Below are positions 1 to 64,000 of a stretch of 64,000 bases of DNA, in pieces; position 1 is the first letter of the stretch, and every line of letters begins with the position of its first letter. Origin of the DNA: Geodermatophilaceae bacterium NBWT11 (GTDB lineage: Bacteria; Actinomycetota; Actinomycetes; Mycobacteriales; Geodermatophilaceae); assembly GCA_014218215.1 (NCBI GenBank), contig CP043652.1, positions 3,286,001-3,350,000 on the forward strand, read 5' to 3'. The notes under the pieces were generated by a model, which did no database searches, was not told where the DNA came from, and saw only the letters and a program-made list of their open reading frames with translations. Made by a program: the position numbers and the translations under genes.

Positions 1-66
1 CGTCGGCTGAGACACCGAGCAGTCCTACCCAGGGCGCACGACCTCGGGCCGGGGAGGGTGGAGGGC

Positions 67-429
67 ATGGTCTCCTCCGTCCTCCTCCGGTCCGTCGTCC
101 TGGCCCTGGTCTTCGCCTTGCCCCGGTTGCTGCCGGTGGGCGCGGAGGACGGGCTCGGTCTCGGGCTCGCGGTCTTCACCGTGCTGGCCGCGGTCTCCCT
201 GGTCTGGGCGTTCCTCGACGGCCGCCGGGCCGGGCTCACCGCGGTCGCCGTGCGGTGGGCCGTCGTCGCGGTCGTCGTCGGGCTGGCGACGTCGGTGCTG
301 GTGGCCGTCCCGGGCGCCGGCTGGTCGGACGTCGCCGCGGTGACGCCGGTGGTCGCTGCGCTCGTCGCCGTGCCGGCCGCGGTCGGCCTGCTCGTCGGGG
401 CTCTCGTCCGTCGGATGCGGGTGCGCTGA
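67..429 (+). CDS. small integral membrane protein, unknown function
   Basis: The product is about 120 residues and almost entirely hydrophobic, with roughly four membrane-spanning stretches separated by short Arg-rich turns (for example DGRRAG) and ending in a basic tail (RRMRVR). I do not recognise a named family. I prefer the ATG at 67 because a GGGGAGGG ribosome-binding sequence lies about eight bases upstream; an in-frame GTG at 58 is the alternative. It stands alone at the left edge, and the next feature downstream is a strong hairpin at 602-652. It lies on the chromosomal side, just outside the integrated island. Confidence 0.65.
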   Translation: MVSSVLLRSVVLALVFALPRLLPVGAEDGLGLGLAVFTVLAAVSLVWAFLDGRRAGLTAVAVRWAVVAVVVGLATSVLVAVPGAGWSDVAAVTPVVAALVAVPAAVGLLVGALVRRMRVR

Positions 430-439
430 CCCGACGGCG

Positions 440-2044
440 TCAGGCCTCCGCCCTCCCGTTACAGCGACTGCAAGCACCGCTGTCGCTGTCCAACGGGTGG
501 TCGAGGTCGAGTCGTCCATCGCCTCGCGGTCTGGCCGGCACCGGCTCCCGTCGCCGGCCGTCCCGCAGCCCGACCCGGGCCTGGACCGCGCGTCCCGGTG
601 AGTGACAGCTCAGCGGGCGTCCAGGCCGTGGGCCTGCCCGCTCGGCTGTCACCCGGTGACGTGCCGGTGGCCGGGACCCCCCGCGGGGACGACGCCGCGG
701 GGACTGTATGGTTGGTGACGGCTCGGACGCACCAGACCGGGTCGGCAAGGGGCTGTGGCGCAGCTGGTAGCGCACCACACTGGCAGTGTGGGGGTCAGGG
801 GTTCGAGTCCCCTCAGCTCCACCCGAATGACCAGGCCGTTCTCCATCCGGAGGACGGCCTGAGTCGTCTCTGGTTGCAGTTGTGGTTGCAGTTGGCTCCA
901 CTCGGCCGGGCATCAGGAGGCCGCTCATCCGGTCGGCGGCCTCTCTCGCCAGGGCCGGCATGACGTGGCTGTAGATGTCCATCGTGGTGCGCATCTGGCT
1001 GTGGCCGAGCAGTTCCATGACCACCCGCGGGTGCACGTTCTCGCTCAGCAGCAGGGTGGCCGCGGTGTGCCGGCCGTCGTGCAGCCGGACGTGGCGGACG
1101 CCGGCGGACTGCAGCAGCCGGGTCCAGTCGTCGTAGTCGACCTTCTTGTCGATCGGCCGGCCGTTGGCCTGCGCGAAGACCAGGTCTTCCTCGTGCCACT
1201 CGGAGCCGGCCAGCATCTGCACGCCCAACTGGGCTGCCTTGTGCATGCCCAGGTCGGCGACCAGCGGGAGGGGCAGCGCCAGGGTGCGCTGGCTGCGCCG
1301 GGTCTTGGGCTCCTCGTAGACCAGGCCGCCCCGGACCCGGTGGATGCTGCGCCGCACCGTGAGGGTGCCGGTGAGCAGGTCGATGTCCTTCCACTGCAGG
1401 GCCAACGCCTCGGACTGCCGCAGGCCCAGCGCGAGGGCCACGGTCCATCGGGCGGAGTTCCGGACGTGTCGGGCGGCGGTGAGGACGGCGCGCGCCTCGT
1501 CGAGGTCCAGAGCGGTGGCGATGTCGCTCTGCTTCTGGGCGGGCGGGTCGACGAGGGTGGCGACGTTGCGGGGGACGTGCCCGCGCTGCAGGGCGACCGT
1601 GAGCGCGCGCGACAGGATGCGGTGCTGGCGGAGGACGGTGGCGGGGGAGTAGTCCGCAGCGAGCTTCGCGGTGTACAGCTCGTCCAGGTGCTCGGGGCGC
1701 AACCGGTCCAATCGGTGCCGGCCGAGCCCGGGGATCAGGTGCTTGCGGACGGCGGACTCGTAGCTCTCCAGCGTGCGCTGGCGCACCCGGCGCGGCGCGA
1801 TGGTGGTGAGCCAGTGCTCCAGCCACTCGGCGACGGTCGGGGTGGAGACAGCCCCGACGGTGCCGGCCGCACGCTGCCGCTCGAGCTCGCGCACCTTCGT
1901 CACGACGACCGCGCGGGTCTTGCCGGTGACGTGCCGGCGGTCGAGCTTGCCGGCCGCGGTGAAGCCGACCGAGATGTAGCCGTGCCACCGCCCGTCCGCG
2001 GACTTGTAGATCGTCGACTCGCCGTTCGCTGCCCTGCTCGCCAT
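440..2044 (-). CDS. tyrosine site-specific integrase
   Basis: This enzyme probably inserts and excises the island at tRNA-Ala. An arm-binding AP2-like segment is at residues 8-50, a core-binding SAM-like domain at about 68-155, and the catalytic domain at about 175-375. Expected active-site residues are visible: R209, K247, H322-x-x-R325, H348 and Y358. The start at the ATG giving MASRAANG is chosen from domain fit; the frame is open to 2146. The reading frame runs through the attachment core, so residues after about 421 are encoded by the antisense of the tRNA and chromosomal DNA. In the excised circle the frame would instead end after three further codons (Arg-Pro-Thr-stop), giving 424 residues instead of 534. 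The last ~110 residues are therefore probably non-functional read-through. Confidence 0.93.
   Translation of the reverse strand: MASRAANGESTIYKSADGRWHGYISVGFTAAGKLDRRHVTGKTRAVVVTKVRELERQRAAGTVGAVSTPTVAEWLEHWLTTIAPRRVRQRTLESYESAVRKHLIPGLGRHRLDRLRPEHLDELYTAKLAADYSPATVLRQHRILSRALTVALQRGHVPRNVATLVDPPAQKQSDIATALDLDEARAVLTAARHVRNSARWTVALALGLRQSEALALQWKDIDLLTGTLTVRRSIHRVRGGLVYEEPKTRRSQRTLALPLPLVADLGMHKAAQLGVQMLAGSEWHEEDLVFAQANGRPIDKKVDYDDWTRLLQSAGVRHVRLHDGRHTAATLLLSENVHPRVVMELLGHSQMRTTMDIYSHVMPALAREAADRMSGLLMPGRVEPTATTTATRDDSGRPPDGERPGHSGGAEGTRTPDPHTASVVRYQLRHSPLPTRSGASEPSPTIQSPRRRPRGGSRPPARHRVTAERAGPRPGRPLSCHSPGRAVQARVGLRDGRRREPVPARPRGDGRLDLDHPLDSDSGACSRCNGRAEA
602..652. terminator. large hairpin, probable terminator
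   Basis: A 51-base inverted repeat has outer arms GTGACAG and CTGTCAC, inner arms AGCGGGC and GCCCGCT, and an AGGCC/GGCCT top. It lies between the small membrane gene and the tRNA gene and would insulate them. It has no clear T-run, as is common in GC-rich actinobacteria. The rest of 430-748 contains no convincing gene, apart from leftward read-through of the integrase frame down to 440. Confidence 0.5.
749..821 (+). tRNA. tRNA-Ala (anticodon GGC)
   Basis: The 73 bases fold as a complete cloverleaf: acceptor stem GGGGCTG with CAGCTCC, D stem GCGC/GCGC, anticodon stem CCACA/TGTGG around the loop CTGGCAG, and T stem AGGGG/CCCCT with TTCGAGT. The anticodon is GGC and the acceptor stem has the G3-U70 pair that identifies alanine tRNAs. 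CCA is not encoded. A TATGGT at 707-712 is a possible -10 element. The gene is the attachment site of the island: bases from 780 onward (anticodon loop to 3' end) belong to the duplicated core. Confidence 0.97.
780..824 (+). repeat. attL core: 45-bp direct repeat in the tRNA 3' half
   Basis: The 45 bases from the first base of the anticodon loop to three bases past the discriminator are repeated exactly, in the same orientation, at 22362-22406. Such a duplication is the hallmark of integration by a tyrosine recombinase into a tRNA gene. The left copy lies inside an intact tRNA gene, so the element restores the gene it entered. Confidence 0.95.
833..860 (+). terminator. tRNA-Ala terminator supplied by the island
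   Basis: The arms AGGCCGTTCTCC and GGAGGACGGCCT form a 12-bp stem (one G-T pair) with the loop ATCC, 12 bases after the tRNA. The copy past attR has a different hairpin (22415-22443) that was presumably the original terminator. The element thus carries a replacement for the terminator it separates from the tRNA. Confidence 0.7.
871..894 (+). repeat. left tandem 12-bp repeats, putative integrase arm sites
   Basis: TGGTTGCAGTTG occurs twice head to tail (871-882 and 883-894), followed by GGCTC. The same 12-mer followed by GGCTC occurs at 22236-22247 near the other end, preceded by a 12-base variant with two changes. Repeats of this kind near att cores are typical binding sites for the N-terminal arm-binding domain of tyrosine integrases. 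They lie within the integrase coding region and encode its Thr/Ala-rich stretch. Confidence 0.65.
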
Positions 2045-2075
2045 CACGTGGTCCCGTCGTCGGTCTGGGCAGTGT

Positions 2076-2423
2076 TCAGCAGCCCGCGGCCGGGAGGCCA
2101 GTGGGCGCTGTGAACAGGGCGGGCTGGTCCACAAGAGGGCGCCCACGCGAGGCGGATGGCTGTTGAGCGGTGGTCGGGGGAGTGTCCAGGCGGCGGACGA
2201 AGCGCTCGAGCTCAGCCCGGGTGATCCGGCAGCTGCGGCCGATGTGCACCGGACGCAGCCGACCCTCCTTCATGAGGGCGTAGACCGTGGTGCGCCCGAT
2301 GCAGAGGACGTCGGCCGCTTCCTCCGCGGTCAGCAGCAACCTCTCGCCGCTCACGTCGACCGACCGTTCGGGATCTGGGTGCACGGCGTCCTCCTCGTTC
2401 GGCAGTTGCTCCGTGTTCGGCAA
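2076..2423 (-). CDS. excisionase-like MerR/HTH_17 DNA-binding protein
   Basis: The 115-residue protein contains a small winged-helix domain at about residues 28-80. Its motif pattern is LTAEEAADVL, then GRTTVYALMKEGRL, then a conserved RI-T--ELERFV, as in the excisionase/HTH_17 family. It lies 31 bp upstream of the integrase on the same strand, the usual xis-int order, and probably biases recombination towards excision. The acidic N-terminus and the Pro/Gln-rich C-terminus are not conserved features that I recognise. The GC-rich stretch 2424-2711 upstream contains no gene that I can support. Confidence 0.85.
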   Translation of the reverse strand: MPNTEQLPNEEDAVHPDPERSVDVSGERLLLTAEEAADVLCIGRTTVYALMKEGRLRPVHIGRSCRITRAELERFVRRLDTPPTTAQQPSASRGRPLVDQPALFTAPTGLPAAGC

Positions 2424-2711
2424 GAGGCGCCGTTGCCCACGTCCTGCTGACGACGTTCCGTGCGGCGGAGGGCCGCAGGGAACGGTGGCGAACGGCCCGG
2501 TGCCAGCACGTCGAGGGGGTGACGTTCCTGACGGGCTCTGTCACCCCCGGACTCCTGACGTCACCCCGCTGGCACTGCCAGCGATGGTGTGGCGTGGCCC
2601 TACCCGAACGATCACGCGCTGGGCTGGAGGGGCTCTGAATGGTTCTGTCGCCCGCCTGTCCCCGTTCTTCGCACCGGTCGGCGCAGACCAGGGTGCGTGC
2701 GTCATGTGCGT

Positions 2712-3212
2712 TCACCAGCGTCGCTTGGAGGCGCCCCTCCGACGCTCGAGGGCTGCGTGGAGCCCACGCACCACGGCGGAGATCTCGGCCAGGTGCCGGT
2801 CGTACACCAGCCCCCGGTCGAGCTGACGGGTGAGCTCGCCGAGCAGGGCCGGCCAGTCCTGGCGACCTGTCGCGGGTGAGGCCGTGGCTTGCGCCGGCAC
2901 CTCGACGACCCGCTCGACGACCGTGACGGCGCTCAACCCGGAGGCGGCGGCACGCCGTTGCTCCCAGGCTCGTTGACGGCAGGCCGCCGAGCACCACGTC
3001 GGCACGGGTCCCCGTGACTTGGGTGTGATGGGCCCGGTGCACCACCCGCACGTCGCGGCCGCCGCGCGCCGGCTCGCGGCTGGGAGGGCTTGATCGGCGA
3101 CGCGTGGGCTTGTGGGGGCCTCGCTCGTCTCTGGCCTGGGCGGCTCGGTGCGGCGCCTCTTCTCCCGCTCGCGACGGCGTTCCTGCTGACGACGGGCGTA
3201 GGGACTCGGCAT
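2712..3212 (-). CDS. small protein with a CxxC...CxxxC putative zinc-binding motif
   Basis: The 166-residue product begins with a strongly basic Arg/Glu-rich helix (ARRQQERRREREKRRR). A central putative zinc motif follows, CGWC then about 18 residues and CSAAC, leading into RQRAWEQRR. The C-terminal third is predicted to be helical. Comparable small proteins with a Cys-x-x-Cys/Cys-x-x-x-Cys knuckle are common next to integrases of actinobacterial integrative elements. A role in DNA binding or control of the element is inference. It is codirectional with the excisionase-like gene but separated by 288 bp. Confidence 0.7.
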   Translation of the reverse strand: MPSPYARRQQERRREREKRRRTEPPRPETSEAPTSPRVADQALPAASRRAAAATCGWCTGPITPKSRGPVPTWCSAACRQRAWEQRRAAASGLSAVTVVERVVEVPAQATASPATGRQDWPALLGELTRQLDRGLVYDRHLAEISAVVRGLHAALERRRGASKRRW

Positions 3213-3556
3213 GCAAGGAGGGGGTGCCAGAGAGCCCGGTCACCTGTCACGACGAGTCGTTGTCACCCGTGGTGCATGAGGTGTGTCGATGCTGGTTCTG
3301 GTCGGTCGGGTCTTCGTCCGATCCGGGTTGCCTGTCGTCAGGGGACGGGGGAGGTGGTCCTGCGCAGGTGCCGTCGAAGCTCGCTGAGACGCTGTCTGGA
3401 GGGGGTCCTCCGCCCCTCCCTCCCCACGTCACCCCGGCCGCCCGTCAGGCCGCCGTGTGGTCCCCACCTGCTCGACGTTCTCGGGCTGACCGCGGGACCA
3501 GAGCCGCGCTCCACTGCTCCCCGGCGAGCTCCACGCCACGTCGTGCGGCCCACCTC
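3213..3556. other. non-coding interval inside the island
   Basis: This 344-bp stretch lies between the start of the zinc-finger-like gene and the terminator of the catabolic operon. The open frames here are short, mutually overlapping and compositionally unlike a coding sequence. It probably contains the promoter of the integration module, but I see no convincing element. Confidence 0.4.
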
Positions 3557-3584
3557 GCGGCCCGCACTCGCCGGTGCGGGCCGC
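3557..3584 (-). terminator. terminator of the catabolic operon
   Basis: An 11-bp perfect stem, GCGGCCCGCAC with GTGCGGGCCGC, and a six-base loop lie 16 bp past the stop codon of the last gene of the leftward operon. The position and stem strength suit an intrinsic terminator. Confidence 0.65.
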
Positions 3585-3599
3585 CAGGCGGGTGAGCCT

Positions 3600-5348
3600 C
3601 TACGGCTGAGGATGCGTCTGCAGCGGCAGCTGCAGGTACGACGCCCGGTCCCCGCCGGTGTGGATGACGTGCTGACCGGCGTTGGCCGGCTCGTACTCCC
3701 GGATGCCGGGCATCAGGGTGCCGAGGAGGTTCTTGCCGCTGACGACGAACCGCAGCTGCTGGCCGGCGGTGAACGACAGGCCCAGCGGCATGAGGTCGAT
3801 CTGGACGTCGACGACCTCTCCAGCGGACAGCTTCTCGACCCGGTCGAAGGTGTGCGCCGGGACGTCCTCGGTGGACAGCTCGGCGTCCAGGTGGCGGGCG
3901 GAGACCCGCAGCCGTCCGTCGGACCCCTTGTACTTCAGGATCGTGGCGCCGTGGTCGGTGAGGTCGTGGGCCATCGCGCTCTGGTTGGGCACGGTGAACG
4001 CCTGCAGCGGGGTGCCGTGCGCATCGAGCTTCTGCACCAGCACGAACAGGTCCAGGTCGTCGCTGCCGCGGGCCTCGACCCACAGGTGGGCCTTGGGGTA
4101 GCCGACCAGCACGGTGTCCTCGGCGAACCGGTGTAGGAAGGAGACTGCAGCCGGGTTGCCGGTGGACAGGTACCCGGCCTCGGCGGCGTCGGCCGGGGCC
4201 GTCGTGGAGAGGCTGCGGGTGCGGGCGTCGAGGAAGAACTTCGTGTTCGTGACGTCGGCGGGCGGGAACTCCGAAGCCGGCACGCCCACCTGGTCGCCGC
4301 CCTGCAGGTCCAGCACGGAGTAGCGCACCCGCGGGGTCTGCTCCCAGTCGTTGTCGACGCCCTTGAGGTACCGGTCGAAGAACCGGCGCAGGTCCTCGAC
4401 GTTGGCCTCGTCGTAGTAGTCGGGCCACTCCTGGGTGTTGTGCACGCGCAGCCACCTGTCGGCCGAGGCCATCCGGCGCCAGGCGCGGAAGGTGCCGGCG
4501 GTGTGCAGGGTGTTGGAGTAGCTGGCCACCACGTAGGCGGGCACGGTGATCTGGTCGAACGCCGGGACCTTCTCGGCCCACAGCTCGTCGAACAGCGGGT
4601 GCGCCTCGACCTCGCCGAGGATGTCCTCCTTCTGGTTCTTGCCGAAGAAGCTGCCGTCCTGAAGCTGCTGGGCGAACCCGGTGTCGGGCATGCCGCCGCG
4701 CAGCACCAGGTCGCGGTAGACGTCGCTGACGCCCTCCCACGGGTTGATCGCAACCAGGTGCGGGGGCTGCTCAGCAGCGGTGAACCACTGAGCGACGGCG
4801 AGGTAGGAGGTGCCGCTCATGCCGACCTTGCCGTCGCACCACTCCTGCTCGGCCAGCCACTCGACCAGGTCGTAGCAGTCGAGGCCCTCCTGGCGGTCCC
4901 AGAGCACGCTGTCGCCTTCGGAGTCCACCACCCCGCGGATGTCGGGGTTGCAGATCGCGTAGCCCTGCGCGCACCAGTAGGCCGGGTCCGGGGCCTCGAA
5001 CTTCTCCAGGCCGGACACTGCGCTGTTCTGCAGGCCCACCAGGCCGAAGACGCCCATCACGCTGACCGAGGTGCCCTGGCCCTTGCCGTACGGGCTCCAG
5101 CACACGATCACCGGCACCGGCTCGGTGGTCACCGGGCGGAAGACGTCGACGTGGATGGTCACGCCGTCCCGCAGCTGGACGGCGACGTCCTTCTCGAACA
5201 CGACGTCCACCGGCAGCGGTTTGAACATGGGCGCGACCTGGTAGCCGGCTTCCAGCGTGCGGGTGCCCGGCTCGAAGGCGGTCAGCAGGCCGGTGCGCGG
5301 CGGCGGAAGCGGGCTGGAGGGGACGTAGGTCTTCAGGTCGGTGCTCAT
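3600..5348 (-). CDS. CocE/NonD-family hydrolase (alpha/beta hydrolase, S15-like)
   Basis: The 582-residue protein belongs to the X-Pro dipeptidyl-peptidase S15/CocE family of serine hydrolases, which cleave esters (cocaine esterase) or peptides. The nucleophile elbow is MSGTSYLAVAQW with Ser181 as the likely nucleophile, and the oxyanion region is PYGKG near residue 87. The C-terminal half carries the jelly-roll domain typical of the family. No signal peptide is seen, so it acts in the cytoplasm. The ATG at 5348 overlaps the stop of the FAH gene as ATGA, so the two are translationally coupled. It is the last gene of the operon. Hydrolysis of an ester or amide in an aromatic substrate or intermediate is inference from context. 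Confidence 0.88.
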   Translation of the reverse strand: MSTDLKTYVPSSPLPPPRTGLLTAFEPGTRTLEAGYQVAPMFKPLPVDVVFEKDVAVQLRDGVTIHVDVFRPVTTEPVPVIVCWSPYGKGQGTSVSVMGVFGLVGLQNSAVSGLEKFEAPDPAYWCAQGYAICNPDIRGVVDSEGDSVLWDRQEGLDCYDLVEWLAEQEWCDGKVGMSGTSYLAVAQWFTAAEQPPHLVAINPWEGVSDVYRDLVLRGGMPDTGFAQQLQDGSFFGKNQKEDILGEVEAHPLFDELWAEKVPAFDQITVPAYVVASYSNTLHTAGTFRAWRRMASADRWLRVHNTQEWPDYYDEANVEDLRRFFDRYLKGVDNDWEQTPRVRYSVLDLQGGDQVGVPASEFPPADVTNTKFFLDARTRSLSTTAPADAAEAGYLSTGNPAAVSFLHRFAEDTVLVGYPKAHLWVEARGSDDLDLFVLVQKLDAHGTPLQAFTVPNQSAMAHDLTDHGATILKYKGSDGRLRVSARHLDAELSTEDVPAHTFDRVEKLSAGEVVDVQIDLMPLGLSFTAGQQLRFVVSGKNLLGTLMPGIREYEPANAGQHVIHTGGDRASYLQLPLQTHPQP

Positions 5349-6223
5349 CGTCGGGCTCCTCGGGCGGCGGTGGCGGTGGTGGTGCGGTGGTCGTTGGCGA
5401 CGACGGGGTTGGTGAGCACGCCGAGGCGCTCCACCTCGACCTCGACGACGTCGCCGGGGTGCAGCAGCCAGGGGGGCGTTCGGGCGTAGCCGACGCCGGA
5501 CGGCGTGCCGGTGGCCAGCAGGTCGCCGGGGTGCAGCGTCAGGGTGTGCGAGACCAGGGACAGGACGTCGCCGACGGTGTAGGCCATCTCGGCGGTGCTG
5601 CCGTCCTGCACGGTCTGCCCGTTGACCCGGGTCTGCACGTGCAGGCCGTCGCGCAGGTCGCCGACCTCGGCGGCGGGCACCAGCGGACCCAGCGGCCCCG
5701 AGGCGTCGCCGTTCTTGCCCAGGATCCACTGGCTGGTCAGCTTCTGCGCCCGCCGCGAGGTCAGGTCGTTGAACGTGGAGTAGCCGACGACGCCGGCCAG
5801 CGCCTGCTCCGGGGTCGCGTCGACCAGGGTGGCGCCGACGTAGGCCACGACTTCGCCCTCCCAGTCCACGCCGTCCTCGTTGGCCGGCACGGGCACCGGT
5901 GCGCCGCTGACGGACAGGGACGCCGTCCAGCGAGCGAACAGTGACGGGTAGGGCGGCAGGTCCTCGTTCGCGAACGAGCCTTCCGCGACGTGCTTGAGGT
6001 AGTTCAGCCCGATGCACAGCACCCGGGCGCCGGGCAGCACCGGCGGCACCTGGACGACGTCCGCCAGCGGCAACGCGGGGCCGTCGGGGGTACGGGCGAG
6101 CCACGCGGGGGCGTCGGCCCAGAACTCCTCCAGCCCGGTCAGCACGGTGACGTGCTCGCCGTCGGGGGACAGGCCGGCGACCTCGACCGGTCCGCCGTCG
6201 CGACGGATGCCGACCATCGCCAT
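5345..6223 (-). CDS. fumarylacetoacetate hydrolase (FAH) family enzyme
   Basis: The 292-residue protein has an N-terminal FAH_N-like segment and a catalytic FAH fold from about residue 65. Visible motifs are GLNYLKH, the metal-site DWEGEVVAYVG, GYSTFNDLTSRR and LATGTPSGVG. Family members use a divalent metal to cleave carbon-carbon bonds in acylpyruvate-like intermediates, or act as hydratases or decarboxylases in aromatic catabolism. The start codon overlaps the stop of the DUF3500 gene as TGATG. In this operon it is the best candidate for the final carbon-carbon cleavage step. Confidence 0.92.
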   Translation of the reverse strand: MAMVGIRRDGGPVEVAGLSPDGEHVTVLTGLEEFWADAPAWLARTPDGPALPLADVVQVPPVLPGARVLCIGLNYLKHVAEGSFANEDLPPYPSLFARWTASLSVSGAPVPVPANEDGVDWEGEVVAYVGATLVDATPEQALAGVVGYSTFNDLTSRRAQKLTSQWILGKNGDASGPLGPLVPAAEVGDLRDGLHVQTRVNGQTVQDGSTAEMAYTVGDVLSLVSHTLTLHPGDLLATGTPSGVGYARTPPWLLHPGDVVEVEVERLGVLTNPVVANDHRTTTATAARGARR

Positions 6224-7338
6224 CAGTGCGGCCCTCCGTGGGGGGTGTCCAGGTGGTGCTGCAGGAGCAGGTCGTCGGCGAAGTCGTGCGAGGGGGACCG
6301 CCAGACGCTATGCACGTGGTTGGCGTCGTCCTCGGCGTTGTCGAACTCCACCAGCGTCGCCCCGCCCTGGATGCGGAAGTAGTGCGGCTGGTCGATCGTC
6401 AGCCCGCCGGCCCAGGCGAACCGGAGCTCCTCGACACCACCGGCGGCGGCGATCCGGTCCATCTCGACGTCGACCAGGCCCGGGCGGGCGCGGTGCACGA
6501 AGAGGGCCAGCAGCTCGTCGAACCCGGCGCGCTGGGTGGCCGACAGGTCCCCGACCCGCACCCCGCGGGGGTGGTCGCGGAAGTAGGCCAGCGCCCGCCG
6601 GTCCTCGTCGGTGATCATCGCGTCGCGGCGGCCGACCCCGTGGTGGGCGGGGTACTCGACCTCGCCGATGCGGGCGACGGTGCGGGTGACGAAGTCCGCC
6701 GGCGGCTTGGTGTGGATGACGGCCTCCCCGCGCTGGGCGCCGGTGAGGGAGTCCAGCAGCACGAAAGCTGCGTCCTCCTCCTCGCCCAGGATCCGGAACG
6801 GCCCGATGCGGGCAGGCTCGGCGCCCATCAGGAACGGGGTGGCGGTGAGCAGGTCGCCGTCGACGACGGTCACGTTCAGCGACAGGTGGTGCCCGACCAG
6901 CCGCCAGCCCCAGGTGGAGTCCGGCTGGGGCTGCCCGAAGAAGGAGAGGAAGTAGCCGCGGGCGTCGCGAAAGGTGGCCGCGACGTGGCCGAACACCGGC
7001 AGGTTGAGCTCACGCAGCACGTGCTCGTTGCTCATCACCTGCACGACCCGGGCGTAGGCCGGCAGCGACATCGACTCGGCGATCAGCCGGTGGGCCAGCA
7101 CCTCCTGCGCGCGGGTCAGCTCACCCAGGGCCAGGCCGTGCCGGCCGGACTCGGGGAGGAAGTTCCAGTGCGTGCGGCCGGCATCGGTGTGCGGCAGCAG
7201 CACCTGGGCGCGCTGGTCGCCGTCGAGGGAGTCGAACAGGCCCATCGCGGCGAAGGTGACCACGGTGGCGTCGAAGGACCCGCCCTGTCGTGGCTGGTGC
7301 TCGGCCGGCAGCTCGGGCAGGTGCGGCAGCTCGGTCAC
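6223..7338 (-). CDS. DUF3500 family protein
   Basis: The 371-residue product matches the DUF3500 family along its length. It has VMSNEHVLRELN, a GWRLVGHHLSLN segment and the characteristic C-terminal pattern PHYFRIQG, then VEFDN and ANHVHSVWR. The function of the family is not established. The conserved His, Glu and Asp residues near the C-terminus could form an active or metal site, which is inference. The start is GTG, and the stop of the upstream cupin gene overlaps it as GTGA. Being coupled inside a catabolic operon suggests an enzymatic or binding role in that pathway. Confidence 0.85.
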   Translation of the reverse strand: MTELPHLPELPAEHQPRQGGSFDATVVTFAAMGLFDSLDGDQRAQVLLPHTDAGRTHWNFLPESGRHGLALGELTRAQEVLAHRLIAESMSLPAYARVVQVMSNEHVLRELNLPVFGHVAATFRDARGYFLSFFGQPQPDSTWGWRLVGHHLSLNVTVVDGDLLTATPFLMGAEPARIGPFRILGEEEDAAFVLLDSLTGAQRGEAVIHTKPPADFVTRTVARIGEVEYPAHHGVGRRDAMITDEDRRALAYFRDHPRGVRVGDLSATQRAGFDELLALFVHRARPGLVDVEMDRIAAAGGVEELRFAWAGGLTIDQPHYFRIQGGATLVEFDNAEDDANHVHSVWRSPSHDFADDLLLQHHLDTPHGGPH

Positions 7339-7679
7339 GACGCGACCGGCCGGATGACGAGCATGCTGGCCGGCAGCTGGCTGCGGTTGACCACTGCGCG
7401 CTCGGTACCGGGGGTGAAGTGCACGGAGTCGTAGGGCCGCAGCACGGCCTCCTCGCCGTCGGCGATCATCGTCAGCTCTCCGCTGACCAGCACGTACACG
7501 GTCTCGACCGGCTGCGGGGACAGTGCGGCCTCGCCGCCTGGCAGGTAGTGCGACAGGACGACGGTCACCGTCTCGGTCGGGGTGTCGGTGCCGCCCTGCA
7601 ACCGCAGCGGGCCGACGCCGGTGTGCCCGGGCGGGGAGAACGCCTCGGCGTCGGTCAGTCGGGTGATGCGCATGCCCAT
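7335..7679 (-). CDS. small cupin-domain protein
   Basis: The 114-residue protein is a single cupin barrel: SHYLPGGEAALSPQPVETVYVLVSGEL for the first motif region, followed by DSVHFTPGTERAVVN for the second. The usual metal-binding HxH of motif 1 is replaced (SPQPVE), so metal binding is uncertain and a binding or isomerase role is as likely as dioxygenation. It overlaps DUF3500 by four bases and lies four bases after the flavin reductase stop. Confidence 0.85.
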   Translation of the reverse strand: MGMRITRLTDAEAFSPPGHTGVGPLRLQGGTDTPTETVTVVLSHYLPGGEAALSPQPVETVYVLVSGELTMIADGEEAVLRPYDSVHFTPGTERAVVNRSQLPASMLVIRPVAS

Positions 7680-7683
7680 CGGG

Positions 7684-8832
7684 TCAGTGCTCCTTCGTCG
7701 GGAGGGTCGCGGTGGTGGTGGCGACCTGGGTGAGCCGGTCGATCCAGGCGCCGATCCGCACGGTGCTGGCCGCCGGTGGCAAGCCAGTCATCCGCAGCGC
7801 CAGCGGCGGCTGACCGGGCCCGGTCAGGACCGGGACGACGATGTTGGCCAGGTCGTAGAGCGTGCCCGGGTGCAGGTCGGGGCAGAACAGGTCGGCCAGC
7901 TCGGACGTCGCGGCCGCGACGGCGCGCTCGTGCCGGGGCAGCCGGTCGGAGGCCTCAAAGGAGTCCAGGGCCTGGCGGTGGCGGCGGTGGGTCTCGGCGT
8001 CGGCCAGCAGCATCGAGTGGCCGCGCTCCCGGACCCGTTCCAGGTGGGCGTGGCCCACCCCGGTGCCCGGGCCCCGGGCCAGCCACTCGTCGACCTCGGT
8101 GTCGGGCGCCCCAGCGAAGAACACGGCGCCGAAGGGCGGGATGAGCGGCTGACGGTGGCCCAGCGGGAACGCCTCGTCCACCGCACTGCGGTTGGCGGCC
8201 AGCACCTGGACGGCGTCCCAGCCGACCCGGGCCACCACGCTGCAGTTCACCCCCAGCTCGGCGCTGAGCGCCTCGACGGCCGGCCGGATGCCCTCGGCCA
8301 GCTGGGCGGCGGCGATCAGTTCGGGGTCGGGGGTCGCGACGAACGAGCCGGGGGCGAAGCGGCCGTAGCCGCCCTGGAAGAACAGCAGCGGCAGGGTGGA
8401 GCGCTCGACGGCCAGGGACTGCACCCGTCCCAGGACGACGAGGTGGTCACCGGCGGGCCGGACGTCCTCGAACGAGCACTCGACCCAGGAGACGGACCCG
8501 GTCAGCACCGGGGAGCCCAACGGGCCCGGTCGCCAGTCGACGCCGGCGAACTTGTCGGCCCCGCCGGTGGCCAGCTGCCGGCACAGGCCCTCCTGGTCGG
8601 CGGCCAGCACGTTGACGCAGAACGCCGGGGCGCTGCGCACCCGGTCGAAGCTGTAGGAGCCGGCCGTGGGGTAGAAGGCGATCAGCGGTGGGTCCAGGGA
8701 CACCGAGGAGAAGGTGCCCACGACCATGCCGGCCGGCTGCCCGTCGTCGGCGATCGCGGTGACCGCCGCGACGCCGGTCGGGTAGTGGCCGAGGGTCTCC
8801 CGGAACAGCGCCGGGTCGATGGCCAGCGTCAT
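7684..8832 (-). CDS. flavin reductase fused to an IclR-type effector domain
   Basis: Residues 1-165 form a RutF-like FMN reductase domain (HYPTGVAAVTAI, GTFSSVSLDPPLIAF, FCVNVLA). Such proteins supply reduced flavin to two-component monooxygenases. Residues from about 185 to 370 match the ligand-binding domain of IclR regulators: PLGHRQPLIPPFGAVFFAG, a DTEVDEWLARG segment and RERGHSMLLAD. There is no helix-turn-helix. The likely logic is substrate-controlled flavin reduction, as known for the MarR-like C-terminal domain of the 4-hydroxyphenylacetate hydroxylase reductase of Acinetobacter; its use here is inference. The ATG at 8832 overlaps the MhpA-like gene by four bases. The partner oxygenase is probably encoded at 11378-12667. 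Confidence 0.88.
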   Translation of the reverse strand: MTLAIDPALFRETLGHYPTGVAAVTAIADDGQPAGMVVGTFSSVSLDPPLIAFYPTAGSYSFDRVRSAPAFCVNVLAADQEGLCRQLATGGADKFAGVDWRPGPLGSPVLTGSVSWVECSFEDVRPAGDHLVVLGRVQSLAVERSTLPLLFFQGGYGRFAPGSFVATPDPELIAAAQLAEGIRPAVEALSAELGVNCSVVARVGWDAVQVLAANRSAVDEAFPLGHRQPLIPPFGAVFFAGAPDTEVDEWLARGPGTGVGHAHLERVRERGHSMLLADAETHRRHRQALDSFEASDRLPRHERAVAAATSELADLFCPDLHPGTLYDLANIVVPVLTGPGQPPLALRMTGLPPAASTVRIGAWIDRLTQVATTTATLPTKEH

Positions 8833-10379
8833 CGCCCGGCCACCGTGAGCGCGACGCGCAGCTGGGTGAGCAGGGCGGGGACGTCGGCAGCGACGCCGAC
8901 GCCGAAGACGTAGAAGTCCGGCCGGGCGAGGACGACGTCGCAGTCGTGCGCGTCGAACCAGGCCCCGTACGCGCCGTCGACATCGACGACGGGACCGGCG
9001 GGGGAGACGGCGGTGACCGTGCCGCCGAGGCCGGCGAACCAGGCCGCGGTGTCGTCGTCCAGCTCGGGCGTGGTGGCCCGGCCGATCAGCTGCCAGTCGC
9101 CGCCGACGATGTCGTCGAACAGGCTGGTGACGCCATCCACCCGGACCCGGGCCTGCGGGGCGAGCCGGCCAGCGGCGTCCTGGCCGGGGACGGTGATCGA
9201 GGGGTGCCCCAGCCGGGGGTGCGGCGGCTCCTTGGTGTCGCTGGGGTCGGCCAGTGCCCGGCGCATCTCGGCGTCCCGGGCCGCGGCGCGGGCGGGGTCG
9301 AGCTCGCAGATGACCCGGCCGGCGGCGACGGCCTCGTCGATGATCTCCCGCACGTGGCCGGCGCGTTCGGGGCCGTAGCTGTCCAGCACGGCCGGGTCGG
9401 CCAGCCCGCGGTGCACCAGCGCCAGCCGCCAGGCCAGCGCCCGGGCGTCCCGCAGCCCGGCGCACAGGCCCTGGCCCATGAACGGCGGCATGAGGTGCGC
9501 GGCGTCCCCGGCCAGGAAGGTGCGGCCGACCCGCCAGGTCTGCGCCCAACGGCCACGGAAGGTGTAGACGGCGTGCCGCTCCAGCTCGGCGGTCTCGGGG
9601 GTGACGCCGAAGGGGGCCATCAGCGCCCAGGCGGTCGACTCCTGGCCCAGCTGCTCGGGAGTGACGTCGTCCCGGCGCATGAACTCGAACCGCCGACGGC
9701 CGGGGCCGCTCTTCACCGCGGTGGCCGGCTGCCGGGGGTCGCAGTGCTGCACGACGAAGGCGTCCCACTCCTGCTCGACCAGCGGCCGGTAGTCCACCAC
9801 CAGCCAGTCGGCCTCGAATCCGGAGTCGCCGACCTCGATGCCCAGGTGCGTGCGGACGGCGCTGTTGGCCCCGTCGGCGCCGATCACCCAACGGCTGCGC
9901 ACGCTCACCGGGTGCTCACCGGTCAGCAGCGTGGTCGCGCCGTCGTCGTCCTGGTCGGTCGAGGCAAACGACCAGCCGCGGTGCACGGTCACCCCGGGGG
10001 TGGTGACGGCGAGGTCCTCCAGCACCGCCTCCAGGGAGGGTTGGTGGAAGCCGTTGGTGTTGGCCCAGCCGGACTCGGCGGGCCGGTTCCAGTCGATGGC
10101 CATGAGCAGTTCGCCCTCGCCGTTGCGGAACTGGTAGCCACCGCGCGCACCGACCGAGGGTTCGAACAGGTCGGCGTGGTCGGCCATGACGCCGGCGGCC
10201 TGCAGGATGCGCAGCGCCTCGTGGTCGATGGTGCAGGCGCGGGGGAGCGGGTATCGCTCCGGCCAGCGCTCAACGACGGCGACCTGCAGCCCGGCCCGGC
10301 CGAGCAGGATGCCGGTGAGGAGCCCGACGGGGCCGCCGCCGACGACGAGGACGTCGACGTCGGTGGGGGGTGCACTCAC
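8829..10379 (-). CDS. FAD-dependent aromatic monooxygenase (MhpA-like)
   Basis: The 516-residue class A flavoprotein monooxygenase has the N-terminal dinucleotide motif VVGGGPVGLLTGILLGRAG, the DG motif VIGADGANSAVR and the FAD-phosphate motif GRTFLAGDAAHLMPPFMGQG, followed by a thioredoxin-like C-terminal domain. The sequence resembles 3-(3-hydroxyphenyl)propionate hydroxylases (MhpA), which ortho-hydroxylate phenolic rings using NAD(P)H and oxygen. The start is GTG at 10379 (GTGA overlap with the upstream stop). It is a self-sufficient hydroxylase, so the operon has two independent ring-oxygenation activities. The exact substrate is unknown. Confidence 0.92.
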   Translation of the reverse strand: MSAPPTDVDVLVVGGGPVGLLTGILLGRAGLQVAVVERWPERYPLPRACTIDHEALRILQAAGVMADHADLFEPSVGARGGYQFRNGEGELLMAIDWNRPAESGWANTNGFHQPSLEAVLEDLAVTTPGVTVHRGWSFASTDQDDDGATTLLTGEHPVSVRSRWVIGADGANSAVRTHLGIEVGDSGFEADWLVVDYRPLVEQEWDAFVVQHCDPRQPATAVKSGPGRRRFEFMRRDDVTPEQLGQESTAWALMAPFGVTPETAELERHAVYTFRGRWAQTWRVGRTFLAGDAAHLMPPFMGQGLCAGLRDARALAWRLALVHRGLADPAVLDSYGPERAGHVREIIDEAVAAGRVICELDPARAAARDAEMRRALADPSDTKEPPHPRLGHPSITVPGQDAAGRLAPQARVRVDGVTSLFDDIVGGDWQLIGRATTPELDDDTAAWFAGLGGTVTAVSPAGPVVDVDGAYGAWFDAHDCDVVLARPDFYVFGVGVAADVPALLTQLRVALTVAGR

Positions 10380-11371
10380 GGTCGGCTCCTGCCGGTCAGG
10401 TGGGGGTTGGGGAGGACGACGCACTTGGCATGCGGCGAGTCGGCCTGCTGCTGCCACGCGGCGGGCAGCTCGTCGAGGTCGAAGGTGCGGGTGGGCACCT
10501 GCAGGCCGTCCGTGAGCGCGGCCCACAGCCAGGTCAGTGCCGGGGCCTTGGCGGCGAGACCGAGGTGCAGGCCGGCGAAGCCGGTGAGGGTGAGCTGCCT
10601 GCCGCGCAGCAGGCCCGCGGGGATCTCGGCGGTCGGTCCGGCGAGGTTGCCGATGTTCACGATCCTGGCGCGCGGTGCGCAGGCCAGGAGAGCAGCCTCC
10701 AGCGGGGTCCCATACACGCCGTCCAGGACGACGTCGAAGGGCCCGCCCAACCGGGCGGCCATGTCGTCGCGGCTCTCCCCGGGGAGGAGCTCGACGACGG
10801 CGTCGGCGCCGAGCTCCTGGACCCGGTGGAGAGCGGTGGTGCTGCGCCCCACGCCGACCACCCGCCCGGCGCCCAGGCGCCGGGCGATCTGGACGGCGAG
10901 CTGGCCGACGGCGCCGGTGGCACCCAGCACGAGCACGGCCTCCCGGGGCTGCAGCCGGGCCTCGGTGACCAGCGGCAGGTAGGCGGCGGTGCCCGAGTTG
11001 CCGACCGCGGCGGCCAGCACGGGGTCCACCCCGTCGGGGAGGGGGAGGACGTCGTCGTCGGGCACCAGCACCTGGGTGGCCAGCGATCCCGGGGTCGACG
11101 GCGAGGCGTGCACCTCGGCATACACCCGGGTGCCTGGCGCGTGACGGTCGGACTCGACGACGACGCCGACGCACTCGCTGCCCGGGACGTAGGGCTGCTC
11201 GTGCCGGGCGGAGTGGAACCCGCCGGAGGCGATGAGCAGGTCCAGCGGGTTCAGCGGTGCGGCGAGCACCTCGAGCAGCGTCGTCCCGGCCCGGCGCGGG
11301 GGAAGCATCAGCGGTCCCACCCGGGGCGGTGCCCCCGGGGCGTCGATCGTCGCTGCTCGAGGTGCACCCAC
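10376..11371 (-). CDS. MDR-superfamily quinone oxidoreductase-like protein
   Basis: The 331-residue medium-chain reductase has a GroES-like N-terminal half (NPLDLLIASG, YVPGSECVGVV) and a Rossmann domain with VLGATGAVGQLAVQIARRLGAGRVVGVGR. The cysteine and histidine ligands of the catalytic zinc are absent, as in NADPH:quinone oxidoreductases. It could reduce a quinone formed by the hydroxylases or an enone intermediate. It starts with GTG six bases after the preceding gene and overlaps the following gene by four bases. Confidence 0.87.
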   Translation of the reverse strand: MGAPRAATIDAPGAPPRVGPLMLPPRRAGTTLLEVLAAPLNPLDLLIASGGFHSARHEQPYVPGSECVGVVVESDRHAPGTRVYAEVHASPSTPGSLATQVLVPDDDVLPLPDGVDPVLAAAVGNSGTAAYLPLVTEARLQPREAVLVLGATGAVGQLAVQIARRLGAGRVVGVGRSTTALHRVQELGADAVVELLPGESRDDMAARLGGPFDVVLDGVYGTPLEAALLACAPRARIVNIGNLAGPTAEIPAGLLRGRQLTLTGFAGLHLGLAAKAPALTWLWAALTDGLQVPTRTFDLDELPAAWQQQADSPHAKCVVLPNPHLTGRSRP

Positions 11372-11377
11372 GTCGGC

Positions 11378-12667
11378 TCAGCCGGCCTTCTGCACCGGCG
11401 CGGGGGCGAACCGGTCCAGGGTGGTGATGCCGGCGAAGGCGTGCGGCTGGATGCCGGCCATCAGGCGGCCGTAGTTCTCCGACAGCGCCTCGAGGTTCAG
11501 GGCACCGTGCAGGGTGATGATCCGGGCGTCGCGCCACGAACGCTGGATGGGCTCGAAGTCCATGATCGCGGTGGAGCCGGAGTTGCGCTGCAGCAGCTCG
11601 ATCGCCTCGGCGCACCACTTGGCGGCGTAGGCGGTCTCGGCCAGCACCCGGGCGCTGAAGTGCTGCATGTACTCCGGGCTCTCCGGGGTGCCGGCCGCGT
11701 TCAGCCGGCCGAGGCGGTCGGTCTCCTCGGCGTTGGCCCGGGCCATCAGCTCGGCCGAGCGGATCTTGCTGTGCACCTCGGTGAGCATCAGGTGGGTCAG
11801 CGGCGCCTCGAGCTGGTTCTTGTACGTGGTGCCGCGGATCGGCCGGCCGGCCGAGCGCTCGACGAAGCGGTCCAGGGCGCCCCGGGCGATGCCGATGCTC
11901 ATGCCGGCCATCAGGCTGAACGCCCAGCCCAGCGACGGCACCTTCCACAGCGACCCGGCCAGGCCGTGGTCGATGCTCTGGGAGGTGACCAGGCGGAAGT
12001 CGGTGACCCGGTGGTCGGGGACGAAGAGCTCGTCGCCGGGCAGCTCGATGGAGACGCTGCCGGTGGCGCGCATGCCGGCGACGTTCCAGTCGTCGAGGAA
12101 CCGCAGCTGGTCGCGGGGGACCTGGACGCCGACCAGGTACTTCCCGTCACCGTCGTCGGCGATGCAGCCCAGGTTGGTGTAGGGCGCCCAGAGGGCGTCG
12201 CTGCCGAACGTCCACGGGCCGCCGGTGATGAGCCACCCACCCTCGGTGCGGGTGGCGCGGCCCTTGGAGGCGGGGAAGTGGCTGGAGCCGGCGACGCGCG
12301 GGCCGACCCAGTCGTGCCCGTAGACCTCCTCGACCACCTGCGGGCCGCAGCCGGCCGGCAGCCAGTTGGTGGAGGCGGCCACCCACACGGTCCACCCGGC
12401 CGAGCCGTCGTACTCAGCGACGGTGCTGACGACGTCCAGCTGCTGGCGGACGGTCAGCTCGTCGCCGCCGTACTCCGCGGGGCTGGCGATGGCGAAGACC
12501 CCGGCCGCGTCGAGGGCGGCGATGGTCTCGTCGGAGTGCCGGCCGGCCTTCTCCGCGGCCAGGGCGCCGGCCCGCAGCGCCGGGCCGAACTCGCGCACCT
12601 GCTCGAGGATCTGGGCCAGGCGCGCGGGCTTGTCTGCCGCTGTCGGGGCGTCGAGGGTGAGGGTCAC
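11378..12667 (-). CDS. acyl-CoA-dehydrogenase-fold flavin monooxygenase (group D, HsaA/HpaB-type)
   Basis: The 429-residue protein has the acyl-CoA dehydrogenase fold. It lacks the catalytic Glu motif and carries the oxygenase-type C-terminus PIQRSWRDARIITLHGALN, as in HsaA and other two-component hydroxylases. These oxidise phenolic rings with reduced flavin supplied by a separate reductase. The reductase gene three cistrons downstream fits as its partner. The start is GTG at 12667 inside the stop of the upstream hydrolase gene (GTGA). The N-terminal LAQILEQVREFGPALR segment is the usual helical bundle. The substrate is probably phenolic. Confidence 0.88.
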   Translation of the reverse strand: MTLTLDAPTAADKPARLAQILEQVREFGPALRAGALAAEKAGRHSDETIAALDAAGVFAIASPAEYGGDELTVRQQLDVVSTVAEYDGSAGWTVWVAASTNWLPAGCGPQVVEEVYGHDWVGPRVAGSSHFPASKGRATRTEGGWLITGGPWTFGSDALWAPYTNLGCIADDGDGKYLVGVQVPRDQLRFLDDWNVAGMRATGSVSIELPGDELFVPDHRVTDFRLVTSQSIDHGLAGSLWKVPSLGWAFSLMAGMSIGIARGALDRFVERSAGRPIRGTTYKNQLEAPLTHLMLTEVHSKIRSAELMARANAEETDRLGRLNAAGTPESPEYMQHFSARVLAETAYAAKWCAEAIELLQRNSGSTAIMDFEPIQRSWRDARIITLHGALNLEALSENYGRLMAGIQPHAFAGITTLDRFAPAPVQKAG

Positions 12668-14868
12668 TGGGTGTCTCCGGAGGTCGCGGGGATGACGGGC
12701 AGCTGCACGTAGCTGGGGTGGTCGGGCCCCGTGTAGACCGTGTTGCGGGCGCCGGCGTGGTAGCTCTCGTCGTACTCGCGGACCGGGATGCCGGACGGGG
12801 TGTAGGGCTGGACGTCGATGCGCAGCCGGGAGCCGGCCCGGACCAGCGCGGTGCTGGGGTAGAGCCCGACCTCGACGAAGACCGGCTCGCCGGGCTCCAG
12901 CGGCTGGGCATCGGCCTCGGCGTGCGAGGGCACGGGCCAGTAGTCGGTGGTCCGCTCGGGGTCCAGGGCGCGGCGGGAGACCTTGAGCGGGCCGTGCCCG
13001 ACCGGGTGGACGTGGTTGGGGTCGATCGGCAGGACGACGGACTCGTAGCGGACCTCGCGGTCGTGGGCGTCGATCACCCGCAGCGACACGAACACGTCCA
13101 TGTCGGTGCTGGTGGAGGACACCCACAGCCCGGCCTTCATGTAGCCGGCCAAGGTGAGGTCCTCCATCAGCGGGTCGCTGATGAAGGAGACCCCGGTGGA
13201 CCAGCGGGGGGTGCCGCCGACGTAGCCGATCGGGGCCGGGATGGGCATGCCCAGGTCCAGGTCGGCGGCGTAATCCGCGCTCGTCTCCGCGGTCGGGACC
13301 TCCTCGACGATCCGCAGCAGGTCGGTGCGGTTGGCGTCGCCGGTCCAGTCGGTGGGGCTCGCGTCGAGGTACCAGCGCCGGTACTGGGTGCGGGCGATCG
13401 GCCACTCCTGCTCGTGCAGCACCAGGTGCGTGCCGTTGCCGGCCCGGACCTGCACCCGCACGGGCGGGGCGTCCATGACGCCGTTGTCGGTGCCCTTGAG
13501 CCAGTGGTCGAAGAACGCCTGGTGGTCGGCGATCGAGGACTGCTTGTAGCTGCCCGGGAACCAGGCGTCGACGAAGTCGAAGCGCTTGGCCTCAGCACCC
13601 GTGGAGTGGATGTAGGTCTCGCTGCTGCCCAGCTGGTGGATGGTGACGCCGGTCTGCGGGCCGACGACCCAGACCGGCGCGGTGGCCTTCTCCAGCTCCG
13701 GGCGCATGAAGATCGTGCCCTGCGGGCCGTAGGCGGCCGGGTCGTTGAACGGCGTCGCGCGGAGCTGGGCCATCCAGTCGGTCTGGGGGCGCTCGGTGCC
13801 GACGAAGTTGTGCCCGGACATGGTCTTCCACCACCAGTCCCAGAAGCCGATCCCGAACAGGCCGCCGCCGTAGGTGGCCTCGTTGTAGAGGTCGGCGTCG
13901 GTGCCGATGGCGACCATGGCCTTCAGGTGCGGGGGCTGGAGGCTGGCGACCATGTGCTGGGTCATGGCCAGGTAGGACATGCCCCAGAGGCCCACGTTGC
14001 CGTTGGACCAGAGCTGGGTGCCGGCCCACTCGATCGCGTCGTAGTAGTCCTCGGACTGCTGCACGCTGAAGGGGGCCTGCCGGCCGGGGCTGCGGCCGAC
14101 GCCGCGGCTGTCGACCCGGATGCACACGTAGCCCTCGGGCACCCAGACCGCGGAGTCGACGCTCTCGTGGTTCTCGTACTGCTGGCCGCGCGAGTTGCCG
14201 GAGAAGAAGAGGTCCTCCAGCACCTCCTTGGCCTGCGCCTGCTCGTCGTCGCCGATGCAGTCGTGGTCGAAGGCCTTGCCGTAGAAGCCCTTGTTCAGGA
14301 TCACCGGGTACGCGCCGTCCGCGGCGGGACGGAAGACGTCGGCGTAGACGAAGGAGCCGTCGCGCAGCGGGATCTGCACGTCGGTGGTCTTGACGATGCC
14401 GCGCAGCTCGCGGCGCAGCTGGTTGCGGGCGGCCTCGGGGGAGCGGAGCGCCCGGTCCAGGGTGTCCAGCAGCCCGGTGACGACGGCGTCGGCAGCAAAG
14501 GCGGCCTCGGGCTGTTCGAACGCGATGAACCGTGCCTGGACCAGGTCGTGCACCTCGGGGGCGATGGTGACGCCGGACTCGACGTCGCCGTCGGCGTCCA
14601 GGGTCTGCACCAGCCGGGCCAGGTTGGTCACGGCGGGGTCGTGCAGCTTGTCGATGCGGCCGTCGACCCGGTGCACCAGGTGGGCGAGGGTGACGACGTC
14701 CGCACCGGGTGCTGTGCCGAGCACGACGTCACCCAGCAGGAAGGACACGACCTCGCCCTCGGCGAACTCGAACCGGCCGCGCTCGTCGGTGACCCCGCTG
14801 CAGGTGGCGGTCTGGAACTTAAGGCCGGCGGTGGGGCCGGCGAGCACTCCGGTGCGGACGTCGGCCAC
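12664..14868 (-). CDS. CocE/NonD-family hydrolase with an extra N-terminal domain
   Basis: The 734-residue protein has a 160-residue N-terminal extension containing a small beta-sandwich-like repeat (AGLKFQTATCSGVTDERGRFEF) and a helical stretch. An S15/CocE hydrolase follows, with nucleophile motif LWGMSYLAMTQ (Ser298) and a C-terminal jelly-roll. It is much longer than the 582-residue paralogue at the other end of the operon. The two share only family-level similarity, so they may act on different bonds. The start is GTG at 14868, two bases after the SnoaL-like gene. No signal peptide is visible. An ester or amide substrate is inferred from the family. Confidence 0.87.
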   Translation of the reverse strand: MADVRTGVLAGPTAGLKFQTATCSGVTDERGRFEFAEGEVVSFLLGDVVLGTAPGADVVTLAHLVHRVDGRIDKLHDPAVTNLARLVQTLDADGDVESGVTIAPEVHDLVQARFIAFEQPEAAFAADAVVTGLLDTLDRALRSPEAARNQLRRELRGIVKTTDVQIPLRDGSFVYADVFRPAADGAYPVILNKGFYGKAFDHDCIGDDEQAQAKEVLEDLFFSGNSRGQQYENHESVDSAVWVPEGYVCIRVDSRGVGRSPGRQAPFSVQQSEDYYDAIEWAGTQLWSNGNVGLWGMSYLAMTQHMVASLQPPHLKAMVAIGTDADLYNEATYGGGLFGIGFWDWWWKTMSGHNFVGTERPQTDWMAQLRATPFNDPAAYGPQGTIFMRPELEKATAPVWVVGPQTGVTIHQLGSSETYIHSTGAEAKRFDFVDAWFPGSYKQSSIADHQAFFDHWLKGTDNGVMDAPPVRVQVRAGNGTHLVLHEQEWPIARTQYRRWYLDASPTDWTGDANRTDLLRIVEEVPTAETSADYAADLDLGMPIPAPIGYVGGTPRWSTGVSFISDPLMEDLTLAGYMKAGLWVSSTSTDMDVFVSLRVIDAHDREVRYESVVLPIDPNHVHPVGHGPLKVSRRALDPERTTDYWPVPSHAEADAQPLEPGEPVFVEVGLYPSTALVRAGSRLRIDVQPYTPSGIPVREYDESYHAGARNTVYTGPDHPSYVQLPVIPATSGDTQ

Positions 14869-14870
14869 GG

Positions 14871-15395
14871 CTACTTGCCCCGGACCGCGGTGAGGTAGGC
14901 GACCTTGCCGGCCTCGGCGTGCTCCTTGAGCACGTTGAGCTGCATGTCGGGGCGGTGCTCGGCGTTGGGCACGGGCACGAAGGGGTTGCCGGTCCAGCCC
15001 TGCAGGCGGCAGACCCGGTGCTTGATCCGCCAGCCGTCCGCGGTACGCACGAGCTCGTCGTCGTACCAGCCGGTGCCGGTCCAGGTGGCGCCGTCCTCGG
15101 CGTCGTTGCGGATGAGCAGCCAGTTGCCGTAGGCGAAGGCGTTGGCGGTGTCGCCGTCGACGTGGACCAGCTGGCCCATCATCGTGTGCTGGTGGCTGTC
15201 CAGGGTGGCGTGGAACTCGGCGAAGGAGCGCTTGAACTCCTCCAGGCCCACCCAGGCGTTGCCTGCGGGGCCGAACTCGGCCACCACGTCCTCGGCGAAG
15301 ACCTGGTCGAACAGGTCCCAGGCGTGCGCGTCGAGGGCGAACCCGTACAGGTTCAACAACTGGATGATCGCGGTCTTGTCGTCGTGGTCAGCCAC
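14871..15395 (-). CDS. SnoaL-like (NTF2-fold) protein
   Basis: The 174-residue protein has the NTF2/SnoaL fold pattern: a helical start DKTAIIQLLNLYGFALDAHAWDLF, then ADGWRIKHRVCRLQGWTGNP. Members include small dehydratases, isomerases and hydroxylase beta-like subunits acting on ring compounds. It is the first gene of the leftward operon and starts with GTG at 15395. A promoter with TTGACA lies about 55 bp upstream. A role in isomerising or dehydrating a ring intermediate is inference. Confidence 0.83.
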   Translation of the reverse strand: MADHDDKTAIIQLLNLYGFALDAHAWDLFDQVFAEDVVAEFGPAGNAWVGLEEFKRSFAEFHATLDSHQHTMMGQLVHVDGDTANAFAYGNWLLIRNDAEDGATWTGTGWYDDELVRTADGWRIKHRVCRLQGWTGNPFVPVPNAEHRPDMQLNVLKEHAEAGKVAYLTAVRGK

Positions 15396-15448
15396 GGTGC
15401 TGCTCCATTCACTGGCGATCGGTGAAATGTCTCCGATGCGGTGGTGTC

Positions 15449-15478
15449 ATGTTGGAGCCCCGGTAGGATGTGTGTCAA
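15449..15478 (-). promoter_or_regulatory. probable promoter of the catabolic operon
   Basis: Reading leftward, a perfect TTGACA (15473-15478) is followed after 18 bp by CAACAT (15449-15454), which matches TAnnnT in its key A and final T. It lies in the 130-bp gap shared with the divergent GntR-family gene, where the repressor operator should be. I could not define that operator with confidence. Confidence 0.45.
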
Positions 15479-15531
15479 GCACCACTCCCCGGAGAATTTC
15501 TGGGGCGCTGACGAGAGCTGAGGGGATGTCC

Positions 15532-16218
15532 GTGAGCGAGGCGACCGAGCCACGCATCTCGCTGAACGAGGCCGCCTACCAGCGGCTGCGGGCCGAGATC
15601 ATCGCCTGCCGGCTCGCCCCCGGGCAGCGCCTGACGGAGAAGGGGCTGGCCGCCGACTTCGGGTTCAGCTTCGCCCCGCTGCGCGATGCGCTGACCCGGC
15701 TGGACCACGAGGGCCTGATCCGCACGGTGCCGCGGCGGGGCTACCAGGTGGCGCCGTTGACGCCCAAGTCGATCGACGACCTGTTCGTGCTGTGGGAGAT
15801 CGTCGGGCCCGAGCTGATCCGGCTGGGGTTGCAGCGCGCCACCGAGGAGCAGATCGCCGACGCCCGAGCGGCGTTCGACGACCTGGACCGAACGTCGGCG
15901 GCCCAGGACATCGATGTCGTCACCGGGACCTTCACCGCGCTGGCCGAGGCGACCGGGAACAGCTACATGATCGCGCTGCACCAGCGGCTCATGGGCGACA
16001 TGAGCCGCATCCGGGCGCTGCGCCTCACCTCCGCCGAACCCGCCGACTCCGTGCCCACCCAGCACTGGGTTCGCGAGGTGCTCGTCGAGCGCGATCCGGA
16101 CCGCGCCGCCGAGCACGCGCGGCGCCACATCCGCGAGGTGCACCAGGCCGTGCTCCAAGCCGTCGTCCGCTGGCCGTCGGTCATGACCAGCGAGGTCAGC
16201 GTCGGCTCACCTCGCTGA
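15532..16218 (+). CDS. GntR-family transcriptional regulator (FCD-type)
   Basis: The N-terminal winged helix spans about residues 10-75 (AYQRLRAEIIACRLAPGQRLTEKGLAADFG, then APLRDALTRLDHEGLI), followed by an all-helical ligand-binding domain of the FadR/FCD class (DLFVLWEIVGPELIRLG). It is divergent from the ten-gene operon and is probably its effector-controlled repressor. I prefer the GTG at 15532, six bases after GAGGGG, over the ATG at 15526, which would sit directly on the ribosome-binding sequence. The C-terminal region (HWVREVLVERDPDRAAEHARRHI) is the typical last helix pair of FCD domains. Confidence 0.9.
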   Translation: MSEATEPRISLNEAAYQRLRAEIIACRLAPGQRLTEKGLAADFGFSFAPLRDALTRLDHEGLIRTVPRRGYQVAPLTPKSIDDLFVLWEIVGPELIRLGLQRATEEQIADARAAFDDLDRTSAAQDIDVVTGTFTALAEATGNSYMIALHQRLMGDMSRIRALRLTSAEPADSVPTQHWVREVLVERDPDRAAEHARRHIREVHQAVLQAVVRWPSVMTSEVSVGSPR

Positions 16219-16369
16219 GCCCCCGGTCCACCCTCCCAGGACGCCCTGCTCCGCCACACCCGCGGTCTGGACCGCGTGGACGCGTCCCTACGAGCCAGTC
16301 ATCAGGCCTGGACGGTCTTCCGCGGTACCTGCCTGGAGGCTCGCCTGCTGGCCCGGGGCTGCTCGTCCA

Positions 16370-17080
16370 TCACGTCCGGGCCCGGACCTGGATGCCGGCG
16401 AGGAGCAGGTCGAGTCCGGAGCGGAAGACGTCCTCGTCGTCGTGGGCGGCGAACTCGTCGGCGACGTGGTGGGCGAAGGGGTACTCGTCGGGGTCGAGGG
16501 CCCGCCACCGGTCGGCGTACATCGCCAGGAACTCCGTGGGTTCCAGGCCGCTGTCGAGGAACTCCGGGGGTGGTGGCTGCGCCATGTCCGCCGCCACCCC
16601 GACCACGTAGCTCACCAGTGACGACACGGCGTGGAACCGCTGTCTGGGCGTGAGGTCCAGGCGCATCACCTGCTGTCCCAGCCGGTCGAACATCGACATC
16701 GAGTTCGGTTGCAGTCCGGTGTTGCGGAGCATGTAGGAGCCGAACCACGGCCGCCGGCGCATCTCCTCGAACAGGGCGAGGGAGAGCGCCCGCAGGTTCT
16801 CCACCGGGTCCGGCCCCGTACCGAGGTCCGCTGAATCGTCGAGCAGGCGACCCATGATCTGGTCGGTGGCCCGGTCCAGCAGCTCATCGCGGCTGGCCAC
16901 GTACCAGTAGATGCTGGCCACGCCACCGCCCAGGCGGGTCGCGAGCGCCCGGAAGGTCAGGGCTGGCTCGCCGCCCTCGTCGAGGAGGGCGATGGCCTCG
17001 GCCAGCACGGCGTCCAGGGAGTGGGTCACCCGGCGACGCGACCCGCGTGACCGGGCGGGTCCAGCTGTGGGGTCCGTCAT
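16370..17080 (-). CDS. TetR/AcrR-family repressor
   Basis: The 236-residue protein has a TetR-type helix-turn-helix at about residues 18-65 (ALTFRALATRLGGGVASIYWYVASRDELL) and a TetR_C-like helical effector domain. It is divergent from the MFS exporter gene. Three copies of a 15-bp palindrome fill the shared 81-bp region, so it very probably represses both genes and is released by a drug-like ligand or pathway compound. It lies inside the island, next to the catabolic operon but on the far side of the GntR gene. Confidence 0.9.
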   Translation of the reverse strand: MTDPTAGPARSRGSRRRVTHSLDAVLAEAIALLDEGGEPALTFRALATRLGGGVASIYWYVASRDELLDRATDQIMGRLLDDSADLGTGPDPVENLRALSLALFEEMRRRPWFGSYMLRNTGLQPNSMSMFDRLGQQVMRLDLTPRQRFHAVSSLVSYVVGVAADMAQPPPPEFLDSGLEPTEFLAMYADRWRALDPDEYPFAHHVADEFAAHDDEDVFRSGLDLLLAGIQVRART

Positions 17081-17092
17081 GCTTGCACTCTA

Positions 17093-17144
17093 TCGAACGG
17101 CGTTCTAGTCTTCGAACCGCGTTCGGTTCTCGAACGTCGTTCGA
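17093..17144. promoter_or_regulatory. triple TetR operator between the repressor and MFS genes
   Basis: There are three 15-bp inverted repeats of the form TCGAACG-N-CGTTCGA. The site at 17093-17107 has one mismatch pair, the site at 17112-17126 is degenerate, and the site at 17130-17144 is perfect. Their centres are 19 and 18 bp apart, so they lie on roughly one face of the helix. The single-base spacer separates them from LexA boxes, which have four. Confidence 0.75.
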
Positions 17145-17161
17145 TCTCCCGGAGGTGTGGC

Positions 17162-18619
17162 ATGGCCACCACAGACACCAGTACGAGCACCACCGCACCC
17201 ACGCACACGTCGCTGCGGGCGGCTGCTCTCCCGCTCGCCGCCCTCTGCCTCGCGTTCTTCGTCGAGATGGTCGACAACACGCTCCTGACCATCGCACTGC
17301 CGACCATCGGCCGGGACCTGGGCAGCGGCACCACCGCCCTGCAGTGGGTCACCGGGGCCTACTCCTTGACCTTCGGGGGGCTGCTGCTCACAGCCGGCTC
17401 GGCCGCCGACCGGCTGGGACGCCGACGGGTGCTGTTGACCGGGCTCGCCGCCTTCGGCGTCATCAGCCTCGCCGTCGTCTTCGTCTCCACTGCGGGGGAG
17501 CTGATCGCCCTGCGGGCCGCCCTCGGTCTGGCTGCCGCGGCGATGGCGCCAGTCACCATGTCACTGATCTTCCGGCTCTTCGACGACGAGAAGCTGCGCA
17601 TGCGCGCCATCACCGTCGTGATGATCGTCGGCATGTCCGGCTTCGTGCTCGGTCCGCTGCTGGGCGGCACCGCCCTGGCACACGTGAGCTGGACCTGGCT
17701 GCTCGTGGTCAACGCCCCGATCGCGCTCATCGCGTGGGTCGGCGTACGCCTGGGCGTGCCCGCCGACCGTCGGGAGGACCTGACCTCGGACCCGCTGGAC
17801 CTGCCCGGCGCCGTGCTCACGATCGCCGCGATCGGCCTCGGCTGCTACACCCTCACCAGCGGTGTCGAGCACGGCTGGCTGTCCCTGATCACCATCGTCT
17901 CGGCTTTGGGCGCCCTCGCCGCCGGCACCTGGTTCGTCCGGCACGAGCGCGCGACCGAGTTCCCGATGCTCGACCTGCGCCTGTTCGCCTCAGGGCCCGC
18001 CCGCGGCGCGGCCATCACGCAGATGGCCGCGTCCATCACGATGGCCAGCGTCATGTTCGGGCTGATCCTGCACTTCCAGTACGCCTACGGCTGGAGCCCG
18101 GTGCGGGCCGGCCTGGCCAACCTGCCCCTGATCATCACGATGATCGCCGCCACCCCGCTCTCCGAGTGGCTGGCGGCTCGGTTCGGCCACCGCATCGCGT
18201 GCCTGATCGGTTCCGCGCTGCTCGTGGTGTCCCTGCTGGGCATGGCATGGGGCGTCGAGCACGGCTACACCGCCATCGCAGTGGCGATGGTCGTCCTGAC
18301 CGTGGGTCTGCGCACGATCATGACGATCTGCGCCGTTGCTCTGGTCCAGGCGATGCCGGCGAACCGCACGTCCATCGGTGCTGCCCTGAACGACACCGCC
18401 CAGGAAGTCGGCTCCAGTCTGGGGACCGCCGTCGTCGGCACCATGATCGCCGCCCTGGTCACCTCCAGGCTGCCCGCCGGTGTCTGGACCTCCGACCTCG
18501 TCCACTCCTTCTTCAGCGGTGAACGGACCACCTACCTGGTGCTGGCCGGGGTCGTCTGCCTGGTCGCCACCTACGGCGCACTCACCCTCACCGACTCCCG
18601 CGCCACTGAGGACCACTGA
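17162..18619 (+). CDS. MFS drug exporter, DHA2 (EmrB/QacA) type
   Basis: The 485-residue protein has about 14 hydrophobic helices. It shows motif D1-like EMVDNTLLTIALPTIGRDL, motif A GSAADRLGRRRVLL and the motif C-like region GPLLGG in helix 5. DHA2 transporters export amphipathic drugs using the proton gradient. A GGAGG ribosome-binding sequence lies six bases before the ATG. It is regulated by the adjacent TetR gene through three operators. It may export a toxic substrate or product of the neighbouring catabolic operon, but a simple efflux role is equally possible. Confidence 0.92.
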   Translation: MATTDTSTSTTAPTHTSLRAAALPLAALCLAFFVEMVDNTLLTIALPTIGRDLGSGTTALQWVTGAYSLTFGGLLLTAGSAADRLGRRRVLLTGLAAFGVISLAVVFVSTAGELIALRAALGLAAAAMAPVTMSLIFRLFDDEKLRMRAITVVMIVGMSGFVLGPLLGGTALAHVSWTWLLVVNAPIALIAWVGVRLGVPADRREDLTSDPLDLPGAVLTIAAIGLGCYTLTSGVEHGWLSLITIVSALGALAAGTWFVRHERATEFPMLDLRLFASGPARGAAITQMAASITMASVMFGLILHFQYAYGWSPVRAGLANLPLIITMIAATPLSEWLAARFGHRIACLIGSALLVVSLLGMAWGVEHGYTAIAVAMVVLTVGLRTIMTICAVALVQAMPANRTSIGAALNDTAQEVGSSLGTAVVGTMIAALVTSRLPAGVWTSDLVHSFFSGERTTYLVLAGVVCLVATYGALTLTDSRATEDH

Positions 18620-18769
18620 CCGGGTCTGGCCGGGCGCGCTCGTCGGAGCATGGAGGGGCGGTGTCGAGATCGACGTCGGTGCAGGTGATCAGGTCAGCGC
18701 CCTCAGGCAGGTGCTGACGGGGCGGGCATCGGTGTTCTCGGTGCTGCTCGGCCGCGGGCATCCTCATCA

Positions 18770-18985
18770 GATGGCTGGACCGACGCGGGCGTGCAGGATG
18801 CGGTCAATCACGGGGGCACGTACACCCTGCCGGCCACGGGACAGCGGTTTCCGCGGGTGCAGGTGATCGCGGTTTACGACCTGCTACGTGACATGCGGCC
18901 GAAGATGCCGTTGACCTTGGTGCCCTAGATCCAGGCCAGCCGGCCCAAGCTGCGGACGCAGGACAAGAGCATGTTCGACGACTAG
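18770..18985 (+). pseudogene. remnant of the C-terminus of a DNA methyltransferase-like gene
   Basis: A frame of 72 codons reads DGWTDAGVQDAVNHGGTYTL, later FPRVQVIAVYDLLRDMRPKM, then a TAG at 18926-18928 and on to a terminal SMFDD-stop. The pattern (glycine-rich loop, then F-P-x-x-Q, then D/E-LL-x-x--P-x-MP, then an acidic end) recalls the C-termini of large adenine-specific DNA methyltransferases found in restriction or transposon-associated loci. A TAC-to-TAG change would explain the internal stop. The upstream part of the gene is gone. The assignment is from pattern memory and is uncertain. Nothing else is seen in 18620-18769. Confidence 0.4.
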
Positions 18986-19878
18986 TTCAGCCGCACCGTC
19001 TGCGTCTCCTCGTAGGGGTTGCCATCCTCTTCCCAGCGGATGATGGCGTCCCACTGGAAGGCGCTCCCCATGTGCGCCATCAAGGACCAGCTCAGGCTGC
19101 CGCCGGGGGCGAGGCGACTAACCGGGGTGATGTTGTAGGGCTCTGGTGGATCATCACCTTCCGCCAGCGGTACGAACTCAAAGATGAGGTTCTCGGCTGC
19201 CGCGGTCCCCTGGTTGGTGATAACGAAGTGGTACCTGGTCGAGAACTTCGGCTTGCCCTTGTTGTCGACGCCCGTCATCTCGCGCTCAGATCGGGCCGAT
19301 CCGATGGGGTTAGCTCGGGGGACCGTGCGCGGCGTGGAAGTCACAACGCTGAACGCCGACACATCCTTGGCGAAATACTCGCGGGCGATCAGCGTCAGGT
19401 GCGCGGTGACCTTCCGGCTCAGCTCAGCCTCGCTGTCATACGAGTCATAGATCGAACGACTCTTCAGTTCCTCTTGGAATTTCAGCAGGCGGGCGTACTG
19501 CTCAGGGTCAACGCTGCCGGGAACCACGGGCTGGCTGGAGAAGTAGATGAGTGTCGGCTTCCTGGCGTCGTGAGAGCGACGGATCTCTTCGGCGGTACCA
19601 GATGCGTCTGTCTCGGTTGCCGTCCCGAGCCGGGTCCAGAACGTGCCGATCAGGACATCAGCCTTGTCGACCAGCTGCTGGTTGATGATCGCTTGAGGGT
19701 GCGCGCCAACGCCGGGAAGGACGTCGCGCTCCCACAGGCGCGGCTGAAAGGCGATCTTGGTTGCCTCGCTGTTAAGTGCGTTCCAGTCTTCGATGGCGGT
19801 ACGAATGACCGTCCTCGCGGCCCCTGTGTCGCCGGGGGATGCGATCAGCACTTGAACCATCAGTACCTGGTAGGTCAT
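18982..19878 (-). CDS. DUF4062-domain protein
   Basis: The N-terminal 150 residues match DUF4062: VLIASPGD at the first strand, WNALNS, RLWERDVLPGVG, QLVDKADVLIGTFWTRLGT, SGTAEEIRRS and KPTLIYFSSQPV. This fold is related to the TIR/nucleoside-processing class of effector domains and occurs in defence and signalling proteins. The C-terminal 100 residues look like an all-beta domain (GTAAAENLIFEFVPL, APGGSLSWSLMA). The ATG at 19878 is preferred because GGGAG lies eight bases upstream; the frame is open to 19923. Codon use and GC are lower than in the catabolic operon, which is a sign of separate origin. A defence role is inference. Confidence 0.82.
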   Translation of the reverse strand: MTYQVLMVQVLIASPGDTGAARTVIRTAIEDWNALNSEATKIAFQPRLWERDVLPGVGAHPQAIINQQLVDKADVLIGTFWTRLGTATETDASGTAEEIRRSHDARKPTLIYFSSQPVVPGSVDPEQYARLLKFQEELKSRSIYDSYDSEAELSRKVTAHLTLIAREYFAKDVSAFSVVTSTPRTVPRANPIGSARSEREMTGVDNKGKPKFSTRYHFVITNQGTAAAENLIFEFVPLAEGDDPPEPYNITPVSRLAPGGSLSWSLMAHMGSAFQWDAIIRWEEDGNPYEETQTVRLN

Positions 19879-20008
19879 GTGGGTGGCTCCCTCGTTAGCA
19901 AAACTTGACTGGTGCCAACTCACGCCGGTGTGAGTCGCAGGGCACTTTCGATAAGGGACAGTTCGGTGGCCAACCGAGTGTTTGGGAGAACCCTTCGGCC
20001 CGGATTGA

Positions 20009-21274
20009 CTAGCTCAGCGGGGTTGGTGGCTCCAGGTGGTGCTTCACCCGCTCATAGCTCCCGAGCGACCAGACCAAGCCCTCCGCGAGCCGGTGCCCCA
20101 CGTCCCAAGGCTGTCCGGTCAGTTCCTGCGTGGTTGCAGTCGTCGCAGCTTCGTACGAGGGCGAGGAGTACCTCGTGGGGCTGTAGAAGTCCGTCTCGTC
20201 TATGAAGGCGCTCGACGTGCCACCGGCCAACTTGTCGACATGTAGACCTAAGGCCCAGGTGCCCCGGAAGCCGATGGCCTGGCCGTACTTGCGTACCCAG
20301 TCGAGCAGCCGGCGGGCGTACAGCACGATCATGACGTCGATGACGTACCAGCGGCCATTGCGGCCCTCCTTCGTGGCGCGGCCGACAAGAACGCGCAGGC
20401 CACCCGATTCGAGGAACTCGACGTCGAGCAGTCCCGGCTCCTGATCCCTCTCAGCGATCTCCGGGTTCAGCTGCCGGCCACTGTGCGCCAAGCTCCGAGC
20501 GACGTTCGCCATTGCACCGCCGCGGCGTTCGACGCTTTGTAGGTAGGGCGGGCTCGGTGCGATGCCCACCTCCCGCTGGGTCATCGACGACAGGCGCTCA
20601 ACCATCGTCACCTGCCGGATCCAGTCCTCAATGCCCGGTCGACGAAGGAAGGGCACGGCGACGCCTGGGGGCGCGGCCATCGGCTCGGCAACTAGGTAGA
20701 CGTGGCCGGTCTGACGGTCAGCAGGTGGGATCGGGTCACGAGCGATCTCCCGGTCGAGCAGCAGCCGGATGCGGTTGGTTACAGACTCCCGACGTTGATG
20801 GAGTCGTTGAACCTCGCCGTCCGACAGGTAAACGTTCTTCTTGTCGCCCCGACCGTAGTAAGTCCCGTCGACCTGATGCGGGGCACGAGGGCTGGGCGGT
20901 ATCTCCACGACGATGTATCCGAGCGTTGCGTCAGCGGCAGAAGCGATAGCCGTCGTCTCGATGTACAGCGGCGGATCGACGGCCGAGGCAGCGATACTCT
21001 CGATCTTCTCGGGCACGCCGAGGGTGGGCTGCGGTGCGAGCGAGAATTTGCCCGTCGACTTGTCCTCGTGCAGCCCGATGAGGATCGAGCCGCCATCGAC
21101 TGAGAAGGCAGCTAGGTCAGCTGCCAGCCCACGGTTGGCTGGCTTCCCGGTGTTGAGCTGCTGCTTGGCGTCCCACCAGTGCGTCTCTTCGAGGATGTCG
21201 TCTGCGATCGCGCGCTCGATGTCTGCTTCAGACTTGGGGGTCCACCGCGGACGATCAGAGGTCGGAAGGGTCAC
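20009..21274 (-). CDS. AlbA_2 (Schlafen-type) domain protein
   Basis: The 421-residue protein has an AlbA_2 domain at about residues 18-160: ETHWWDAKQQL, then ADLAAFSVDGGSILIGLHE, SPRAPHQVDGTYYGRGDKKNVYLSD. This is the ATP-binding-like Schlafen core found in transcription-linked and antiviral proteins. The remaining 250 residues have no match that I recognise but include a region with WYVIDVMIVLYARRL. It lies upstream of the DUF4062 gene on the same strand with a 130-bp gap, in the less GC-rich right part of the island. A defence role is plausible but unproven. Confidence 0.82.
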   Translation of the reverse strand: MTLPTSDRPRWTPKSEADIERAIADDILEETHWWDAKQQLNTGKPANRGLAADLAAFSVDGGSILIGLHEDKSTGKFSLAPQPTLGVPEKIESIAASAVDPPLYIETTAIASAADATLGYIVVEIPPSPRAPHQVDGTYYGRGDKKNVYLSDGEVQRLHQRRESVTNRIRLLLDREIARDPIPPADRQTGHVYLVAEPMAAPPGVAVPFLRRPGIEDWIRQVTMVERLSSMTQREVGIAPSPPYLQSVERRGGAMANVARSLAHSGRQLNPEIAERDQEPGLLDVEFLESGGLRVLVGRATKEGRNGRWYVIDVMIVLYARRLLDWVRKYGQAIGFRGTWALGLHVDKLAGGTSSAFIDETDFYSPTRYSSPSYEAATTATTQELTGQPWDVGHRLAEGLVWSLGSYERVKHHLEPPTPLS

Positions 21275-22223
21275 CCAGCGAGGATAGCGAGACGGACCGA
21301 CAAAACTCAGAAGCTCATGAGGGTTTGGCGTTAGCTAATCGAGCGGACTACAAGGTGGCGCTGGCTGTCCGCTGCCAGATGTTGGTAGCGGTCTAGACGT
21401 AGATGTCAGCTGGCGCCCCAAGCGACTTGACCGGCTACGCCACAGGATGTCGCCGTTCCTGAAACCGCTGAGGTTGACGTTCCCTAGACCGACATCACCC
21501 TGGTCGAGTTCGACAATGCCTGCCTTCCGGCGACGTTCGTGACAAGGTTAGAGGCGGCCCCGGGAGGGCACTGTCTAGCGATGGCGATTACGTCAATCTG
21601 TTCATCACCAGTCATGACGACGGTCGCGCCTGGGTCGTTTCTATAGTTTCAGGCATGTAGTACGCCTCCTCGGTGCTGAGACGTACTCTGCTGCCCTGAA
21701 GAATCCCCTGCGCTTCCGGTTCGCTAGGAACAATCTCCAAGTCGTAGCGACCGATGTCGAAGCTCATAGCCGCAGTGGTGATGGCGGAGATGGAAATGGT
21801 GATGGTGCCAGCGGTTCCGTCGACCACCTCGAGGCGCCCGCTGGGACAGCGCGGCTGACAACTCCCGCTGCAGGTACTCCGAGATGGGTGGAGTCCCTTA
21901 CTTGTTCGACGGTAGGTGCGGCGTGAGAGCGTCGACGTGCAACGGGGAGATGTGAGACCGAGTGCAGATGGAGGCCCGAAACCGGCTCGTCCGCATCGAG
22001 CGCGGTGAGACGACAGGGCCGGCTCAGGTGGTCCGCGTGTTGGGGGGACTACCTAGGTCCGGTTGACTCCTTGGCTGTGAGGCTATGGCCCCTCTCCGGA
22101 CGTCGCTCCGCCGGCCCGCCAGGGGCACGTCGTCGCGCTAGCTCGGCCAGTGCTCACGGCGACGAACCGCGATGGGGCCGGTCCTGCCGACTACTAATCA
22201 GCCAAGCTAACGGGAGGCCTTCT
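21275..22223. other. degraded, mostly non-coding right end of the island
   Basis: Apart from the short phage-like frame at 21612-21827, I see no intact gene in this roughly 950-bp stretch. GC is lower than elsewhere and frames are short. A 34-codon open frame at 21962-22066 contains RLVRIERGE, which recalls the recognition end of an XRE helix-turn-helix, but it is too short to call. The region looks like decayed phage or plasmid DNA. Confidence 0.5.
21612..21827 (-). pseudogene. fragment resembling a phage structural protein
   Basis: The 71-codon frame from a GTG reads VDGTAGTITISI, then FDIGRYDLEIVP and a QGSRVRLSTE ending. The pattern V-D-x-A-x-G-x-(I/V)-x-(I/L), followed by x-x-YDLE and a (Q/E)-G-x-(V/F)-x-(L/V)-S-x-E close, is what I associate with small virion or head-tail proteins of tailed phages. 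The N-terminal part of such proteins is missing. No other virion gene is nearby, so this is probably a relic. Confidence in identity is low. Confidence 0.4.
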
Positions 22224-22247
22224 TGGTGGCAGTTCTGGTTGCAGTTG
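22224..22247 (+). repeat. right tandem 12-bp repeats, putative integrase arm sites
   Basis: TGGTGGCAGTTC (22224-22235) is followed directly by TGGTTGCAGTTG (22236-22247) and then GGCTC. This mirrors the left arm at 871-894 in sequence, orientation and head-to-tail arrangement. It lies 115 bp inside the right core repeat. Confidence 0.62.
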
Positions 22248-22361
22248 GCTCATGTCGATCTTGGTTCGCGCTTGTTCGTTGGCGTCCGGCGAAGCGGCGA
22301 ACCCGCTGCTCACCAGGCGTTTCGGATCCCGACGGACGTCGGTGAACGCCGTCAGGTCGGC

Positions 22362-22406
22362 CTGGCAGTGTGGGGGTCAGGGGTTCGAGTCCCCTCAGCT
22401 CCACCC
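22362..22406 (+). repeat. attR core: second copy of the tRNA-Ala 3' sequence
   Basis: This is an exact 45-bp copy of 780-824, carrying the tRNA anticodon loop to 3' end but no 5' half, so it is not a tRNA gene. The flanking base to the left differs from attL, which fixes the repeat limit. To the right the chromosome resumes with the original tRNA terminator. Confidence 0.95.
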
Positions 22407-22414
22407 ATCACGAC

Positions 22415-22443
22415 AGGCCGCTCTCCCACCGGGAGAGCGGCCT
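22415..22443 (+). terminator. original tRNA-Ala terminator, now behind attR
   Basis: The arms AGGCCGCTCTCCC and GGGAGAGCGGCCT form a perfect 13-bp stem with a three-base loop. It is at nearly the same distance from the core repeat as the element-borne hairpin is from attL, as expected for the ancestral terminator displaced by integration. Confidence 0.7.
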
Positions 22444-22453
22444 TCGTCGTTCC

Positions 22454-22651
22454 TCAGCGGTTCTGTCGGCGGGCGACCACGACGAGACCGACGAGGACCA
22501 GCGCCAGCGGCGCCCAGCCGGGCAGGCCGAACGGGCCCAGGATCAGCTCGGCCACGAAGATCAGCAGCCGGAAGGCGACCCAGAAGCCCACCAGCAGGAC
22601 GATCCAGAACACGACGGGTCGTTCGGTCTGCAGTCGGCGCAACATCTCCAT
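22454..22651 (-). CDS. small two-helix membrane protein
   Basis: The 65-residue product starts MEMLRRLQTERP and has two hydrophobic segments (VVFWIVLLVGFWVAF and a second around GWAPLALVLVGLVVVA), ending in a basic RRQNR. I do not recognise a family. The ATG at 22651 is chosen because it places the first helix after a short charged leader. The frame is open further upstream, but the extra residues look non-coding. It is convergent with the tRNA-side terminator and divergent from the SDR gene. Confidence 0.6.
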   Translation of the reverse strand: MEMLRRLQTERPVVFWIVLLVGFWVAFRLLIFVAELILGPFGLPGWAPLALVLVGLVVVARRQNR

Positions 22652-22713
22652 GTGGCCAGCATCCCAGCCCGCGCGGCGGAACAGGGCGACGCCGAGGGGT
22701 GCTGCCCCTGTCG

Positions 22714-23811
22714 ATGAGCATCGAGCAGAACGCACCCACCCCGCCCTTCCTCGGCGCGCACGCCCTCGTGGTCGGCGCCAGCGGCATCACCGGCAGCGCG
22801 CTGGTCGAGAAGCTGACCGCCGGCGGCTGGGAGGTCTCCGGACTCTCCCGCAACCCCATCGAGGGCTCCACCGCCCGGCACGTCAGGGCTGACCTGCGCT
22901 CCGCCGAGTCCCTGGCCGCCGCGCTGGGCGAGCTGCGGCCCACCCACGTGTTCTTCTGCGCCTGGTCCAAGCAGGACACCGAGGCAGAGAACATCGTCGT
23001 CAACAAGGCCATGGTCGCCGACCTGCTGGCTGCGCTGGCCCCGGGCCGCAGCGTCCGGCACGTCGCGCTGGTCACCGGGCTCAAGCACTACCTCGGGCCC
23101 TTCGAGGCCTACGCGCAGGGCGAGATGCCCGACACCCCGTTCCACGAGGACGCCGAGCGTCTCCCGGTGGAGAACTTCTACTACGCCCAGGAGGACGCGC
23201 TCTTCGCCGCGGCCGCCGAGCAGGGCTTCACCTGGAGCGTGCACCGCTCGCACACCGTCATCGGGCACGCCGTCGGTAACGCCATGAACATGGGCTCGAC
23301 GCTGGCCGCCTACGCCGCGATCTGCCGCGCCGACGGGCGTCCGTTCGTGTTCCCCGGCTCGGAGACGCAGTGGAACTCCCTGGTCGACATGACCGACGCC
23401 GGCCTGCTCGCCGACCACATGATCTGGGCCTCCACCACCGAGGCCGCGGCCGACGAGGCCTTCAACGTGGTCAACGGCGACGTCTTCCGCTGGCGCTGGA
23501 TGTGGCCCAAGCTCGCCACCGCCCTGGACGTCGAGCCGGTCGGCTTCTCCGAGGCGCCGCGGCCCCTCGAGGAGCAGATGGCCGACGCCGAGCCGGTGTG
23601 GGCCCGCGTGGTCGCCGAGCACGGGCTGGTCGAGCCCGACCTGTCCCGGGTGGCCTCCTGGTGGCACACCGACTCCGACCTCGGTCGCGACATCGAGGTG
23701 CTCGCCGACATGAGCAAGTCCCGGCTGCTGGGCTTCACCGGGTACGTGCGCACCGAGGACTCCTTCTACCGCCTCTTCGACCGCTACCGGGCGGACGGCG
23801 TCCTGCCCTGA
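22714..23811 (+). CDS. PRISE-like short-chain dehydrogenase/reductase
   Basis: The 365-residue NAD(P)-binding protein starts with a Rossmann motif (ALVVGASGITGSALVEKL), then GLSRNP and HVFFCAW. It continues with a catalytic-region pattern (VENFYYAQEDAL) like the Y-x-x-x-D/K region of extended SDRs of the progesterone 5-beta-reductase/iridoid synthase group. These enzymes reduce conjugated enones. The start ATG at 22714 gives MSIEQN, 22 residues before the glycine-rich motif. It is monocistronic in appearance, and its physiological substrate cannot be deduced. Confidence 0.87.
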   Translation: MSIEQNAPTPPFLGAHALVVGASGITGSALVEKLTAGGWEVSGLSRNPIEGSTARHVRADLRSAESLAAALGELRPTHVFFCAWSKQDTEAENIVVNKAMVADLLAALAPGRSVRHVALVTGLKHYLGPFEAYAQGEMPDTPFHEDAERLPVENFYYAQEDALFAAAAEQGFTWSVHRSHTVIGHAVGNAMNMGSTLAAYAAICRADGRPFVFPGSETQWNSLVDMTDAGLLADHMIWASTTEAAADEAFNVVNGDVFRWRWMWPKLATALDVEPVGFSEAPRPLEEQMADAEPVWARVVAEHGLVEPDLSRVASWWHTDSDLGRDIEVLADMSKSRLLGFTGYVRTEDSFYRLFDRYRADGVLP

Positions 23812-23868
23812 CCTGGCGCGTGACGGCCCCATGACCGTACGAACAGGCGTCTGACCTGGGCATACGGG

Positions 23869-23915
23869 TTGTCGGGCACCGCCTCGCGCGGTAAACTTCG
23901 AACACACGTTCGAAG
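23869..23915 (+). promoter_or_regulatory. promoter with LexA (SOS) box upstream of the DUF222/HNH gene
   Basis: A -35 like TTGTCG (23869-23874), a 17-bp spacer and a -10 TAAACT (23892-23897) form a good promoter. It overlaps a perfect 20-bp palindrome at 23896-23915 with arms CTTCGAAC and GTTCGAAG and spacer ACAC. The core TCGAAC-N4-GTTCGA is the actinobacterial LexA box, so this gene should be DNA-damage inducible. Confidence 0.85.
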
Positions 23916-23930
23916 AGCGAGGAGGTCGTC

Positions 23931-25133
23931 TTGAGCGAACTGCAATCGGCTCTCGACGGCCTCCTCGGCGAGGACCTGCACGACCTGACGAGCGGCCAGA
24001 CCCTGGACCGGACGGCGCTGCTCGTCGCCGCACGCAACCGGTTGGACGCGGAGGTCACCCGCACCGTTCGGCACGCCGAGCTCACCCAGGCTGCCGAGCA
24101 CGACGGGCTCCGGTCCATGAGGTCCTGGCTCATCGGGCACGTCCGGTTGTCCGCCGGCGAGGCGCAGCGGATCGTGCGGTCGGGCCGCGCCCTCGAGCAC
24201 CTCCCGGCCCTGGCTGCGGGGTTCGCGGCCGGCGCGGTGACCGCGGCCCAGTTCGACGTCGTCGCCTCCGCGGTCGGGGAGTCCGAGCGCGCCCGGGCCG
24301 ACGAGCAGGGCATCGACCTCGCGCCGTTCGACGAGGCGTGGACCGCTGTCGCCGTCGAAGAGACGCACCAGACGCTCACCGTTGCCGTCCGGGCGTTCGC
24401 GGACGCCCTCGACCCCGACGGCGCCGAGCCCGACCCCACCGAGGAGCGTCGGCTGTCGATCGCCCAGCACGCCGACGGTACCGTCACCGGCCGGTTCGAC
24501 CTCGACGCCGTCGGCGGGGAGAAGGTGCGCGCCGCGATCGAGTCGATCGTCCAGGCCAACCGCCCGAAGGGCGACCTGCGCACCCGCACCCAGCAGAACG
24601 CCGACGCGCTGGTGCAGCTGTGCGACAACCAGCTCGCGGCGGGCGACCTGCCACTGCTGCGGACGGTGAAGCCGCACGTCGTCGTCACCATCGGCATCGG
24701 CGACCTCGTCGACCCGGCCACCGGCGCCGGGACGTCGACCACCGGCTTCGGCGCCGTCATCTCGGCGGCACGGGCTCGGTGGCTGGCCTGCGATGCCACG
24801 GTCTCCCGGGTGGTGATGGGGCCTGACGGCGCCCCGCTCGACCTCGGCCGCGAGCACCGGGTGGTCAATGCGGCGCTGCGACGGGCGGTCGTGCAACGGG
24901 ACAAGGGCTGCGTCTTCGCCGGGTGCACCGCTCCGCACCACTGGGCCGACGTCCACCACCTCGTGCACTGGATCAACGGCGGCGCGACCTCGCTGGAGAA
25001 CTCGGCCCTGCTCTGCGAACTGCACCACACGCAGGTGCACCACGGCTTCGAGGTCGGGCGAGAACCCGGTGGACGATGGCGCACCTGGCGCCCCGACGGC
25101 ACCGAGATCGTCCACGAACCCCTGCTGGTCTGA
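23931..25133 (+). CDS. DUF222 (13E12-type) protein with C-terminal HNH nuclease domain
   Basis: The 400-residue protein has the DUF222 domain over about residues 30-300 (SWLIGHVRLSAGEAQRIVRSGRAL, AAGAVTAAQFDVVA). The C-terminal HNH motif has paired cysteines and histidines: DKGCVFAGCTAP, WADVHHLVHWINGGATSLENSALLCELHH. The start is TTG at 23931, six bases after GAGGAGG. The function of the family is unclear. It is repeated in many actinobacterial genomes and is often linked to mobile DNA. Here a LexA box overlaps the promoter. The location directly beyond attR is noteworthy but it lies outside the island. Confidence 0.93.
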   Translation: MSELQSALDGLLGEDLHDLTSGQTLDRTALLVAARNRLDAEVTRTVRHAELTQAAEHDGLRSMRSWLIGHVRLSAGEAQRIVRSGRALEHLPALAAGFAAGAVTAAQFDVVASAVGESERARADEQGIDLAPFDEAWTAVAVEETHQTLTVAVRAFADALDPDGAEPDPTEERRLSIAQHADGTVTGRFDLDAVGGEKVRAAIESIVQANRPKGDLRTRTQQNADALVQLCDNQLAAGDLPLLRTVKPHVVVTIGIGDLVDPATGAGTSTTGFGAVISAARARWLACDATVSRVVMGPDGAPLDLGREHRVVNAALRRAVVQRDKGCVFAGCTAPHHWADVHHLVHWINGGATSLENSALLCELHHTQVHHGFEVGREPGGRWRTWRPDGTEIVHEPLLV

Positions 25134-25236
25134 GCCCAGGCGCGGCTACGCTCCCCACCTGCACGTCCCTCGACGATGGCCCCGGCGCGCCGCGAAGCGC
25201 CGTCCCGATGAACCCGGAGAGCACCCCCGCGCGCCG

Positions 25237-25752
25237 GTGACCGGCCCGCGGCTCACCCCACCCCGCGAGCTCCGCCGTCAGCGCCGGCCCGGATCGCATC
25301 CCTGCTGGGACCACCTGGTGGTCGCCCCGCTGTGGCCCCTGCACGGCGTCAACCTCGGCACGCTGCTGCGCACCACCGACGCGGTCGGTGCCTGCCTGGC
25401 CGTCCCGAAGCTGCCGTGGGTGCCGGAGGCGCTGGCCCGAGGCAACACGCTGCGCCGACCGACCTGCGTGCACTGAACCGGCGACCAGCTCACCTGGCTG
25501 GTCCGGCAACGTGCAGCGGACTCGCACGTCGTCGGCGTCGAGCTCACCGACGAGTCGGTGCGGCTCGGCGACCTGCCCGCCGCCCGGCGGCGGACCGTCG
25601 TCGTGCTCGGCCATGAGCAGACCGGCATCCCGGCCGACGCGCTGGCCCTGGTCGACCTCGCAGTGGAGATCCCGATGGTCGGCATCGGCTCCAGCCTGAA
25701 CGTCGCCGTCGCCGGGTCCCTGGTGCTCTACCGGCTGGCCGGCCTCGTGTGA
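25237..25752 (+). pseudogene. TrmH/SpoU-family RNA methyltransferase, interrupted by one TGA
   Basis: The frame from GTG 25237 to 25752 reads as a SpoU-type 2'-O-ribose methyltransferase. Motif 1 is NLGTLLRTTDAVGA, motif 2 is VVVLGHEQTGIP and motif 3 is IPMVGIGSSLNVAVAGSLVLYRL. A single in-frame TGA at 25474-25476 interrupts it, immediately after TCVH where relatives usually have Trp (TGG). Everything else is intact and in frame. It is either a recent nonsense mutation, a sequencing error or, less likely, a readthrough. As it stands, the C-terminal SAM-binding knot would not be made from the upstream start. Confidence 0.75.
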
Positions 25753-25756
25753 CCGG

Positions 25757-26167
25757 TCAGCCGGCAGAGGTCTCCTCCAGCTCGGCCAGCACGGCGGCGG
25801 TGAGGGCCTCGACGTCGTCTGCGGACGGGGCGATCTCCGAGCCCACCGCCAGACCCAGTACGGCGGTCGCGGCGTCGTACCTCGCCACCGTGCTGGCCGG
25901 CAGCTGCCCATCGCACATCAGGCCGTCGGTGACCAGCTCCAGTTCGTTGAGCGGGGTGCCCTTCTTCCCGGCCAGTCCTCGGGTGCGGTGCACGAACCGG
26001 CGGTCCAGGGCCAGCAGCACCGCCGAGGCGAAGCGGGGCTCCAGGGCGTCGCGCTCCGGGCCGGCAGGCACGGCGCGGAAGGTCGCCAGCTGACCGGCGA
26101 CGTCGGTGCGGGCCGCGTCGATCTCGGCGGCGGTGAAGGAGTTGCGACCGAGCACGGGGATCTCCAC
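25757..26167 (-). CDS. conserved actinobacterial protein of unknown function
   Basis: The 136-residue product begins with GTG (VEIPVLGRNSFTAAEIDAAR). It follows the pattern of a widespread actinobacterial family: an N-terminal IPVLGxxxFT, a central ALDRRFVHRTRGLAGKKGTPLNELEL and an acidic ending EALTAAVLAELEET. No function is established for it. The start codon is set by alignment of the IPVLG motif to the N-terminus of relatives, as I remember them. It is convergent with the TrmH pseudogene and divergent from the lipoprotein gene. Confidence 0.75.
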   Translation of the reverse strand: MEIPVLGRNSFTAAEIDAARTDVAGQLATFRAVPAGPERDALEPRFASAVLLALDRRFVHRTRGLAGKKGTPLNELELVTDGLMCDGQLPASTVARYDAATAVLGLAVGSEIAPSADDVEALTAAVLAELEETSAG

Positions 26168-26290
26168 GACGGGACGACGACGCGCGGAACCTACCGCCGT
26201 CCGACGGTGGCCGGACCCCCGCAGCGCCCTGACAGCTGTCTCCCAGGCCTCGGACCGATCCTGGCGGTGGACAGCGGAGCAGGGGGGCGG

Positions 26291-27082
26291 ATGAGGTCGA
26301 GGTCGTTCGTGGTGCTGGCCCTGGCGGCCGCAGTCAGCCTGCTCGCAGGGTGCACCGGAGGTGACGAGAGCACGGCAGCTCCGGCCGCGACCACCACGGC
26401 GGCCGCCGCGTCCACCGGTGCCGCCGCCCCGGTGACCAGCACCAGCACGGCGGCCTCGGCACCGGTGACGTCCGGCACGGGCTGCGCGCCCGTCGGGAAC
26501 GGGGTTCCCGCCGACGCCGCCAGCGCACCCACCCTGGATGTCGACGGTGACGGGCGCGCCGACACCGCCTGGCTGGAGGGGAACACCTCCACCGCCGTCG
26601 TGGTCGTCGGCGTCACCACGGCGAGCGGGGCGACGTTCTCGGCCGACTACAGCTCGGCGAGCCCCGTCAGCCGGCAGATGCTCATCGCCGACGTCGACGG
26701 GGCCGGCACCATCGCCGCCATCGTGTCCGACGGCCGGACGGCCAGCCTGTTCTCCGTCTCCGTGTGTGCGATGGTCCCGGCGCTGAACGTGCAGGGCTCG
26801 CAGTACACCTTCGACCTCACCGGGACCGGCGGCACCGGTGTCGGGTGCTCCCGGGTGGCCGGCGAGCCGAGCACCGAGCTGGTCGGACTGCAGCTGGACC
26901 AGGACGCGGACGGTCAGCCCGTCAGCATCACCCGCACCGCCGTCCTCCTCGACGGGACGACGGCCACCAACGGCGCCAGCGACACGATCGACGTCGCCGG
27001 GGACCCCACCGGTCCGGCGGTCGCCTCCGCCACCCGGATCAGCTGCGGGGACCTCGTCTCGACCGTGCACGCCTCCAGCTGA
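26291..27082 (+). CDS. secreted lipoprotein with Thr/Ala-rich linker
   Basis: The 263-residue product has a lipoprotein signal peptide, MRSRSFVVLALAAAVSLLAGC, with the lipobox LLAGC. A low-complexity Thr/Ser/Ala linker covers residues about 24-65. The remaining part has a segment resembling an FG-GAP/VCBS-like repeat (LDVDGDGRADTAWLEG). Two cysteines in VSVCAMV and GVGCSRV could form a disulphide. It would be anchored to the outer face of the membrane. No function is recognised. It starts at ATG 26291 and is monocistronic. Confidence 0.75.
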   Translation: MRSRSFVVLALAAAVSLLAGCTGGDESTAAPAATTTAAAASTGAAAPVTSTSTAASAPVTSGTGCAPVGNGVPADAASAPTLDVDGDGRADTAWLEGNTSTAVVVVGVTTASGATFSADYSSASPVSRQMLIADVDGAGTIAAIVSDGRTASLFSVSVCAMVPALNVQGSQYTFDLTGTGGTGVGCSRVAGEPSTELVGLQLDQDADGQPVSITRTAVLLDGTTATNGASDTIDVAGDPTGPAVASATRISCGDLVSTVHASS

Positions 27083-27097
27083 GATCAGGCGCGGTGC

Positions 27098-27496
27098 TCA
27101 GCCCTGGGGGGAGTGGACCGTGTCGGCCTCGATGGTGAGGATCAGCCGCTGCTGGTCGCGTCCGCCGTACCAGGGGTAGGGCCCGCCCAGGTACTTCTGC
27201 GCCAGTGCCTCGATGTGCTCGACCGCGCCGTCGGCGGTGATGTCGACGACCCGACCGCGGACCCCGTAGTAGCGGGCCGGGGCCTGTGGGTCGGCGATGT
27301 TCAGCGCCACCCGCGGGTCGCGCTCCATGTTCTTCACCTTCTGGAACCCGGCGACGGTGTTGATGACGATCCGGCCCGCGTCGTCGGTGGTCACCCACGT
27401 CTCGGTCATCTGCGGCCCGCCGTCGGGCATCAGCGTCGCGATGAAGCAGGGCGCGGGGGAGCGGAGCAGCTCGAGCAGTCCGGCAGGCAGGTCCAT
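27098..27496 (-). CDS. PPOX-class (F420/FMN) flavoprotein
   Basis: The 132-residue protein is a split-barrel pyridoxamine-phosphate-oxidase-like domain: FIATLMPDGGPQMTETWVTTDDAGRIVINT, VKNMERDPRVALNIADP, YYGVRGRVVDI. The conserved K-x-x-N-x-x-x-x-P-x-V pattern is typical of actinobacterial F420-dependent members (TIGR03618-type). It probably reduces a small molecule with reduced F420, though FMN cannot be excluded. It is convergent with the lipoprotein gene and divergent from the cobalamin-binding protein gene. Confidence 0.87.
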   Translation of the reverse strand: MDLPAGLLELLRSPAPCFIATLMPDGGPQMTETWVTTDDAGRIVINTVAGFQKVKNMERDPRVALNIADPQAPARYYGVRGRVVDITADGAVEHIEALAQKYLGGPYPWYGGRDQQRLILTIEADTVHSPQG

Positions 27497-27514
27497 GAGT
27501 CGACGCTACGCACC

Positions 27515-27520
27515 TACCGT
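27515..27520 (+). promoter_or_regulatory. -10 element of a probable leaderless promoter
   Basis: TACCGT (TAnnnT) ends six bases before the GTG at 27527. The same spacing to the start codon occurs at 57138 and 58459 in this window. It supports the second of two adjacent GTG codons as the start and implies a leaderless mRNA. Confidence 0.4.
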
Positions 27521-27526
27521 GGGGTG

Positions 27527-28423
27527 GTGCGCCTGGTCTCGCTCCTCCCGTCCGCCACCGAGATCGTCGACGCGCTCGGGTTGTCCGGTGACCTGGTCGG
27601 GGTCAGCTTCGAGTGCGACCAGCCGCCGGGGATCCGAGAGCGCGCGGGCGTCGTCGTGGGCGGGCTGGACACCGTCGGGCTGTCCCCGGGGGAGATCGAC
27701 GCCGCCGTCCGGGCCCGCGTGGCTGCCGGGGAGGACCTCTACACGCTGCACGCCGGTGCGCTGGCCGAGCTCGCCCCCGACCTCGTCATCACCCAGGACC
27801 TCTGCCAGGTCTGCGCGCTGCCCGCCGGTGCGGTCACCGACGCCCTCGCCCACCTGGGGACGACGGCCGACGTGCTCACCCTCGACCCGCACACCCTGGA
27901 CGACGTGCTGGCCACGATCACCGCGGTCGGTGCCCGGGCGGGCGTCCCGGACCGTGCCGCCGAGGTCGCCGACGCACTCCGGGCCCGGTTGGCCGCCGTG
28001 GCCCGTGCCGTCGCAGGACGCCCGCGACCCCGCGTCGCCGTGGTCGAGTGGGTGGACCCGCCGTTCACCGCCGGGCACTGGGTGCCCGACCTGGTCACCG
28101 CCGCAGGCGGGGAGCCCGTGGGCGCGGTCGCCGGCACCCGCAGCGTGCCGACCACCTGGGACGCGATGGAGGCCGGGGACCCCGAGGTCGTGCTGGTGGC
28201 GCCGTGCGGGTTCGGGCTCGAGGCTGCAGTCGAGCAGGCCCGGGAGGTCGCCGCGCACCTGCCCGGACGCACCGTGTGGGCGATCGACGCCGACGGGCTC
28301 GTCGTCCGGCCCGGACCGCGACTGGTGGACGGGGTCGAGGCGATCGCCTCGGTGCTGCACCCCGGCGCCGTGCCGGCGTCGGCCGCGGTGGCCCTGGTCG
28401 CCGGCTCACCCGCGCAGCGGTGA
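27527..28423 (+). CDS. BtuF-like cobalamin-binding protein without signal peptide
   Basis: The 298-residue protein matches the periplasmic-binding fold of BtuF/FepB-type proteins: LVSLLPSATEIVDALGLSGDLVGVSFECD at the start, ITQDLCQVCALP in the middle and VPTTWDAMEAGDPEVVLVAPCGF later. It lacks a signal peptide and no ABC genes are adjacent, so it belongs to the cytoplasmic cobalamin-binding group. A role in cobalamin handling is inferred from the family. The start at GTG 27527 is favoured by the -10 spacing. Its end overlaps the convergent DUF2786 gene by 18 bp. Confidence 0.8.
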   Translation: MRLVSLLPSATEIVDALGLSGDLVGVSFECDQPPGIRERAGVVVGGLDTVGLSPGEIDAAVRARVAAGEDLYTLHAGALAELAPDLVITQDLCQVCALPAGAVTDALAHLGTTADVLTLDPHTLDDVLATITAVGARAGVPDRAAEVADALRARLAAVARAVAGRPRPRVAVVEWVDPPFTAGHWVPDLVTAAGGEPVGAVAGTRSVPTTWDAMEAGDPEVVLVAPCGFGLEAAVEQAREVAAHLPGRTVWAIDADGLVVRPGPRLVDGVEAIASVLHPGAVPASAAVALVAGSPAQR

Positions 28424-29647
28424 CCGTCCCGACCCCAGGTCGGCCCGGTCGGCGGCCTGCCGGCCGGCGTGCCAGCCGGCCGGGTCGACGGTGCGCCCAC
28501 GCCTGACCCGCAACCGCGGGAACAGCTCCTCGACCCGTTCGGCGACCGCCTCCTCTCGCCGGGCCAGCACCGGCACCAGCGCCGACCCGTACTCCCCGGC
28601 CGCCTCCCGGGTGGCCCGCTCCCGGGCCTCGGTCAGCCGCTCGCCCACCCGGGTCGCGTAGGAGTAGAGGAAGCCGCGTCGGAACACCGCCGCCCGGGTG
28701 TGGGCACTCCCGCCCCGGGTCGCGTCGGCCAGTGCGCGGGTGGCCTGCAGCAGCAGCGAGGTGAAGAGCAGGTCGACCAGCTCGAGGTCGACCGGCTGCC
28801 CCACGACCGTGGCGATGCCCAGGTCGGGCAGCAGCACCACCCGGGCGCCGTTGGCCGTGGCGACCGCCTGCAGGAGGTGTGCCTTCGGCTTGGCGTACGG
28901 GTCGTCCAGGTGCAGGCGGCGGGCGACCACCCCCGCCTCGGCACCGGCCGGCCGACGGTCGGCCAGGACCGCGGCGTCGATGGCGTGCCGGCTCATCAGC
29001 TGCTGGGCCTTCGCGGTGAGCGCGTCGGCCTCCTCGGGGAACTCGGTGCGCTCGGCCTTCGCCAGCAGCCCGCGCACCCGGCCCAGGACCTTCTCGTCCA
29101 CCGGCCCGGCCGGCACGGCCGCGCCCTCGACACGGCGCTGCGGCCAGCCGGCCGGGGTGGGCAGGAGCTGCTCCAGCGCCGGGAGCTGCAGCAGCAGCGC
29201 GAGCAACCGGACGACGTCCCGCCAGGCGGTGGCCGGCTCGACCCCGGTGGAGCGCCACCAGCCGGGCAGACCCGTCGTCGTCCCCAGTGCGTCGAGCTGG
29301 TCGACCCACTCGCGGGGCGCCCGCCGGGCCGCACCGCTGGACGAGGCCTCCGCGGTGACCACGGCAGCGGCGAGCTTGCCGGCCCGCTGGCTGAGCCGGC
29401 GCCGCGCGACGTGGGCGACGTCGGAGGGCTGCCACCCCCGGCCGTAGAGCGTCGTGACCGCATCGGCCAGGGAGCCGGGCACCTCGGGCAGGTCCAGGTC
29501 GGGGGAGAGCCCGGCGAGAGCCGTGGTCAGCGCGTCGAGCACCTCGACCGGGACGTCCTGCTGTCGTGCGGCCCCGACGGCGTGGGCGAACACGACCGAC
29601 GGGTCGTCCTCGGGAGGACGGCGGGAGGTCCGCCACGGGGTGCGCAT
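28406..29647 (-). CDS. DUF2786 domain protein
   Basis: The 413-residue protein contains a DUF2786 motif at about residues 190-230 (VRGLLAKAERTEFPEEADALTAKAQQLMSRHAID). A conserved C-terminal region follows, with SAHTRAAVFRRGFLYSYATRVGERL. The N-terminal half is helical and Arg-rich. The function of the family is unknown. It is a single gene starting at ATG 29647, with a tail-to-tail overlap of 18 bp with the cobalamin-binding protein gene, so the two transcripts would be antisense at their ends. Confidence 0.82.
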   Translation of the reverse strand: MRTPWRTSRRPPEDDPSVVFAHAVGAARQQDVPVEVLDALTTALAGLSPDLDLPEVPGSLADAVTTLYGRGWQPSDVAHVARRRLSQRAGKLAAAVVTAEASSSGAARRAPREWVDQLDALGTTTGLPGWWRSTGVEPATAWRDVVRLLALLLQLPALEQLLPTPAGWPQRRVEGAAVPAGPVDEKVLGRVRGLLAKAERTEFPEEADALTAKAQQLMSRHAIDAAVLADRRPAGAEAGVVARRLHLDDPYAKPKAHLLQAVATANGARVVLLPDLGIATVVGQPVDLELVDLLFTSLLLQATRALADATRGGSAHTRAAVFRRGFLYSYATRVGERLTEARERATREAAGEYGSALVPVLARREEAVAERVEELFPRLRVRRGRTVDPAGWHAGRQAADRADLGSGRSPLRG

Positions 29648-29748
29648 GCCGGTCAGCCTGCCCGTCGGGTCCGACACCGGACACCCCGCGGGGCGGGTCT
29701 GTGGACGACGGCCCGGGCTGTGGACACCCGGGCCGTCGTCGGGACCGA

Positions 29749-30603
29749 CTACTTCACCGGCGCCTGGTTGAACCCGGTCAGCAGCATGTGGCCGGCGTCC
29801 ACCGGGATGGTCACGCCGGTGACGGCCGCCGCCAGCTCGGAGTTCAGGTACAGCGCGGTGTTCGCGATGACCTCCGGCGACAGGAACGTCATGCCCTTGA
29901 GCGCGTGGAAGTGGTACCCGCCCTCCAGCATGTCCGCCTCGGTGCCGCCCTCGTGCCCGGCGAACATGTCCCACGCACCCTGGTGGTCGGTCATCGGCGT
30001 CTTGATCGCCCCCGGGTTGATGGAGTTGCAGCGGATCCCGTGCGGGGCCAGCTCCAGCGCGATGTTCTTCATCAGCCCGATCACGCCGTGCTTGCTGGAC
30101 ACGTAGTGCGCGTAGTCCGGTCCCGGCTCCAACCCGTTCACCGACGACGTGATCACGATCGAGCCGCTGCCGCGTTCGATCATGTGCGGGGCGATCGCCT
30201 TGGCCGACTTCCAGACGCCGGTCAGGTTGGTGCCGATCATGTCCTCCCACGCCTCGTCGGTGATCTCCCAGAACGGGGCCTGGGTCCAGATGCCGGCGTT
30301 GGCGATGAGGATGTCGATCTTCCCGAACTCGGCGATGCCGCGGCTCACGGCGTCGTCCATCTGCTGTTGCGAACGCACGTCGGCGGTGACCGCGATCGCG
30401 CGCCGGTCCAGCGCCTCGACCTGGCGGACGGTCTCCGCGAGGTCGTCCTGGGTGGCCATCCGGTAGGGCACGCTGGCGATCTGGTCGGCCATGTCGACCA
30501 GGACGACGTCGGCGCCCTCCTTCGCCGAGACCAGTGCGTGCGCCCGGCCCTGGCCGCGTGCGCCGCCGGTGATCAGGGCGACCTTGCCGTCGAGCAGTCC
30601 CAT
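29749..30603 (-). CDS. mycofactocin-coupled SDR oxidoreductase
   Basis: The 284-residue short-chain dehydrogenase has TGGARGQGRAHAL as glycine motif and Y-x-x-x-K in AHYVSSKHG. It also has the long insertion DLAETVRQVEALDRR after the second strand that marks the mycofactocin-coupled SDR group. Members keep their nicotinamide cofactor bound and pass electrons to mycofactocin instead of exchanging NAD. The substrate, probably an alcohol, is unknown. It lies 29 bp downstream of a second such SDR, and both are divergent from an MftR-like regulator. Confidence 0.88.
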   Translation of the reverse strand: MGLLDGKVALITGGARGQGRAHALVSAKEGADVVLVDMADQIASVPYRMATQDDLAETVRQVEALDRRAIAVTADVRSQQQMDDAVSRGIAEFGKIDILIANAGIWTQAPFWEITDEAWEDMIGTNLTGVWKSAKAIAPHMIERGSGSIVITSSVNGLEPGPDYAHYVSSKHGVIGLMKNIALELAPHGIRCNSINPGAIKTPMTDHQGAWDMFAGHEGGTEADMLEGGYHFHALKGMTFLSPEVIANTALYLNSELAAAVTGVTIPVDAGHMLLTGFNQAPVK

Positions 30604-30632
30604 GTTGTTCTCCTCCTGGTGGGTGGGGTGGG

Positions 30633-31460
30633 TCAGAGCTGGCCGCCGGCGTCCACCACGTGGGTGGTGCCGGTGACGTAGCGGCCGTCGTCGGAGACGA
30701 GGTAGAGGACGGCGTTGGAGATGTCGACGGCCTCGACGGCCGGGATCGGCAGCTTGTTCAGCGTCAGCGCCGCCTCCTCGAAGTCCGCCCGGGTCGGGTG
30801 CTCCAGGTCGGGGCGGAAGAGCTTGTAGGTGGGCTCGTTGAGGATCATGTCGGTGGCCACCGTCGTCGGGTGGATCGTGTTGACCCGGATGCTCTGCGGG
30901 GCCAGCTCCTTGGCCAGCACCTTCGCGAACATGACCAGGCCCGCCTTGGCCGCGGAGTAGTGCGCGGTGTTCGGGTTGGCGTAGATCGCGGCCAGCGAGC
31001 TGGTGATGACCACCGAGCCGCCGCGCCCGCCGGCGATGACGTGCGGGACCGCCGCCTTGACCGTCTTCCAGACGCCGGTCAGGTTGACGTCGATCATCGT
31101 CTGCCAGGTCTCCTCGTCCATGTCCAGCGTGGACGCGGGGGTGGAGATGCCGGCGTTGGCGAGCACGACGTCGAGCCGGCCCAGCTGGGCCACGCCGTCC
31201 GCGACGGCCTTCGTGAGGCCGTCGAGGTCGCGGACGTCGACCTGGCTGGCCACGATCCGGCGGTCCAGCGCCTCGACCTGGCGGACGGTCTCCGCGAGGT
31301 CCTCGGGGGTCGCGGTGGGGTAGGGCGTGGTCTCGATCTGCCGGCAGGCGTCGACGGCGATGACGTCGGCGCCCTCCTGGGCCAGTCGCAGCGCGTGGCT
31401 GCGGCCCTGCCCGCGGGCGGCTCCGGTGACGAAGACGACCTTCCCGTCCATGCGACCCAT
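30633..31460 (-). CDS. mycofactocin-coupled SDR oxidoreductase
   Basis: The 275-residue paralogue of the next gene has TGAARGQGRSHAL, the mycofactocin-type insertion EDLAETVRQVEALDRR, NAGI and the active-site AHYSAAKAG. Identity with its neighbour is high in the insertion (QVEALDRR in both), which suggests tandem duplication. It starts at ATG 31460 with GAGAGGA upstream. The pair probably forms an operon controlled from the 103-bp divergent region shared with the TetR-type gene. The mft biosynthesis genes are not within the window. Confidence 0.88.
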   Translation of the reverse strand: MGRMDGKVVFVTGAARGQGRSHALRLAQEGADVIAVDACRQIETTPYPTATPEDLAETVRQVEALDRRIVASQVDVRDLDGLTKAVADGVAQLGRLDVVLANAGISTPASTLDMDEETWQTMIDVNLTGVWKTVKAAVPHVIAGGRGGSVVITSSLAAIYANPNTAHYSAAKAGLVMFAKVLAKELAPQSIRVNTIHPTTVATDMILNEPTYKLFRPDLEHPTRADFEEAALTLNKLPIPAVEAVDISNAVLYLVSDDGRYVTGTTHVVDAGGQL

Positions 31461-31563
31461 GTCGGTTCCTCTCCTCGGTGTGTGATCTGGGTCGCAGGTT
31501 ATGGCACTGGGTGTCACAACGGAAGGGGATCGTTCCCACCGACCGGTGCGGCACCATCGGAGC

Positions 31564-32145
31564 GTGACCACGGGGGAACGCGGCGGACGGCCGGCGGCCA
31601 CGTCGGCGCACGAGCTGGCCGGGGTCGCGCAGGACCTCTTCCTCTCCCGCGGGTACGAACGGACCAGCATCGACGACGTCGCTGCGGCCGCGGGCATCGG
31701 CCGACGGACCTTCTTCCGGTACTTCGCCACGAAGGCCGACGTGCTCTTCCTGGAGTCCCCGGCCGACGTCGCCCGGCTGCGTGCGGCCCTGGATGCCGCG
31801 CCGGCCGACGAGCCGGTCGCTGCCGCGGTGCGCCGCGGGGTGGTCGCCGCCCTCGCCGTGGCGCCGGGGGACGAGGTCTGGGCCCGCCAGCGGGCGCAGC
31901 TCATCCTCGAGGTCCCGGCGTTGCGGGCGTACGCGCACACCACCTTCGACGCCTGGCGGGCTGCTGCGGCGGACTTCACCGCCCGGCGGCTCGGACTGCC
32001 CGCGGACGACGTGGTGCCGGTGGCCGTCGGCCACGCCGCGCTGGCCGCGTCACTGGCCGCGCACGAGCACTGGATCGCCCACCCCGACAGCGACCTCGGC
32101 GAGGTGCTGACCCGGGCTGCGGAACTGCTGGTCCCCGACCTCTGA
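31564..32145 (+). CDS. TetR-family regulator, MftR-like
   Basis: The 193-residue protein has a TetR helix-turn-helix at about residues 12-60 (AQDLFLSRGYERTSIDDVAAAAGIGRRTFFRYFATKADV). Its effector domain has ILEVPALRAYAHTTFDAWRAAAADFTARRLG, which resembles the mycofactocin-system regulator MftR. MftR of mycobacteria responds to acyl-CoA ligands and controls the mft operon. Divergence from two mycofactocin-type SDRs supports this. I use GTG 31564; the frame is open to ATG 31501, but the extra residues look non-coding. Confidence 0.8.
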   Translation: MTTGERGGRPAATSAHELAGVAQDLFLSRGYERTSIDDVAAAAGIGRRTFFRYFATKADVLFLESPADVARLRAALDAAPADEPVAAAVRRGVVAALAVAPGDEVWARQRAQLILEVPALRAYAHTTFDAWRAAAADFTARRLGLPADDVVPVAVGHAALAASLAAHEHWIAHPDSDLGEVLTRAAELLVPDL

Positions 32146-32200
32146 GCGGTTCTGTCGGATCTCCCCGCTACGGTCGCCGCCCACCGACCCGGGAGGCTGC

Positions 32201-33280
32201 ATGGACGTCGACACCCCGACCCTGCGTCGGATGCGGCTGGCCGGCCAGGGCCTCACCCGGCCGCTGGGTGGTGTCGCCGACGTGGTGCGGGGCCTGTTCG
32301 CGCTGCAGTCCCAGGACCTCCGGCAGGCCGAGTGGGCGGTGGGCGCCCGGCTGGCGGGTGGGACGGTGCAGGACGTGTGGGCGGCGTTCGCTGCCGGTGA
32401 GGTCGTCCGGTCGTGGCCGATGCGCGGCACGCTCTTCACCCTCGCTCCGGCCGACCTGCGCCTGCTGCTGTGGCTGACCGCGCATCGACAAGTCGCCGAG
32501 TCGACACCGCGACACCGGCAGCTCGGGCTCACCGACCACGACTGCGCCCGGGCCGCCGACGCCGCGCAGGTGGCACTGGCCGGGACCTCGGCAGCGGGTG
32601 GGCTGGGTCGGGCCGACCTGGTGGCCACGTTCGTCGACGCCGGGATCGACACCGCCGGTCAGCGCGGCGTGCACCTGATCGGCCGACTGGCCCACGACGG
32701 CCTCCTCGTGCTCGGGCCCCCGCTCGGGGAGCTGCCCGGTGGGCCCGCACAGGGCTTCGTGCTCCTCGACGAGTGGGCCCCGGGGGAGCCGCCGACCGAC
32801 CGGTCGGCCGCGGTAGCCGAGGTGGTCCGCCGCCACCTGGCCGGGCACGGGCCGGCGACGGAGCGGGACCTCGCCTGGTGGACCAAGCTCACGCTCACCG
32901 AGGTCCGGGCCGGGTTCGCCGCCGTGCGTGACGAGCTGACCGAGGTGACCTGCGGGGGCGCCTCGTACTGGACGCTGGGCGAGCCTCCGGACCCCGTGCC
33001 CGACGGCGTCCGCGCCCTGTCCGGCTTCGACGAGTGGGTGCTCGGCTACACCGACCGGTCGCCGGTGCTGGCCCCGCGGTTCTTCGAGCGGGTGGTGCCG
33101 GGGATGAACGGCGTCTTCTTCCCGACCCTGGTCGAGGACGGCGAGGTGGTCGGTACCTGGAAGCGGGTCGTCACCCGGGGGCAGGCGGGGGTCACGGTCG
33201 ACCCCTTCCCCGGCGTCCGGGCCCGCGTGCGCCACCGGGAGGCCGCCGCGGCGGTGCTGCCCTTCCGCGGGGAGGGGTGA
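32201..33280 (+). CDS. AlkZ/YcaQ-like winged-helix DNA glycosylase family protein
   Basis: The 359-residue protein matches the winged-helix HTH_42 family (PF06224) to which the DNA glycosylases AlkZ and AlkX belong. The Q-x-Q catalytic-type motif is present in ALQSQDLRQAEWAVGARL (Q36, Q38). The family signatures VVRSWPMRGTLF and GFDEWVLGYTDRSPVL are clear. Such proteins remove bulky or cross-linked lesions. A GGGAGG sequence lies upstream of the ATG, and TACGGT about 25 bp further up may be a -10. Its stop abuts the convergent purT gene. Confidence 0.85.
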   Translation: MDVDTPTLRRMRLAGQGLTRPLGGVADVVRGLFALQSQDLRQAEWAVGARLAGGTVQDVWAAFAAGEVVRSWPMRGTLFTLAPADLRLLLWLTAHRQVAESTPRHRQLGLTDHDCARAADAAQVALAGTSAAGGLGRADLVATFVDAGIDTAGQRGVHLIGRLAHDGLLVLGPPLGELPGGPAQGFVLLDEWAPGEPPTDRSAAVAEVVRRHLAGHGPATERDLAWWTKLTLTEVRAGFAAVRDELTEVTCGGASYWTLGEPPDPVPDGVRALSGFDEWVLGYTDRSPVLAPRFFERVVPGMNGVFFPTLVEDGEVVGTWKRVVTRGQAGVTVDPFPGVRARVRHREAAAAVLPFRGEG

Positions 33281-34471
33281 TCAGGCGTGCGGGCGGATCC
33301 TGCCGGCGGCCTCGCGGGCCGTCGCCCGGGCGGTGTCGACGTCCTCGCCGCGGGCCAGCGCGACCCCCATCCGCCGCCGGGTGAAGCTCTCCGGCTTGCC
33401 GAACAGCCGGACGTCGACGCCCGGCACGGCCAGGGCCTCGTCCACGCCGTCGAACACGATGCCGGTGGCCTCGACCCCGCCGTAGACGACGGCCGATGCC
33501 CCGGTGGTGCGCAGCGTGGTGTCCACCGGCAGGCCGAGCAGGGCGCGGGCGTGCAGCTCGAACTCGTTCTGCCACTGGGTGGTCATCGTGACCATCCCGG
33601 TGTCGTGCGGACGCGGGCTGACCTCGGAGAACCACACCTCGTCCCCGCGGACGAACAGCTCGACCCCGAACAGGCCCAGGCCACCGAGGTCGTCGGTCAC
33701 CGCGGCGGCGATCTCCCGGGCCCGGGTCAGCGCGACCTCCGACATCGGCTGGGGCTGCCAGCTCTCCACGTAGTCCCCGGACTCCTGGCGGTGTCCGATC
33801 GGGGCACAGAAGTCGGTGACCGGCTCACCGTCGCGCAGCGAGCGGACGGTCAGCAGGGTGATCTCGTAGTCGAAGTCGACGAACCCCTCGACGATCACCC
33901 GGGTGCCGGCGACCCGGCTCCCGGCCATCGCGTGGTCCCAGGCGCGCTCGACGTCTGCCTCGGTGCGCAGCGTGCTCTGCCCCTTGCCCGAGGAGCTCAT
34001 CACCGGCTTGACCACGCACGGGAACCCCACGGCGTCGGCGCCGGCGCGCAGCTCGTCCAGGGAGTCGCAGAACCGGTAGGGGCTGGTCGGCAGGCCCAGG
34101 GTCTCCGCGGCCAGCCGCCGGATGCCCTCCCGGTCCATGGTCAGCCGGGCCGCGCGGGCGGTGGGCACCACCCGCACGCCCTCGGCCTCCAGCTCCACCA
34201 GCGTCGGGGTGGCGATGGCCTCGATCTCCGGGACCACGACGTCGGGCCGCTCGGCCTCGATCAGCGCCCGCAGCTGGGCGGGGTCGCTCATCGTGATCGT
34301 CCGCTCGTGGTGGGCGACCTGGTGGCCCGGCGCGTGCTCGTACCGGTCGACCGCGATGGTCTCCACGCCCAGCCGCTGCAGCGCGATGAGCACCTCCTTG
34401 GCCAGCTCACCGCTGCCCAGGAGCATCACGCGGGTGGCCGAGGGAGACAGCGGGGTGCCCAGGGAGACCAT
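33281..34471 (-). CDS. purT: formate-dependent phosphoribosylglycinamide formyltransferase
   Basis: The 396-residue ATP-grasp enzyme uses formate and ATP to formylate glycinamide ribonucleotide in purine synthesis. It shows the PurT/PurK-type N-terminus ([22 protein letters not shown]), [17 protein letters not shown], the ATP-grasp lid [14 protein letters not shown], and [17 protein letters not shown]. The length matches the family (about 390). It is monocistronic, convergent with the glycosylase-like gene, and starts at ATG 34471. Confidence 0.95.
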
Positions 34472-34498
34472 GGGGGCGAGGTTAGTGGCGGGCCGGGC

Positions 34499-34749
34499 TC
34501 ACCCGATCTCGGCCCGGAGCACGGTGCCGTCCGGGCTCGACCACACCCTCGCCCCGGCCGAGCCGTAGCTGTCGCTCACGGTGAGGAGCACCTCGCCGAC
34601 CCCGGACCGCAGCCGGTCGGGCCGCTCCAGCGCCCGGGGCAGCACGTCGGGGGCCGGGTCGCGGGCCCGGAAGCGGCCCGAGGTGTCGATGCAGCGGCGA
34701 CGACCCAGCCGATCGCCACCCCCAGCAGCAGACCCTGCGCGAGGCGCAC
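34499..34749 (-). pseudogene. short membrane-anchored protein gene broken by a frameshift
   Basis: Reading leftward from GTG 34749, one frame gives a hydrophobic anchor (VRLAQGLLLGVAIGWVVAAA). A different frame, entered near 34690, gives a credible C-terminal half (RFRARDPAPDVLPRALERP, later VLLTVSDSYGSAGARVW) ending at the TGA at 34499. The two parts make sense only together, and the total of 251 bp is not a multiple of three. Either a one-base indel inactivated a small gene or the sequence has an error. I know no family for it. Confidence 0.45.
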
Positions 34750-34889
34750 GCGGTCTCCCGGGATCGGTGGGCTATGGCCGCGCAGCCTGGGGGGAAGGTC
34801 ACCCGGGCCAGGGGCGGGTGGAGTGGCTACCGGCGGGTAACAAGCGGACGATCGAAGAAGACGCCGTCGTCACCGAGGAGTGCTGCACC

Positions 34890-36068
34890 ATGACCGCTGA
34901 CCTGTTGACCGGGGACTTCTTCGGCTACGAGACCCTGCTGTCCGACCAGGAGCGCAAGGAGCTGCTGACCCTGCGGCAGTTCCTCGCCGAGAAGGTGACG
35001 CCCCGGGTGAACGAGGCCTGGGCCGCGGCGGAGTTCCCGATGGACCTCATCCCGGAGTTCGCCGCCATCGATGCCGTCGGCCGCGCCTACGAGTGGGACG
35101 GGCGGGTGCCGGCGTCGAAGATGTACGGCGGCTTCCAGGCCCTCGAGCTGGCCCGCGTCGACCCCTCGATCGCGACCTTCCTCGGGGTGCACAACGGCCT
35201 GGCCATGGGCTCGATCATGATCCTGGGCTCGGAGGAGCAGCGGCAGCGCTGGATCCCCGAGATGATGGCGATGACCAAGATCGGCGCGTTCGCGCTGACC
35301 GAGCCCGAGGGCGGTTCCGACGTCGCCCGCGGGCTGCGCACCACCGCCCGCCGCGACGGCGACGAGTGGGTGCTCAACGGCGCCAAGCGCTGGATCGGCA
35401 ACGGCACCTTCGCCGACCACGTCATCGTCTTCGCCCGCGACGAGGCCGACGACGCGGTGAAGACCTTCGTCGTCGACAAGGGCACCCCGGGGTTCACCGC
35501 CTCGAAGATCGAGGACAAGTTCGCGCTGCGCACCGTGCAGAACGCCGACCTCGTGTTCACCGACTGCCGCATCCCCGCCGACCACAAGCTCGAGGGCGGC
35601 AACACCTTCAAGGACGTCAACAAGGTCCTCAAGGTCACCCGTGGCGGGGTCGCCTGGTCCGGGGTGGGCTGCCAGATGGGGGCCTACGAGTACGCGGTGG
35701 CCTACGCCAAGGAGCGCGTCCAGTTCGGCAAGCCGATCGGCAGCTTCCAGCTCATCCAGGACCTGTTGGCCAAGATGCTGGGCAACGTGACCGCCTCGCT
35801 CGGCATGGTCGTCCGGATCGCCCAGCTGCAGGAGACCGACGACCTGCGCGACGACCAGGCCGCACTGGCCAAGAGCTACGTGACCGCCCGCGGCCGGGAG
35901 ACCGTGGCCATGGCCCGCGAGCTCTTCGGGGGCAACGGGATCGTGCTGGAGAACAACGTCATCCGGTACTTCAACGACGCCGAGGCGCTCTACTCCTACG
36001 AGGGCACCCGCGAGATGAACACCCTCATCGTCGGCCGCTCGATCACCGGTCTCAGCGCCTTCGTCTGA
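34890..36068 (+). CDS. acyl-CoA dehydrogenase, glutaryl-CoA-dehydrogenase-like
   Basis: The 392-residue flavoenzyme has the motifs of the family: IGAFALTEPEGGSDVARGLRTTA, WIGNGTFADHVIVFAR, VQFGKPIGSFQLIQDLLAKML and the catalytic glutamate in YEGTREMNTLIVGRSITG (Glu371). The residue position and length recall glutaryl-CoA dehydrogenases, but the substrate is not proven. It oxidises an acyl-CoA to the enoyl-CoA and passes electrons to ETF. GAGGAG precedes the ATG at 34890 by nine bases. It is monocistronic and convergent with the SDR gene at 36073. Confidence 0.9.
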   Translation: MTADLLTGDFFGYETLLSDQERKELLTLRQFLAEKVTPRVNEAWAAAEFPMDLIPEFAAIDAVGRAYEWDGRVPASKMYGGFQALELARVDPSIATFLGVHNGLAMGSIMILGSEEQRQRWIPEMMAMTKIGAFALTEPEGGSDVARGLRTTARRDGDEWVLNGAKRWIGNGTFADHVIVFARDEADDAVKTFVVDKGTPGFTASKIEDKFALRTVQNADLVFTDCRIPADHKLEGGNTFKDVNKVLKVTRGGVAWSGVGCQMGAYEYAVAYAKERVQFGKPIGSFQLIQDLLAKMLGNVTASLGMVVRIAQLQETDDLRDDQAALAKSYVTARGRETVAMARELFGGNGIVLENNVIRYFNDAEALYSYEGTREMNTLIVGRSITGLSAFV

Positions 36069-36072
36069 GCAC

Positions 36073-36741
36073 TCAGAGGGACGCGCCGCCGCAGACGACG
36101 AGCTGCTGGCCGGTGACCATCCCGCCCTCGGGGCCCAGCAGGAACGCGGTCAGCCCGGCCACCTCGGCCGGGCGGACGAAGCGGCCCAGCGGAGGTGCCT
36201 TCGGCGGGGTGGCCGCCCGGCCGGGGTCCAGCAGCATCGGGGTCTCGGTCGGGCCCGGGGCCACCACGTTGACCGTGATCCGCCGGGGCGCCAGCTCGAT
36301 CGCCCAGGACCGGGCCAGCCCGACCAGCGCGGCCTTGGTCGCGGCGTACTGGCTCTTGCCGGCCACCCCGACCGCGGTGCGGCTGCCCATCAGCACCACC
36401 CGCCCACCGTCGACCACCCGGTCCACCACGCTGTCCACGACGGCGGTCGCCGCGTCCACGTGCAGCCGCCACATCAGCGCGCCGTCGGCCAGGGACAGCG
36501 TGCCCAGCGGGGCAGACCGCTGGACGCCGGCTGAGTGCACCACGGCGTCCAGCGGTCCGATCTCGGCGAGCAGACCCGGCACGGCCTCGACCTCGGCAAG
36601 GTCGGCGCGCAGCCAGGTCAGCCCGGGGCGGGGCTCGGGGGCGGTGCGGCTGACCCCGGTGACCGACCAGCCGTCGGCGAGCAGCCGGTCGACGACGGCG
36701 GCGCCGATGCCGGAGCTGACGCCGGTGACGAGGGCGTGCAT
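36073..36741 (-). CDS. short-chain dehydrogenase/reductase
   Basis: The 222-residue classical SDR has ALVTGVSSGIGAAVVDRLLADG, the central DAVVHSAGVQ, the active-site serine in MGSRT, and SQYAATKAALVGLARSWAIELAP (Tyr and Lys). It is the last gene of the nine-gene leftward transport and sugar-acid operon, coupled to the sialidase-like gene by a TGATG overlap. It probably oxidises or reduces a sugar or sugar-acid intermediate. The substrate cannot be deduced. Confidence 0.9.
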   Translation of the reverse strand: MHALVTGVSSGIGAAVVDRLLADGWSVTGVSRTAPEPRPGLTWLRADLAEVEAVPGLLAEIGPLDAVVHSAGVQRSAPLGTLSLADGALMWRLHVDAATAVVDSVVDRVVDGGRVVLMGSRTAVGVAGKSQYAATKAALVGLARSWAIELAPRRITVNVVAPGPTETPMLLDPGRAATPPKAPPLGRFVRPAEVAGLTAFLLGPEGGMVTGQQLVVCGGASL

Positions 36742-37919
36742 CAGCCCGCGGTCACCCAGTCCGGGGTGACGACGACGTGCTCGATCGCCGTTCGGTGGTA
36801 GGTGAACGCCAGGTGCAGCGCCCCGTCGGGGGTCTGGTGCACCGAGGGGTAGGACAGCTCCCGGTTCACCCCGTCGCGGCTGTTGTTGGACAGGCAGTAC
36901 CCGTCGCCGGTCCCCACGTCCCGGCGGTCCGGCCAGGTCACCCCGCCGTCGGCGGACAGCGCCAACGTCATCGGCGCCCGCGGGGTGCCCCAGAACGCGT
37001 GCCGCTCGCCGTCGTCCACGACCGGCTCGGCAGCGCTCTGCTCCGACGCCAGCCCGGAGTCGTCGATCTCGTCGTAGAGCGACAGCCGACGCGGGGTGTC
37101 CGGGCCGGCCTGGGTCGGGTTCAGCACCATCGCCAACCGGCCGTCGGCCAGGGCGGTCACCTGGATCGAGCTGTTGTTGTTGGGCAGCTCGGTGGGCACC
37201 GGCGCGGTCCAGGTGTCCCCGTCGTCGGCGGACGTGGAGCGGTACACCCAGTCGGCCCAGCGACTCCGGTAGAAGGCAGCCAGTCCGCCCTCGACCGGGA
37301 CGACGTCCATGTGCACGCAGCCGGTCGACGCCGGGACGGCGACCTCGCGCCAGGTGGCCCCGGCGTCGTCGGAGACCATCACCGAGCTGGTGTCCACGTC
37401 GCCCACCCACTTCTGCCCGGGCACGGTGACGCAGGAGAACACCGGCAGCAGCCAGCGGCCCGAGGGCAGCACCACGACGGGTTGGCGGACGAAGACGCCG
37501 CCGGTCGACGTCGCCGGGAACAGCGTGCGGGTCTCACCCCAGGTCGCACCGGAGTCCGGCGACACCCGGCAGCGCACCTCGGCGGAGTCCTGGTCGCCGG
37601 CGTGCTGGGCGGTCCACAGCAGCCAGAGCGAGCCGTCCGGGGCGGGGAAGAGCACGGGGTTCTGCTCGGACCGGGCGCCGTCGTCGGACAGCTGCTCGGC
37701 CGGTGTCCAGGTGTCGTCGACCAGCCGGGAGAACCAGATCGAGATGTCCGGGACGCCCTCCTGGGTGCCGCCGAACCACACGCAGCCCAGCCTGCCGTCG
37801 GGCAGCGTCATCAGGTTGGCCGCGTGCACCTGCACGGTCGTGCTCGGCAGGAACGCGTCGCGGCGTCCGGGTCCGGCGTCCCGGAGGACGCCGTCGCGGA
37901 CCAGCTGAGCAGTGGTCAT
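36741..37919 (-). CDS. sialidase-like beta-propeller (BNR/Asp-box) protein, cytoplasmic
   Basis: The 392-residue protein has four Asp-box motifs (S-x-D-x-G-x-T-W) starting at residues 120, 183, 230 and 322, as in the six-bladed propeller of exo-alpha-sialidases (PF13088 type). The N-terminal FRIP arginine motif of true sialidases is not evident; the equivalent region reads RRDAFLPSTTVQVHAANL. There is no signal peptide, so it acts inside the cell after uptake by the adjacent ABC system. It may cleave a glycoside or act as a lyase on an imported sugar acid. Coupling is by TGATG on both sides. Confidence 0.82.
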   Translation of the reverse strand: MTTAQLVRDGVLRDAGPGRRDAFLPSTTVQVHAANLMTLPDGRLGCVWFGGTQEGVPDISIWFSRLVDDTWTPAEQLSDDGARSEQNPVLFPAPDGSLWLLWTAQHAGDQDSAEVRCRVSPDSGATWGETRTLFPATSTGGVFVRQPVVVLPSGRWLLPVFSCVTVPGQKWVGDVDTSSVMVSDDAGATWREVAVPASTGCVHMDVVPVEGGLAAFYRSRWADWVYRSTSADDGDTWTAPVPTELPNNNSSIQVTALADGRLAMVLNPTQAGPDTPRRLSLYDEIDDSGLASEQSAAEPVVDDGERHAFWGTPRAPMTLALSADGGVTWPDRRDVGTGDGYCLSNNSRDGVNRELSYPSVHQTPDGALHLAFTYHRTAIEHVVVTPDWVTAG

Positions 37920-38719
37920 CAGTACCCCGATCCGGCGTCGGCGGAGGAGGCGGCCTCGTTCGAGCGGGCCGCGGCGAGGTGCCCGGCGGCGGCCTGCTCG
38001 AGGTGGGTCAGGTCGGAGGAGACGGTGGCGAAGGTGTAGCCCTCGGCCAGTCGCCGGGCGGCCTGCGAGCCCGCGGCGGTGTGGATGCCGGCGGCGACGC
38101 CCGCGGCGGCGGCGGCCTCGCGCACGGTCACCAGGGCTGCCTCGAACACATCGGCGACGGCCGGGTCGTTCGGGAACGCGCCGCCCACGGCGAGGCACAG
38201 GTCCGACGGGCCGACGTAGACGCCGTCCAGGCCCGGGGTCGCGCAGATCTCGGCCACGTTCGCCAGGCCCTCGGGGGTCTCGATCATGGCGAACACCAGC
38301 GTGGTGTCGTTGCTGTCGGCCGGCGTCGGGCCGACCCGCAGCGCAGAGCGCATCGGGCCGTAGCTGCGTCGTCCGAGCGGGGGGTACTTGGCGGCGGCCA
38401 CGGCGGCGGCGGCCTGGGCGGCGTCGTCCACCAGCGGCACGATCACCCCGGAGGCCCCGGCGTCCAGCGCCTTGCCGATGTAGGTCGGGTCGTTGGCCTC
38501 CACGCGCACCCAGGCGACCCCGCCGACGGCGTCGACGGCGGTGATCCCGCGCAGCATGCCCTCGTAGGAGAACAGGCCGTGCTGGGCGTCCAGGGCGACG
38601 TAGTCCCAGCCGGTGCGGGCGATCCGTTCGGTGGAGACGGGGGAGTCCAGGGTGATCCAGTAGCCCAGGACGCGCTCGCGGGCGCGGATCGCGGTGGTCA
38701 GGTCGGTGTGGCGGGTCAA
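37919..38719 (-). CDS. HpcH/HpaI-family class II aldolase
   Basis: The 266-residue TIM-barrel protein has DYVALDAQHGLFSYEGM, ANDPTYIGKALDAGASGVIVPLV, the metal-binding glutamate in AMIETPEGLANVAEI and the aspartate in GVYVGPSDLCLAVGG. Family members retro-aldol cleave 2-keto-3-deoxy acids to pyruvate and an aldehyde. The start is TTG at 38719, six bases after GGAG; no ATG or GTG fits. It lies 15 bp after the aldo/keto reductase and overlaps the sialidase-like gene by TGATG. It is the obvious carbon-splitting step of this pathway. Confidence 0.9.
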   Translation of the reverse strand: MTRHTDLTTAIRARERVLGYWITLDSPVSTERIARTGWDYVALDAQHGLFSYEGMLRGITAVDAVGGVAWVRVEANDPTYIGKALDAGASGVIVPLVDDAAQAAAAVAAAKYPPLGRRSYGPMRSALRVGPTPADSNDTTLVFAMIETPEGLANVAEICATPGLDGVYVGPSDLCLAVGGAFPNDPAVADVFEAALVTVREAAAAAGVAAGIHTAAGSQAARRLAEGYTFATVSSDLTHLEQAAAGHLAAARSNEAASSADAGSGY

Positions 38720-38734
38720 CTCGGGCTCCAGGGA

Positions 38735-39709
38735 TCAGCGGTTGTAGGCGGGCATGGGGCCGCGCAGCGTGGCGCCGACCTCGTCGCAGGCGGCCACGAC
38801 GTCGGCCGGGAGGGGGCCGGCCGCGGCGGCCGCGACGTTCTGCTGCAGCTGGGCGGTCTTGGAGCCCCCGAGCAGCAGGGCGGCGACGTCGGGGGAGCCG
38901 AGCAGCCAGCGCAGCGACAGCTCGGCCAGTGGGATCCCCGCGCCGTCGGCGACGGCGGACAGCCGGCCGACGGCGTCGAAGAGCTCGGGGTTCCAGTAGC
39001 GCTGCTTGTACATCGCGGCGAGCTTCGAGTCCCCGAACCGGCCGCTGGTCGCGGCCTCGTCGAAGGAGTGCTTCCCGGTGAGCAGCCCGCCGCCGAGCGG
39101 GTTGTAGACCATCGTGGCCAGCCCGTTCACCCGGGCGAACTCCAGGTACTCCTCCTCGACCCGGCGGGCCAGCAGGTTGTAGAGCTGCTGGGCGACGACC
39201 GGCCGCGGGCAGCCGACCTCGTCGGCGGCGGCGTTGAGCTCGGCGATCTGCCAGGCGGCCAGGTTCGAGACGCCCAGCGCGCCGACCCGGCCGTCGGCGA
39301 CGAAGCCGGCGATCGTCGTCAGCGTCTCGCGGATCGGCGTCGCCCGGTCGGGCTGGTGCAGGTAGTAGAGGTCCACCCGGTCGACCTGCAGCCGGGACAG
39401 CGACCCGGCCAGCGAGGCCTCCAGCGCGGCTGCCGACAGCGGCGCGTGGTCCCCGGCGTCCGGGTGCGGGATGCCGGCCTTGGTGGCCAGCACGACGGAG
39501 TCCCGACGGGTCTGCAGCAGGGGGCCGAGGATGGTCTCGGTGGCCCCGCCGGCGTAGCCGTTGGCGGTGTCCAGGCCGGTGATCCCGGCCTCCAGGGCGG
39601 CGTCGAGCATCGCGGCGGAGCCGGCGGCGTCCACGGTGTCGCCGAAGGTCATCGTGCCCAGGACCAGGCGGCTCATCGGGACCGGGGCCCCGGGGATCTC
39701 GAGGGTCAT
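38735..39709 (-). CDS. aldo/keto reductase
   Basis: The 324-residue TIM-barrel oxidoreductase has LDTANGYAGGATETILG (Asp-Tyr of the active site), the catalytic lysine region ATKAGI, DRVDLYYLHQPD, GVSNLAAWQI and a NADPH-binding end LLGSPDVAALLLGGSK. It resembles the YajO/potassium-channel-beta-like group acting on sugar aldehydes or ketones. ATGA coupling with the upstream ABC ATPase gene places it in the transport operon. It may reduce the aldehyde produced by the aldolase. Confidence 0.9.
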   Translation of the reverse strand: MTLEIPGAPVPMSRLVLGTMTFGDTVDAAGSAAMLDAALEAGITGLDTANGYAGGATETILGPLLQTRRDSVVLATKAGIPHPDAGDHAPLSAAALEASLAGSLSRLQVDRVDLYYLHQPDRATPIRETLTTIAGFVADGRVGALGVSNLAAWQIAELNAAADEVGCPRPVVAQQLYNLLARRVEEEYLEFARVNGLATMVYNPLGGGLLTGKHSFDEAATSGRFGDSKLAAMYKQRYWNPELFDAVGRLSAVADGAGIPLAELSLRWLLGSPDVAALLLGGSKTAQLQQNVAAAAAGPLPADVVAACDEVGATLRGPMPAYNR

Positions 39710-40512
39710 GCGGGGGCTCCCTGCAGCTGTCGGACGACGTCACGGGGCTTGCGGCCGCGCATCGTGGTGGGGTCGAGCGCGGCCTTGCGCAGCGCCCGGG
39801 TGTACTCCTCGGTGGGGGCGCGCAGCACGTCGGCGGTGGACCCGGTCTCCACGAGCCTCCCGGCCCGCATCACCACGATCCGGTCGCTGATCTGCTTGAC
39901 CACCCCGAGGTTGTGGCTGATGAACAGGTAGGTCAGGCCGCGCTCGCGCTGCAGGTCGGTCAGCAGGGTGAGCACCTGGGCCTGCACGCTCACGTCCAGC
40001 GCGCTGGTGGCCTCGTCGAGCACCAGCAGGTCGGGGCTGGTGGCCAGCGCCCGGGCGATGCCGATCCGCTGGCGCTGCCCGCCGGAGAACTCGGCCGGAC
40101 GGCGGTCCAGCGCGGAGGCCGGCAGCCCGACCAGGTCGATGAGCCGCGCGGCCTCCCGGTGCCGGTCGGCCTTGGAGCGGTCCCGCATCGGCTCGGCGAC
40201 GATCTTCTCGGCCGTCAGGTGCGGGTCCAGGGAGCCGTAGGGGTCCTGGAAGACCATCTGCACCCGGTGCCGCAGCGGGCGCAGCTGCTTCTCCTTCAGC
40301 TGGGCGATGTCGGTGCCGTCCACGACGATCGCGCCCGAGGTCGGGGTGACCAGCCGGACCAGGGCCCGGGCGATCGTGGACTTCCCGCAGCCGGACTCGC
40401 CGACCACGGCCAGCGTCCCGCCCTTGGGGATGTCGAAGCTGACGCCGTCCACGGCCCGGAAGTCGCCGTAGCTGACGACCAGGTCCTGCACGGACAGGAA
40501 CGGGGCGGTCAT
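39706..40512 (-). CDS. peptide/nickel-type ABC transporter ATPase (OppF-like)
   Basis: The 268-residue ATPase has Walker A GESGCGKST, the Q-loop in VQMVFQDPYGSLDP, the signature SGGQRQRIGIARAL, Walker B LLVLDEATSALD and an H-loop ISHNLG. It pairs with the OppD-like ATPase encoded just upstream (GTG/ATG overlap of four bases) to energise uptake by the Dpp/Opp-type permease. The C-terminal oligopeptide-type extension is short. Confidence 0.94.
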   Translation of the reverse strand: MTAPFLSVQDLVVSYGDFRAVDGVSFDIPKGGTLAVVGESGCGKSTIARALVRLVTPTSGAIVVDGTDIAQLKEKQLRPLRHRVQMVFQDPYGSLDPHLTAEKIVAEPMRDRSKADRHREAARLIDLVGLPASALDRRPAEFSGGQRQRIGIARALATSPDLLVLDEATSALDVSVQAQVLTLLTDLQRERGLTYLFISHNLGVVKQISDRIVVMRAGRLVETGSTADVLRAPTEEYTRALRKAALDPTTMRGRKPRDVVRQLQGAPA

Positions 40513-41353
40513 GCCGACACCTCCGCGGGGGTCTCGTCGAAGGTGCCGAGCTGGGGGACGGCGGCCAGCAGCCGCCGGGTGTACTCCTCGCGCGGGTCCT
40601 CCACGACCTGCTCGGCCTCGCCGGACTCCACGAAGCGGCCGTCCTTCATCACGTGGATCCGGTCGCTGACCAACCGGGCGACCCCCAGGTCGTGGGTGAT
40701 CATCAGGATCCCGATGCCGGTGCGCTCCTGCAGCTCCATGAGCAGGTCCAGGATCCCGGCCTGCACGGTGACGTCCAGGGCCGAGGTCGGCTCGTCGGCG
40801 ACCAGCAGCACCGGGTGCCCGGCCAGGGCGATGGCGATCAGGACGCGCTGCAGCATGCCGCCGGAGAGCTGGTGCGGGAACTTGTCCAGCTGCTCCTCCG
40901 GCCGCGGGATGCGCACGGCCTCCAGCAGCTCGACGGCCCGGGCCCTGGCGGTCGAGCGGGGGTGGCCGGCCAGCCGGATCGCGCCGGTGAGCTGCTTGCC
41001 CACCGAGTGCACCGGGGACAGCGCGGTCATCGGGTCCTGGGGGATGAGGGAGACCATCCGGCCGCGGATCCGGCGGGCGGCGTCCCGGTCGACCAGCAGG
41101 TCCACCCCGCCGACCTTGACCGAGCCCGACAGCACGGCGAGGTCGTCGGGCAGCAGCTGCAGCACGCCCATCGCCGTCGTCGACTTGCCCGAGCCGGACT
41201 CGCCGATGAGCGTGACCGTCTCGCCGCGGGAGATCCGGAAGGAGACGCCGTCCACGGCGCGGACGACGCGGTCGGCGGTGACCAGCTCGACCTGCAGGTC
41301 GGTGACCTCGAGGATCGGGGTGCTGTCGAAGGGGATCGGGAAGACCACGGTGC

Positions 41354-41357
<4 letters not shown>
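40509..41357 (-). CDS. peptide/nickel-type ABC transporter ATPase (OppD-like)
   Basis: The 282-residue ATPase has Walker A GESGSGKST, RMVSLIPQDPMTALSP (Q-loop), the signature LSGGMLQRVLIAIAL, Walker B LLVADEPTSALD and ITHDLG. The start is GTG at 41357 inside the stop of the permease gene (GTGA). It forms a heterodimer with the next ATPase. The substrate class cannot be told from the ATPase. Confidence 0.94.
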
Positions 41358-42315
<958 letters not shown>

Positions 42316-42319
<4 letters not shown>

Positions 42320-43290
42320 GCGAGGGCTCCCTCGGGGGCGGCGACCGCGGGCGCGGTCTTCGGGGTGGTCTTCGCCAGCCGCACCCGGGGGTCCAGCAGC
42401 GGGTAGGCCAGGTCGATGAGCAGCTGCACCAGCACCGTCAGCGCGGCGGTGACCAGCACGGTGGCCTGGATCAGCGGGTAGTCCCGGGTCTCCAGCGCCC
42501 GGACGACGAGGCTGCCGACGCCGGGCCAGGCGAACACGACCTCGACCACGACGACGCCGTTGAGCATCGCGGCGAACCGGGTGCCCAGGGCGGTGAGCAC
42601 CGGGATGGCCGAGTTGCTCATCGCGTAGCGCCAGGTCAGCGAGCGCTCGGCGACCCCGCGCGAGCGGGCGACGGTCAGGTAGGGCGCCGCCATGTTGGTG
42701 CTCATCTCGCGGCGGACCATCCGGCTGATCAGCGCGATCTGCAGGATCGCGATCGTGATCGTGGGCAGCACCAGGCCGCCCCAGCTGGTGAAGCCCGACG
42801 CCGGGAACACCGGGACGACCACGGCGAAGACGGTGAGCAGCATGATGCCGCTCCAGAAGTCGGGCATCGACTGGCCGGTGATGGTGAGCAGGTTGGCGCC
42901 GAACTCCTTGGCGGTGTCGGCCCGACGGGCCATCCACACGCCCAGCGGGATGGCGACGACTGCGGTCACCAGGATCGCCGAGAGCGCCAGGGTGATCGTG
43001 TACGGCAACCGCTCGAGGACGACGTCCAGCGCCGGTGCCTGGAAGGAGAACGACGTCCCCAGGTCGCCGGTGACCAGGCCCTTCAGGAAGGTCCCGTACT
43101 GGACGAGGATCGAGTCGTCGAGGCCGAACTGCTGGCGGATCCGCTCGAGGTCCTCGGTCGTCGGGTTGGGCCCGGCGTAGGCCGCCGCCGGGTCGCCCGG
43201 GGCCAGCCGGAGCAGCACGAAGACCGTGGTCAGGGTCAGGAAGAGGGTCAGGACGCTCTGCCCGACCCGCTTGAGCACGTACCGGGTCAT
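42316..43290 (-). CDS. Dpp/Opp-type permease, DppB-like
   Basis: The 324-residue permease starts MTRYVLKRVGQSVLTLFLT and has the family pattern LLRLAPGDPA, LGTSFSFQAPALDVVLERLP and the EAA loop YLTVARSRGVAERSLTWRYAMSNS, then FAWPGVGSLVVRALETRDYPLI. Six helices are expected. The ATG overlaps the stop of the binding-protein gene (ATGA). Confidence 0.94.
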
Positions 43291-44885
43291 GCGCGGGCCG
43301 CCAGCTTCGTCGAGGACAGTTCGAAGGAGTTCGAGGGCTTGAGGAGCAGGTCGCTGACCCGGTCGCGCCGGGCGAGCACCGCGTTGGGCACGAAGGCCCA
43401 CATGCACGGCCAGGTCTCCCAGACCGCGTCCTGGGCCTCGGCCAGCAGGGTCTGCCGGCGGCTCGGGTCGACCTCGGTGCCGGCGGCGGTGATCACCTGC
43501 TGGATCTCCGGGAACACGTACCCGTGGTAGGTGTCGCGGGTGGCCTCGCGCTCGGCGGTGCCGCCGTACATGCCCTGCAGCATGGTCAGCGCCAGGCCGG
43601 TGGGGGAGGCGAAGCCGTTGCCCAGGACGTCCCAGTCGCCGCCGCGGCCCTGCCGCCACAGCGAGATGTCGCCGCCGGGCTGGAACTGCACGAGCCGGGT
43701 GCGGACGCCGATGTCGCCCATCATCTGGACGACGGCCTCCATCACCGAGGTGTCGTTGGCGAACTCCCCGGTCTCCCAGATCATCGTGAGCTCGAGGTCG
43801 GTGACGCCCTCGGACTCCAGCAGTTGCCGGGCCCCGCGCGGGTCGAAGGCGTACTCGTGACCGCCGGTGCCCCCCGACAGCCCCTCGGGGACGACGCCGG
43901 TGGCTGCGGTGACCGAGCCGACGAGCACGTCGTCGACCAGCGCCCGCCCGTCGATGCCCATCGACAGCGCCTGGCGGACCCGGACGTTGGCCAGCGGGTG
44001 GTCGGCCGGCTTGCGGAAGTTGTAGAACAGCTGGCTGATCCGCAGCCCGTCGGTGCGCTCGATGGTGACGTCGCGGACGCCGGCGAGCTGGTCGGCGGAG
44101 TCGGGGGAGATGGTGTCGATGACGTCGACCTCGCCCGAGCGCATGGAGACCACCCGGCTGGACTCCTCGGGCACGAACCGCACCTGGACGGTCTCGATCG
44201 CCGCGCGCGGGCCCCAGTAGGCCTCGTTGCGGCGCAGCGTGTAGTCCCCGGTGCCCCGGTTGCTGGCGGTGACCACGTACGGGCCGCTGCCCACGCCGGA
44301 CTGCAGCTCCTCGGGCAGGTTGGCCGCCGCGGGGGTGATGAGGATGTTGGCCATCAGGAAGTCGAGGTTGGGCTCGGGGAGCTCGGTGTTCATCGTGAAC
44401 GTGCGCTCGTCGAGCACCTCGACGGTGGGCCACTCGCGGAAGAAGGAGGCCAGGAAGGAGCCGTTCACGCCCTGGTACATCTCCAGCGCGGTGGCGACGT
44501 CCTGCGGGGTGACCGGGGTGCCGTCGGAGTAGACGACCCCGTCGCGCAGCTGCACGGTCCACTCGGTGTCCCCGGTGAGCTCGAAGCGCTCGGCGAGCAC
44601 CAGCTCCGGGGTGAGGTCGGCGCCGATCCGGGTCAGGCCCTGCCGGACGGCGCGCTGCACGGTGACCGCGGCGTCGAACTGGTTGAGCTTGTTGTCCAGG
44701 CTGACCAGCGAGCGGTTCAGCGCCATCGTCATCGTGCCGGGGCCGGGGGTGCCGGTGGGGCCGGCGCAGGCGGAGAGCGCGGGGCCGAGGGCCAGCCCGG
44801 CCCCCACCACGCCACCCAGCCGGAACAGGGACCGCCGGGAGATCTCCCGGCCCACCCGTGCCCCGCTGCTCGAACTGCTGGTCAT
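43287..44885 (-). CDS. ABC transporter substrate-binding lipoprotein (family 5)
   Basis: The 532-residue solute-binding protein has a Tat-type leader with SRRSLFRLGG and a lipobox-like LSAC, so it is an exported lipoprotein. The SBP_bac_5 core follows: YSDGTPVTPQDVATALEMY, NVRVRQALSMGIDGRALVDDV and a C-terminal WAFVPNAV. It binds peptides, glycosides or sugar-acid conjugates. It is the first gene of the nine-gene operon, transcribed from the 180-bp region shared with the kinase-PdxA fusion gene. Confidence 0.93.
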   Translation of the reverse strand: MTSSSSSGARVGREISRRSLFRLGGVVGAGLALGPALSACAGPTGTPGPGTMTMALNRSLVSLDNKLNQFDAAVTVQRAVRQGLTRIGADLTPELVLAERFELTGDTEWTVQLRDGVVYSDGTPVTPQDVATALEMYQGVNGSFLASFFREWPTVEVLDERTFTMNTELPEPNLDFLMANILITPAAANLPEELQSGVGSGPYVVTASNRGTGDYTLRRNEAYWGPRAAIETVQVRFVPEESSRVVSMRSGEVDVIDTISPDSADQLAGVRDVTIERTDGLRISQLFYNFRKPADHPLANVRVRQALSMGIDGRALVDDVLVGSVTAATGVVPEGLSGGTGGHEYAFDPRGARQLLESEGVTDLELTMIWETGEFANDTSVMEAVVQMMGDIGVRTRLVQFQPGGDISLWRQGRGGDWDVLGNGFASPTGLALTMLQGMYGGTAEREATRDTYHGYVFPEIQQVITAAGTEVDPSRRQTLLAEAQDAVWETWPCMWAFVPNAVLARRDRVSDLLLKPSNSFELSSTKLAARA

Positions 44886-44963
44886 CGTCGACCTCTCGCG
44901 TCATCGGCCGGCAGGACGCCGGGCCAGGTCGGTGTTGCGTGGGTCACCGTGCCATTCATGCGT

Positions 44964-44995
44964 GTTCTGCGCAAGCGTCTGGCGCGTTGTGCGCA
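44964..44995. promoter_or_regulatory. direct repeat in the divergent control region, possible DeoR-family operator
   Basis: GTTCTGCGCA (44964-44973) and GTTGTGCGCA (44986-44995) match at nine of ten positions and are 22 bp apart, which is two helical turns. They lie midway between the binding-protein gene and the kinase-PdxA gene. A DeoR-family gene in the same locus is the natural candidate to bind them. This is an inference from position and spacing only. Confidence 0.3.
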
Positions 44996-45064
44996 TTCTG
45001 TGTCACGCTGCACACCGCACCGACCTGCCGGTCGGACGTCGACGAGCTCCCCGGGAGGTGCCAG

Positions 45065-47335
45065 GTGACCCACGTGCCCGGCCCTGCGGTGCTCGCCCTG
45101 GCCGATGACCTCTCCGGTGCTGCAGAGACCGCTGACCTGCTGGGACACGATGCGGACGGCGTCGCCCTGCTGCTCGCCGGGGACACCCCGCCGGTGCTCG
45201 CCGGGCGGGTCTGCGTCGTCGACCTGCACGCCCGCCACCATGCCCCGGAGGCCGTCGTGGCCCGCGTCCGGGCCCTCGTTGATCGTGCGCAGTCCGCGCA
45301 GGTGCTGCTGAAGATCGACTCCCTGCTCCGCGGCCCGGTCGCCGCCACCGTGGGCGCCGTCGGCCCGGTCGTCGTCGCCCCGGCACTGCCCGCACTGGAC
45401 CGGGTGGTCGTGGACGGCACGCCCACCGCGGACGGCCGCCCGCTGGCCGAGGTGCACGCCTGGGCCACCGAGGGCCGCCCTGCACCCGTCTCGGTCACCG
45501 CCGCCCTCGCCCCCCTCCGGGTCACCGTCGTGGCCCTGGGCACCGTGCGGTCGGCCGCGCTGGCGGGCGTGCTCGCCGACCTGCTGGCCGCCGGCCGGGT
45601 GCCGGTCTGCGACGGCGTCACCGACGCCGACCTGGACGCCGTCGTCGCCGCGGTGGCCACCCTGCCCGGCGTCGCGCTGGCCGGATCCGGCGGCCTCGCC
45701 GCCGCCCTCGGTCGCACCCTCCCTGCTGACGAGGAGCGCCCTTCTCGTCGGGTCCAGGACGTGCCGCGGCAGGGCCCGCTCGTCGTGGTGGGGACGGCGG
45801 AGGCCGTGGCCGCCGAGCAGGTCACCCGGCTCGTCGCCACCGGCGTGCCCGAGCTCGTCGTCCCGGTGGCGGCGCTCGTCGAGCCCGCGGCCGAGGCGCG
45901 GTGGGCCGCCGAGGTCGCCGCCGCCGTCGCACGCGGACCGCTGGTGCTGCGGCCCGACCCGGCCGACGCCGTCGACCCCACCGCCTCCCGCGCGCTGGCC
46001 GCCGGGCTGTCCCGGCTCGTCGCCGACGCCCTCCAGCTCACCGACTCCCTCGTCGACCTCGTCCTCACCGGCGGGGAGACCGCTCGCGGGGTGCTCGACG
46101 CCCTCGACGTCGTCCGGCTGACCCCCCGGGGCGCGGTGCACCACGGCGCCGTCGTCTCCACCACCGACGACGGTCGCACCGTCGTCACCCGGCCCGGCAG
46201 CTTCGGCGGCCCGGACTCCCTCGTCTCGATCCTGCACTCCCTGCGACCAGATGCAGGGCACCCCCGCACCCCGACGGAAGGCACCCTCCCGATGAGCACC
46301 CTCACCACCCCCGCCGCCCAGCCGGAGACCGGCACCGACCAGCGGCCGTGGATCGCGGTCACCATGGGCGACGGCGCCGGCGTCGGCCCCGAGGTGGTCG
46401 TGGGTGCGCTGATCGAGGAGACCGCCTACGCCGCGTGCCGCCCCGTCGTCGTCGGCGACCTCGCCCGGCTGCAGCAGGCCGCCGACGTGCTCGGCCTGGC
46501 CCCGGAGCTGGTCGCCGTCGAGGGCCCCGAGCAGGCGGTCTTCACCCCGGGCCGGATCAACGTGGTCGACCTCGGTCTGCTGCCGCCCGACCTGCCGTTC
46601 GGGCAGCTGTCCCCGGTCGCCGGGCACGCCGCCTACGAGTACATCCGGGTCGCCGCCGAGCTGGCCATGGCCGGCCGGGTGCAGGGCATCTGCACCGCGC
46701 CGTTGAACAAGGAGGCGCTGCACGCCGCCGGGCACGTCTACCCCGGGCACACCGAGCTGCTCGCGCACTTCTGCGGCATCGAGGAGGTCTCGATGATGCT
46801 CAGCTCGCCCAAGATCCGGGTCATCCACGTGACCACCCACATCGGGCTCATCGACGCCATCGCCAAGATCGAGCCCGGCCTGGTCGAGCGCACCGTCCGT
46901 CGCGGCCACGACGCCCTGGTCCGCGCCGGCATCGAGAACCCGCGGATCGGCGTCTGCGGCATCAACCCGCACGCCGGGGAGAACGGCCTGTTCGGCTACG
47001 GCGAGGAGGAGGAGAAGATCGTCCCCGCCATCGAGGTGCTGCAGGCCGACGGCATCGACGCCCGCGGCCCGATGCCCGCCGACACCGCCTTCTTCGTCGC
47101 CGGCCGCGGTGACTACGACCTGATCGTCGCGATGTACCACGACCAGGGCCACGGCCCCGTGAAGATCCTGGGCATCGAGGCCGGGGTGAACATCACCGTC
47201 GGGCTCCCGGTCATCCGCACCTCGGTCGACCACGGCACCGCCTTCGACATCGCGGGCACCGGCAAGGTCGACGTCCGCAGCATGATCGAGGCACTGCGGC
47301 AGGCTGCGCAGATGTCGCCCGCCCCGGCGGCCTGA
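45065..47335 (+). CDS. fusion of a four-carbon acid sugar kinase (DUF1537) and a PdxA-type dehydrogenase
   Basis: A single 756-residue frame joins two enzymes. Residues 1-395 match the DUF1537 kinases (DtnK/OtnK type): ALADDLSGAAETADLLG at the N-terminus, LLKIDSLLRGP, LAGSGGLAAALGR and LTGGETARGVLDAL. Residues from Met410 match PdxA-family 4-phosphate dehydrogenases: VTMGDGAGVGPEVV, CTAPLNKEALHAAG, YPGHTELLA and MYHDQGHGPVKI. In D-threonate or erythronate breakdown, these enzymes act in succession to give dihydroxyacetone phosphate and CO2. The start is GTG at 45065 with GGGAGG upstream. There is no stop between the parts; an internal ATG at 46292 follows GGAAGG, so a separate PdxA product is also possible. 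Confidence 0.88.
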   Translation: MTHVPGPAVLALADDLSGAAETADLLGHDADGVALLLAGDTPPVLAGRVCVVDLHARHHAPEAVVARVRALVDRAQSAQVLLKIDSLLRGPVAATVGAVGPVVVAPALPALDRVVVDGTPTADGRPLAEVHAWATEGRPAPVSVTAALAPLRVTVVALGTVRSAALAGVLADLLAAGRVPVCDGVTDADLDAVVAAVATLPGVALAGSGGLAAALGRTLPADEERPSRRVQDVPRQGPLVVVGTAEAVAAEQVTRLVATGVPELVVPVAALVEPAAEARWAAEVAAAVARGPLVLRPDPADAVDPTASRALAAGLSRLVADALQLTDSLVDLVLTGGETARGVLDALDVVRLTPRGAVHHGAVVSTTDDGRTVVTRPGSFGGPDSLVSILHSLRPDAGHPRTPTEGTLPMSTLTTPAAQPETGTDQRPWIAVTMGDGAGVGPEVVVGALIEETAYAACRPVVVGDLARLQQAADVLGLAPELVAVEGPEQAVFTPGRINVVDLGLLPPDLPFGQLSPVAGHAAYEYIRVAAELAMAGRVQGICTAPLNKEALHAAGHVYPGHTELLAHFCGIEEVSMMLSSPKIRVIHVTTHIGLIDAIAKIEPGLVERTVRRGHDALVRAGIENPRIGVCGINPHAGENGLFGYGEEEEKIVPAIEVLQADGIDARGPMPADTAFFVAGRGDYDLIVAMYHDQGHGPVKILGIEAGVNITVGLPVIRTSVDHGTAFDIAGTGKVDVRSMIEALRQAAQMSPAPAA
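45728..45749. repeat. 22-bp palindromic repeat inside the kinase region
   Basis: The arms GACGAGGAG and CTTCTCGTC with spacer CGCC repeat, with one difference, the palindrome at 58428-58449. Here it lies inside the coding sequence of the kinase-PdxA fusion without breaking the frame, at a loop between the glycine-rich segment and the next domain. It looks like a dispersed REP-like element. Confidence 0.55.
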
Positions 47336-47351
47336 GCCCGGAGGAGGACCC

Positions 47352-48185
47352 GTGCACGACGACGTGCCGACCGACGACGACACCGCCACCTCCCGGCAGC
47401 TGGGCTCCCGCGCCCGGCGGGAGGAGATCGTCCGGCTGGCCACCACCAGCGGGCTGGCCTCGGTGGAGGAGCTGGCCGGCGTCTTCGAGGTGACCGCCTC
47501 CACCATCCGCCGGGACCTCGCCCAGCTGACCGGCGACGGCCGGCTCGCCCGCACCTACGGCGGGGCGATGGCGCTCATCGCGCACCCGGAGACCTCGCTG
47601 CGCCAGCGCACCGGCGAGGCCTACAGCGCCAAGCGGGGCATCGCCCGGTGGGCGGCGGCGCAGGTGCGGCCGGGGGAGACGGTGCTGCTGGACGCCGGGT
47701 CCACGGTCGGCGCGGTCGCCCACGAGCTGCGGGCCACCACCCCGCTGACCGTGGCCACCACCGGGCTCACGGTGCTGGAGGCGCTCGCCGACGTCGAGGA
47801 CGTGCACGTGGAGTGCCTCGGCGGCACGCTGCGCCACCTCTCGCAGGGGTTCGTCGGCCCGCTGACCGAGGCCGCGCTGGAGCGGATGACCTTCGACCGG
47901 GTCTTCCTGGGCGCCGACGGGGTGACCGCCGACAGCGGCATCTGCGAGGCCGCGCTCGAGCAGACCCGGCTCAAGGAGCTGATGGCCCGCCGGGCCCAGC
48001 ACGTCTACGTGCTCGCCCACGCGGCCAAGCTCGGCCGGCGGCCCTTCCACGCCTGGGCGCGGCTGACCGACCCGTGGACGCTGGTCACCGACGACGGCGC
48101 CGAGCCCGCCGCACTGGCCCCGTTCCTCGCCGCCGGGGTGTCGGTGGTCGTCGTGGACCCGCAGGGCCTCGCCGAGGCACCCTGA
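47352..48185 (+). CDS. DeoR/GlpR-family regulator
   Basis: The 277-residue protein has a DeoR helix-turn-helix at about residues 22-75 (REEIVRLATTSGLASVEELAGVFEVTASTIRRDLAQL, then LARTYGGAM). The sugar-phosphate-sensing DeoRC domain follows (LLDAGSTVGAVAHEL, DRVFLGADGVTADSGICEAALEQTRLKELM). The GTG at 47352 follows GGAGGA by five bases and lies 16 bp after the fusion gene, so the two form an operon. It probably controls the kinase-PdxA gene and the divergent transport operon, sensing a phosphorylated intermediate. Confidence 0.92.
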   Translation: MHDDVPTDDDTATSRQLGSRARREEIVRLATTSGLASVEELAGVFEVTASTIRRDLAQLTGDGRLARTYGGAMALIAHPETSLRQRTGEAYSAKRGIARWAAAQVRPGETVLLDAGSTVGAVAHELRATTPLTVATTGLTVLEALADVEDVHVECLGGTLRHLSQGFVGPLTEAALERMTFDRVFLGADGVTADSGICEAALEQTRLKELMARRAQHVYVLAHAAKLGRRPFHAWARLTDPWTLVTDDGAEPAALAPFLAAGVSVVVVDPQGLAEAP

Positions 48186-48193
48186 GGGCGGCG

Positions 48194-48212
48194 TACGGTT
48201 AGGGCACCCTAA
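48194..48212 (+). promoter_or_regulatory. -10 element overlapping a DtxR/IdeR-type iron box
   Basis: TACGGT (48194-48199) serves as -10. It is overlapped by the inverted repeat TTAGGG-CA-CCCTAA at 48199-48212, which matches the inner half of the IdeR consensus at 11 of 14 positions by my count. It lies 14 bp before the GTG of the siderophore-interacting protein gene, so repression by iron-loaded regulator is expected. Confidence 0.7.
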
Positions 48213-48225
48213 CTGAGGAGAGCAC

Positions 48226-49053
48226 GTGACGCAGGCACCGAGGAAGCGGCGGGTGACCCGGGTGGGCACCGTCGTCCGCACCGAGCGGGTCACCCCGCAC
48301 CTGGTCCGGGTGGTGCTGGGCGGGGAGTCGCTCACCGGCTTCGGCGCCGGCGACTTCACCGACCACTACGTCAAGCTGCAGCTCCCGCCGAAGGGGGCTC
48401 CCTACGACGCGCCCTTCAACGCCGAGGCCGTGCAGGCCGAGCACCCCGCCGAGCTGTGGCCGGTCAGCCGCACCTACACCGTCCGGGAGTGGGACGCCGC
48501 CGCCGGCGAGCTCACCATCGACTTCGTCACCCACGGGGACGACGGGGTGGCCGGGCCCTGGGCCTCGGCGGCCCAGCCGGGTGACCAGCTGCAGTTCGCC
48601 GGCCCCGGCGGCGCCTACGCCCCCAGCCCGGACGCCGACTGGCACCTGCTCGTCGGCGACGACTCGGCGCTGCCGGCCATCGCGGCCGCGCTGCCCCGGC
48701 TCCCCGCCGGCGTCCCGGCCGAGGTGTTCGTCGAGGTGGAGGGCCCGGCCGACGAGCAGGACCTGCCCGGGGTCACCTGGGTGTACCGGGGCTCGCAGCC
48801 GGTCGGCGCGGCGCTGACCGCGGCCGTGCTGTCGGCCGAGCGCCCGGCCGGCACCCCGCACGCGTTCGTGCACGGGGAGGCCGGGTTCGTCCGCGAGCTG
48901 CGCCGGTTCCTGCGGGCCGAGCTGGACCTGCCGCGGGAGCGGATGAGCGTGTCGGGGTACTGGCGGCTCGGGCGCACCGAGGACCGCTGGCAGGCCGAGA
49001 AGCCGGAGTGGAACGCCGCCGTCGAGGCCGACGAGGCCGCCCTCACCGCCTGA
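48226..49053 (+). CDS. siderophore-interacting FAD-binding protein
   Basis: The 275-residue protein belongs to the SIP/ViuB flavin-dependent ferric-siderophore reductase family. The FAD-binding motif is in SRTYTVREWDAAAGELTIDFVTHGDDGVAGPWA and the C-terminal domain is typical (LLVGDDSALPAIAAALPRL, HAFVHGEAGFVRELRRFL, MSVSGYWRLGRTEDRW). It releases iron by reducing imported ferric siderophores in the cytoplasm. GTG at 48226 follows TGAGGAG. The upstream iron box supports iron regulation. It is monocistronic. Confidence 0.93.
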   Translation: MTQAPRKRRVTRVGTVVRTERVTPHLVRVVLGGESLTGFGAGDFTDHYVKLQLPPKGAPYDAPFNAEAVQAEHPAELWPVSRTYTVREWDAAAGELTIDFVTHGDDGVAGPWASAAQPGDQLQFAGPGGAYAPSPDADWHLLVGDDSALPAIAAALPRLPAGVPAEVFVEVEGPADEQDLPGVTWVYRGSQPVGAALTAAVLSAERPAGTPHAFVHGEAGFVRELRRFLRAELDLPRERMSVSGYWRLGRTEDRWQAEKPEWNAAVEADEAALTA

Positions 49054-49055
49054 GC

Positions 49056-49094
49056 GGAGGGCAGGAGCGCAGAGAAGCTGCACTCCTGCCCTCC
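49056..49094. terminator. bidirectional terminator hairpin
   Basis: The perfect 12-bp arms GGAGGGCAGGAG and CTCCTGCCCTCC enclose a 15-base segment that itself contains a GCAG/CTGC stem. It lies exactly between two convergent genes (stops at 49053 and 49100), so it can terminate both. Confidence 0.7.
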
Positions 49095-49099
49095 ACTGC

Positions 49100-49765
49100 T
49101 CACATGTCGCGGTAGCGCTTGGCCTCCGCGGTCGCCTGGCGCAGCTGCTCGACGTGGAACTCCGGGCCGTAGCCGGGGGTGTCCCGCTGGATGCGCCAGC
49201 CCTCGGCGAGCGGGCCGACGTCGAACGTGTCGAAGCCGATCCGGTCGATGTACTCGGCGACCCACGCCTTGGCGTCGGCGTCGTCCCCGGCGATGACCAG
49301 CGCGCGGCGGTGCTCGGTGCCGGTCGCTGCGCGCTTGCTGGTCAGGTGCTCGGAGTAGATGTGGTTGAAGGCCTTGACCACGTGCGAGGTGGGCAGGTGG
49401 GCCTGCGCCATCTCGGCGGTGGTGGTGGTCTCCTCGTCGAGGGCGGCGATGTGGCCGTCCCGCTCGGGGTAGTAGTTGTTGGTGTCGATCACGGTCTTGC
49501 CGGCCAGCGGCTCGACCGGGACGTCGCCCAGGTTCTTCAGCGGCACGGTGACGACGACGACCTCGCCGGCGGCACCGGCCTCGGCGGCGGTGGCCGCGGA
49601 GATCGAGCCCTGGCGGGAGTCGCGGGCCTCGATCTCGGCGACGAGGTCGGCGAGGGTCTCCGGGCCGCGGGAGTTGGCGATCACGACGTCGTAGCCGGCG
49701 TCGGTGGAGATGCGGGCGAGCTGGGAGCCGATCAGGCCGGCCCCGATGATGCCGATGGTGGTCAT
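49100..49765 (-). CDS. NADP-binding protein, F420:NADP oxidoreductase-like
   Basis: The 221-residue Rossmann protein has IGIIGAGLIGSQLARISTDAGYDVVIANSRGPETL at the N-terminus and VVTVPLKNL, KTVIDTNNYYPERDG and VVKAFNHIYSEHL later. This is the pattern of the NPD/F420-dependent NADP reductase-like family. The serine and arginine after the second strand (NSR) suit NADP(H). No F420-specific residue can be confirmed by eye. ATG 49765 is used. It lies 17 bp downstream of the enoyl-CoA hydratase gene, on the same strand. Confidence 0.87.
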   Translation of the reverse strand: MTTIGIIGAGLIGSQLARISTDAGYDVVIANSRGPETLADLVAEIEARDSRQGSISAATAAEAGAAGEVVVVTVPLKNLGDVPVEPLAGKTVIDTNNYYPERDGHIAALDEETTTTAEMAQAHLPTSHVVKAFNHIYSEHLTSKRAATGTEHRRALVIAGDDADAKAWVAEYIDRIGFDTFDVGPLAEGWRIQRDTPGYGPEFHVEQLRQATAEAKRYRDM

Positions 49766-49782
49766 GTGGGGCCCAACAACGG

Positions 49783-50571
49783 TCAGCTGCCGCCCGTTCC
49801 GGCCCATCCGAACCGGGGCGGACGACGCTCGGCGAAGGCGGTGACGCCCTCGGCGAGCTCGCCGCTGGCGATGGTCTCGCCGTACCAGCGCCGGGCCACC
49901 GCATCGGCGTCCGCGCTGTGGGTGAGGGCGGCGAGGACCTCCTTGCTGGCGCGCTGCGTGAGCGCGGACCGGGAGGCCAGCACGTCGGCGAAGCGGCGCA
50001 CCTCGGGCTCCAGCGCGTCGGGGGCCAGCAGCTTGTCCACCAGGCCGACCCGCAGGGCCTCGGCGGCGTCCAGCAGCTCGCCGCTGAACAGCAGCAGCTT
50101 GGTCGTCGCCGGTCCCACCAGGTCCAGCAGTGCCCGGGTGGGCTCGGCCGGGTAGACCACGCCCACCTTGGCCGGGGTGACCCCGAAGACCCCGGTGTCG
50201 TCGGTGAACCGGAGGTCGCAGCACGCCGCCAGCTCCACCCCGCCGCCGATGCAGTGCCCGCGCACCATCGCGATGGTGGGGTGCGGGAAGGTGCGCAGGG
50301 CGTGCTGGGCGGCCAGGTTCGCCGCCCGCAGCTGGGCCATCGGGTCGGCCGGGTCGGGTCCGCCGAGCAGGTCGGCGATGTCGGCCCCGGCGCAGAACGA
50401 CGGGCCCGCGCCGGTCACCACCAGCACGCGCACCCGGGGGTCGGCTGCCAGGTCGGCCAGCAGGCCCGGGACGGCGGCCCACATGGCGCCGGTCATCGCG
50501 TTGCGCTTGTCGGCCCGGTCGACGGTGAGCGTGGCCAGGGAGCCCTCGACGGTGACGGAGAGGTCGCTCAT
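49783..50571 (-). CDS. enoyl-CoA hydratase/isomerase family protein
   Basis: The 262-residue crotonase-fold protein has VDRADKRNAMTGAMW, the oxyanion-hole segment SFCAGADIADL and the second glycine motif MVRGHCIGGGVELAACCDLRF. It continues with GVTPAKVGVVYPAEPT, where the usual catalytic glutamate is a proline-flanked variant, so the exact reaction is uncertain. The ATG at 50571 overlaps the metallopeptidase stop (ATGA). Confidence 0.88.
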   Translation of the reverse strand: MSDLSVTVEGSLATLTVDRADKRNAMTGAMWAAVPGLLADLAADPRVRVLVVTGAGPSFCAGADIADLLGGPDPADPMAQLRAANLAAQHALRTFPHPTIAMVRGHCIGGGVELAACCDLRFTDDTGVFGVTPAKVGVVYPAEPTRALLDLVGPATTKLLLFSGELLDAAEALRVGLVDKLLAPDALEPEVRRFADVLASRSALTQRASKEVLAALTHSADADAVARRWYGETIASGELAEGVTAFAERRPPRFGWAGTGGS

Positions 50572-51497
50572 CCCAGGTCGTCGGTGCCGAACGTGTCGCA
50601 CGCGTTCGGGTCGCCGCTCTGGTAGCCGGTGGTGAACCAGCGCTGCCGCTGCTCGGAGGACCCGTGGGTGAACGCGTCCTGGTCCACGGTGCCACCGCCC
50701 AGCTCGGTCTGGATGAAGTCGTCACCGATGCGGCCGGCGGCGTCCAGCGCCCCGTCGATGTCGGCCTGGGTGATCTCGGCGATCAGCGGCTGACCCGACG
50801 CGTCGGGCACGGTCTCCGCGTGGTTCGCCCACGTGCCGGCGTAGCAGTCGGCCTGCAGCTCCAGCCGCACGGTGCCGCTGGTCGGGCCGGTCTCCCCGGG
50901 CTGCACCTGCGCGTTGGTGCCCAGCAGGTTCTGCACGTGGTGGCCGTACTCGTGGGCGATCACGTAGGCGTTGACGAACAACCCGCCCTCGGCGCCGAAC
51001 CGGCTCTGCAGGTCGTCGAAGAACGACAGGTCGATGTACACCAGCTGGTCGGCCGGGCAGTAGAAGGGCCCCGACCCGGAGGTCGCCCCGCCGCACCGGG
51101 TCTGCACCTGGTCGGAGAAGAAGACGGTGTCGGTGCGGACGTAGCCCTCCAGCGTCTGCTCCCAGTAGTCCTGGATCGAGTCGATGTTGGCCGCGGTGGC
51201 GCAGTCGACCGAGGAGTTGGCGTCCGCGCCGTCCTGGCAGGCCGCCTCGAGGTCGGTGTTGTCGGCGGTCTGGCCCTGCTGCAGGCCCCCGAGCACGTCG
51301 GACAGCCCGGCGGACGACCCGCCCCCGCCTCCCCCGCCGCCGCCGAGGACCTGGAACAGCACGACCACGATCAGCCCCACGACGCCCAGCCCGCCACCGC
51401 CGACGGCCAGCCCGCGGCCACCGCCCCGACCACCGCCGCCACCGCGGCGGTCCTGCACGCCGGACGTGTCGACGTCGGCACCCTCGCGGTACCTCAT
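50568..51497 (-). CDS. neutral zinc metallopeptidase (YpfJ-like)
   Basis: The 309-residue protein has a short cytoplasmic Gly/Arg-rich N-terminus, one membrane helix (GVVGLIVVVLFQVLGG), a Gly-rich linker and an extracytoplasmic peptidase domain. The zinc motif H-E-x-x-H is in VIAHEYGHHVQNLLG, with LELQADCYAGTWANHAE supplying the third ligand. Conserved FFSDQVQTRCGGATSGSGPF and CPADQLVYIDLSFF segments mark the PF04228 family. It overlaps the SIMPL gene upstream by four bases. The substrate is unknown. Confidence 0.92.
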   Translation of the reverse strand: MRYREGADVDTSGVQDRRGGGGGRGGGRGLAVGGGGLGVVGLIVVVLFQVLGGGGGGGGGSSAGLSDVLGGLQQGQTADNTDLEAACQDGADANSSVDCATAANIDSIQDYWEQTLEGYVRTDTVFFSDQVQTRCGGATSGSGPFYCPADQLVYIDLSFFDDLQSRFGAEGGLFVNAYVIAHEYGHHVQNLLGTNAQVQPGETGPTSGTVRLELQADCYAGTWANHAETVPDASGQPLIAEITQADIDGALDAAGRIGDDFIQTELGGGTVDQDAFTHGSSEQRQRWFTTGYQSGDPNACDTFGTDDLG

Positions 51498-52156
51498 GCC
51501 AGTGCGTCCAGGTCGGGCGGCGAGAGGGTGAACACGGCCTCGACGGCGCCGTGCACCTCCTGCAGCGCGGGCTCGAGGTCCAGCTCGGGTGCCGCGGCGG
51601 CGGCACCACGCATCCGTGCGCCCCCGGCGGCGAAGGCCATCGGCGCCATCGCCCCGGTGCCCACGTCGCGCAGCTCGACGAGACCGGTGACGCTGCTGCC
51701 GACGGCGGCGGCGTACCCGCGGGCCCTGCTCAGGGCCTCGCTGATCGCCTCGGTGCGGGCCTGCCCGTACTCGGGGGCGTCCCGGTCCAGCCGCCAGCTC
51801 GGGCCCCACAGCGAGCAGCCCTCGAGACCGGCCGCGGCGACCGCCACCTCGCCGACCCGGTCGACGTCGTCGATCCGCACCTGGGTGGTCACGCTCGCGA
51901 CGTACCCGGTGACGCGGTTCTTCTCGGCGAGCTCGGGACGTACCGACACCCCGGCGGTCGAGTGCCGGGTCACCCGGTCGCTGAACCGCTGGAGCAGCTC
52001 GGTCACCTGCTGCTGGTGCTCGCCCAGCTGGGCCAGTGCGCGGTCCTGCCGGCGGTCGCGGCCGGTGGCGGTGATGCTCAGGGTGGCGTGCGAGGGCGGC
52101 ACCCGGAGGGTGACCTCGCCGCGCACGACCACCCGGGGGGTGGGGCTGGGTTCCAA
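51494..52156 (-). CDS. SIMPL-domain protein
   Basis: The 220-residue product fits the SIMPL/DUF541 family: VVVRGEVTLRVPPSHATLSITATGRDR, then SVRPELAEKNRVTGYVASVTTQVRI and ARTEAISEALSRARGYAAAVG. No signal peptide is visible. The family is poorly characterised. It precedes the metallopeptidase with an ATGA overlap. Upstream, 52157-52317 has no gene. Confidence 0.82.
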   Translation of the reverse strand: MEPSPTPRVVVRGEVTLRVPPSHATLSITATGRDRRQDRALAQLGEHQQQVTELLQRFSDRVTRHSTAGVSVRPELAEKNRVTGYVASVTTQVRIDDVDRVGEVAVAAAGLEGCSLWGPSWRLDRDAPEYGQARTEAISEALSRARGYAAAVGSSVTGLVELRDVGTGAMAPMAFAAGGARMRGAAAAAPELDLEPALQEVHGAVEAVFTLSPPDLDALA

Positions 52157-52317
52157 GGTTCCTCCTCCTGCTGTGCCGACACCGGATCGTCCCGCCTGCC
52201 GGCCCGGCCCGCTCGACGGGCCCCCTCAGGTCACGGGTCGGTGACGCTCTCCCGGTCGTGACGGGCCTGTGACCCGCCGGTGACAGGCTGCGCTCTCACC
52301 CGGTGGGAGGAGCAGCG

Positions 52318-52485
52318 ATGGCGCTGGCAGAGGGCAGGTTCGTCACCCTCGCGGTCCTCGGCGTGGTCTGCCTGCTGGGTGCGGTGCTCACCTCGTGGCT
52401 GCTGGGGCAGCCCTCGATGCTGGTGTTCGGGGTCGTCTTCGCCGGGCTGGTGCTGGTCAGCCTGATCCGGCCACCGAACGACTGA
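52318..52485 (+). CDS. small two-helix membrane protein
   Basis: The 55-residue protein starts MALAEGRF and has two hydrophobic segments (VTLAVLGVVCLLGAVLTSWLL and SMLVFGVVFAGLVLVSLI), ending in RPPND. The ATG at 52318 follows GGAGGAG by five bases, a strong ribosome-binding site that makes this a credible gene despite its size. No family is recognised. It is convergent with the HerA-like ATPase gene. Confidence 0.65.
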   Translation: MALAEGRFVTLAVLGVVCLLGAVLTSWLLGQPSMLVFGVVFAGLVLVSLIRPPND

Positions 52486-52503
52486 CCCGACGACCGACCC
52501 GGG

Positions 52504-54144
52504 TCAGCGCCGCCGGCGGGTGCCGAAGACGCCGCGGGTGATCTCCCGGCCCAGCGCCGAGGCGGCCGACCGGGTGAACGACCGGAACGCCGAGGAGCCC
52601 AACACGCGGCTCACCAGGTCCGGCTCGGGCTCGGGGGCGCGCTCCCGGCGGCGGGGTGCCGGCTCGGCGCGCCCGAGGTCGGGCTCGCGCCAGCTGTCCG
52701 GCTCGGGGGCGGACCGCGGTGCGGGTGCCGGGGCCGGGGGAGCGGGCGGCGGGGCGAGCCGGGCGGCGAGCTGCTCGTAGGCCGACTCCCGGTCCACCGC
52801 GGTGGCGTACTTCGCGTGCAGCGGGGACGACGCCACGGCCTGTTGCTGGACGGCCGGGTCGATCTGGCCCATGAAGGAGCGCGGCGCCCGGACCATCGTC
52901 CAGGCGACCGGGGTCGGGGCGCCGCGCTCGGAGAGCACGGTGACCACCGCTTCGCCGGTGCCCAGCGACGTGAGCGTCTCGGCGACGTCGTAGGCCTCCG
53001 ACGTCGGGTAGGTCTTCACCGTCTTCTTCAGCGCGGTCGCGTCGTCGGGGGTGAAGACCCGCAGCGCGTGCTGCACCCGGTTGCCGAGCTGCCCGAGCAC
53101 CGGGGTGGGCACGTCGGTCGGGTTCTGGGTCACGAAGAAGACCCCGACGCCCTTGGACCGGATCAGCCGCACGGTCTGGGTGACCGACTCCAGGAAGGCC
53201 TTGCTGGAGTCGGTGAAGAGCAGGTGCGCCTCGTCGAAGAAGAAGACCAGCTTCGGCTTGTCCACGTCCCCGACCTCGGGCAGCTCCTCGAACAGGTCGG
53301 CCAGCAGCCACATGAGGAAGGTGGAGAACAGCGCCGGGCGGTCCTGCACCTCGGTGAGCTCGACGGAGCTGATCACCCCGCGGCCGTCGGGGGCGGTGCG
53401 GATCAGGTCGGTGGTCTCCCACTCGGGCTCACCGAAGAAGACGTCGCCGCCCAGGTCGTCCAGGGCGATCAGGTTGCGCAGGATCACCCCGGCGGTGGCC
53501 TTGCTCAACCCGCCCAGGCCCTGCAGGTCGGCCTTGCCCTCGGGGCTGATCAGCCAGGAGATGACCGCGCGGAGGTCCTTGAGGTCCAGCAGCGGCAGGC
53601 CGGCCTGGTCGGCGTAGTGGAACACCAGGCCCAGCGAGCTCTCCTGGGTGGCGTTGAGGTCCATCACCTTGGCCAGCAGCACCGGGCCGAAGTCGGTGAT
53701 CGTCGAGCGCACCGGCACCCCGGTGCCCAGCCCGCCCAGCGCCAGGAACTCGACGGGGAACCCGGTGGGCGTCCACGCGTCGGCGGTGTCGGTGGCCCGC
53801 TGGGTGACCCGGTCGCTGGTCGCGCCGGGCTGGGCGAGGCCGGTCAGGTCGCCCTTGACGTCGGCGAGCACCACCGGCACGCCCTGTGCCGAGAGCTGTT
53901 CGGCCAGCAGCTGCAGGGTCTTGGTCTTGCCGGTGCCGGTGGCCCCGGCGATGAGGCCGTGCCGGTTCATCATCGACAGCGGCACCCGCACCTGGGCGCC
54001 GGGGTGCGGCTTCCCGCCGTGCACCACGGCGCCGAACTCCAGGGCCGGACCGGTGAACGCGTAGCCCGCGGCGATCTCCGCCGCGACCGGGTCCACCCCC
54101 TCGGTGGGGGACGGGTCGGTCGGGGGCTGCTGCGGTGCGGTCAC
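52504..54144 (-). CDS. HerA-like ATPase (DUF853 family)
   Basis: The 546-residue ATPase has Walker A GATGTGKTKTLQLLAEQL at about residue 68, VVLADVKGDLTGLA and Walker B KPKLVFFFDEAHLLF. It also has the sensor FFVTQNPTDVPTPVLGQLGNRVQHALR and the conserved VISSVELTEVQDRPALFSTFLMWLLADLF. DUF853 proteins resemble the HerA/FtsK DNA translocases, but their role is unknown. The C-terminal 90 residues are a Pro/Ala/Arg-rich tail ending in a basic RREITRGVFGTRRRR-type stretch, possibly DNA-binding. Confidence 0.9.
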   Translation of the reverse strand: MTAPQQPPTDPSPTEGVDPVAAEIAAGYAFTGPALEFGAVVHGGKPHPGAQVRVPLSMMNRHGLIAGATGTGKTKTLQLLAEQLSAQGVPVVLADVKGDLTGLAQPGATSDRVTQRATDTADAWTPTGFPVEFLALGGLGTGVPVRSTITDFGPVLLAKVMDLNATQESSLGLVFHYADQAGLPLLDLKDLRAVISWLISPEGKADLQGLGGLSKATAGVILRNLIALDDLGGDVFFGEPEWETTDLIRTAPDGRGVISSVELTEVQDRPALFSTFLMWLLADLFEELPEVGDVDKPKLVFFFDEAHLLFTDSSKAFLESVTQTVRLIRSKGVGVFFVTQNPTDVPTPVLGQLGNRVQHALRVFTPDDATALKKTVKTYPTSEAYDVAETLTSLGTGEAVVTVLSERGAPTPVAWTMVRAPRSFMGQIDPAVQQQAVASSPLHAKYATAVDRESAYEQLAARLAPPPAPPAPAPAPRSAPEPDSWREPDLGRAEPAPRRRERAPEPEPDLVSRVLGSSAFRSFTRSAASALGREITRGVFGTRRRR

Positions 54145-54181
54145 GTCGTCGTCCGGCCCTGGTCGTCCGTCGTCGACCGGG

Positions 54182-54634
54182 TCAGCCCTGGTCGCGCACG
54201 ACGCGGTCGACCTCGGGCGTGGGCGAGGGAGCCGGCGGGGCGAACCCGGCGCTGGACGGCGAGGTCGACTGGACCCCGGCGGCCTCGGCGGCGGTGCGGT
54301 CGACCTCGGGGGTGGCCGAGGGGTCCGGCGGGGTGTCCGTCGGCAGGGTGGTCGTGGGCGCGGTCTCGACCGGGGTGGGCACGCTGCTCAGCGGCGAACC
54401 CGGGGCGGACGTGCCGGTCGCGTCCTCGTGCCTGGGGACGGCGCCCTTGGCCTTGCTCGCGGCCTGGTCGATCTGTGCGGCCTTGTCCGGGAACTTGTCC
54501 TTGGCGAACTGCCCGGCCTTGTCGACCGCGCCCTCGATCTTGCCGGCGTTGTCCTTCACCGCGGTCTCGAGCTTCTCGGCGCTGTCGCTGAGTGCCTGCT
54601 GCGCCTGCTTGGCGATCTTGCCGAAGTCCACCAT
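54182..54634 (-). CDS. MT0933-like antitoxin-family protein with a long Pro/Thr tail
   Basis: Residues 1-65 form an amphipathic Lys/Ala/Asp-rich helical repeat (FGKIAKQAQQALSDSAEKLE, VDKAGQFAKDKFPDKAAQID), like the Rv0909/MT0933 antitoxin family (PF14013). Residues 70-150 are a low-complexity Pro/Thr/Ser tail containing two related units (TPEVDRTAAEAAG and TPEVDRVVRD). No partner toxin gene is adjacent, so a toxin-antitoxin role is doubtful. The ATG at 54634 is preceded by GAGGAG. It lies 37 bp upstream of the HerA-like gene. Confidence 0.7.
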   Translation of the reverse strand: MVDFGKIAKQAQQALSDSAEKLETAVKDNAGKIEGAVDKAGQFAKDKFPDKAAQIDQAASKAKGAVPRHEDATGTSAPGSPLSSVPTPVETAPTTTLPTDTPPDPSATPEVDRTAAEAAGVQSTSPSSAGFAPPAPSPTPEVDRVVRDQG

Positions 54635-54749
54635 GTCGCGCTCCTCCACTCGTCGGGCTGTCCGGCCTCAGCCTGCCGGTCCCGGGGAAGACCGACAACA
54701 GCGGGAGGGGCTGGCCCCCGATGTCGGTGGGGTCGGTCAGGATGCCCGC

Positions 54750-54974
54750 ATGAGCGAGAAGGTGCAGGGGCCGGCGAGCTACTTCCCGTCGATCGAGGCC
54801 AAGCACGGCAGACCGATCGCGGAGTGGCAGGGGCTGGTCCGGGAGCGGCGGGCAGCCGAGCCCGGGATCAGGCACATGGCGCTGGTCGCCTGGCTCAAGG
54901 CCGAGCACGGGATGGGCCACGGGCACGCGAACGCCCTGGTCGCGCACACCCTCGCTGAGGACACCGCCGGCTGA
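54750..54974 (+). CDS. DUF4287 family protein
   Basis: The 74-residue protein has the DUF4287 pattern: GPASYFPSIEAKHGRPIAEW, then HMALVAWLKAEHGMGHGHANALVAH. It is a small helical domain of unknown function. The ATG at 54750 gives MSEKVQ. It ends four bases before the start of the DUF4184 gene, with which it forms an operon. Confidence 0.85.
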   Translation: MSEKVQGPASYFPSIEAKHGRPIAEWQGLVRERRAAEPGIRHMALVAWLKAEHGMGHGHANALVAHTLAEDTAG

Positions 54975-54978
54975 GCCC

Positions 54979-55701
54979 GTGCCCTTCACGCTGAGCCACC
55001 CCGCCGCCGTCCTGCCGTTCCTGCGCACCGGTCTGCCGGCGTCGGCGCTGGTGGCCGGCAGCACGGTGCCCGACCTGCCGTACTACCTGCCCGTCGACCT
55101 CGGCGTGCGCACGCACACCGCGCCGGCCCTGGTGACCGTCGACCTGGCGGGCGGGTTGCTGCTGTGGGCGCTGTGGCACGGGGTGCTGGCCGCGCCGGTG
55201 GTGGCCGGTGCCCCGGCCGCGCTGCGGGCCCGGCTGGGCGCGGTGCGGACCGGGCTGCCGGTGGCCGGTCCCCGCGGGGCCGCCGGGGTGGTGGGCGGGG
55301 TGCTGCTGGGCGCCGGCACGCACGTGCTCTGGGACGAGTTCACCCACCCCGGCCGCTGGGGCACCCGACACCTGGCGTTCCTGGCCGACGACGCGGGTGG
55401 GCGCCCGGGGTGGAGCTGGGCCCAGGAGACGAGCAGCCTGATCGGCGGGCTCGTCGTCCTGGGCTGGCTGGTGCTCTGGTGGCGGCGCGCGCCGGTCCGT
55501 CCGGTGCCGGCGCGGCGCCCGTGGGCCTGGCTGCTGGTGGCCGCGATCGCGGTGGTGGCCGGTGCGGCCGGAGCCGTGGGTCAGCCCGACCTGCGCAGCG
55601 TGGCGGTGCTGGCCGCCTTCACCGGCGGGACGGCCGCGCTGGTCACCACGGTCGTGCTGGCCCTGGGCTGGCACGTCCGGCGGCGAATCAGCTCCGGGTG
55701 A
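54979..55701 (+). CDS. DUF4184 family membrane protein
   Basis: The 240-residue protein begins MPFTLSHPAAVLPFL, the diagnostic start of DUF4184, followed by AGSTVPDLPYYLP. It has a conserved TH-x-L-W-D-E-F-THPGRWG segment with histidine and aspartate residues in membrane-adjacent positions. About six hydrophobic helices are present. The fold resembles membrane-bound metal-dependent hydrolases, but no activity is known. The start is GTG at 54979. Its end overlaps the convergent small gene by 14 bp. Confidence 0.87.
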   Translation: MPFTLSHPAAVLPFLRTGLPASALVAGSTVPDLPYYLPVDLGVRTHTAPALVTVDLAGGLLLWALWHGVLAAPVVAGAPAALRARLGAVRTGLPVAGPRGAAGVVGGVLLGAGTHVLWDEFTHPGRWGTRHLAFLADDAGGRPGWSWAQETSSLIGGLVVLGWLVLWWRRAPVRPVPARRPWAWLLVAAIAVVAGAAGAVGQPDLRSVAVLAAFTGGTAALVTTVVLALGWHVRRRISSG

Positions 55702-56044
55702 GCGCCCGCTCGATGCGCTCGGCGGTGGCCCGGGCGTCGGGGGCGCCGAGCACGAGGCGGGCGTAGCGCTGCCCGGCCAGCTCGACCACCACCGGCTCCA
55801 GGGAGGCGCGCAGGTTCCAGAACACCCGCTCGCCGCCGCGGAAGTACGTGCCCGCCGTGATGACGCGGGGGAGGTGGGTGCCCGGCGCCCGGAGGCCGGC
55901 GGGCTCCCGGCTCATGCCGGGGTCGGCGGTGGCGCCGCGGACGGCACCCAGCGGGACGGCGATCCGGCGCTTGAGGGCCCAGACCCGGTCCCAGCCGTGC
56001 AGGGTCACCACGAGCTGGTCGGTGGTCACGTCGATCTCGGTCAT
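55688..56044 (-). CDS. conserved actinobacterial protein of unknown function
   Basis: The 118-residue product has a beta-rich N-terminus (DVTTDQLVVTLHGWDRVWALKRRIAVPL). It continues with GLRAPGTHLPRVITAGTYFRGGERVFWNLR, a pattern that I associate with a PH-like family common in actinobacteria. It contains no catalytic motif. The ATG at 56044 overlaps the stop of the TetR-type gene (ATGA), so the two are coupled. Confidence 0.75.
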   Translation of the reverse strand: MTEIDVTTDQLVVTLHGWDRVWALKRRIAVPLGAVRGATADPGMSREPAGLRAPGTHLPRVITAGTYFRGGERVFWNLRASLEPVVVELAGQRYARLVLGAPDARATAERIERALTRS

Positions 56045-56418
56045 GGTTCCTCCGGTCGTCGGGTGGCGTGCGCGATCAGCTCCCGGCCCAGCAGGCCGGG
56101 CAGGTCGTCGGTGGTGGGGCGCAGCCGGTCGAACCCGGCGGAGACCAGGACGGCGACGTCGTCGTCGACCGGTGCTCGTTCCACCGCGGCGCGCAGCAGG
56201 AGGGTGAGGTCGTCGTCCGGCAGGGCCTGCACGTGGTCGCCGAGCACCCGCAGGTACAGCGCCCGCTTGCTGCCGAAGGCCGCGTAGAGCGAGCCCCGCT
56301 GGATCCCGAGGGCGGTCACCAGGTCGTCGACGCTGGTGCCCTCGTAGCCCCGGGCGGCGAACACGGCGGCCGCGGCACGCACGGCGACCGCCTCGTCGAA
56401 GCTGCGGGGGCGGGCCAT
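56041..56418 (-). CDS. short TetR-family regulator
   Basis: The 125-residue protein has a clear TetR helix-turn-helix (AAVFAARGYEGTSVDDLVTALGIQRGSLYAAFGSKRALYLRVL). Its effector domain is only about 70 residues, much shorter than the usual 130-150. The C-terminus may be naturally short or truncated by fusion of the frame with the next gene. It is coupled by ATGA to the PH-like gene and begins at 56418, ten bases after the XRE gene stop. Confidence 0.82.
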   Translation of the reverse strand: MARPRSFDEAVAVRAAAAVFAARGYEGTSVDDLVTALGIQRGSLYAAFGSKRALYLRVLGDHVQALPDDDLTLLLRAAVERAPVDDDVAVLVSAGFDRLRPTTDDLPGLLGRELIAHATRRPEEP

Positions 56419-56427
56419 GCACCCACC

Positions 56428-56655
56428 CTAGCCCAGTTCTTGACCGATCGTTCCAGAAACCAGCTCGTCCGGGTGGAAGAGGCTCTCGATGGGCCGCTCG
56501 AACAGCGCGGAGATGCGGAAGGCCAGCGGCAGGCTGGGGTCGTAGCGCCCGGTCTCCAGCGCGTTCACGGTCTGCCGGGAGACCCCGAGGGCGTCGGCGA
56601 GCGCGGCCTGGCTCCAGCCGCGCTCCTCGCGGAGTGGTCGCAGCGAGTTCCTCAC
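56428..56655 (-). CDS. XRE-family helix-turn-helix regulator
   Basis: The 75-residue protein is a single XRE domain (LRPLREERGWSQAALADALGVSRQTVNALETGRYDPSLPLAFRIS) with a short tail containing IESLFHPDE. It matches the small YozG/SinR-like regulators encoded next to membrane proteins. It overlaps the upstream membrane gene by four bases. Two inverted repeats in the promoter of that gene are probable operators, so autoregulation is likely. Confidence 0.88.
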   Translation of the reverse strand: MRNSLRPLREERGWSQAALADALGVSRQTVNALETGRYDPSLPLAFRISALFERPIESLFHPDELVSGTIGQELG

Positions 56656-57068
56656 CGGGCGTTCAGCACCCCGGTCGCGACGGCCCAGCCGGCCATCCCC
56701 GCGGCGAAGACGAACCAGGGCGCCAGGAGCAGGGCCACGCCGGCCACGGCCAGCATCCCGAGCACGACGGCGGCGAGCATGGCGACGGCGAAGCCCACCG
56801 CCAGTCCGCGCAGCAGGACGAGCTGCTCGTACTCGTCGACCCGGCGCAGGTGGCGCAGCACCGCCCAGCCGATCCAGATCGCGGGCAGCACCGGCAGGAG
56901 CGCCCAGCCGAAGCGGGCGGGCGAGTCGCCGTCCAGGTCGCCGAACGCGCCGACCAGCCCGATCACCACGACGTAGCCGACCACCCCGGGCAGGAAGTCA
57001 CGCAGGTAAGCGGTGGCGCGGGAGCGGTCGCCGGCGCTGCGGCGCGGGGTGTCAAGGTCGCTTGTCAT
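56652..57068 (-). CDS. membrane protein coupled to an XRE regulator
   Basis: The 138-residue protein has about four hydrophobic segments (FLPGVVGYVVVIGLVGAFG; FGWALLPVLPAIWIGWAVLRHL; two more in the C-terminal half) and a conserved RRVDEYEQLVLLRG loop between them. This loop is typical of small membrane proteins encoded with XRE regulators of the YozG type. The ATG at 57068 overlaps one operator. It has its own promoter with TTGACA (57098-57103) and CACGGT at a 17-bp spacing, giving a leaderless or nearly leaderless mRNA. Confidence 0.8.
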   Translation of the reverse strand: MTSDLDTPRRSAGDRSRATAYLRDFLPGVVGYVVVIGLVGAFGDLDGDSPARFGWALLPVLPAIWIGWAVLRHLRRVDEYEQLVLLRGLAVGFAVAMLAAVVLGMLAVAGVALLLAPWFVFAAGMAGWAVATGVLNAR

Positions 57069-57115
57069 GCCCCCACCGTGTCCCGGGCGGCGCTCGGTGT
57101 CAAGCGTCCTTGACA
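57050..57115. promoter_or_regulatory. promoter and two inverted-repeat operators
   Basis: A perfect repeat, TGTCAAG-CGTC-CTTGACA, lies at 57098-57115. A copy with one mismatch, TGTCAAG-GTCG-CTTGTCA, lies at 57050-57067 and ends on the start codon of the leftward membrane gene. Their centres are 48 bp apart. The upstream repeat contains the -35 hexamer of the leftward gene. The XRE protein encoded next to it is the likely ligand. Confidence 0.6.
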
Positions 57116-57137
57116 GGCAGGTCGCGCCGCGGGGTCC

Positions 57138-57143
57138 TAGGGT
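57138..57143 (+). promoter_or_regulatory. -10 element of a probable leaderless promoter
   Basis: TAGGGT is followed after six bases by the ATG at 57150 of the Ddn-type gene. The distance fits transcription starting at or very near the A of ATG, as in many actinobacterial leaderless genes. Confidence 0.5.
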
Positions 57144-57149
57144 CGGGGC

Positions 57150-57596
57150 ATGCCACTGGAAGGCGAGTACGAGCCCAGCCCCGAGAAGTGGGTCCGCGAC
57201 CAGGTCGAGACCTACGAGCGCACCGGCGGCCGGGAGGCCAACACCCTCCCGAACCGCCCCGAGCCCGTCGTCGTGTTCACCACGCGTGGGGCCAAGAGCG
57301 GCAAGGTCCGCAAGAACCCGTTGATGAAGGTCGAGCACGACGGCGTCTACGCGATGGTCGCCAGCCAGGGCGGGGCGCCCAAGCACCCCACCTGGTACTT
57401 CAACCTCAAGGCCCACCCCGACCAGGTGACCGTCCAGGACGGCGAGCAGGTGTGGGACGGCCAGGCCCGCGAGATCAGCGGGGAGGAGAAGGCGGTCTGG
57501 TGGGAGCGCGCCGTCGCGGCCTTCCCCGACTACGCCGACTACCAGCGCAAGACCGACCGGGAGATCCCGGTCGTGCTCGTGGAGCCCCGGGCCTGA
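57150..57596 (+). CDS. Ddn-type deazaflavin (F420)-dependent nitroreductase family protein
   Basis: The 148-residue split-barrel protein has the family core VVVFTTRGAKSGKVRKNPLMKVEHDGVYAMVASQGGAPKHPTWYFNLKAHPD. It aligns with Ddn (Rv3547) and related F420H2-dependent quinone reductases. The K-x-x-x-x-P-L and A-P-x-x-P-x-W-x-x-N-L patterns bind F420. Its true substrate is probably a quinone. Its stop overlaps the next gene in a CTGA sequence. Confidence 0.92.
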   Translation: MPLEGEYEPSPEKWVRDQVETYERTGGREANTLPNRPEPVVVFTTRGAKSGKVRKNPLMKVEHDGVYAMVASQGGAPKHPTWYFNLKAHPDQVTVQDGEQVWDGQAREISGEEKAVWWERAVAAFPDYADYQRKTDREIPVVLVEPRA

Positions 57597-58429
57597 GCGG
57601 CGACGGGCGGGTCGTCGTCGTCACCGGTGCCTCCGACGGCATCGGCGCGGCGGCGGCCCGCCGGCTGCACCGCGACGGCGCGCACGTCGTCGTGGTCGGC
57701 CGCTCCCCGGAGAAGACCGCCGCGGTGGCCGCCGAGCTGCCCGGTTCCGAACCGCTGACCGCGGACTTCGCCCGGTTGGACGACGTCCGCGCGCTCGCGG
57801 CGGCCATCGCCGCACGGCACCCCCGGGTCGACGTGCTCTGCAACAACGCGGGCGCGTCCTTCGGCAGGCGCCGGCTCACCGTGGACGGCCACGAGACCAC
57901 GTTCCAGGTCGACCACCTCGCCGGTTACCTGCTCACCCGGCTGCTCGAGCCCCAGCTGCGCGCCGCTCGCGGGAGGGTGGTGCACACGGCCTCGTTCATG
58001 CACCGCTTCGGCTGGGTCCCGCGCGGCCGGCTGGCCCGGGCGTACGAGTCGCGCCCGCCGTACGTGGCCAACCGCGCCTACGCCAAGGCCAAGTTCGCCA
58101 ACGTGCTCACCACCCGGGAGCTCGCCCGCCGGTGGGCCCCGGACGTGAGCAGCACCTGCTACGACCCCGGCGCGGTGGCCAGCTCCTTCGGGGTCGCCTC
58201 GGGCGGTGTCGTCGGGCTGACGTTCCGCACCCCGCTGACCGCGTTCTTCCGCACCCCGGCGCACGGTGCGGACACCATGGTCTGGCTGGCCACCGCCCCC
58301 GAGGGCTGGCGCAACGGCGGCTACCACGTCGACCGCTCGATCGGCCTGACCCTGCTCGCCGCGAAGGACGACCGCCGCGCCCGCGAGCTCTGGGACCTCT
58401 CCGCCGACCTCGTGGGCCTCGCCCCCTGA
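57593..58429 (+). CDS. short-chain dehydrogenase, probable CTG start
   Basis: The 278-residue SDR has RVVVVTGASDGIGAAAARRLHRDG, the DVLCNNAGASFG segment and Y-x-x-x-K in NRAYAKAKFANVL, like retinol-dehydrogenase-type SDRs. No ATG, GTG or TTG lies near the beginning of the domain. The codon seven residues before the RVVVVTG motif is CTG at 57593, placed in a CTGA overlap with the previous stop and eight bases after GGAG. A GTG about 30 codons further up would add a sequence that belongs to the overlapping gene. The CTG start is therefore favoured. It is coupled to the Ddn-type gene. Confidence 0.82.
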   Translation: MSGDGRVVVVTGASDGIGAAAARRLHRDGAHVVVVGRSPEKTAAVAAELPGSEPLTADFARLDDVRALAAAIAARHPRVDVLCNNAGASFGRRRLTVDGHETTFQVDHLAGYLLTRLLEPQLRAARGRVVHTASFMHRFGWVPRGRLARAYESRPPYVANRAYAKAKFANVLTTRELARRWAPDVSSTCYDPGAVASSFGVASGGVVGLTFRTPLTAFFRTPAHGADTMVWLATAPEGWRNGGYHVDRSIGLTLLAAKDDRRARELWDLSADLVGLAP

Positions 58430-58449
58430 CGAGAAGCGCCCTTCTCGTC
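58428..58449. terminator. palindromic repeat acting as terminator
   Basis: The perfect 9-bp arms GACGAGAAG and CTTCTCGTC with spacer CGCC begin within the stop codon of the SDR. The same palindrome, with one change, occurs inside the kinase gene at 45728-45749. Here it can serve as an intrinsic terminator. TAGGTT at 58459-58464, six bases before the next ATG, follows it as a probable leaderless promoter. Confidence 0.55.
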
Positions 58450-58470
58450 GGTCGCGGCTAGGTTCTGCCC

Positions 58471-59433
58471 ATGGCGAGCAAGGCCGGCGATGCGGTCGAG
58501 ATCGACGTCGACGGGCTGGACGTGCGGCTGTCCAGCCCCGACCGGGTCTACTTCCCCGCGCGCGGGGAGACCAAGCGGGACCTGCTGGAGTACTACCTCG
58601 CCGTCGGCCCCGGGATCGTGAACGCGCTGCGCGAGCGGCCCTGCATGCTGCACCGCTTCCCGACGGGTGTGGACGGCGACAAGGTGCACCAGAAGCGGGT
58701 GCCGGCCGGGGCGCCGCCGTGGCTGGAGACCGTGCGGGTGTTCTTCCCGCGCTACAAACGGACCGCCGACGAGCTCTGCGTGACCCACCTGGCGCACGTG
58801 GCCTGGGCGGTGCAGATGTCCACGGTCGAGTTCCACCCGTGGAACAGCCGTCGGCCCGACGTCGAACTGCCCGACGAGTGGCGGATCGACCTCGACCCGA
58901 TGCCCGACGCCGACTGGGGCACGGTGCGGCGGGTGGCCGGCGTCGTCCAGGAGGTGCTCGAGGAGCTCGGCGCCGTCGGGTACCCGAAGACGTCGGGCGG
59001 CAGCGGCCTGCACGTCTACGTCCGGATCCCCCCGGTGCACGGGTTCACCGACGTCCGCCGGGCCGCGCTGGCCTTCGCCCGTGAGGTGGAGCGCCGCTCG
59101 TCGGACGTGACGACGACGTGGTGGCGCAAGGACCGCGACCCCAGCGCCCTGTTCGTCGACTACAACCAGAACGCCCGCGACCACACCCTCGCCGCCGCCT
59201 ACTCGGTGCGCGGCAACCGCGAGGCCACGGTCTCCACCCCGGTCACCTGGGCCGAGGTCGCCGACGTCGAGCCCGGCGACTTCACCATCGCCACGGTGCC
59301 CGCCCGGTTCGCCGAGCTGGGCGACCTGCACGCCGACATCGACGCGCACCCCTTCGACCTGGCGCCGCTGCTGGAGTGGGCCGACCGCGACGAGGCCGCC
59401 GGTGCCGAGGTGCCGCCGGAGCCCGAGGCCTGA
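58471..59433 (+). CDS. LigD-type primase-polymerase domain protein (NHEJ polymerase)
   Basis: The 320-residue protein is a stand-alone PolDom of the LigD family: [44 protein letters not shown], the catalytic aspartates in [11 protein letters not shown], and [14 protein letters not shown] with the essential histidine. LigD polymerase domains fill gaps and add nucleotides during Ku-dependent end joining, preferring ribonucleotides. No ligase or nuclease domain is fused. The ATG at 58471 has a TAGGTT -10 six bases upstream. Its TGA overlaps the ATG of pxpA (TGATG), an unexpected coupling. Confidence 0.92.
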
Positions 59434-60185
59434 TGGACCTCAACTCCGACCTCGGCGAGGGCTTCGGCCAGTGGGTGCTGGGCGACGACGACGCCCTGCT
59501 CGAAGTCGTCACCAGTGCCAACGTCGCCTGCGGGTTCCACGCCGGGGACGCGGTGACGATGCGCCGGGTGACCGCCCGGTGCGTCGAGCGGGGCGTGGCG
59601 ATCGGTGCCCAGGTGGGCTACCGCGACCTGCCCGGCTTCGGCCGCCGGTTCATCGACGTCGAGCCGTACGCCCTCACCCAGGACGTGCTCTACCAGCTCG
59701 GGGCGCTGGACGGGTTCGCCCGGGTGGCCGGTGACCGGGTGCGCTACGTCAAGCCGCACGGGGCGCTCTACAACGCGATCGTGCACCACGAGGAGCAGGC
59801 GGCGGCCGTGGTCGCTGCCGTCGTCGACTACGACGCCACGCTGCCGGTGCTCGGCCTGCTGGGCTCGGTGTTCCTCCGGCTGGCCGCCGAGGCGGGGCTC
59901 ACCACGATCGCCGAGGCGTTCGCCGACCGGGCGTACACCCCCGAGGGCACGCTGGTCTCCCGCCGGCTGCCGGGGGCCGTGCTGCACGACGCCGCGGAGA
60001 TCGCCCGCCGCTGCGTCGCGATGGCCACCGGGCGGACGGTCGCCGACGTGGACGGCGGGGAGCTGACCCTGCAGCCCGGCTCGATCTGCGTGCACGGCGA
60101 CACCCCCGGGGCCGTCGACATCGCCCGGCAGGTGCGCGACGCCCTCGCCGGGGCCGGCGTGGGGCTCGCCCCCTTCGCCCGCTGA
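59433..60185 (+). CDS. pxpA: 5-oxoprolinase subunit A (LamB/YcsF family)
   Basis: The 250-residue protein has the family signature [47 protein letters not shown] and a C-terminal [12 protein letters not shown]. PxpA with PxpB and PxpC hydrolyses 5-oxoproline to glutamate with ATP, a damage-control reaction. Coupling is TGATG to the polymerase gene and overlapping TGATG to pxpB. The order pxpA-pxpB-pxpC is conserved. Confidence 0.95.
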
Positions 60186-60796
60186 TGCGGCTGCTGCCCA
60201 GCGGGGACGCCGGACTGCTGGTCGAGCTCGACGACCTGGACGCCGTCCTCGCCCTGCACCGGACGCTGGCGGCCGACCCCCCGGCCGGGGTGCTCGACGT
60301 CGTCCCGGCCTCCCGGACGGTGCTGCTCGTGCTGGACCCGGCGGCCACCACGGTCGGCACGGTCGCCGCCGCTGTCCAGGCGGCGCGGCCGACCGCGGCG
60401 GACCGGGCCGGGGGAGAGCTCGTCGAGCTGCCGGTGGTCTACGACGGTGAGGACCTGGCCGACGTCGGCGAGCTGCTCGGCTGCAGCTCGGCCGAGGTGG
60501 TCACCCGGCACACCGGGACCGAATGGACGGTGGCCTTCGGCGGGTTCGCGCCCGGGTTCGGCTACCTGACGGCGGCCGACGGCGGCTGGGACGTCCCGCG
60601 CCGTTCGACCCCGCGCACCCGGGTGCCGGCCGGTGCGGTGGCGCTGGCCGGGGAGTTCAGCGGGGTCTACCCGCGGGAGTCCCCGGGCGGCTGGCAGCTG
60701 CTCGGGCACACCGACACCGCCGTGTTCGACCTGCACCGGGAGCCCGCGGCACTGCTGCGGCCCGGCGTGCGCGTGCGGTTCGTGGACGCGCGGTGA
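60185..60796 (+). CDS. pxpB: 5-oxoprolinase subunit B (KipI family)
   Basis: The 203-residue protein has the KipI/AHS1 pattern: [50 protein letters not shown] and RVPAGAVALAGEFSGVYPRESPGGWQLLGHT. It forms the ATP-dependent 5-oxoprolinase with PxpA and PxpC. It overlaps pxpC by the four bases GTGA. Confidence 0.95.
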   Translation: MRLLPSGDAGLLVELDDLDAVLALHRTLAADPPAGVLDVVPASRTVLLVLDPAATTVGTVAAAVQAARPTAADRAGGELVELPVVYDGEDLADVGELLGCSSAEVVTRHTGTEWTVAFGGFAPGFGYLTAADGGWDVPRRSTPRTRVPAGAVALAGEFSGVYPRESPGGWQLLGHTDTAVFDLHREPAALLRPGVRVRFVDAR

Positions 60797-61635
60797 GGGC
60801 GCTCACCGTCCTCGCCCCCGGGCCGCTGACCACCGTGCAGGACCGCGGCCGTCCCGGCCGGGCGGCCGAGGGGATCGGCCGGTCCGGGGTCTGCGACCGG
60901 GCGGCGGCGACGCTGGCCAACCGGCTGCTGGGCAACGACCCCGAGGCCGCCGTCCTCGAGGTCACCGCCGGTGGCCTGGCCGTGCGGGCCGAGACCGGGC
61001 TCTGGCTGGCGCTCACCGGCGCCCGCTGCGCGGGACCCGCCCCCCACGCCGCACCGTTCTGGCTCGCGGCGGGGGAGGAGCTGCGCCTCGGTCCCCCCGT
61101 GAGCGGGCTGCGCACCCACCTCGCCGTCCGGGGCGGCATCGCGGTCGACCCGGTGCTGGGGTCGCGGTCCACGGACCTGCTGTCCGGACTGGGCCCGCCG
61201 GTGCCCACCGCCGGTGACGTGCTGCCGGTCGGTGCGGCCCGGGGCGAGCCGGGGACGGTGGACGTCGTCGGTGTCGCCGATCCGCCCGCCGGCGAGGTCA
61301 GCGTCACCGTGCTGCCCGGCCCGCGCGCCGACTGGTTCACCGACGAGGCGCACGCCCTGCTGACCGGCACCGGGTGGACGGTCACCGGCGACGGCAACCG
61401 GGTGGGCCTCCGGCTGGCCGGACCCGAGCTGACCCGCGGCCGCACCGGGGAGCTGCCCAGCGAGGGCATGGTGCGCGGTGCGCTGCAGGTGCCGCCGTCC
61501 GGGCAGCCGGTGCTGTTCCTCGCCGACCACCCGGTCACGGGCGGCTATCCGGTGATCGGCTACGTCGCCGAGCCCGACGTCGACCGCTGCGGTCAGCTGG
61601 CCCCGGGGCAGCCCCTGCGGTTCCGACGCCGCTGA
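60793..61635 (+). CDS. pxpC: 5-oxoprolinase subunit C (biotin-dependent carboxyltransferase-like)
   Basis: The 280-residue protein has the KipA/AHS2 pattern: LTVLAPGPLTTVQDRGRPG, GIGRSGVCDRAAATLANRLLGN, LEVTAGG and GRTGELPSEGMVRGALQVPPSGQPVLFLADHPVTGGYPVIG. GTG at 60793 begins inside the stop of pxpB. It completes the oxoprolinase operon that starts with the LigD-type gene. Confidence 0.94.
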   Translation: MRALTVLAPGPLTTVQDRGRPGRAAEGIGRSGVCDRAAATLANRLLGNDPEAAVLEVTAGGLAVRAETGLWLALTGARCAGPAPHAAPFWLAAGEELRLGPPVSGLRTHLAVRGGIAVDPVLGSRSTDLLSGLGPPVPTAGDVLPVGAARGEPGTVDVVGVADPPAGEVSVTVLPGPRADWFTDEAHALLTGTGWTVTGDGNRVGLRLAGPELTRGRTGELPSEGMVRGALQVPPSGQPVLFLADHPVTGGYPVIGYVAEPDVDRCGQLAPGQPLRFRRR

Positions 61636-61688
61636 CGGGCGGTCGACGGGTGTTGACGCACCCCGGCCGGCCCGCCACGATCCTGTGC

Positions 61689-62030
61689 GTGGACGTCCTC
61701 GACCGCCCCCGGTGGCGCACGGTGCCGACGGCGGCGCTCGTCGTCCTCCCCGCCCTCGCCTACGCCCTGGTCGTGCTGACGCCCTGGCTCCTCGACGACC
61801 GGGCCCCGCGGGAGACCGGCAACCTGGTGGCGGTCGTGGTCACCGCGTTGGCCCTGCTGGGTGCGGTGGTCGCCGGCGCCGTCAGCCTCACGGTCCTCAT
61901 GGGGCACGCGCGGGGCGGCGATCGAGTGGACCTCCTCCGGTGGTCGGCCGTCGCGGTGACGTCCGCCGTCGTCCTGGCGTGGCTGCTCACCCCCACGGCC
62001 GGCGCGCTGGTCACCGCCGCGCTGGACTAG
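61689..62030 (+). CDS. small membrane protein
   Basis: The 113-residue protein has three hydrophobic helices (AALVVLPALAYALVVLTPWLL; LVAVVVTALALLGAVVAGAVSLTVLMG; AVAVTSAVVLAWLLTPTAG). I do not recognise a family. The start is GTG at 61689, giving VDVLDRPRW before the first helix. It lies 53 bp after pxpC and overlaps the end of the convergent FUSC-family gene by four bases. Confidence 0.6.
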   Translation: MDVLDRPRWRTVPTAALVVLPALAYALVVLTPWLLDDRAPRETGNLVAVVVTALALLGAVVAGAVSLTVLMGHARGGDRVDLLRWSAVAVTSAVVLAWLLTPTAGALVTAALD

Positions 62031-63543
62031 GTCCCGCCGGGCCCGAGGTCGCTGACCACCCGGGCGGCGAGCACCTGCTCGAGGTGGGCCTCCCCGCGGG
62101 CACGGGTGCCCAGCAGACCCCAGCCCAGGTCGGCGGTCCACCGGCCGCGGCGCAGCCAGGCTCCGGTGCCCGGGGCCGGGCGCAACTCCGCTCGTGAGGC
62201 GGTCGCGATCTCGTGGAGCAGCAGCAGCGCGTCGTGCAGGGCGGGCTCCGTGGTGCGGCCCTCGACGAGCCCGCGCACCCGGTCGCCGGCGGCCCCGACC
62301 ACGCCGGGGAGGCGACGGCTGGCCGACCGGGGAGCAGCAGGAGGCCTGCGGCCAGCGCCAGCACGATGCCGACGACGGTCTCGGCGAACCGGGTGGTGAT
62401 CAGCTCCAGGCCGGTGCGTTCGGGCACCCCGACGTGCACCAGCATCAGCGACAGCGGGGTGATGAAGGAGACCGCCAGCACGTACTGGTGGGCGATGAGC
62501 AGCTCGACGCCGACCAGCAGCAGCCCGACCGCCACGATCTCGGCACCCACCGGGAGGTCGGCGGCGAACAGCAGTGCGGCCACGCCGATGCCCAGCAGCG
62601 TCCCGGTCACCCGGTGCCCGGCCCGGGCCCGGGTGTTGCGCGCGTCGGTGCCCAGCAGCACGGCGACCGCGGTCGTGCAGGCCCAGTAGGTGCTGGACAG
62701 CCCCAGCAGCCCGGCCACCAGCCCGGCGGTCATGACGCCCGCGCCGATCCGCAGCGAGGTCCAGACCCACGGCGGCACCGGGCGGACGGCGAGCGCGGCG
62801 CCGGGGGGCGGCGGACCGGGGGAGTCGGCCAGCGGGAGCTCGTGCAGGAAGCGCTCCTCGACCTCGGCCAGCGCCGGTCGCAGCGACGGCCGGCGGCGGC
62901 TGCCCCGGGACACCGCGGCGTCGGCCACCCGGACCGCCCGGGCCACCACGGCGGGCCGCACGGAGCGGTCGCCGGAGACGGCGGCACGGGCCGCGGCGAG
63001 GGCGCGCCGTTCGGGGCCCGCCGGGTCCCAGACCCACGGCAGCATGACGACGAGCCAGGCCAGCGTCGCCCCCGCGGCCGCGGCGGCGACGTGCTCGGCG
63101 AGCACCTCGGCCGTGGCGCCCAGCGCACTGGCGCTGCCACCGACCAGCACCACCCCCAGGGGGCCGGGCGGGCCGACCCGGAACACCGCGGTGGCTGCCG
63201 TCGCCGCGGCCGCCAGCACACCGAGCAGGACGGCGAGCAGCAGCGGACTGCCCCCGGTCAGGCCGCCGGCCGCGACGGCCAGCACGAGCACCAGCCCGCA
63301 GGCGGCGACCACCCCGGCCCGTCGGCGGTACGGGAGGGTGCTGCCGTAGATCGCAGTCAACCCGCCCAGGGCCGCCGCCGAGCCCAGGTCGGGGTGGCCC
63401 AGCGCCACGCCCAGGGCCAGCGGGAGGGACACCGAGACCCCGGCCGACACCGCCTTGCGACCACCACCGGCCCACAGCGCTGCGGCAGACGGCGGTCGGG
63501 ACCCCAGCAGGTGCGGCACGGCACGGCGGACGGGGGAGGACAC
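62027..63543 (-). pseudogene. FUSC-family membrane transporter, apparently frameshifted near its 3' end
   Basis: From GTG 63543 (GAGG eight bases upstream) the frame encodes an aromatic-acid-exporter/FUSC-type protein. It has two blocks of membrane helices (LPLALGVALGHPDLGSAAALGG; then RIGAGVMTAGLVAGLLGLSSTYWACTTAVAVLLG with the NTRARAGHRVTGTLLG motif) and a cytoplasmic linker. After LLLLPGRPA, near 62320, this frame turns into an implausible Ser/Pro/Cys-rich tail ending at 62011. Another frame continues sensibly to 62027 (GDRVRGLVEGRTTEPALHD, LLLLHEIATASRAELR). A one-base indel in the run of C/G is the simplest explanation, either real or a sequencing error. If it is real, the helices remain and only the last 95 residues are altered. 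Confidence 0.7.
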
Positions 63544-63628
63544 CCGGGCATCCTCGCCGTCCGCGCGCCGCGCCGTCGCCGGTCGGCCTCCGCTCACCGG
63601 AAGACCGCGACCACCGTCACGGCGCGCC

Positions 63629-64000
63629 TCAGCGGGCGAGCAGGCCGCCGTCGAGGGGGTAGTACGTGCCGGTCGCGAAGGACGACGCGTCGCTGGCCAG
63701 CCAGGCCACCAGCTCGGCGACCTCCTCCGGGGTGCCCAGGCGGCCCTGCGCGTGCTGCGAGGCCAGCCCGGCGCGGGCCTCCTCGCTCATCGACGAGATC
63801 AGCAGGGGGGTGCTGATGAAGGCCGGGCCCACCGCGTTGACCCGGATGCCCTCGGTGGCGTGCGCGAGGGCGGCGGCCTTGGTCAGCCCGACCACGCCGT
63901 GCTTGGCGGCCACGTAGGCCGGTGCGGTCTCGATGCCGACGGCCCCGAAGACGCTGGCCATGTTGATGATCGACCCGCCGCCCCCGGCGAGCATCGCCCG
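63629..64000 (-). CDS. short-chain dehydrogenase/reductase, partial at window edge
   Basis: The C-terminal 123 residues of a classical SDR are present: SIINMASVFGAVG, the active-site AYVAAKHGVVGLTKAAAL, GIRVNAVGPAFISTPLL and the ending SFATGTYYPLDGGLLAR. The N-terminal cofactor-binding half lies beyond position 64000. Its substrate is unknown. The stop is at 63629, 86 bp from the start of the FUSC-family gene. Confidence 0.9.
   Translation of the reverse strand, partial: RAMLAGGGGSIINMASVFGAVGIETAPAYVAAKHGVVGLTKAAALAHATEGIRVNAVGPAFISTPLLISSMSEEARAGLASQHAQGRLGTPEEVAELVAWLASDASSFATGTYYPLDGGLLAR

Follow-up and report, generated by a model that had tools for sequence, protein, structure and literature searches.

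The window analysed here, a 64,000-nt stretch of the genome of Geodermatophilaceae bacterium NBWT11, carries ten minus-strand genes at positions 3600–15395 (Table 1). Coordinates and Pfam gave the place, strand and order originally predicted, as well as the predicted tight spacing, with junctions ranging from a 4-base overlap to a 6-base gap. The Pfam families likewise support the description of an operon-like array of aromatic-type enzymes with two hydroxylation systems, hydrolases and an FAH enzyme. A pattern scan for promoters and terminators, on both strands, found nothing. The neighbourhood extends beyond the ten genes first noted, to a divergent GntR/FCD regulator, a TetR regulator and an MFS transporter. 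The starts of the GntR/FCD gene and of the operon are separated by 130 bp, and the GntR/FCD protein is likely the operon regulator; the TetR protein possibly controls the adjacent transporter, a possible route of substrate uptake. FCD regulators adjoin related clusters and MFS or TetR genes accompany some of them; for most of these, similarity to the window copies is not close. BLAST matches among the related loci were confined to L068 (Prauserella; 55% and 47%), L067 (32%) and L071 (26%) for the GntR/FCD regulator, to L052 (26%) for TetR and to L070 (29%) for the MFS protein, and the MFS genes within the L063 and L066 clusters are not close to that of the window.

Table 1. Genes of the operon and its upstream flank, with the junction to the next operon gene in transcription order
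Feature	Position in window	Strand	Evidence	Junction (bases)
MFS transporter	17162..18619	+	Pfam MFS_1	
TetR regulator	16370..17080	-	Pfam	
Divergent GntR/FCD regulator	15526..16218 (about)	+	Pfam GntR + FCD; start by codon-usage call	
SnoaL_4 (NTF2-like) protein, 174 aa, first operon gene	14871..15395	-	Pfam SnoaL_4, E 3e-28	gap 2
CocE/NonD serine hydrolase 1, 734 aa	12664..14868	-	Pfam Peptidase_S15/PepX_C (CocE type); TIGR00976	overlap 4
Group D two-component flavin monooxygenase, oxygenase component (HsaA/XiaF-like)	11378..12667	-	Pfam Acyl-CoA_dh_2	gap 6
Quinone reductase-like NAD(P)H oxidoreductase	10376..11371	-	Pfam ADH_zinc_N	overlap 4
Group A FAD phenol hydroxylase (MhpA-like)	8829..10379	-	Pfam FAD_binding_3, E 5e-64	overlap 4
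Flavin reductase with C-terminal extension	7684..8832	-	Pfam Flavin_Reduct, E 2e-37	gap 4
Small cupin	7335..7679	-	Pfam Cupin_2	overlap 4
DUF3500 protein	6223..7338	-	Pfam DUF3500, E 2.4e-73	overlap 1
FAH-family hydrolase	5345..6223	-	Pfam FAA_hydrolase, E 8e-60	overlap 4
CocE/NonD serine hydrolase 2, last operon gene	3600..5348	-	Pfam Peptidase_S15/PepX_C (CocE type)	

The two hydroxylation systems resemble known ones. The group D oxygenase and the flavin reductase are of the same type as HsaAB and p-hydroxyphenylacetate 3-hydroxylase, and the oxygenase matched XiaF (5lvu, E 2e-33) and 3-HSA hydroxylase (2rfq, E 3e-32) in the PDB. Unlike HsaAB, both components score below the NCBIfam equivalog cut-offs (NF045629 HsaA, E 1.4e-47, 162 vs 450 bits; NF045630, the HsaB-type test, 174 vs 230 bits), and the operon has no extradiol enzyme. 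The MhpA-like hydroxylase passes the NF004829 subfamily cut-off, a likeness to the Mhp hydroxyphenylpropionate pathway. An extradiol dioxygenase belongs to the Mhp/Hpp cluster, whereas the ten Pfam-annotated genes of the window operon include none. The quinone reductase-like enzyme may reduce the quinone produced by the hydroxylase. As for the proposed flavin reductase-IclR fusion, Pfam upheld the reductase domain, the only one it detected (aa 15–158), while the IclR part proved weak: residues 173–253 gave a PcaR/PcaU/PobR family match with E 6.6e-4 and 19 bits where the cut-off is 285, so that the extension at most weakly resembles an IclR effector domain. The first CocE/NonD hydrolase has an N-terminal extension of ~165 aa ahead of its hydrolase domain; membership of the CocE family is what suggests a possible ester or amide starting substrate. 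The SnoaL_4 protein possibly handles a lactone or tautomer.

A search for the same gene set elsewhere, proposed with the original prediction, uncovered related operons in other bacteria, and no assigned pathway was found for them. Actinomadura, two Streptomyces, a Chloroflexi MAG and a Rhodococcus share between seven and nine of these gene types (nine in L061, L064 and L065, eight in L066, seven in L078; four in L063, at a contig end). Homologues of the MhpA-like hydroxylase (67–71%) and of the quinone reductase-like enzyme (66–70%) occur in all six of these loci, those of the SnoaL_4 protein in L061, L065 and L066 (67–72%), and those of CocE/NonD hydrolases 1 and 2 in L061, L064 and L065 (65–69%) and in L061 and L065 (74–75%), respectively. 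The flavin reductase is kept at full length in L064 and L078 (61–65%) and as a terminal piece of the L066 locus (72%); L061 and L065 yielded none. Gene order is shuffled in L064, and in L078 a 36% identical DUF3500 replaces the close one. In Blastococcus (L062) a DUF3500 protein 82% identical to ours is accompanied by FAH (55%), cupin and SnoaL genes, and the oxygenases differ. Pfam was applied to chosen genes of the relatives only, and their gene starts came from a simple codon-usage caller which performed poorly on L064 and L078, for which stop-to-stop frames were used.

In a neighbour tally made by BLAST with the window operon proteins, FAH lay near DUF3500 at 13 of the 15 loci with at least 40% identity (6/6 close and 7/9 others, the six close loci not being independent) versus 1 of 65 below 40%, a line that is not sharp and was set after the relatives' data had been seen; many loci are on short contigs. 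Other operon genes were absent at 62 of those 65 pattern-scan loci. Outside the main tally, FAH was near DUF3500 in 4/20 further loci below 40% by BLAST and in 1/4 plasmid loci. The genus offered no close relatives: neither DUF3500 nor the group D oxygenase was found in other genomes of the genus (0/8 for each), and this genome alone has the oxygenase among 112 of the family (E 1e-60 or better) and among 396 of the phylum sample (1e-80 or better). DUF3500 proteins of any kind are not rare, occurring, this genome counted, in 32/146 relatives at 1e-15 and in 16/296 of the class sample at 1e-20.

Ring opening requires a candidate. A classical dioxygenase inside the operon was rejected since none appears among the ten Pfam-annotated genes, and with the cupin devoid of the metal motif the original observation of no recognisable ring-cleavage dioxygenase stands. 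The DUF3500 protein matched the PF12006 profile at 247.7 bits against a gathering score of 27.2. We scanned for related loci with peptide patterns around WGWR-GHH and HYYR, keeping the best 80 of 585. The alignment comprised 103 of 105 usable stretches (L115 and L136 excluded) and later 101 plus the window. In this 102-sequence alignment E331, H341, H343 and D352, which fall outside the scan patterns, were invariant, as were H150 and H151, whose invariance, like that of R322, comes partly from selection by the patterns; in a 104-row alignment R322 was variable and the other named residues invariant. An AlphaFold model from the 102 sequences (pLDDT 92.4) was used, and a shallow one (7 sequences, pLDDT 71) was set aside. 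The sole significant PDB match (E 5e-42) was 9x86, ApmL/Amc20, which belongs to the family too. Foldseek also matched the two (E 6e-20), with TM values of 0.90 normalised to the target length and 0.63 to that of the query, and the GHH, E and HxH residues are shared. 9x86 differs in being only 31% identical, in its amipurimycin biosynthesis setting and in a title that says dehydratase. Since a protein titled a dehydratase shares them, these conserved residues do not prove ring opening. Two amipurimycin papers account for the amc cluster, and among the papers listed by a literature search none mentioned ApmL.

A function is suggested by fungi. In the primary fungal study the DUF3500 gene is reportedly clustered with a monooxygenase and a FAH-like gene. 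We take IPR021889 to be DUF3500. All three members of that trio are in the window operon, and the trio recurs in relatives. The accessible text of a review (PMC12388069) presents the fungal DUF3500 protein AN10530 as the putative ring-opening enzyme for 1,2,3,5-tetrahydroxybenzene, with 5-hydroxydienelactone as product, in a pathway proposed for gallate breakdown. FAMeDB, a 2026 database paper, ties IPR021889 ('open-ring', printed DUF3550) to the tetrahydroxybenzene pathway, which its available sections describe as so far fungal (PMC13094099). As far as these two texts go, DUF3500 ring opening is a putative activity, described so far in fungi (PMC12388069, PMC13094099). The earlier statement that the operon matches no known pathway has to be corrected, as it resembles this published one (PMC12388069, PMC13094099, as available): the likeness, at the family level, lies in a DUF3500-family protein and an aromatic route without a known classical dioxygenase. 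The dienelactone product described there also fits the dienelactone hydrolase genes of the bacterial relatives L068, L070, L072 and L075; within the window operon Pfam found no gene of that family. In contrast to the fungal pathway, the operon is bacterial and adds a two-component group D oxygenase, a quinone reductase-like enzyme, CocE hydrolases, SnoaL and cupin. Since DUF3500 is the proposed opener in the fungal pathway, the activity that seemed to be missing is probably supplied by the DUF3500 protein, by analogy; the operon context is a clue to DUF3500 function, as had been anticipated.

Downstream of ring opening, the FAH protein is proposed to be an acylpyruvate hydrolase. The FAH metal motif and the HxxE dyad have roles in enzymes of the acylpyruvate hydrolase type, and the window protein has H78 and E81 (the dyad) together with the DWEGE and ND motifs; its best NCBIfam match, 2,4-didehydro-3-deoxy-L-rhamnonate hydrolase, scored 138 bits where 500 are required. 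The clusters L061, L065, L066 and L078 each contain a CoA-transferase gene, and the encoded proteins are 64–70% identical to one in this genome (next best paralogue, 45%). No close relative of the cluster CoA-transferase was found within the window; the counterpart lies at 2.957 Mb of the genome, 0.33 Mb from the operon, between MatC-carrier and carboxyltransferase genes, in what looks like an operon for malonate use.

Taken together, we give an even chance to the operon being catabolic, acquired horizontally and directed at a phenolic compound whose ring is opened by DUF3500 in place of a classical dioxygenase. The genes, their order, their recurrence and the conserved residues are read from sequence, from which we infer all reactions. 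The MFS carrier would import the substrate and a CocE hydrolase would strip off an ester or amide moiety. Hydroxyls would be added first by the group D oxygenase and its flavin reductase and next by the MhpA-like hydroxylase, acting with the quinone reductase-like enzyme, giving a polyhydroxybenzene, most simply 1,2,3,5-tetrahydroxybenzene. Ring opening by DUF3500 would give dihydroxymuconate or the corresponding lactone, hydroxydienelactone. The next step, to 2,4-dioxoadipate, would fall to a hydrolase, perhaps aided by SnoaL and cupin; dienelactone hydrolase would serve in the relatives, and here the CocE hydrolases could stand in for it on hydroxydienelactone. FAH, as acylpyruvate hydrolase, would split 2,4-dioxoadipate into pyruvate and malonate, the latter to be activated by the family III CoA-transferase (in-cluster in four relatives, distant here).

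Other explanations use the same genes differently. A classical dioxygenase encoded elsewhere in the genome, intradiol or extradiol, might open the ring in trans, DUF3500 being a dehydratase or a hydratase/lactonase-type enzyme acting before or after opening. Such a role would suit the title of 9x86, the only solved DUF3500 found, and a search of the genome covering the intradiol and LigB families gave matches at 0.92 and 1.397 Mb (intradiol) and at 1.98 and 4.59 Mb (LigB); these two observations weigh most heavily against the main proposal. The recurrence of the gene set in unrelated hosts argues against it, as does L061, where the 14 genes identified out of 15 called include no dioxygenase. 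When the three intradiol and two LigB frames of this genome served as BLAST queries at E 1e-3, neither L037–L140 nor the window gave a match, although such a test is weak and blind to other families; DUF3500 has also been reported as a putative ring opener in the review text at hand (PMC12388069). We consider opening in trans unlikely, though deserving of attention. An opener within the operon could also be the cupin, given that this family includes dioxygenases such as gentisate dioxygenase. Cupin dioxygenases bind their metal through HxH...E and a second-motif His; in all eight aligned sequences (window and seven relatives) HxH is absent, L037 having a single His there, and an invariant R94 replaces the second-motif His. 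With its metal ligands missing the cupin was rejected as a ring-cleavage dioxygenase, and we attach next to no probability to that role.

The pathway might instead depend on DUF3500 but open a substituted tri- or tetrahydroxybenzene, giving pyruvate and an acid other than malonate. MhpA-like and HsaA-like hydroxylases elsewhere act on substituted phenols, and the closest solved group D proteins, XiaF and 3-HSA hydroxylase, agree with this; the CoA-transferase in four clusters and the malonate-use-like setting of its counterpart speak for malonate, making a different acid improbable. SnoaL, RdmE-like and XiaF-like enzymes are also found in polyketide and terpenoid tailoring, so a biosynthetic natural-product cluster could be imagined from the weak tailoring-type matches (RdmE-like, XiaF-like) in the operon and from 9x86, which belongs to biosynthesis. 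By Pfam, however, the ten genes include no synthase, and the partners seen repeatedly, namely FAH, dienelactone hydrolase and CoA-transferase, are catabolic; a tailoring role is very improbable.

To our knowledge, few families of ring-opening enzymes have been described. Returning to DUF3500 as the opener, we tentatively suggest, with more doubt than confidence, that bacteria own a central pathway of the tetrahydroxybenzene type, in which an opener with a fold unlike other solved dioxygenases is fed by varied upper pathways, and FAH and CoA-transferase send ring carbon to pyruvate and malonyl-CoA. The upper pathways would comprise group D and group A hydroxylases here, and relatives would use P450, HpaB or salicylate-hydroxylase-like enzymes. 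In Rhodococcus qingshengii RL1, DUF3500, MhpA-like, MFS and FCD genes bearing almost consecutive tags appear in one table of the published account, in its available part (PMC8416521), and the proposal would help explain orphan genes such as this set. It predicts an unusual end product, malonate. If true, the putative fungal DUF3500 ring opening extends to bacteria, and the operon and its relatives would offer a tractable bacterial system for assaying DUF3500.

Pfam analysis bore out the ten-gene array: in order of transcription on the minus strand, the operon encodes a SnoaL_4 protein, CocE (CocE1), a group D oxygenase, a quinone reductase-like protein, an MhpA-like hydroxylase, a flavin reductase, a cupin, a DUF3500 protein, FAH and a second CocE (CocE2). 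Its nine junctions, calculated from the coordinates, show at most 4 bases of overlap or 6 bases of gap, as tight as described in the original prediction. At its N-terminus CocE1 is extended by ~165 aa that match no Pfam family. The original prediction had also remarked on the lack of a recognisable ring-cleavage dioxygenase, and Pfam matches for the ten genes agree for the operon itself. The small cupin was considered for this role and rejected: the HxH of the cupin metal-site motif is absent in all eight aligned sequences (the window's and seven others; a single His stands in its place in the one from locus L037), and the second-motif His is replaced by Arg in 8/8. The cupin's sole NCBIfam match, NF050094, lies below its cut-off and is named beta-D-galactosidase, an odd name for a cupin.

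Coordinates of the operon, selected genes and adjoining features in the window
Feature	Position	Strand	Remark
Operon	3600-15395	-	transcribed from 15395 to 3600
CocE1	12664-14868	-	
Cupin	7335-7679	-	
CocE2	3600-5348	-	
Phage integrase ORF	440-2146	-	adjoins operon
tRNA-Ala	749-823	+	adjoins operon
Low-GC segment	19001-22000		GC 0.61-0.65
AlbA_2 (Schlafen-type) ORF	20009-21274	-	within low-GC segment

A GntR/FCD regulator gene starts on the opposite strand ~130 bp upstream of the operon, followed by TetR and MFS genes. The integrase ORF overlaps the tRNA-Ala gene on the other strand, an arrangement that resembles a genomic-island boundary. The low-GC segment (73% GC for the window) is possibly another mobile segment. 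At 1e-60 the group D oxygenase was found in this genome alone among 112 genomes of the family, and DUF3500 in 0/8 other genomes of the genus, while among the best 80 of 585 loci Actinomadura, Streptomyces, Blastococcus and a Chloroflexi-labelled contig have close homologues. This distribution suggests that the operon was gained horizontally.

One scan of genome contigs looked for DUF3500 loci elsewhere, and among the best 80 of 585 loci six clusters held 4-9 of the ten gene types. Nine are present in L061 (Actinomadura), L065 (Streptomyces) and L064 (a Chloroflexi MAG, with genes rearranged on two strands), eight in L066 (Streptomyces) and four in L063 (Streptomyces, at a contig end); in these five, DUF3500 is 80-83% identical to the window's protein and the remaining types 50-79%. 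The sixth, L078 (Rhodococcus sp. G-MC3), has seven: DUF3500 at only 36% and the other six at 61-77%. No flavin reductase was seen in the L061 and L065 loci, the only two of the six in which CocE2 was seen. A Blastococcus locus (DUF3500 82%) shares the core of the window operon and has a different upper pathway: it carries cupin, FAH (55%), SnoaL, a BD-FAE esterase, a GntR/FCD regulator, an FAD monooxygenase and two P450 genes. Two Streptomyces loci (L072 and L075) combine dienelactone hydrolase, FAD monooxygenase, DUF4440, FAH, RidA and DUF3500. In L070 the five other than DUF3500 recur, with two DUF3500 genes upstream of them, plus HpaB, a flavin reductase and an HpaI-like aldolase; counterparts in the three loci are 54-76% identical to each other. 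A Prauserella locus has dienelactone hydrolase, flavin reductase, FAH, two DUF3500 genes and an acyl-CoA-dehydrogenase-fold protein (29% identical to the window group D oxygenase), and a Rhodococcus plasmid carries DUF3500 together with cupin and FAH.

We propose DUF3500 as the ring opener, by analogy with a fungal pathway. The primary fungal paper (Martins 2024) reportedly describes a cluster in which DUF3500 is joined by a monooxygenase, an FAH-like gene and a short protein. In a review, the A. nidulans DUF3500 protein AN10530 is a putative dioxygenase proposed to convert 1,2,3,5-tetrahydroxybenzene to 5-hydroxydienelactone (PMC12388069), and FAMeDB lists IPR021889, printed there as DUF3550, as 'open-ring' for the tetrahydroxybenzene pathway (PMC13094099). 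No report of bacterial DUF3500 ring opening was found among the papers listed for the DUF3500 family and for tetrahydroxybenzene, a literature set with few subscription papers.

Among 102 aligned DUF3500 sequences H150, H151, R322, E331, H341, H343 and D352 are invariant, as are W143, W309 and some Gly and Pro. H150, H151 and R322 lie within the peptide patterns that retrieved most loci, so that their invariance is partly by selection, and R322 loses it once two plasmid sequences are added; E331, H341, H343 and D352 lie outside the patterns. The predicted structure (pLDDT 92.4, pTM 0.90) matches a single solved structure, 9x86 (E 6.4e-20; TM 0.90 by target, 0.63 by query; next-best match E 0.23), and the fold is thus distinct among solved structures. 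9x86 is titled 'dehydratase ApmL in Amipurimycin biosynthesis' and retains the GHH, E and HxH motifs. This is the strongest counter-evidence to ring opening by DUF3500, and the structure leaves the chemistry unsettled. Possibly DUF3500 is a dehydratase and the ring is opened in trans by a dioxygenase encoded elsewhere; this genome has matches to intradiol dioxygenases (0.92 and 1.397 Mb) and to LigB (1.98 and 4.59 Mb), five in all. BLAST (E 1e-3) found no homologues of these five in L037-L140 or the window, a weak test whose only extradiol family was LigB.

With DUF3500 as ring opener, formulae suggest that intradiol opening of 1,2,3,5-tetrahydroxybenzene would give a dihydroxymuconate, which would lose water to hydroxydienelactone; hydrolysis would yield 2,4-dioxoadipate in its enol form, and this acylpyruvate would be split by an acylpyruvate hydrolase into pyruvate and malonate. 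Both the metal motif and the HxxE dyad are present in the operon FAH, whose best NCBIfam match, well below cut-off, is an enzyme of 2,4-dioxo acids. A family III CoA-transferase occurs in four related clusters (L061, L065, L066 and L078) and not in the window operon. The closest counterpart that this genome encodes (67%; next 45%) lies at 2.957 Mb, is 64-70% identical to the four cluster copies and sits between genes for a MatC dicarboxylate carrier (PF07158, E 6e-60) and a fused AccD/AccA-like carboxyltransferase, with a GntR/FCD gene adjoining. This region (2.949-2.966 Mb) has the look of a malonate-type operon; the transferase's best NCBIfam names, all under cut-off, are other dicarboxylate transferases. 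The gene setting of the 2.957 Mb copy would fit malonate as a pathway product.

Among the best 80 of 585 loci, FAH lies near DUF3500 in 13/15 at >=40% identity (6/6 close loci and 7/9 others) versus 1/65 below, a line drawn after the results were seen. With loci of >=18 kb only, the counts are 10/11 versus 1/31 (Fisher p 8e-8; close loci are not independent). Beyond this tally FAH accompanies DUF3500 in 4/20 further loci and 1/4 plasmid loci, most or all <40%. By BLAST, 62 of the 65 loci below 40% have no other operon gene; many of the 65 are labelled Verrucomicrobia, Acidobacteria, Chloroflexi or Latescibacterota. FAH company is concentrated at >=40% identity, so, judged from gene neighbourhoods, an aromatic role would belong to part of DUF3500, centred on the window's branch, and not to the whole family.
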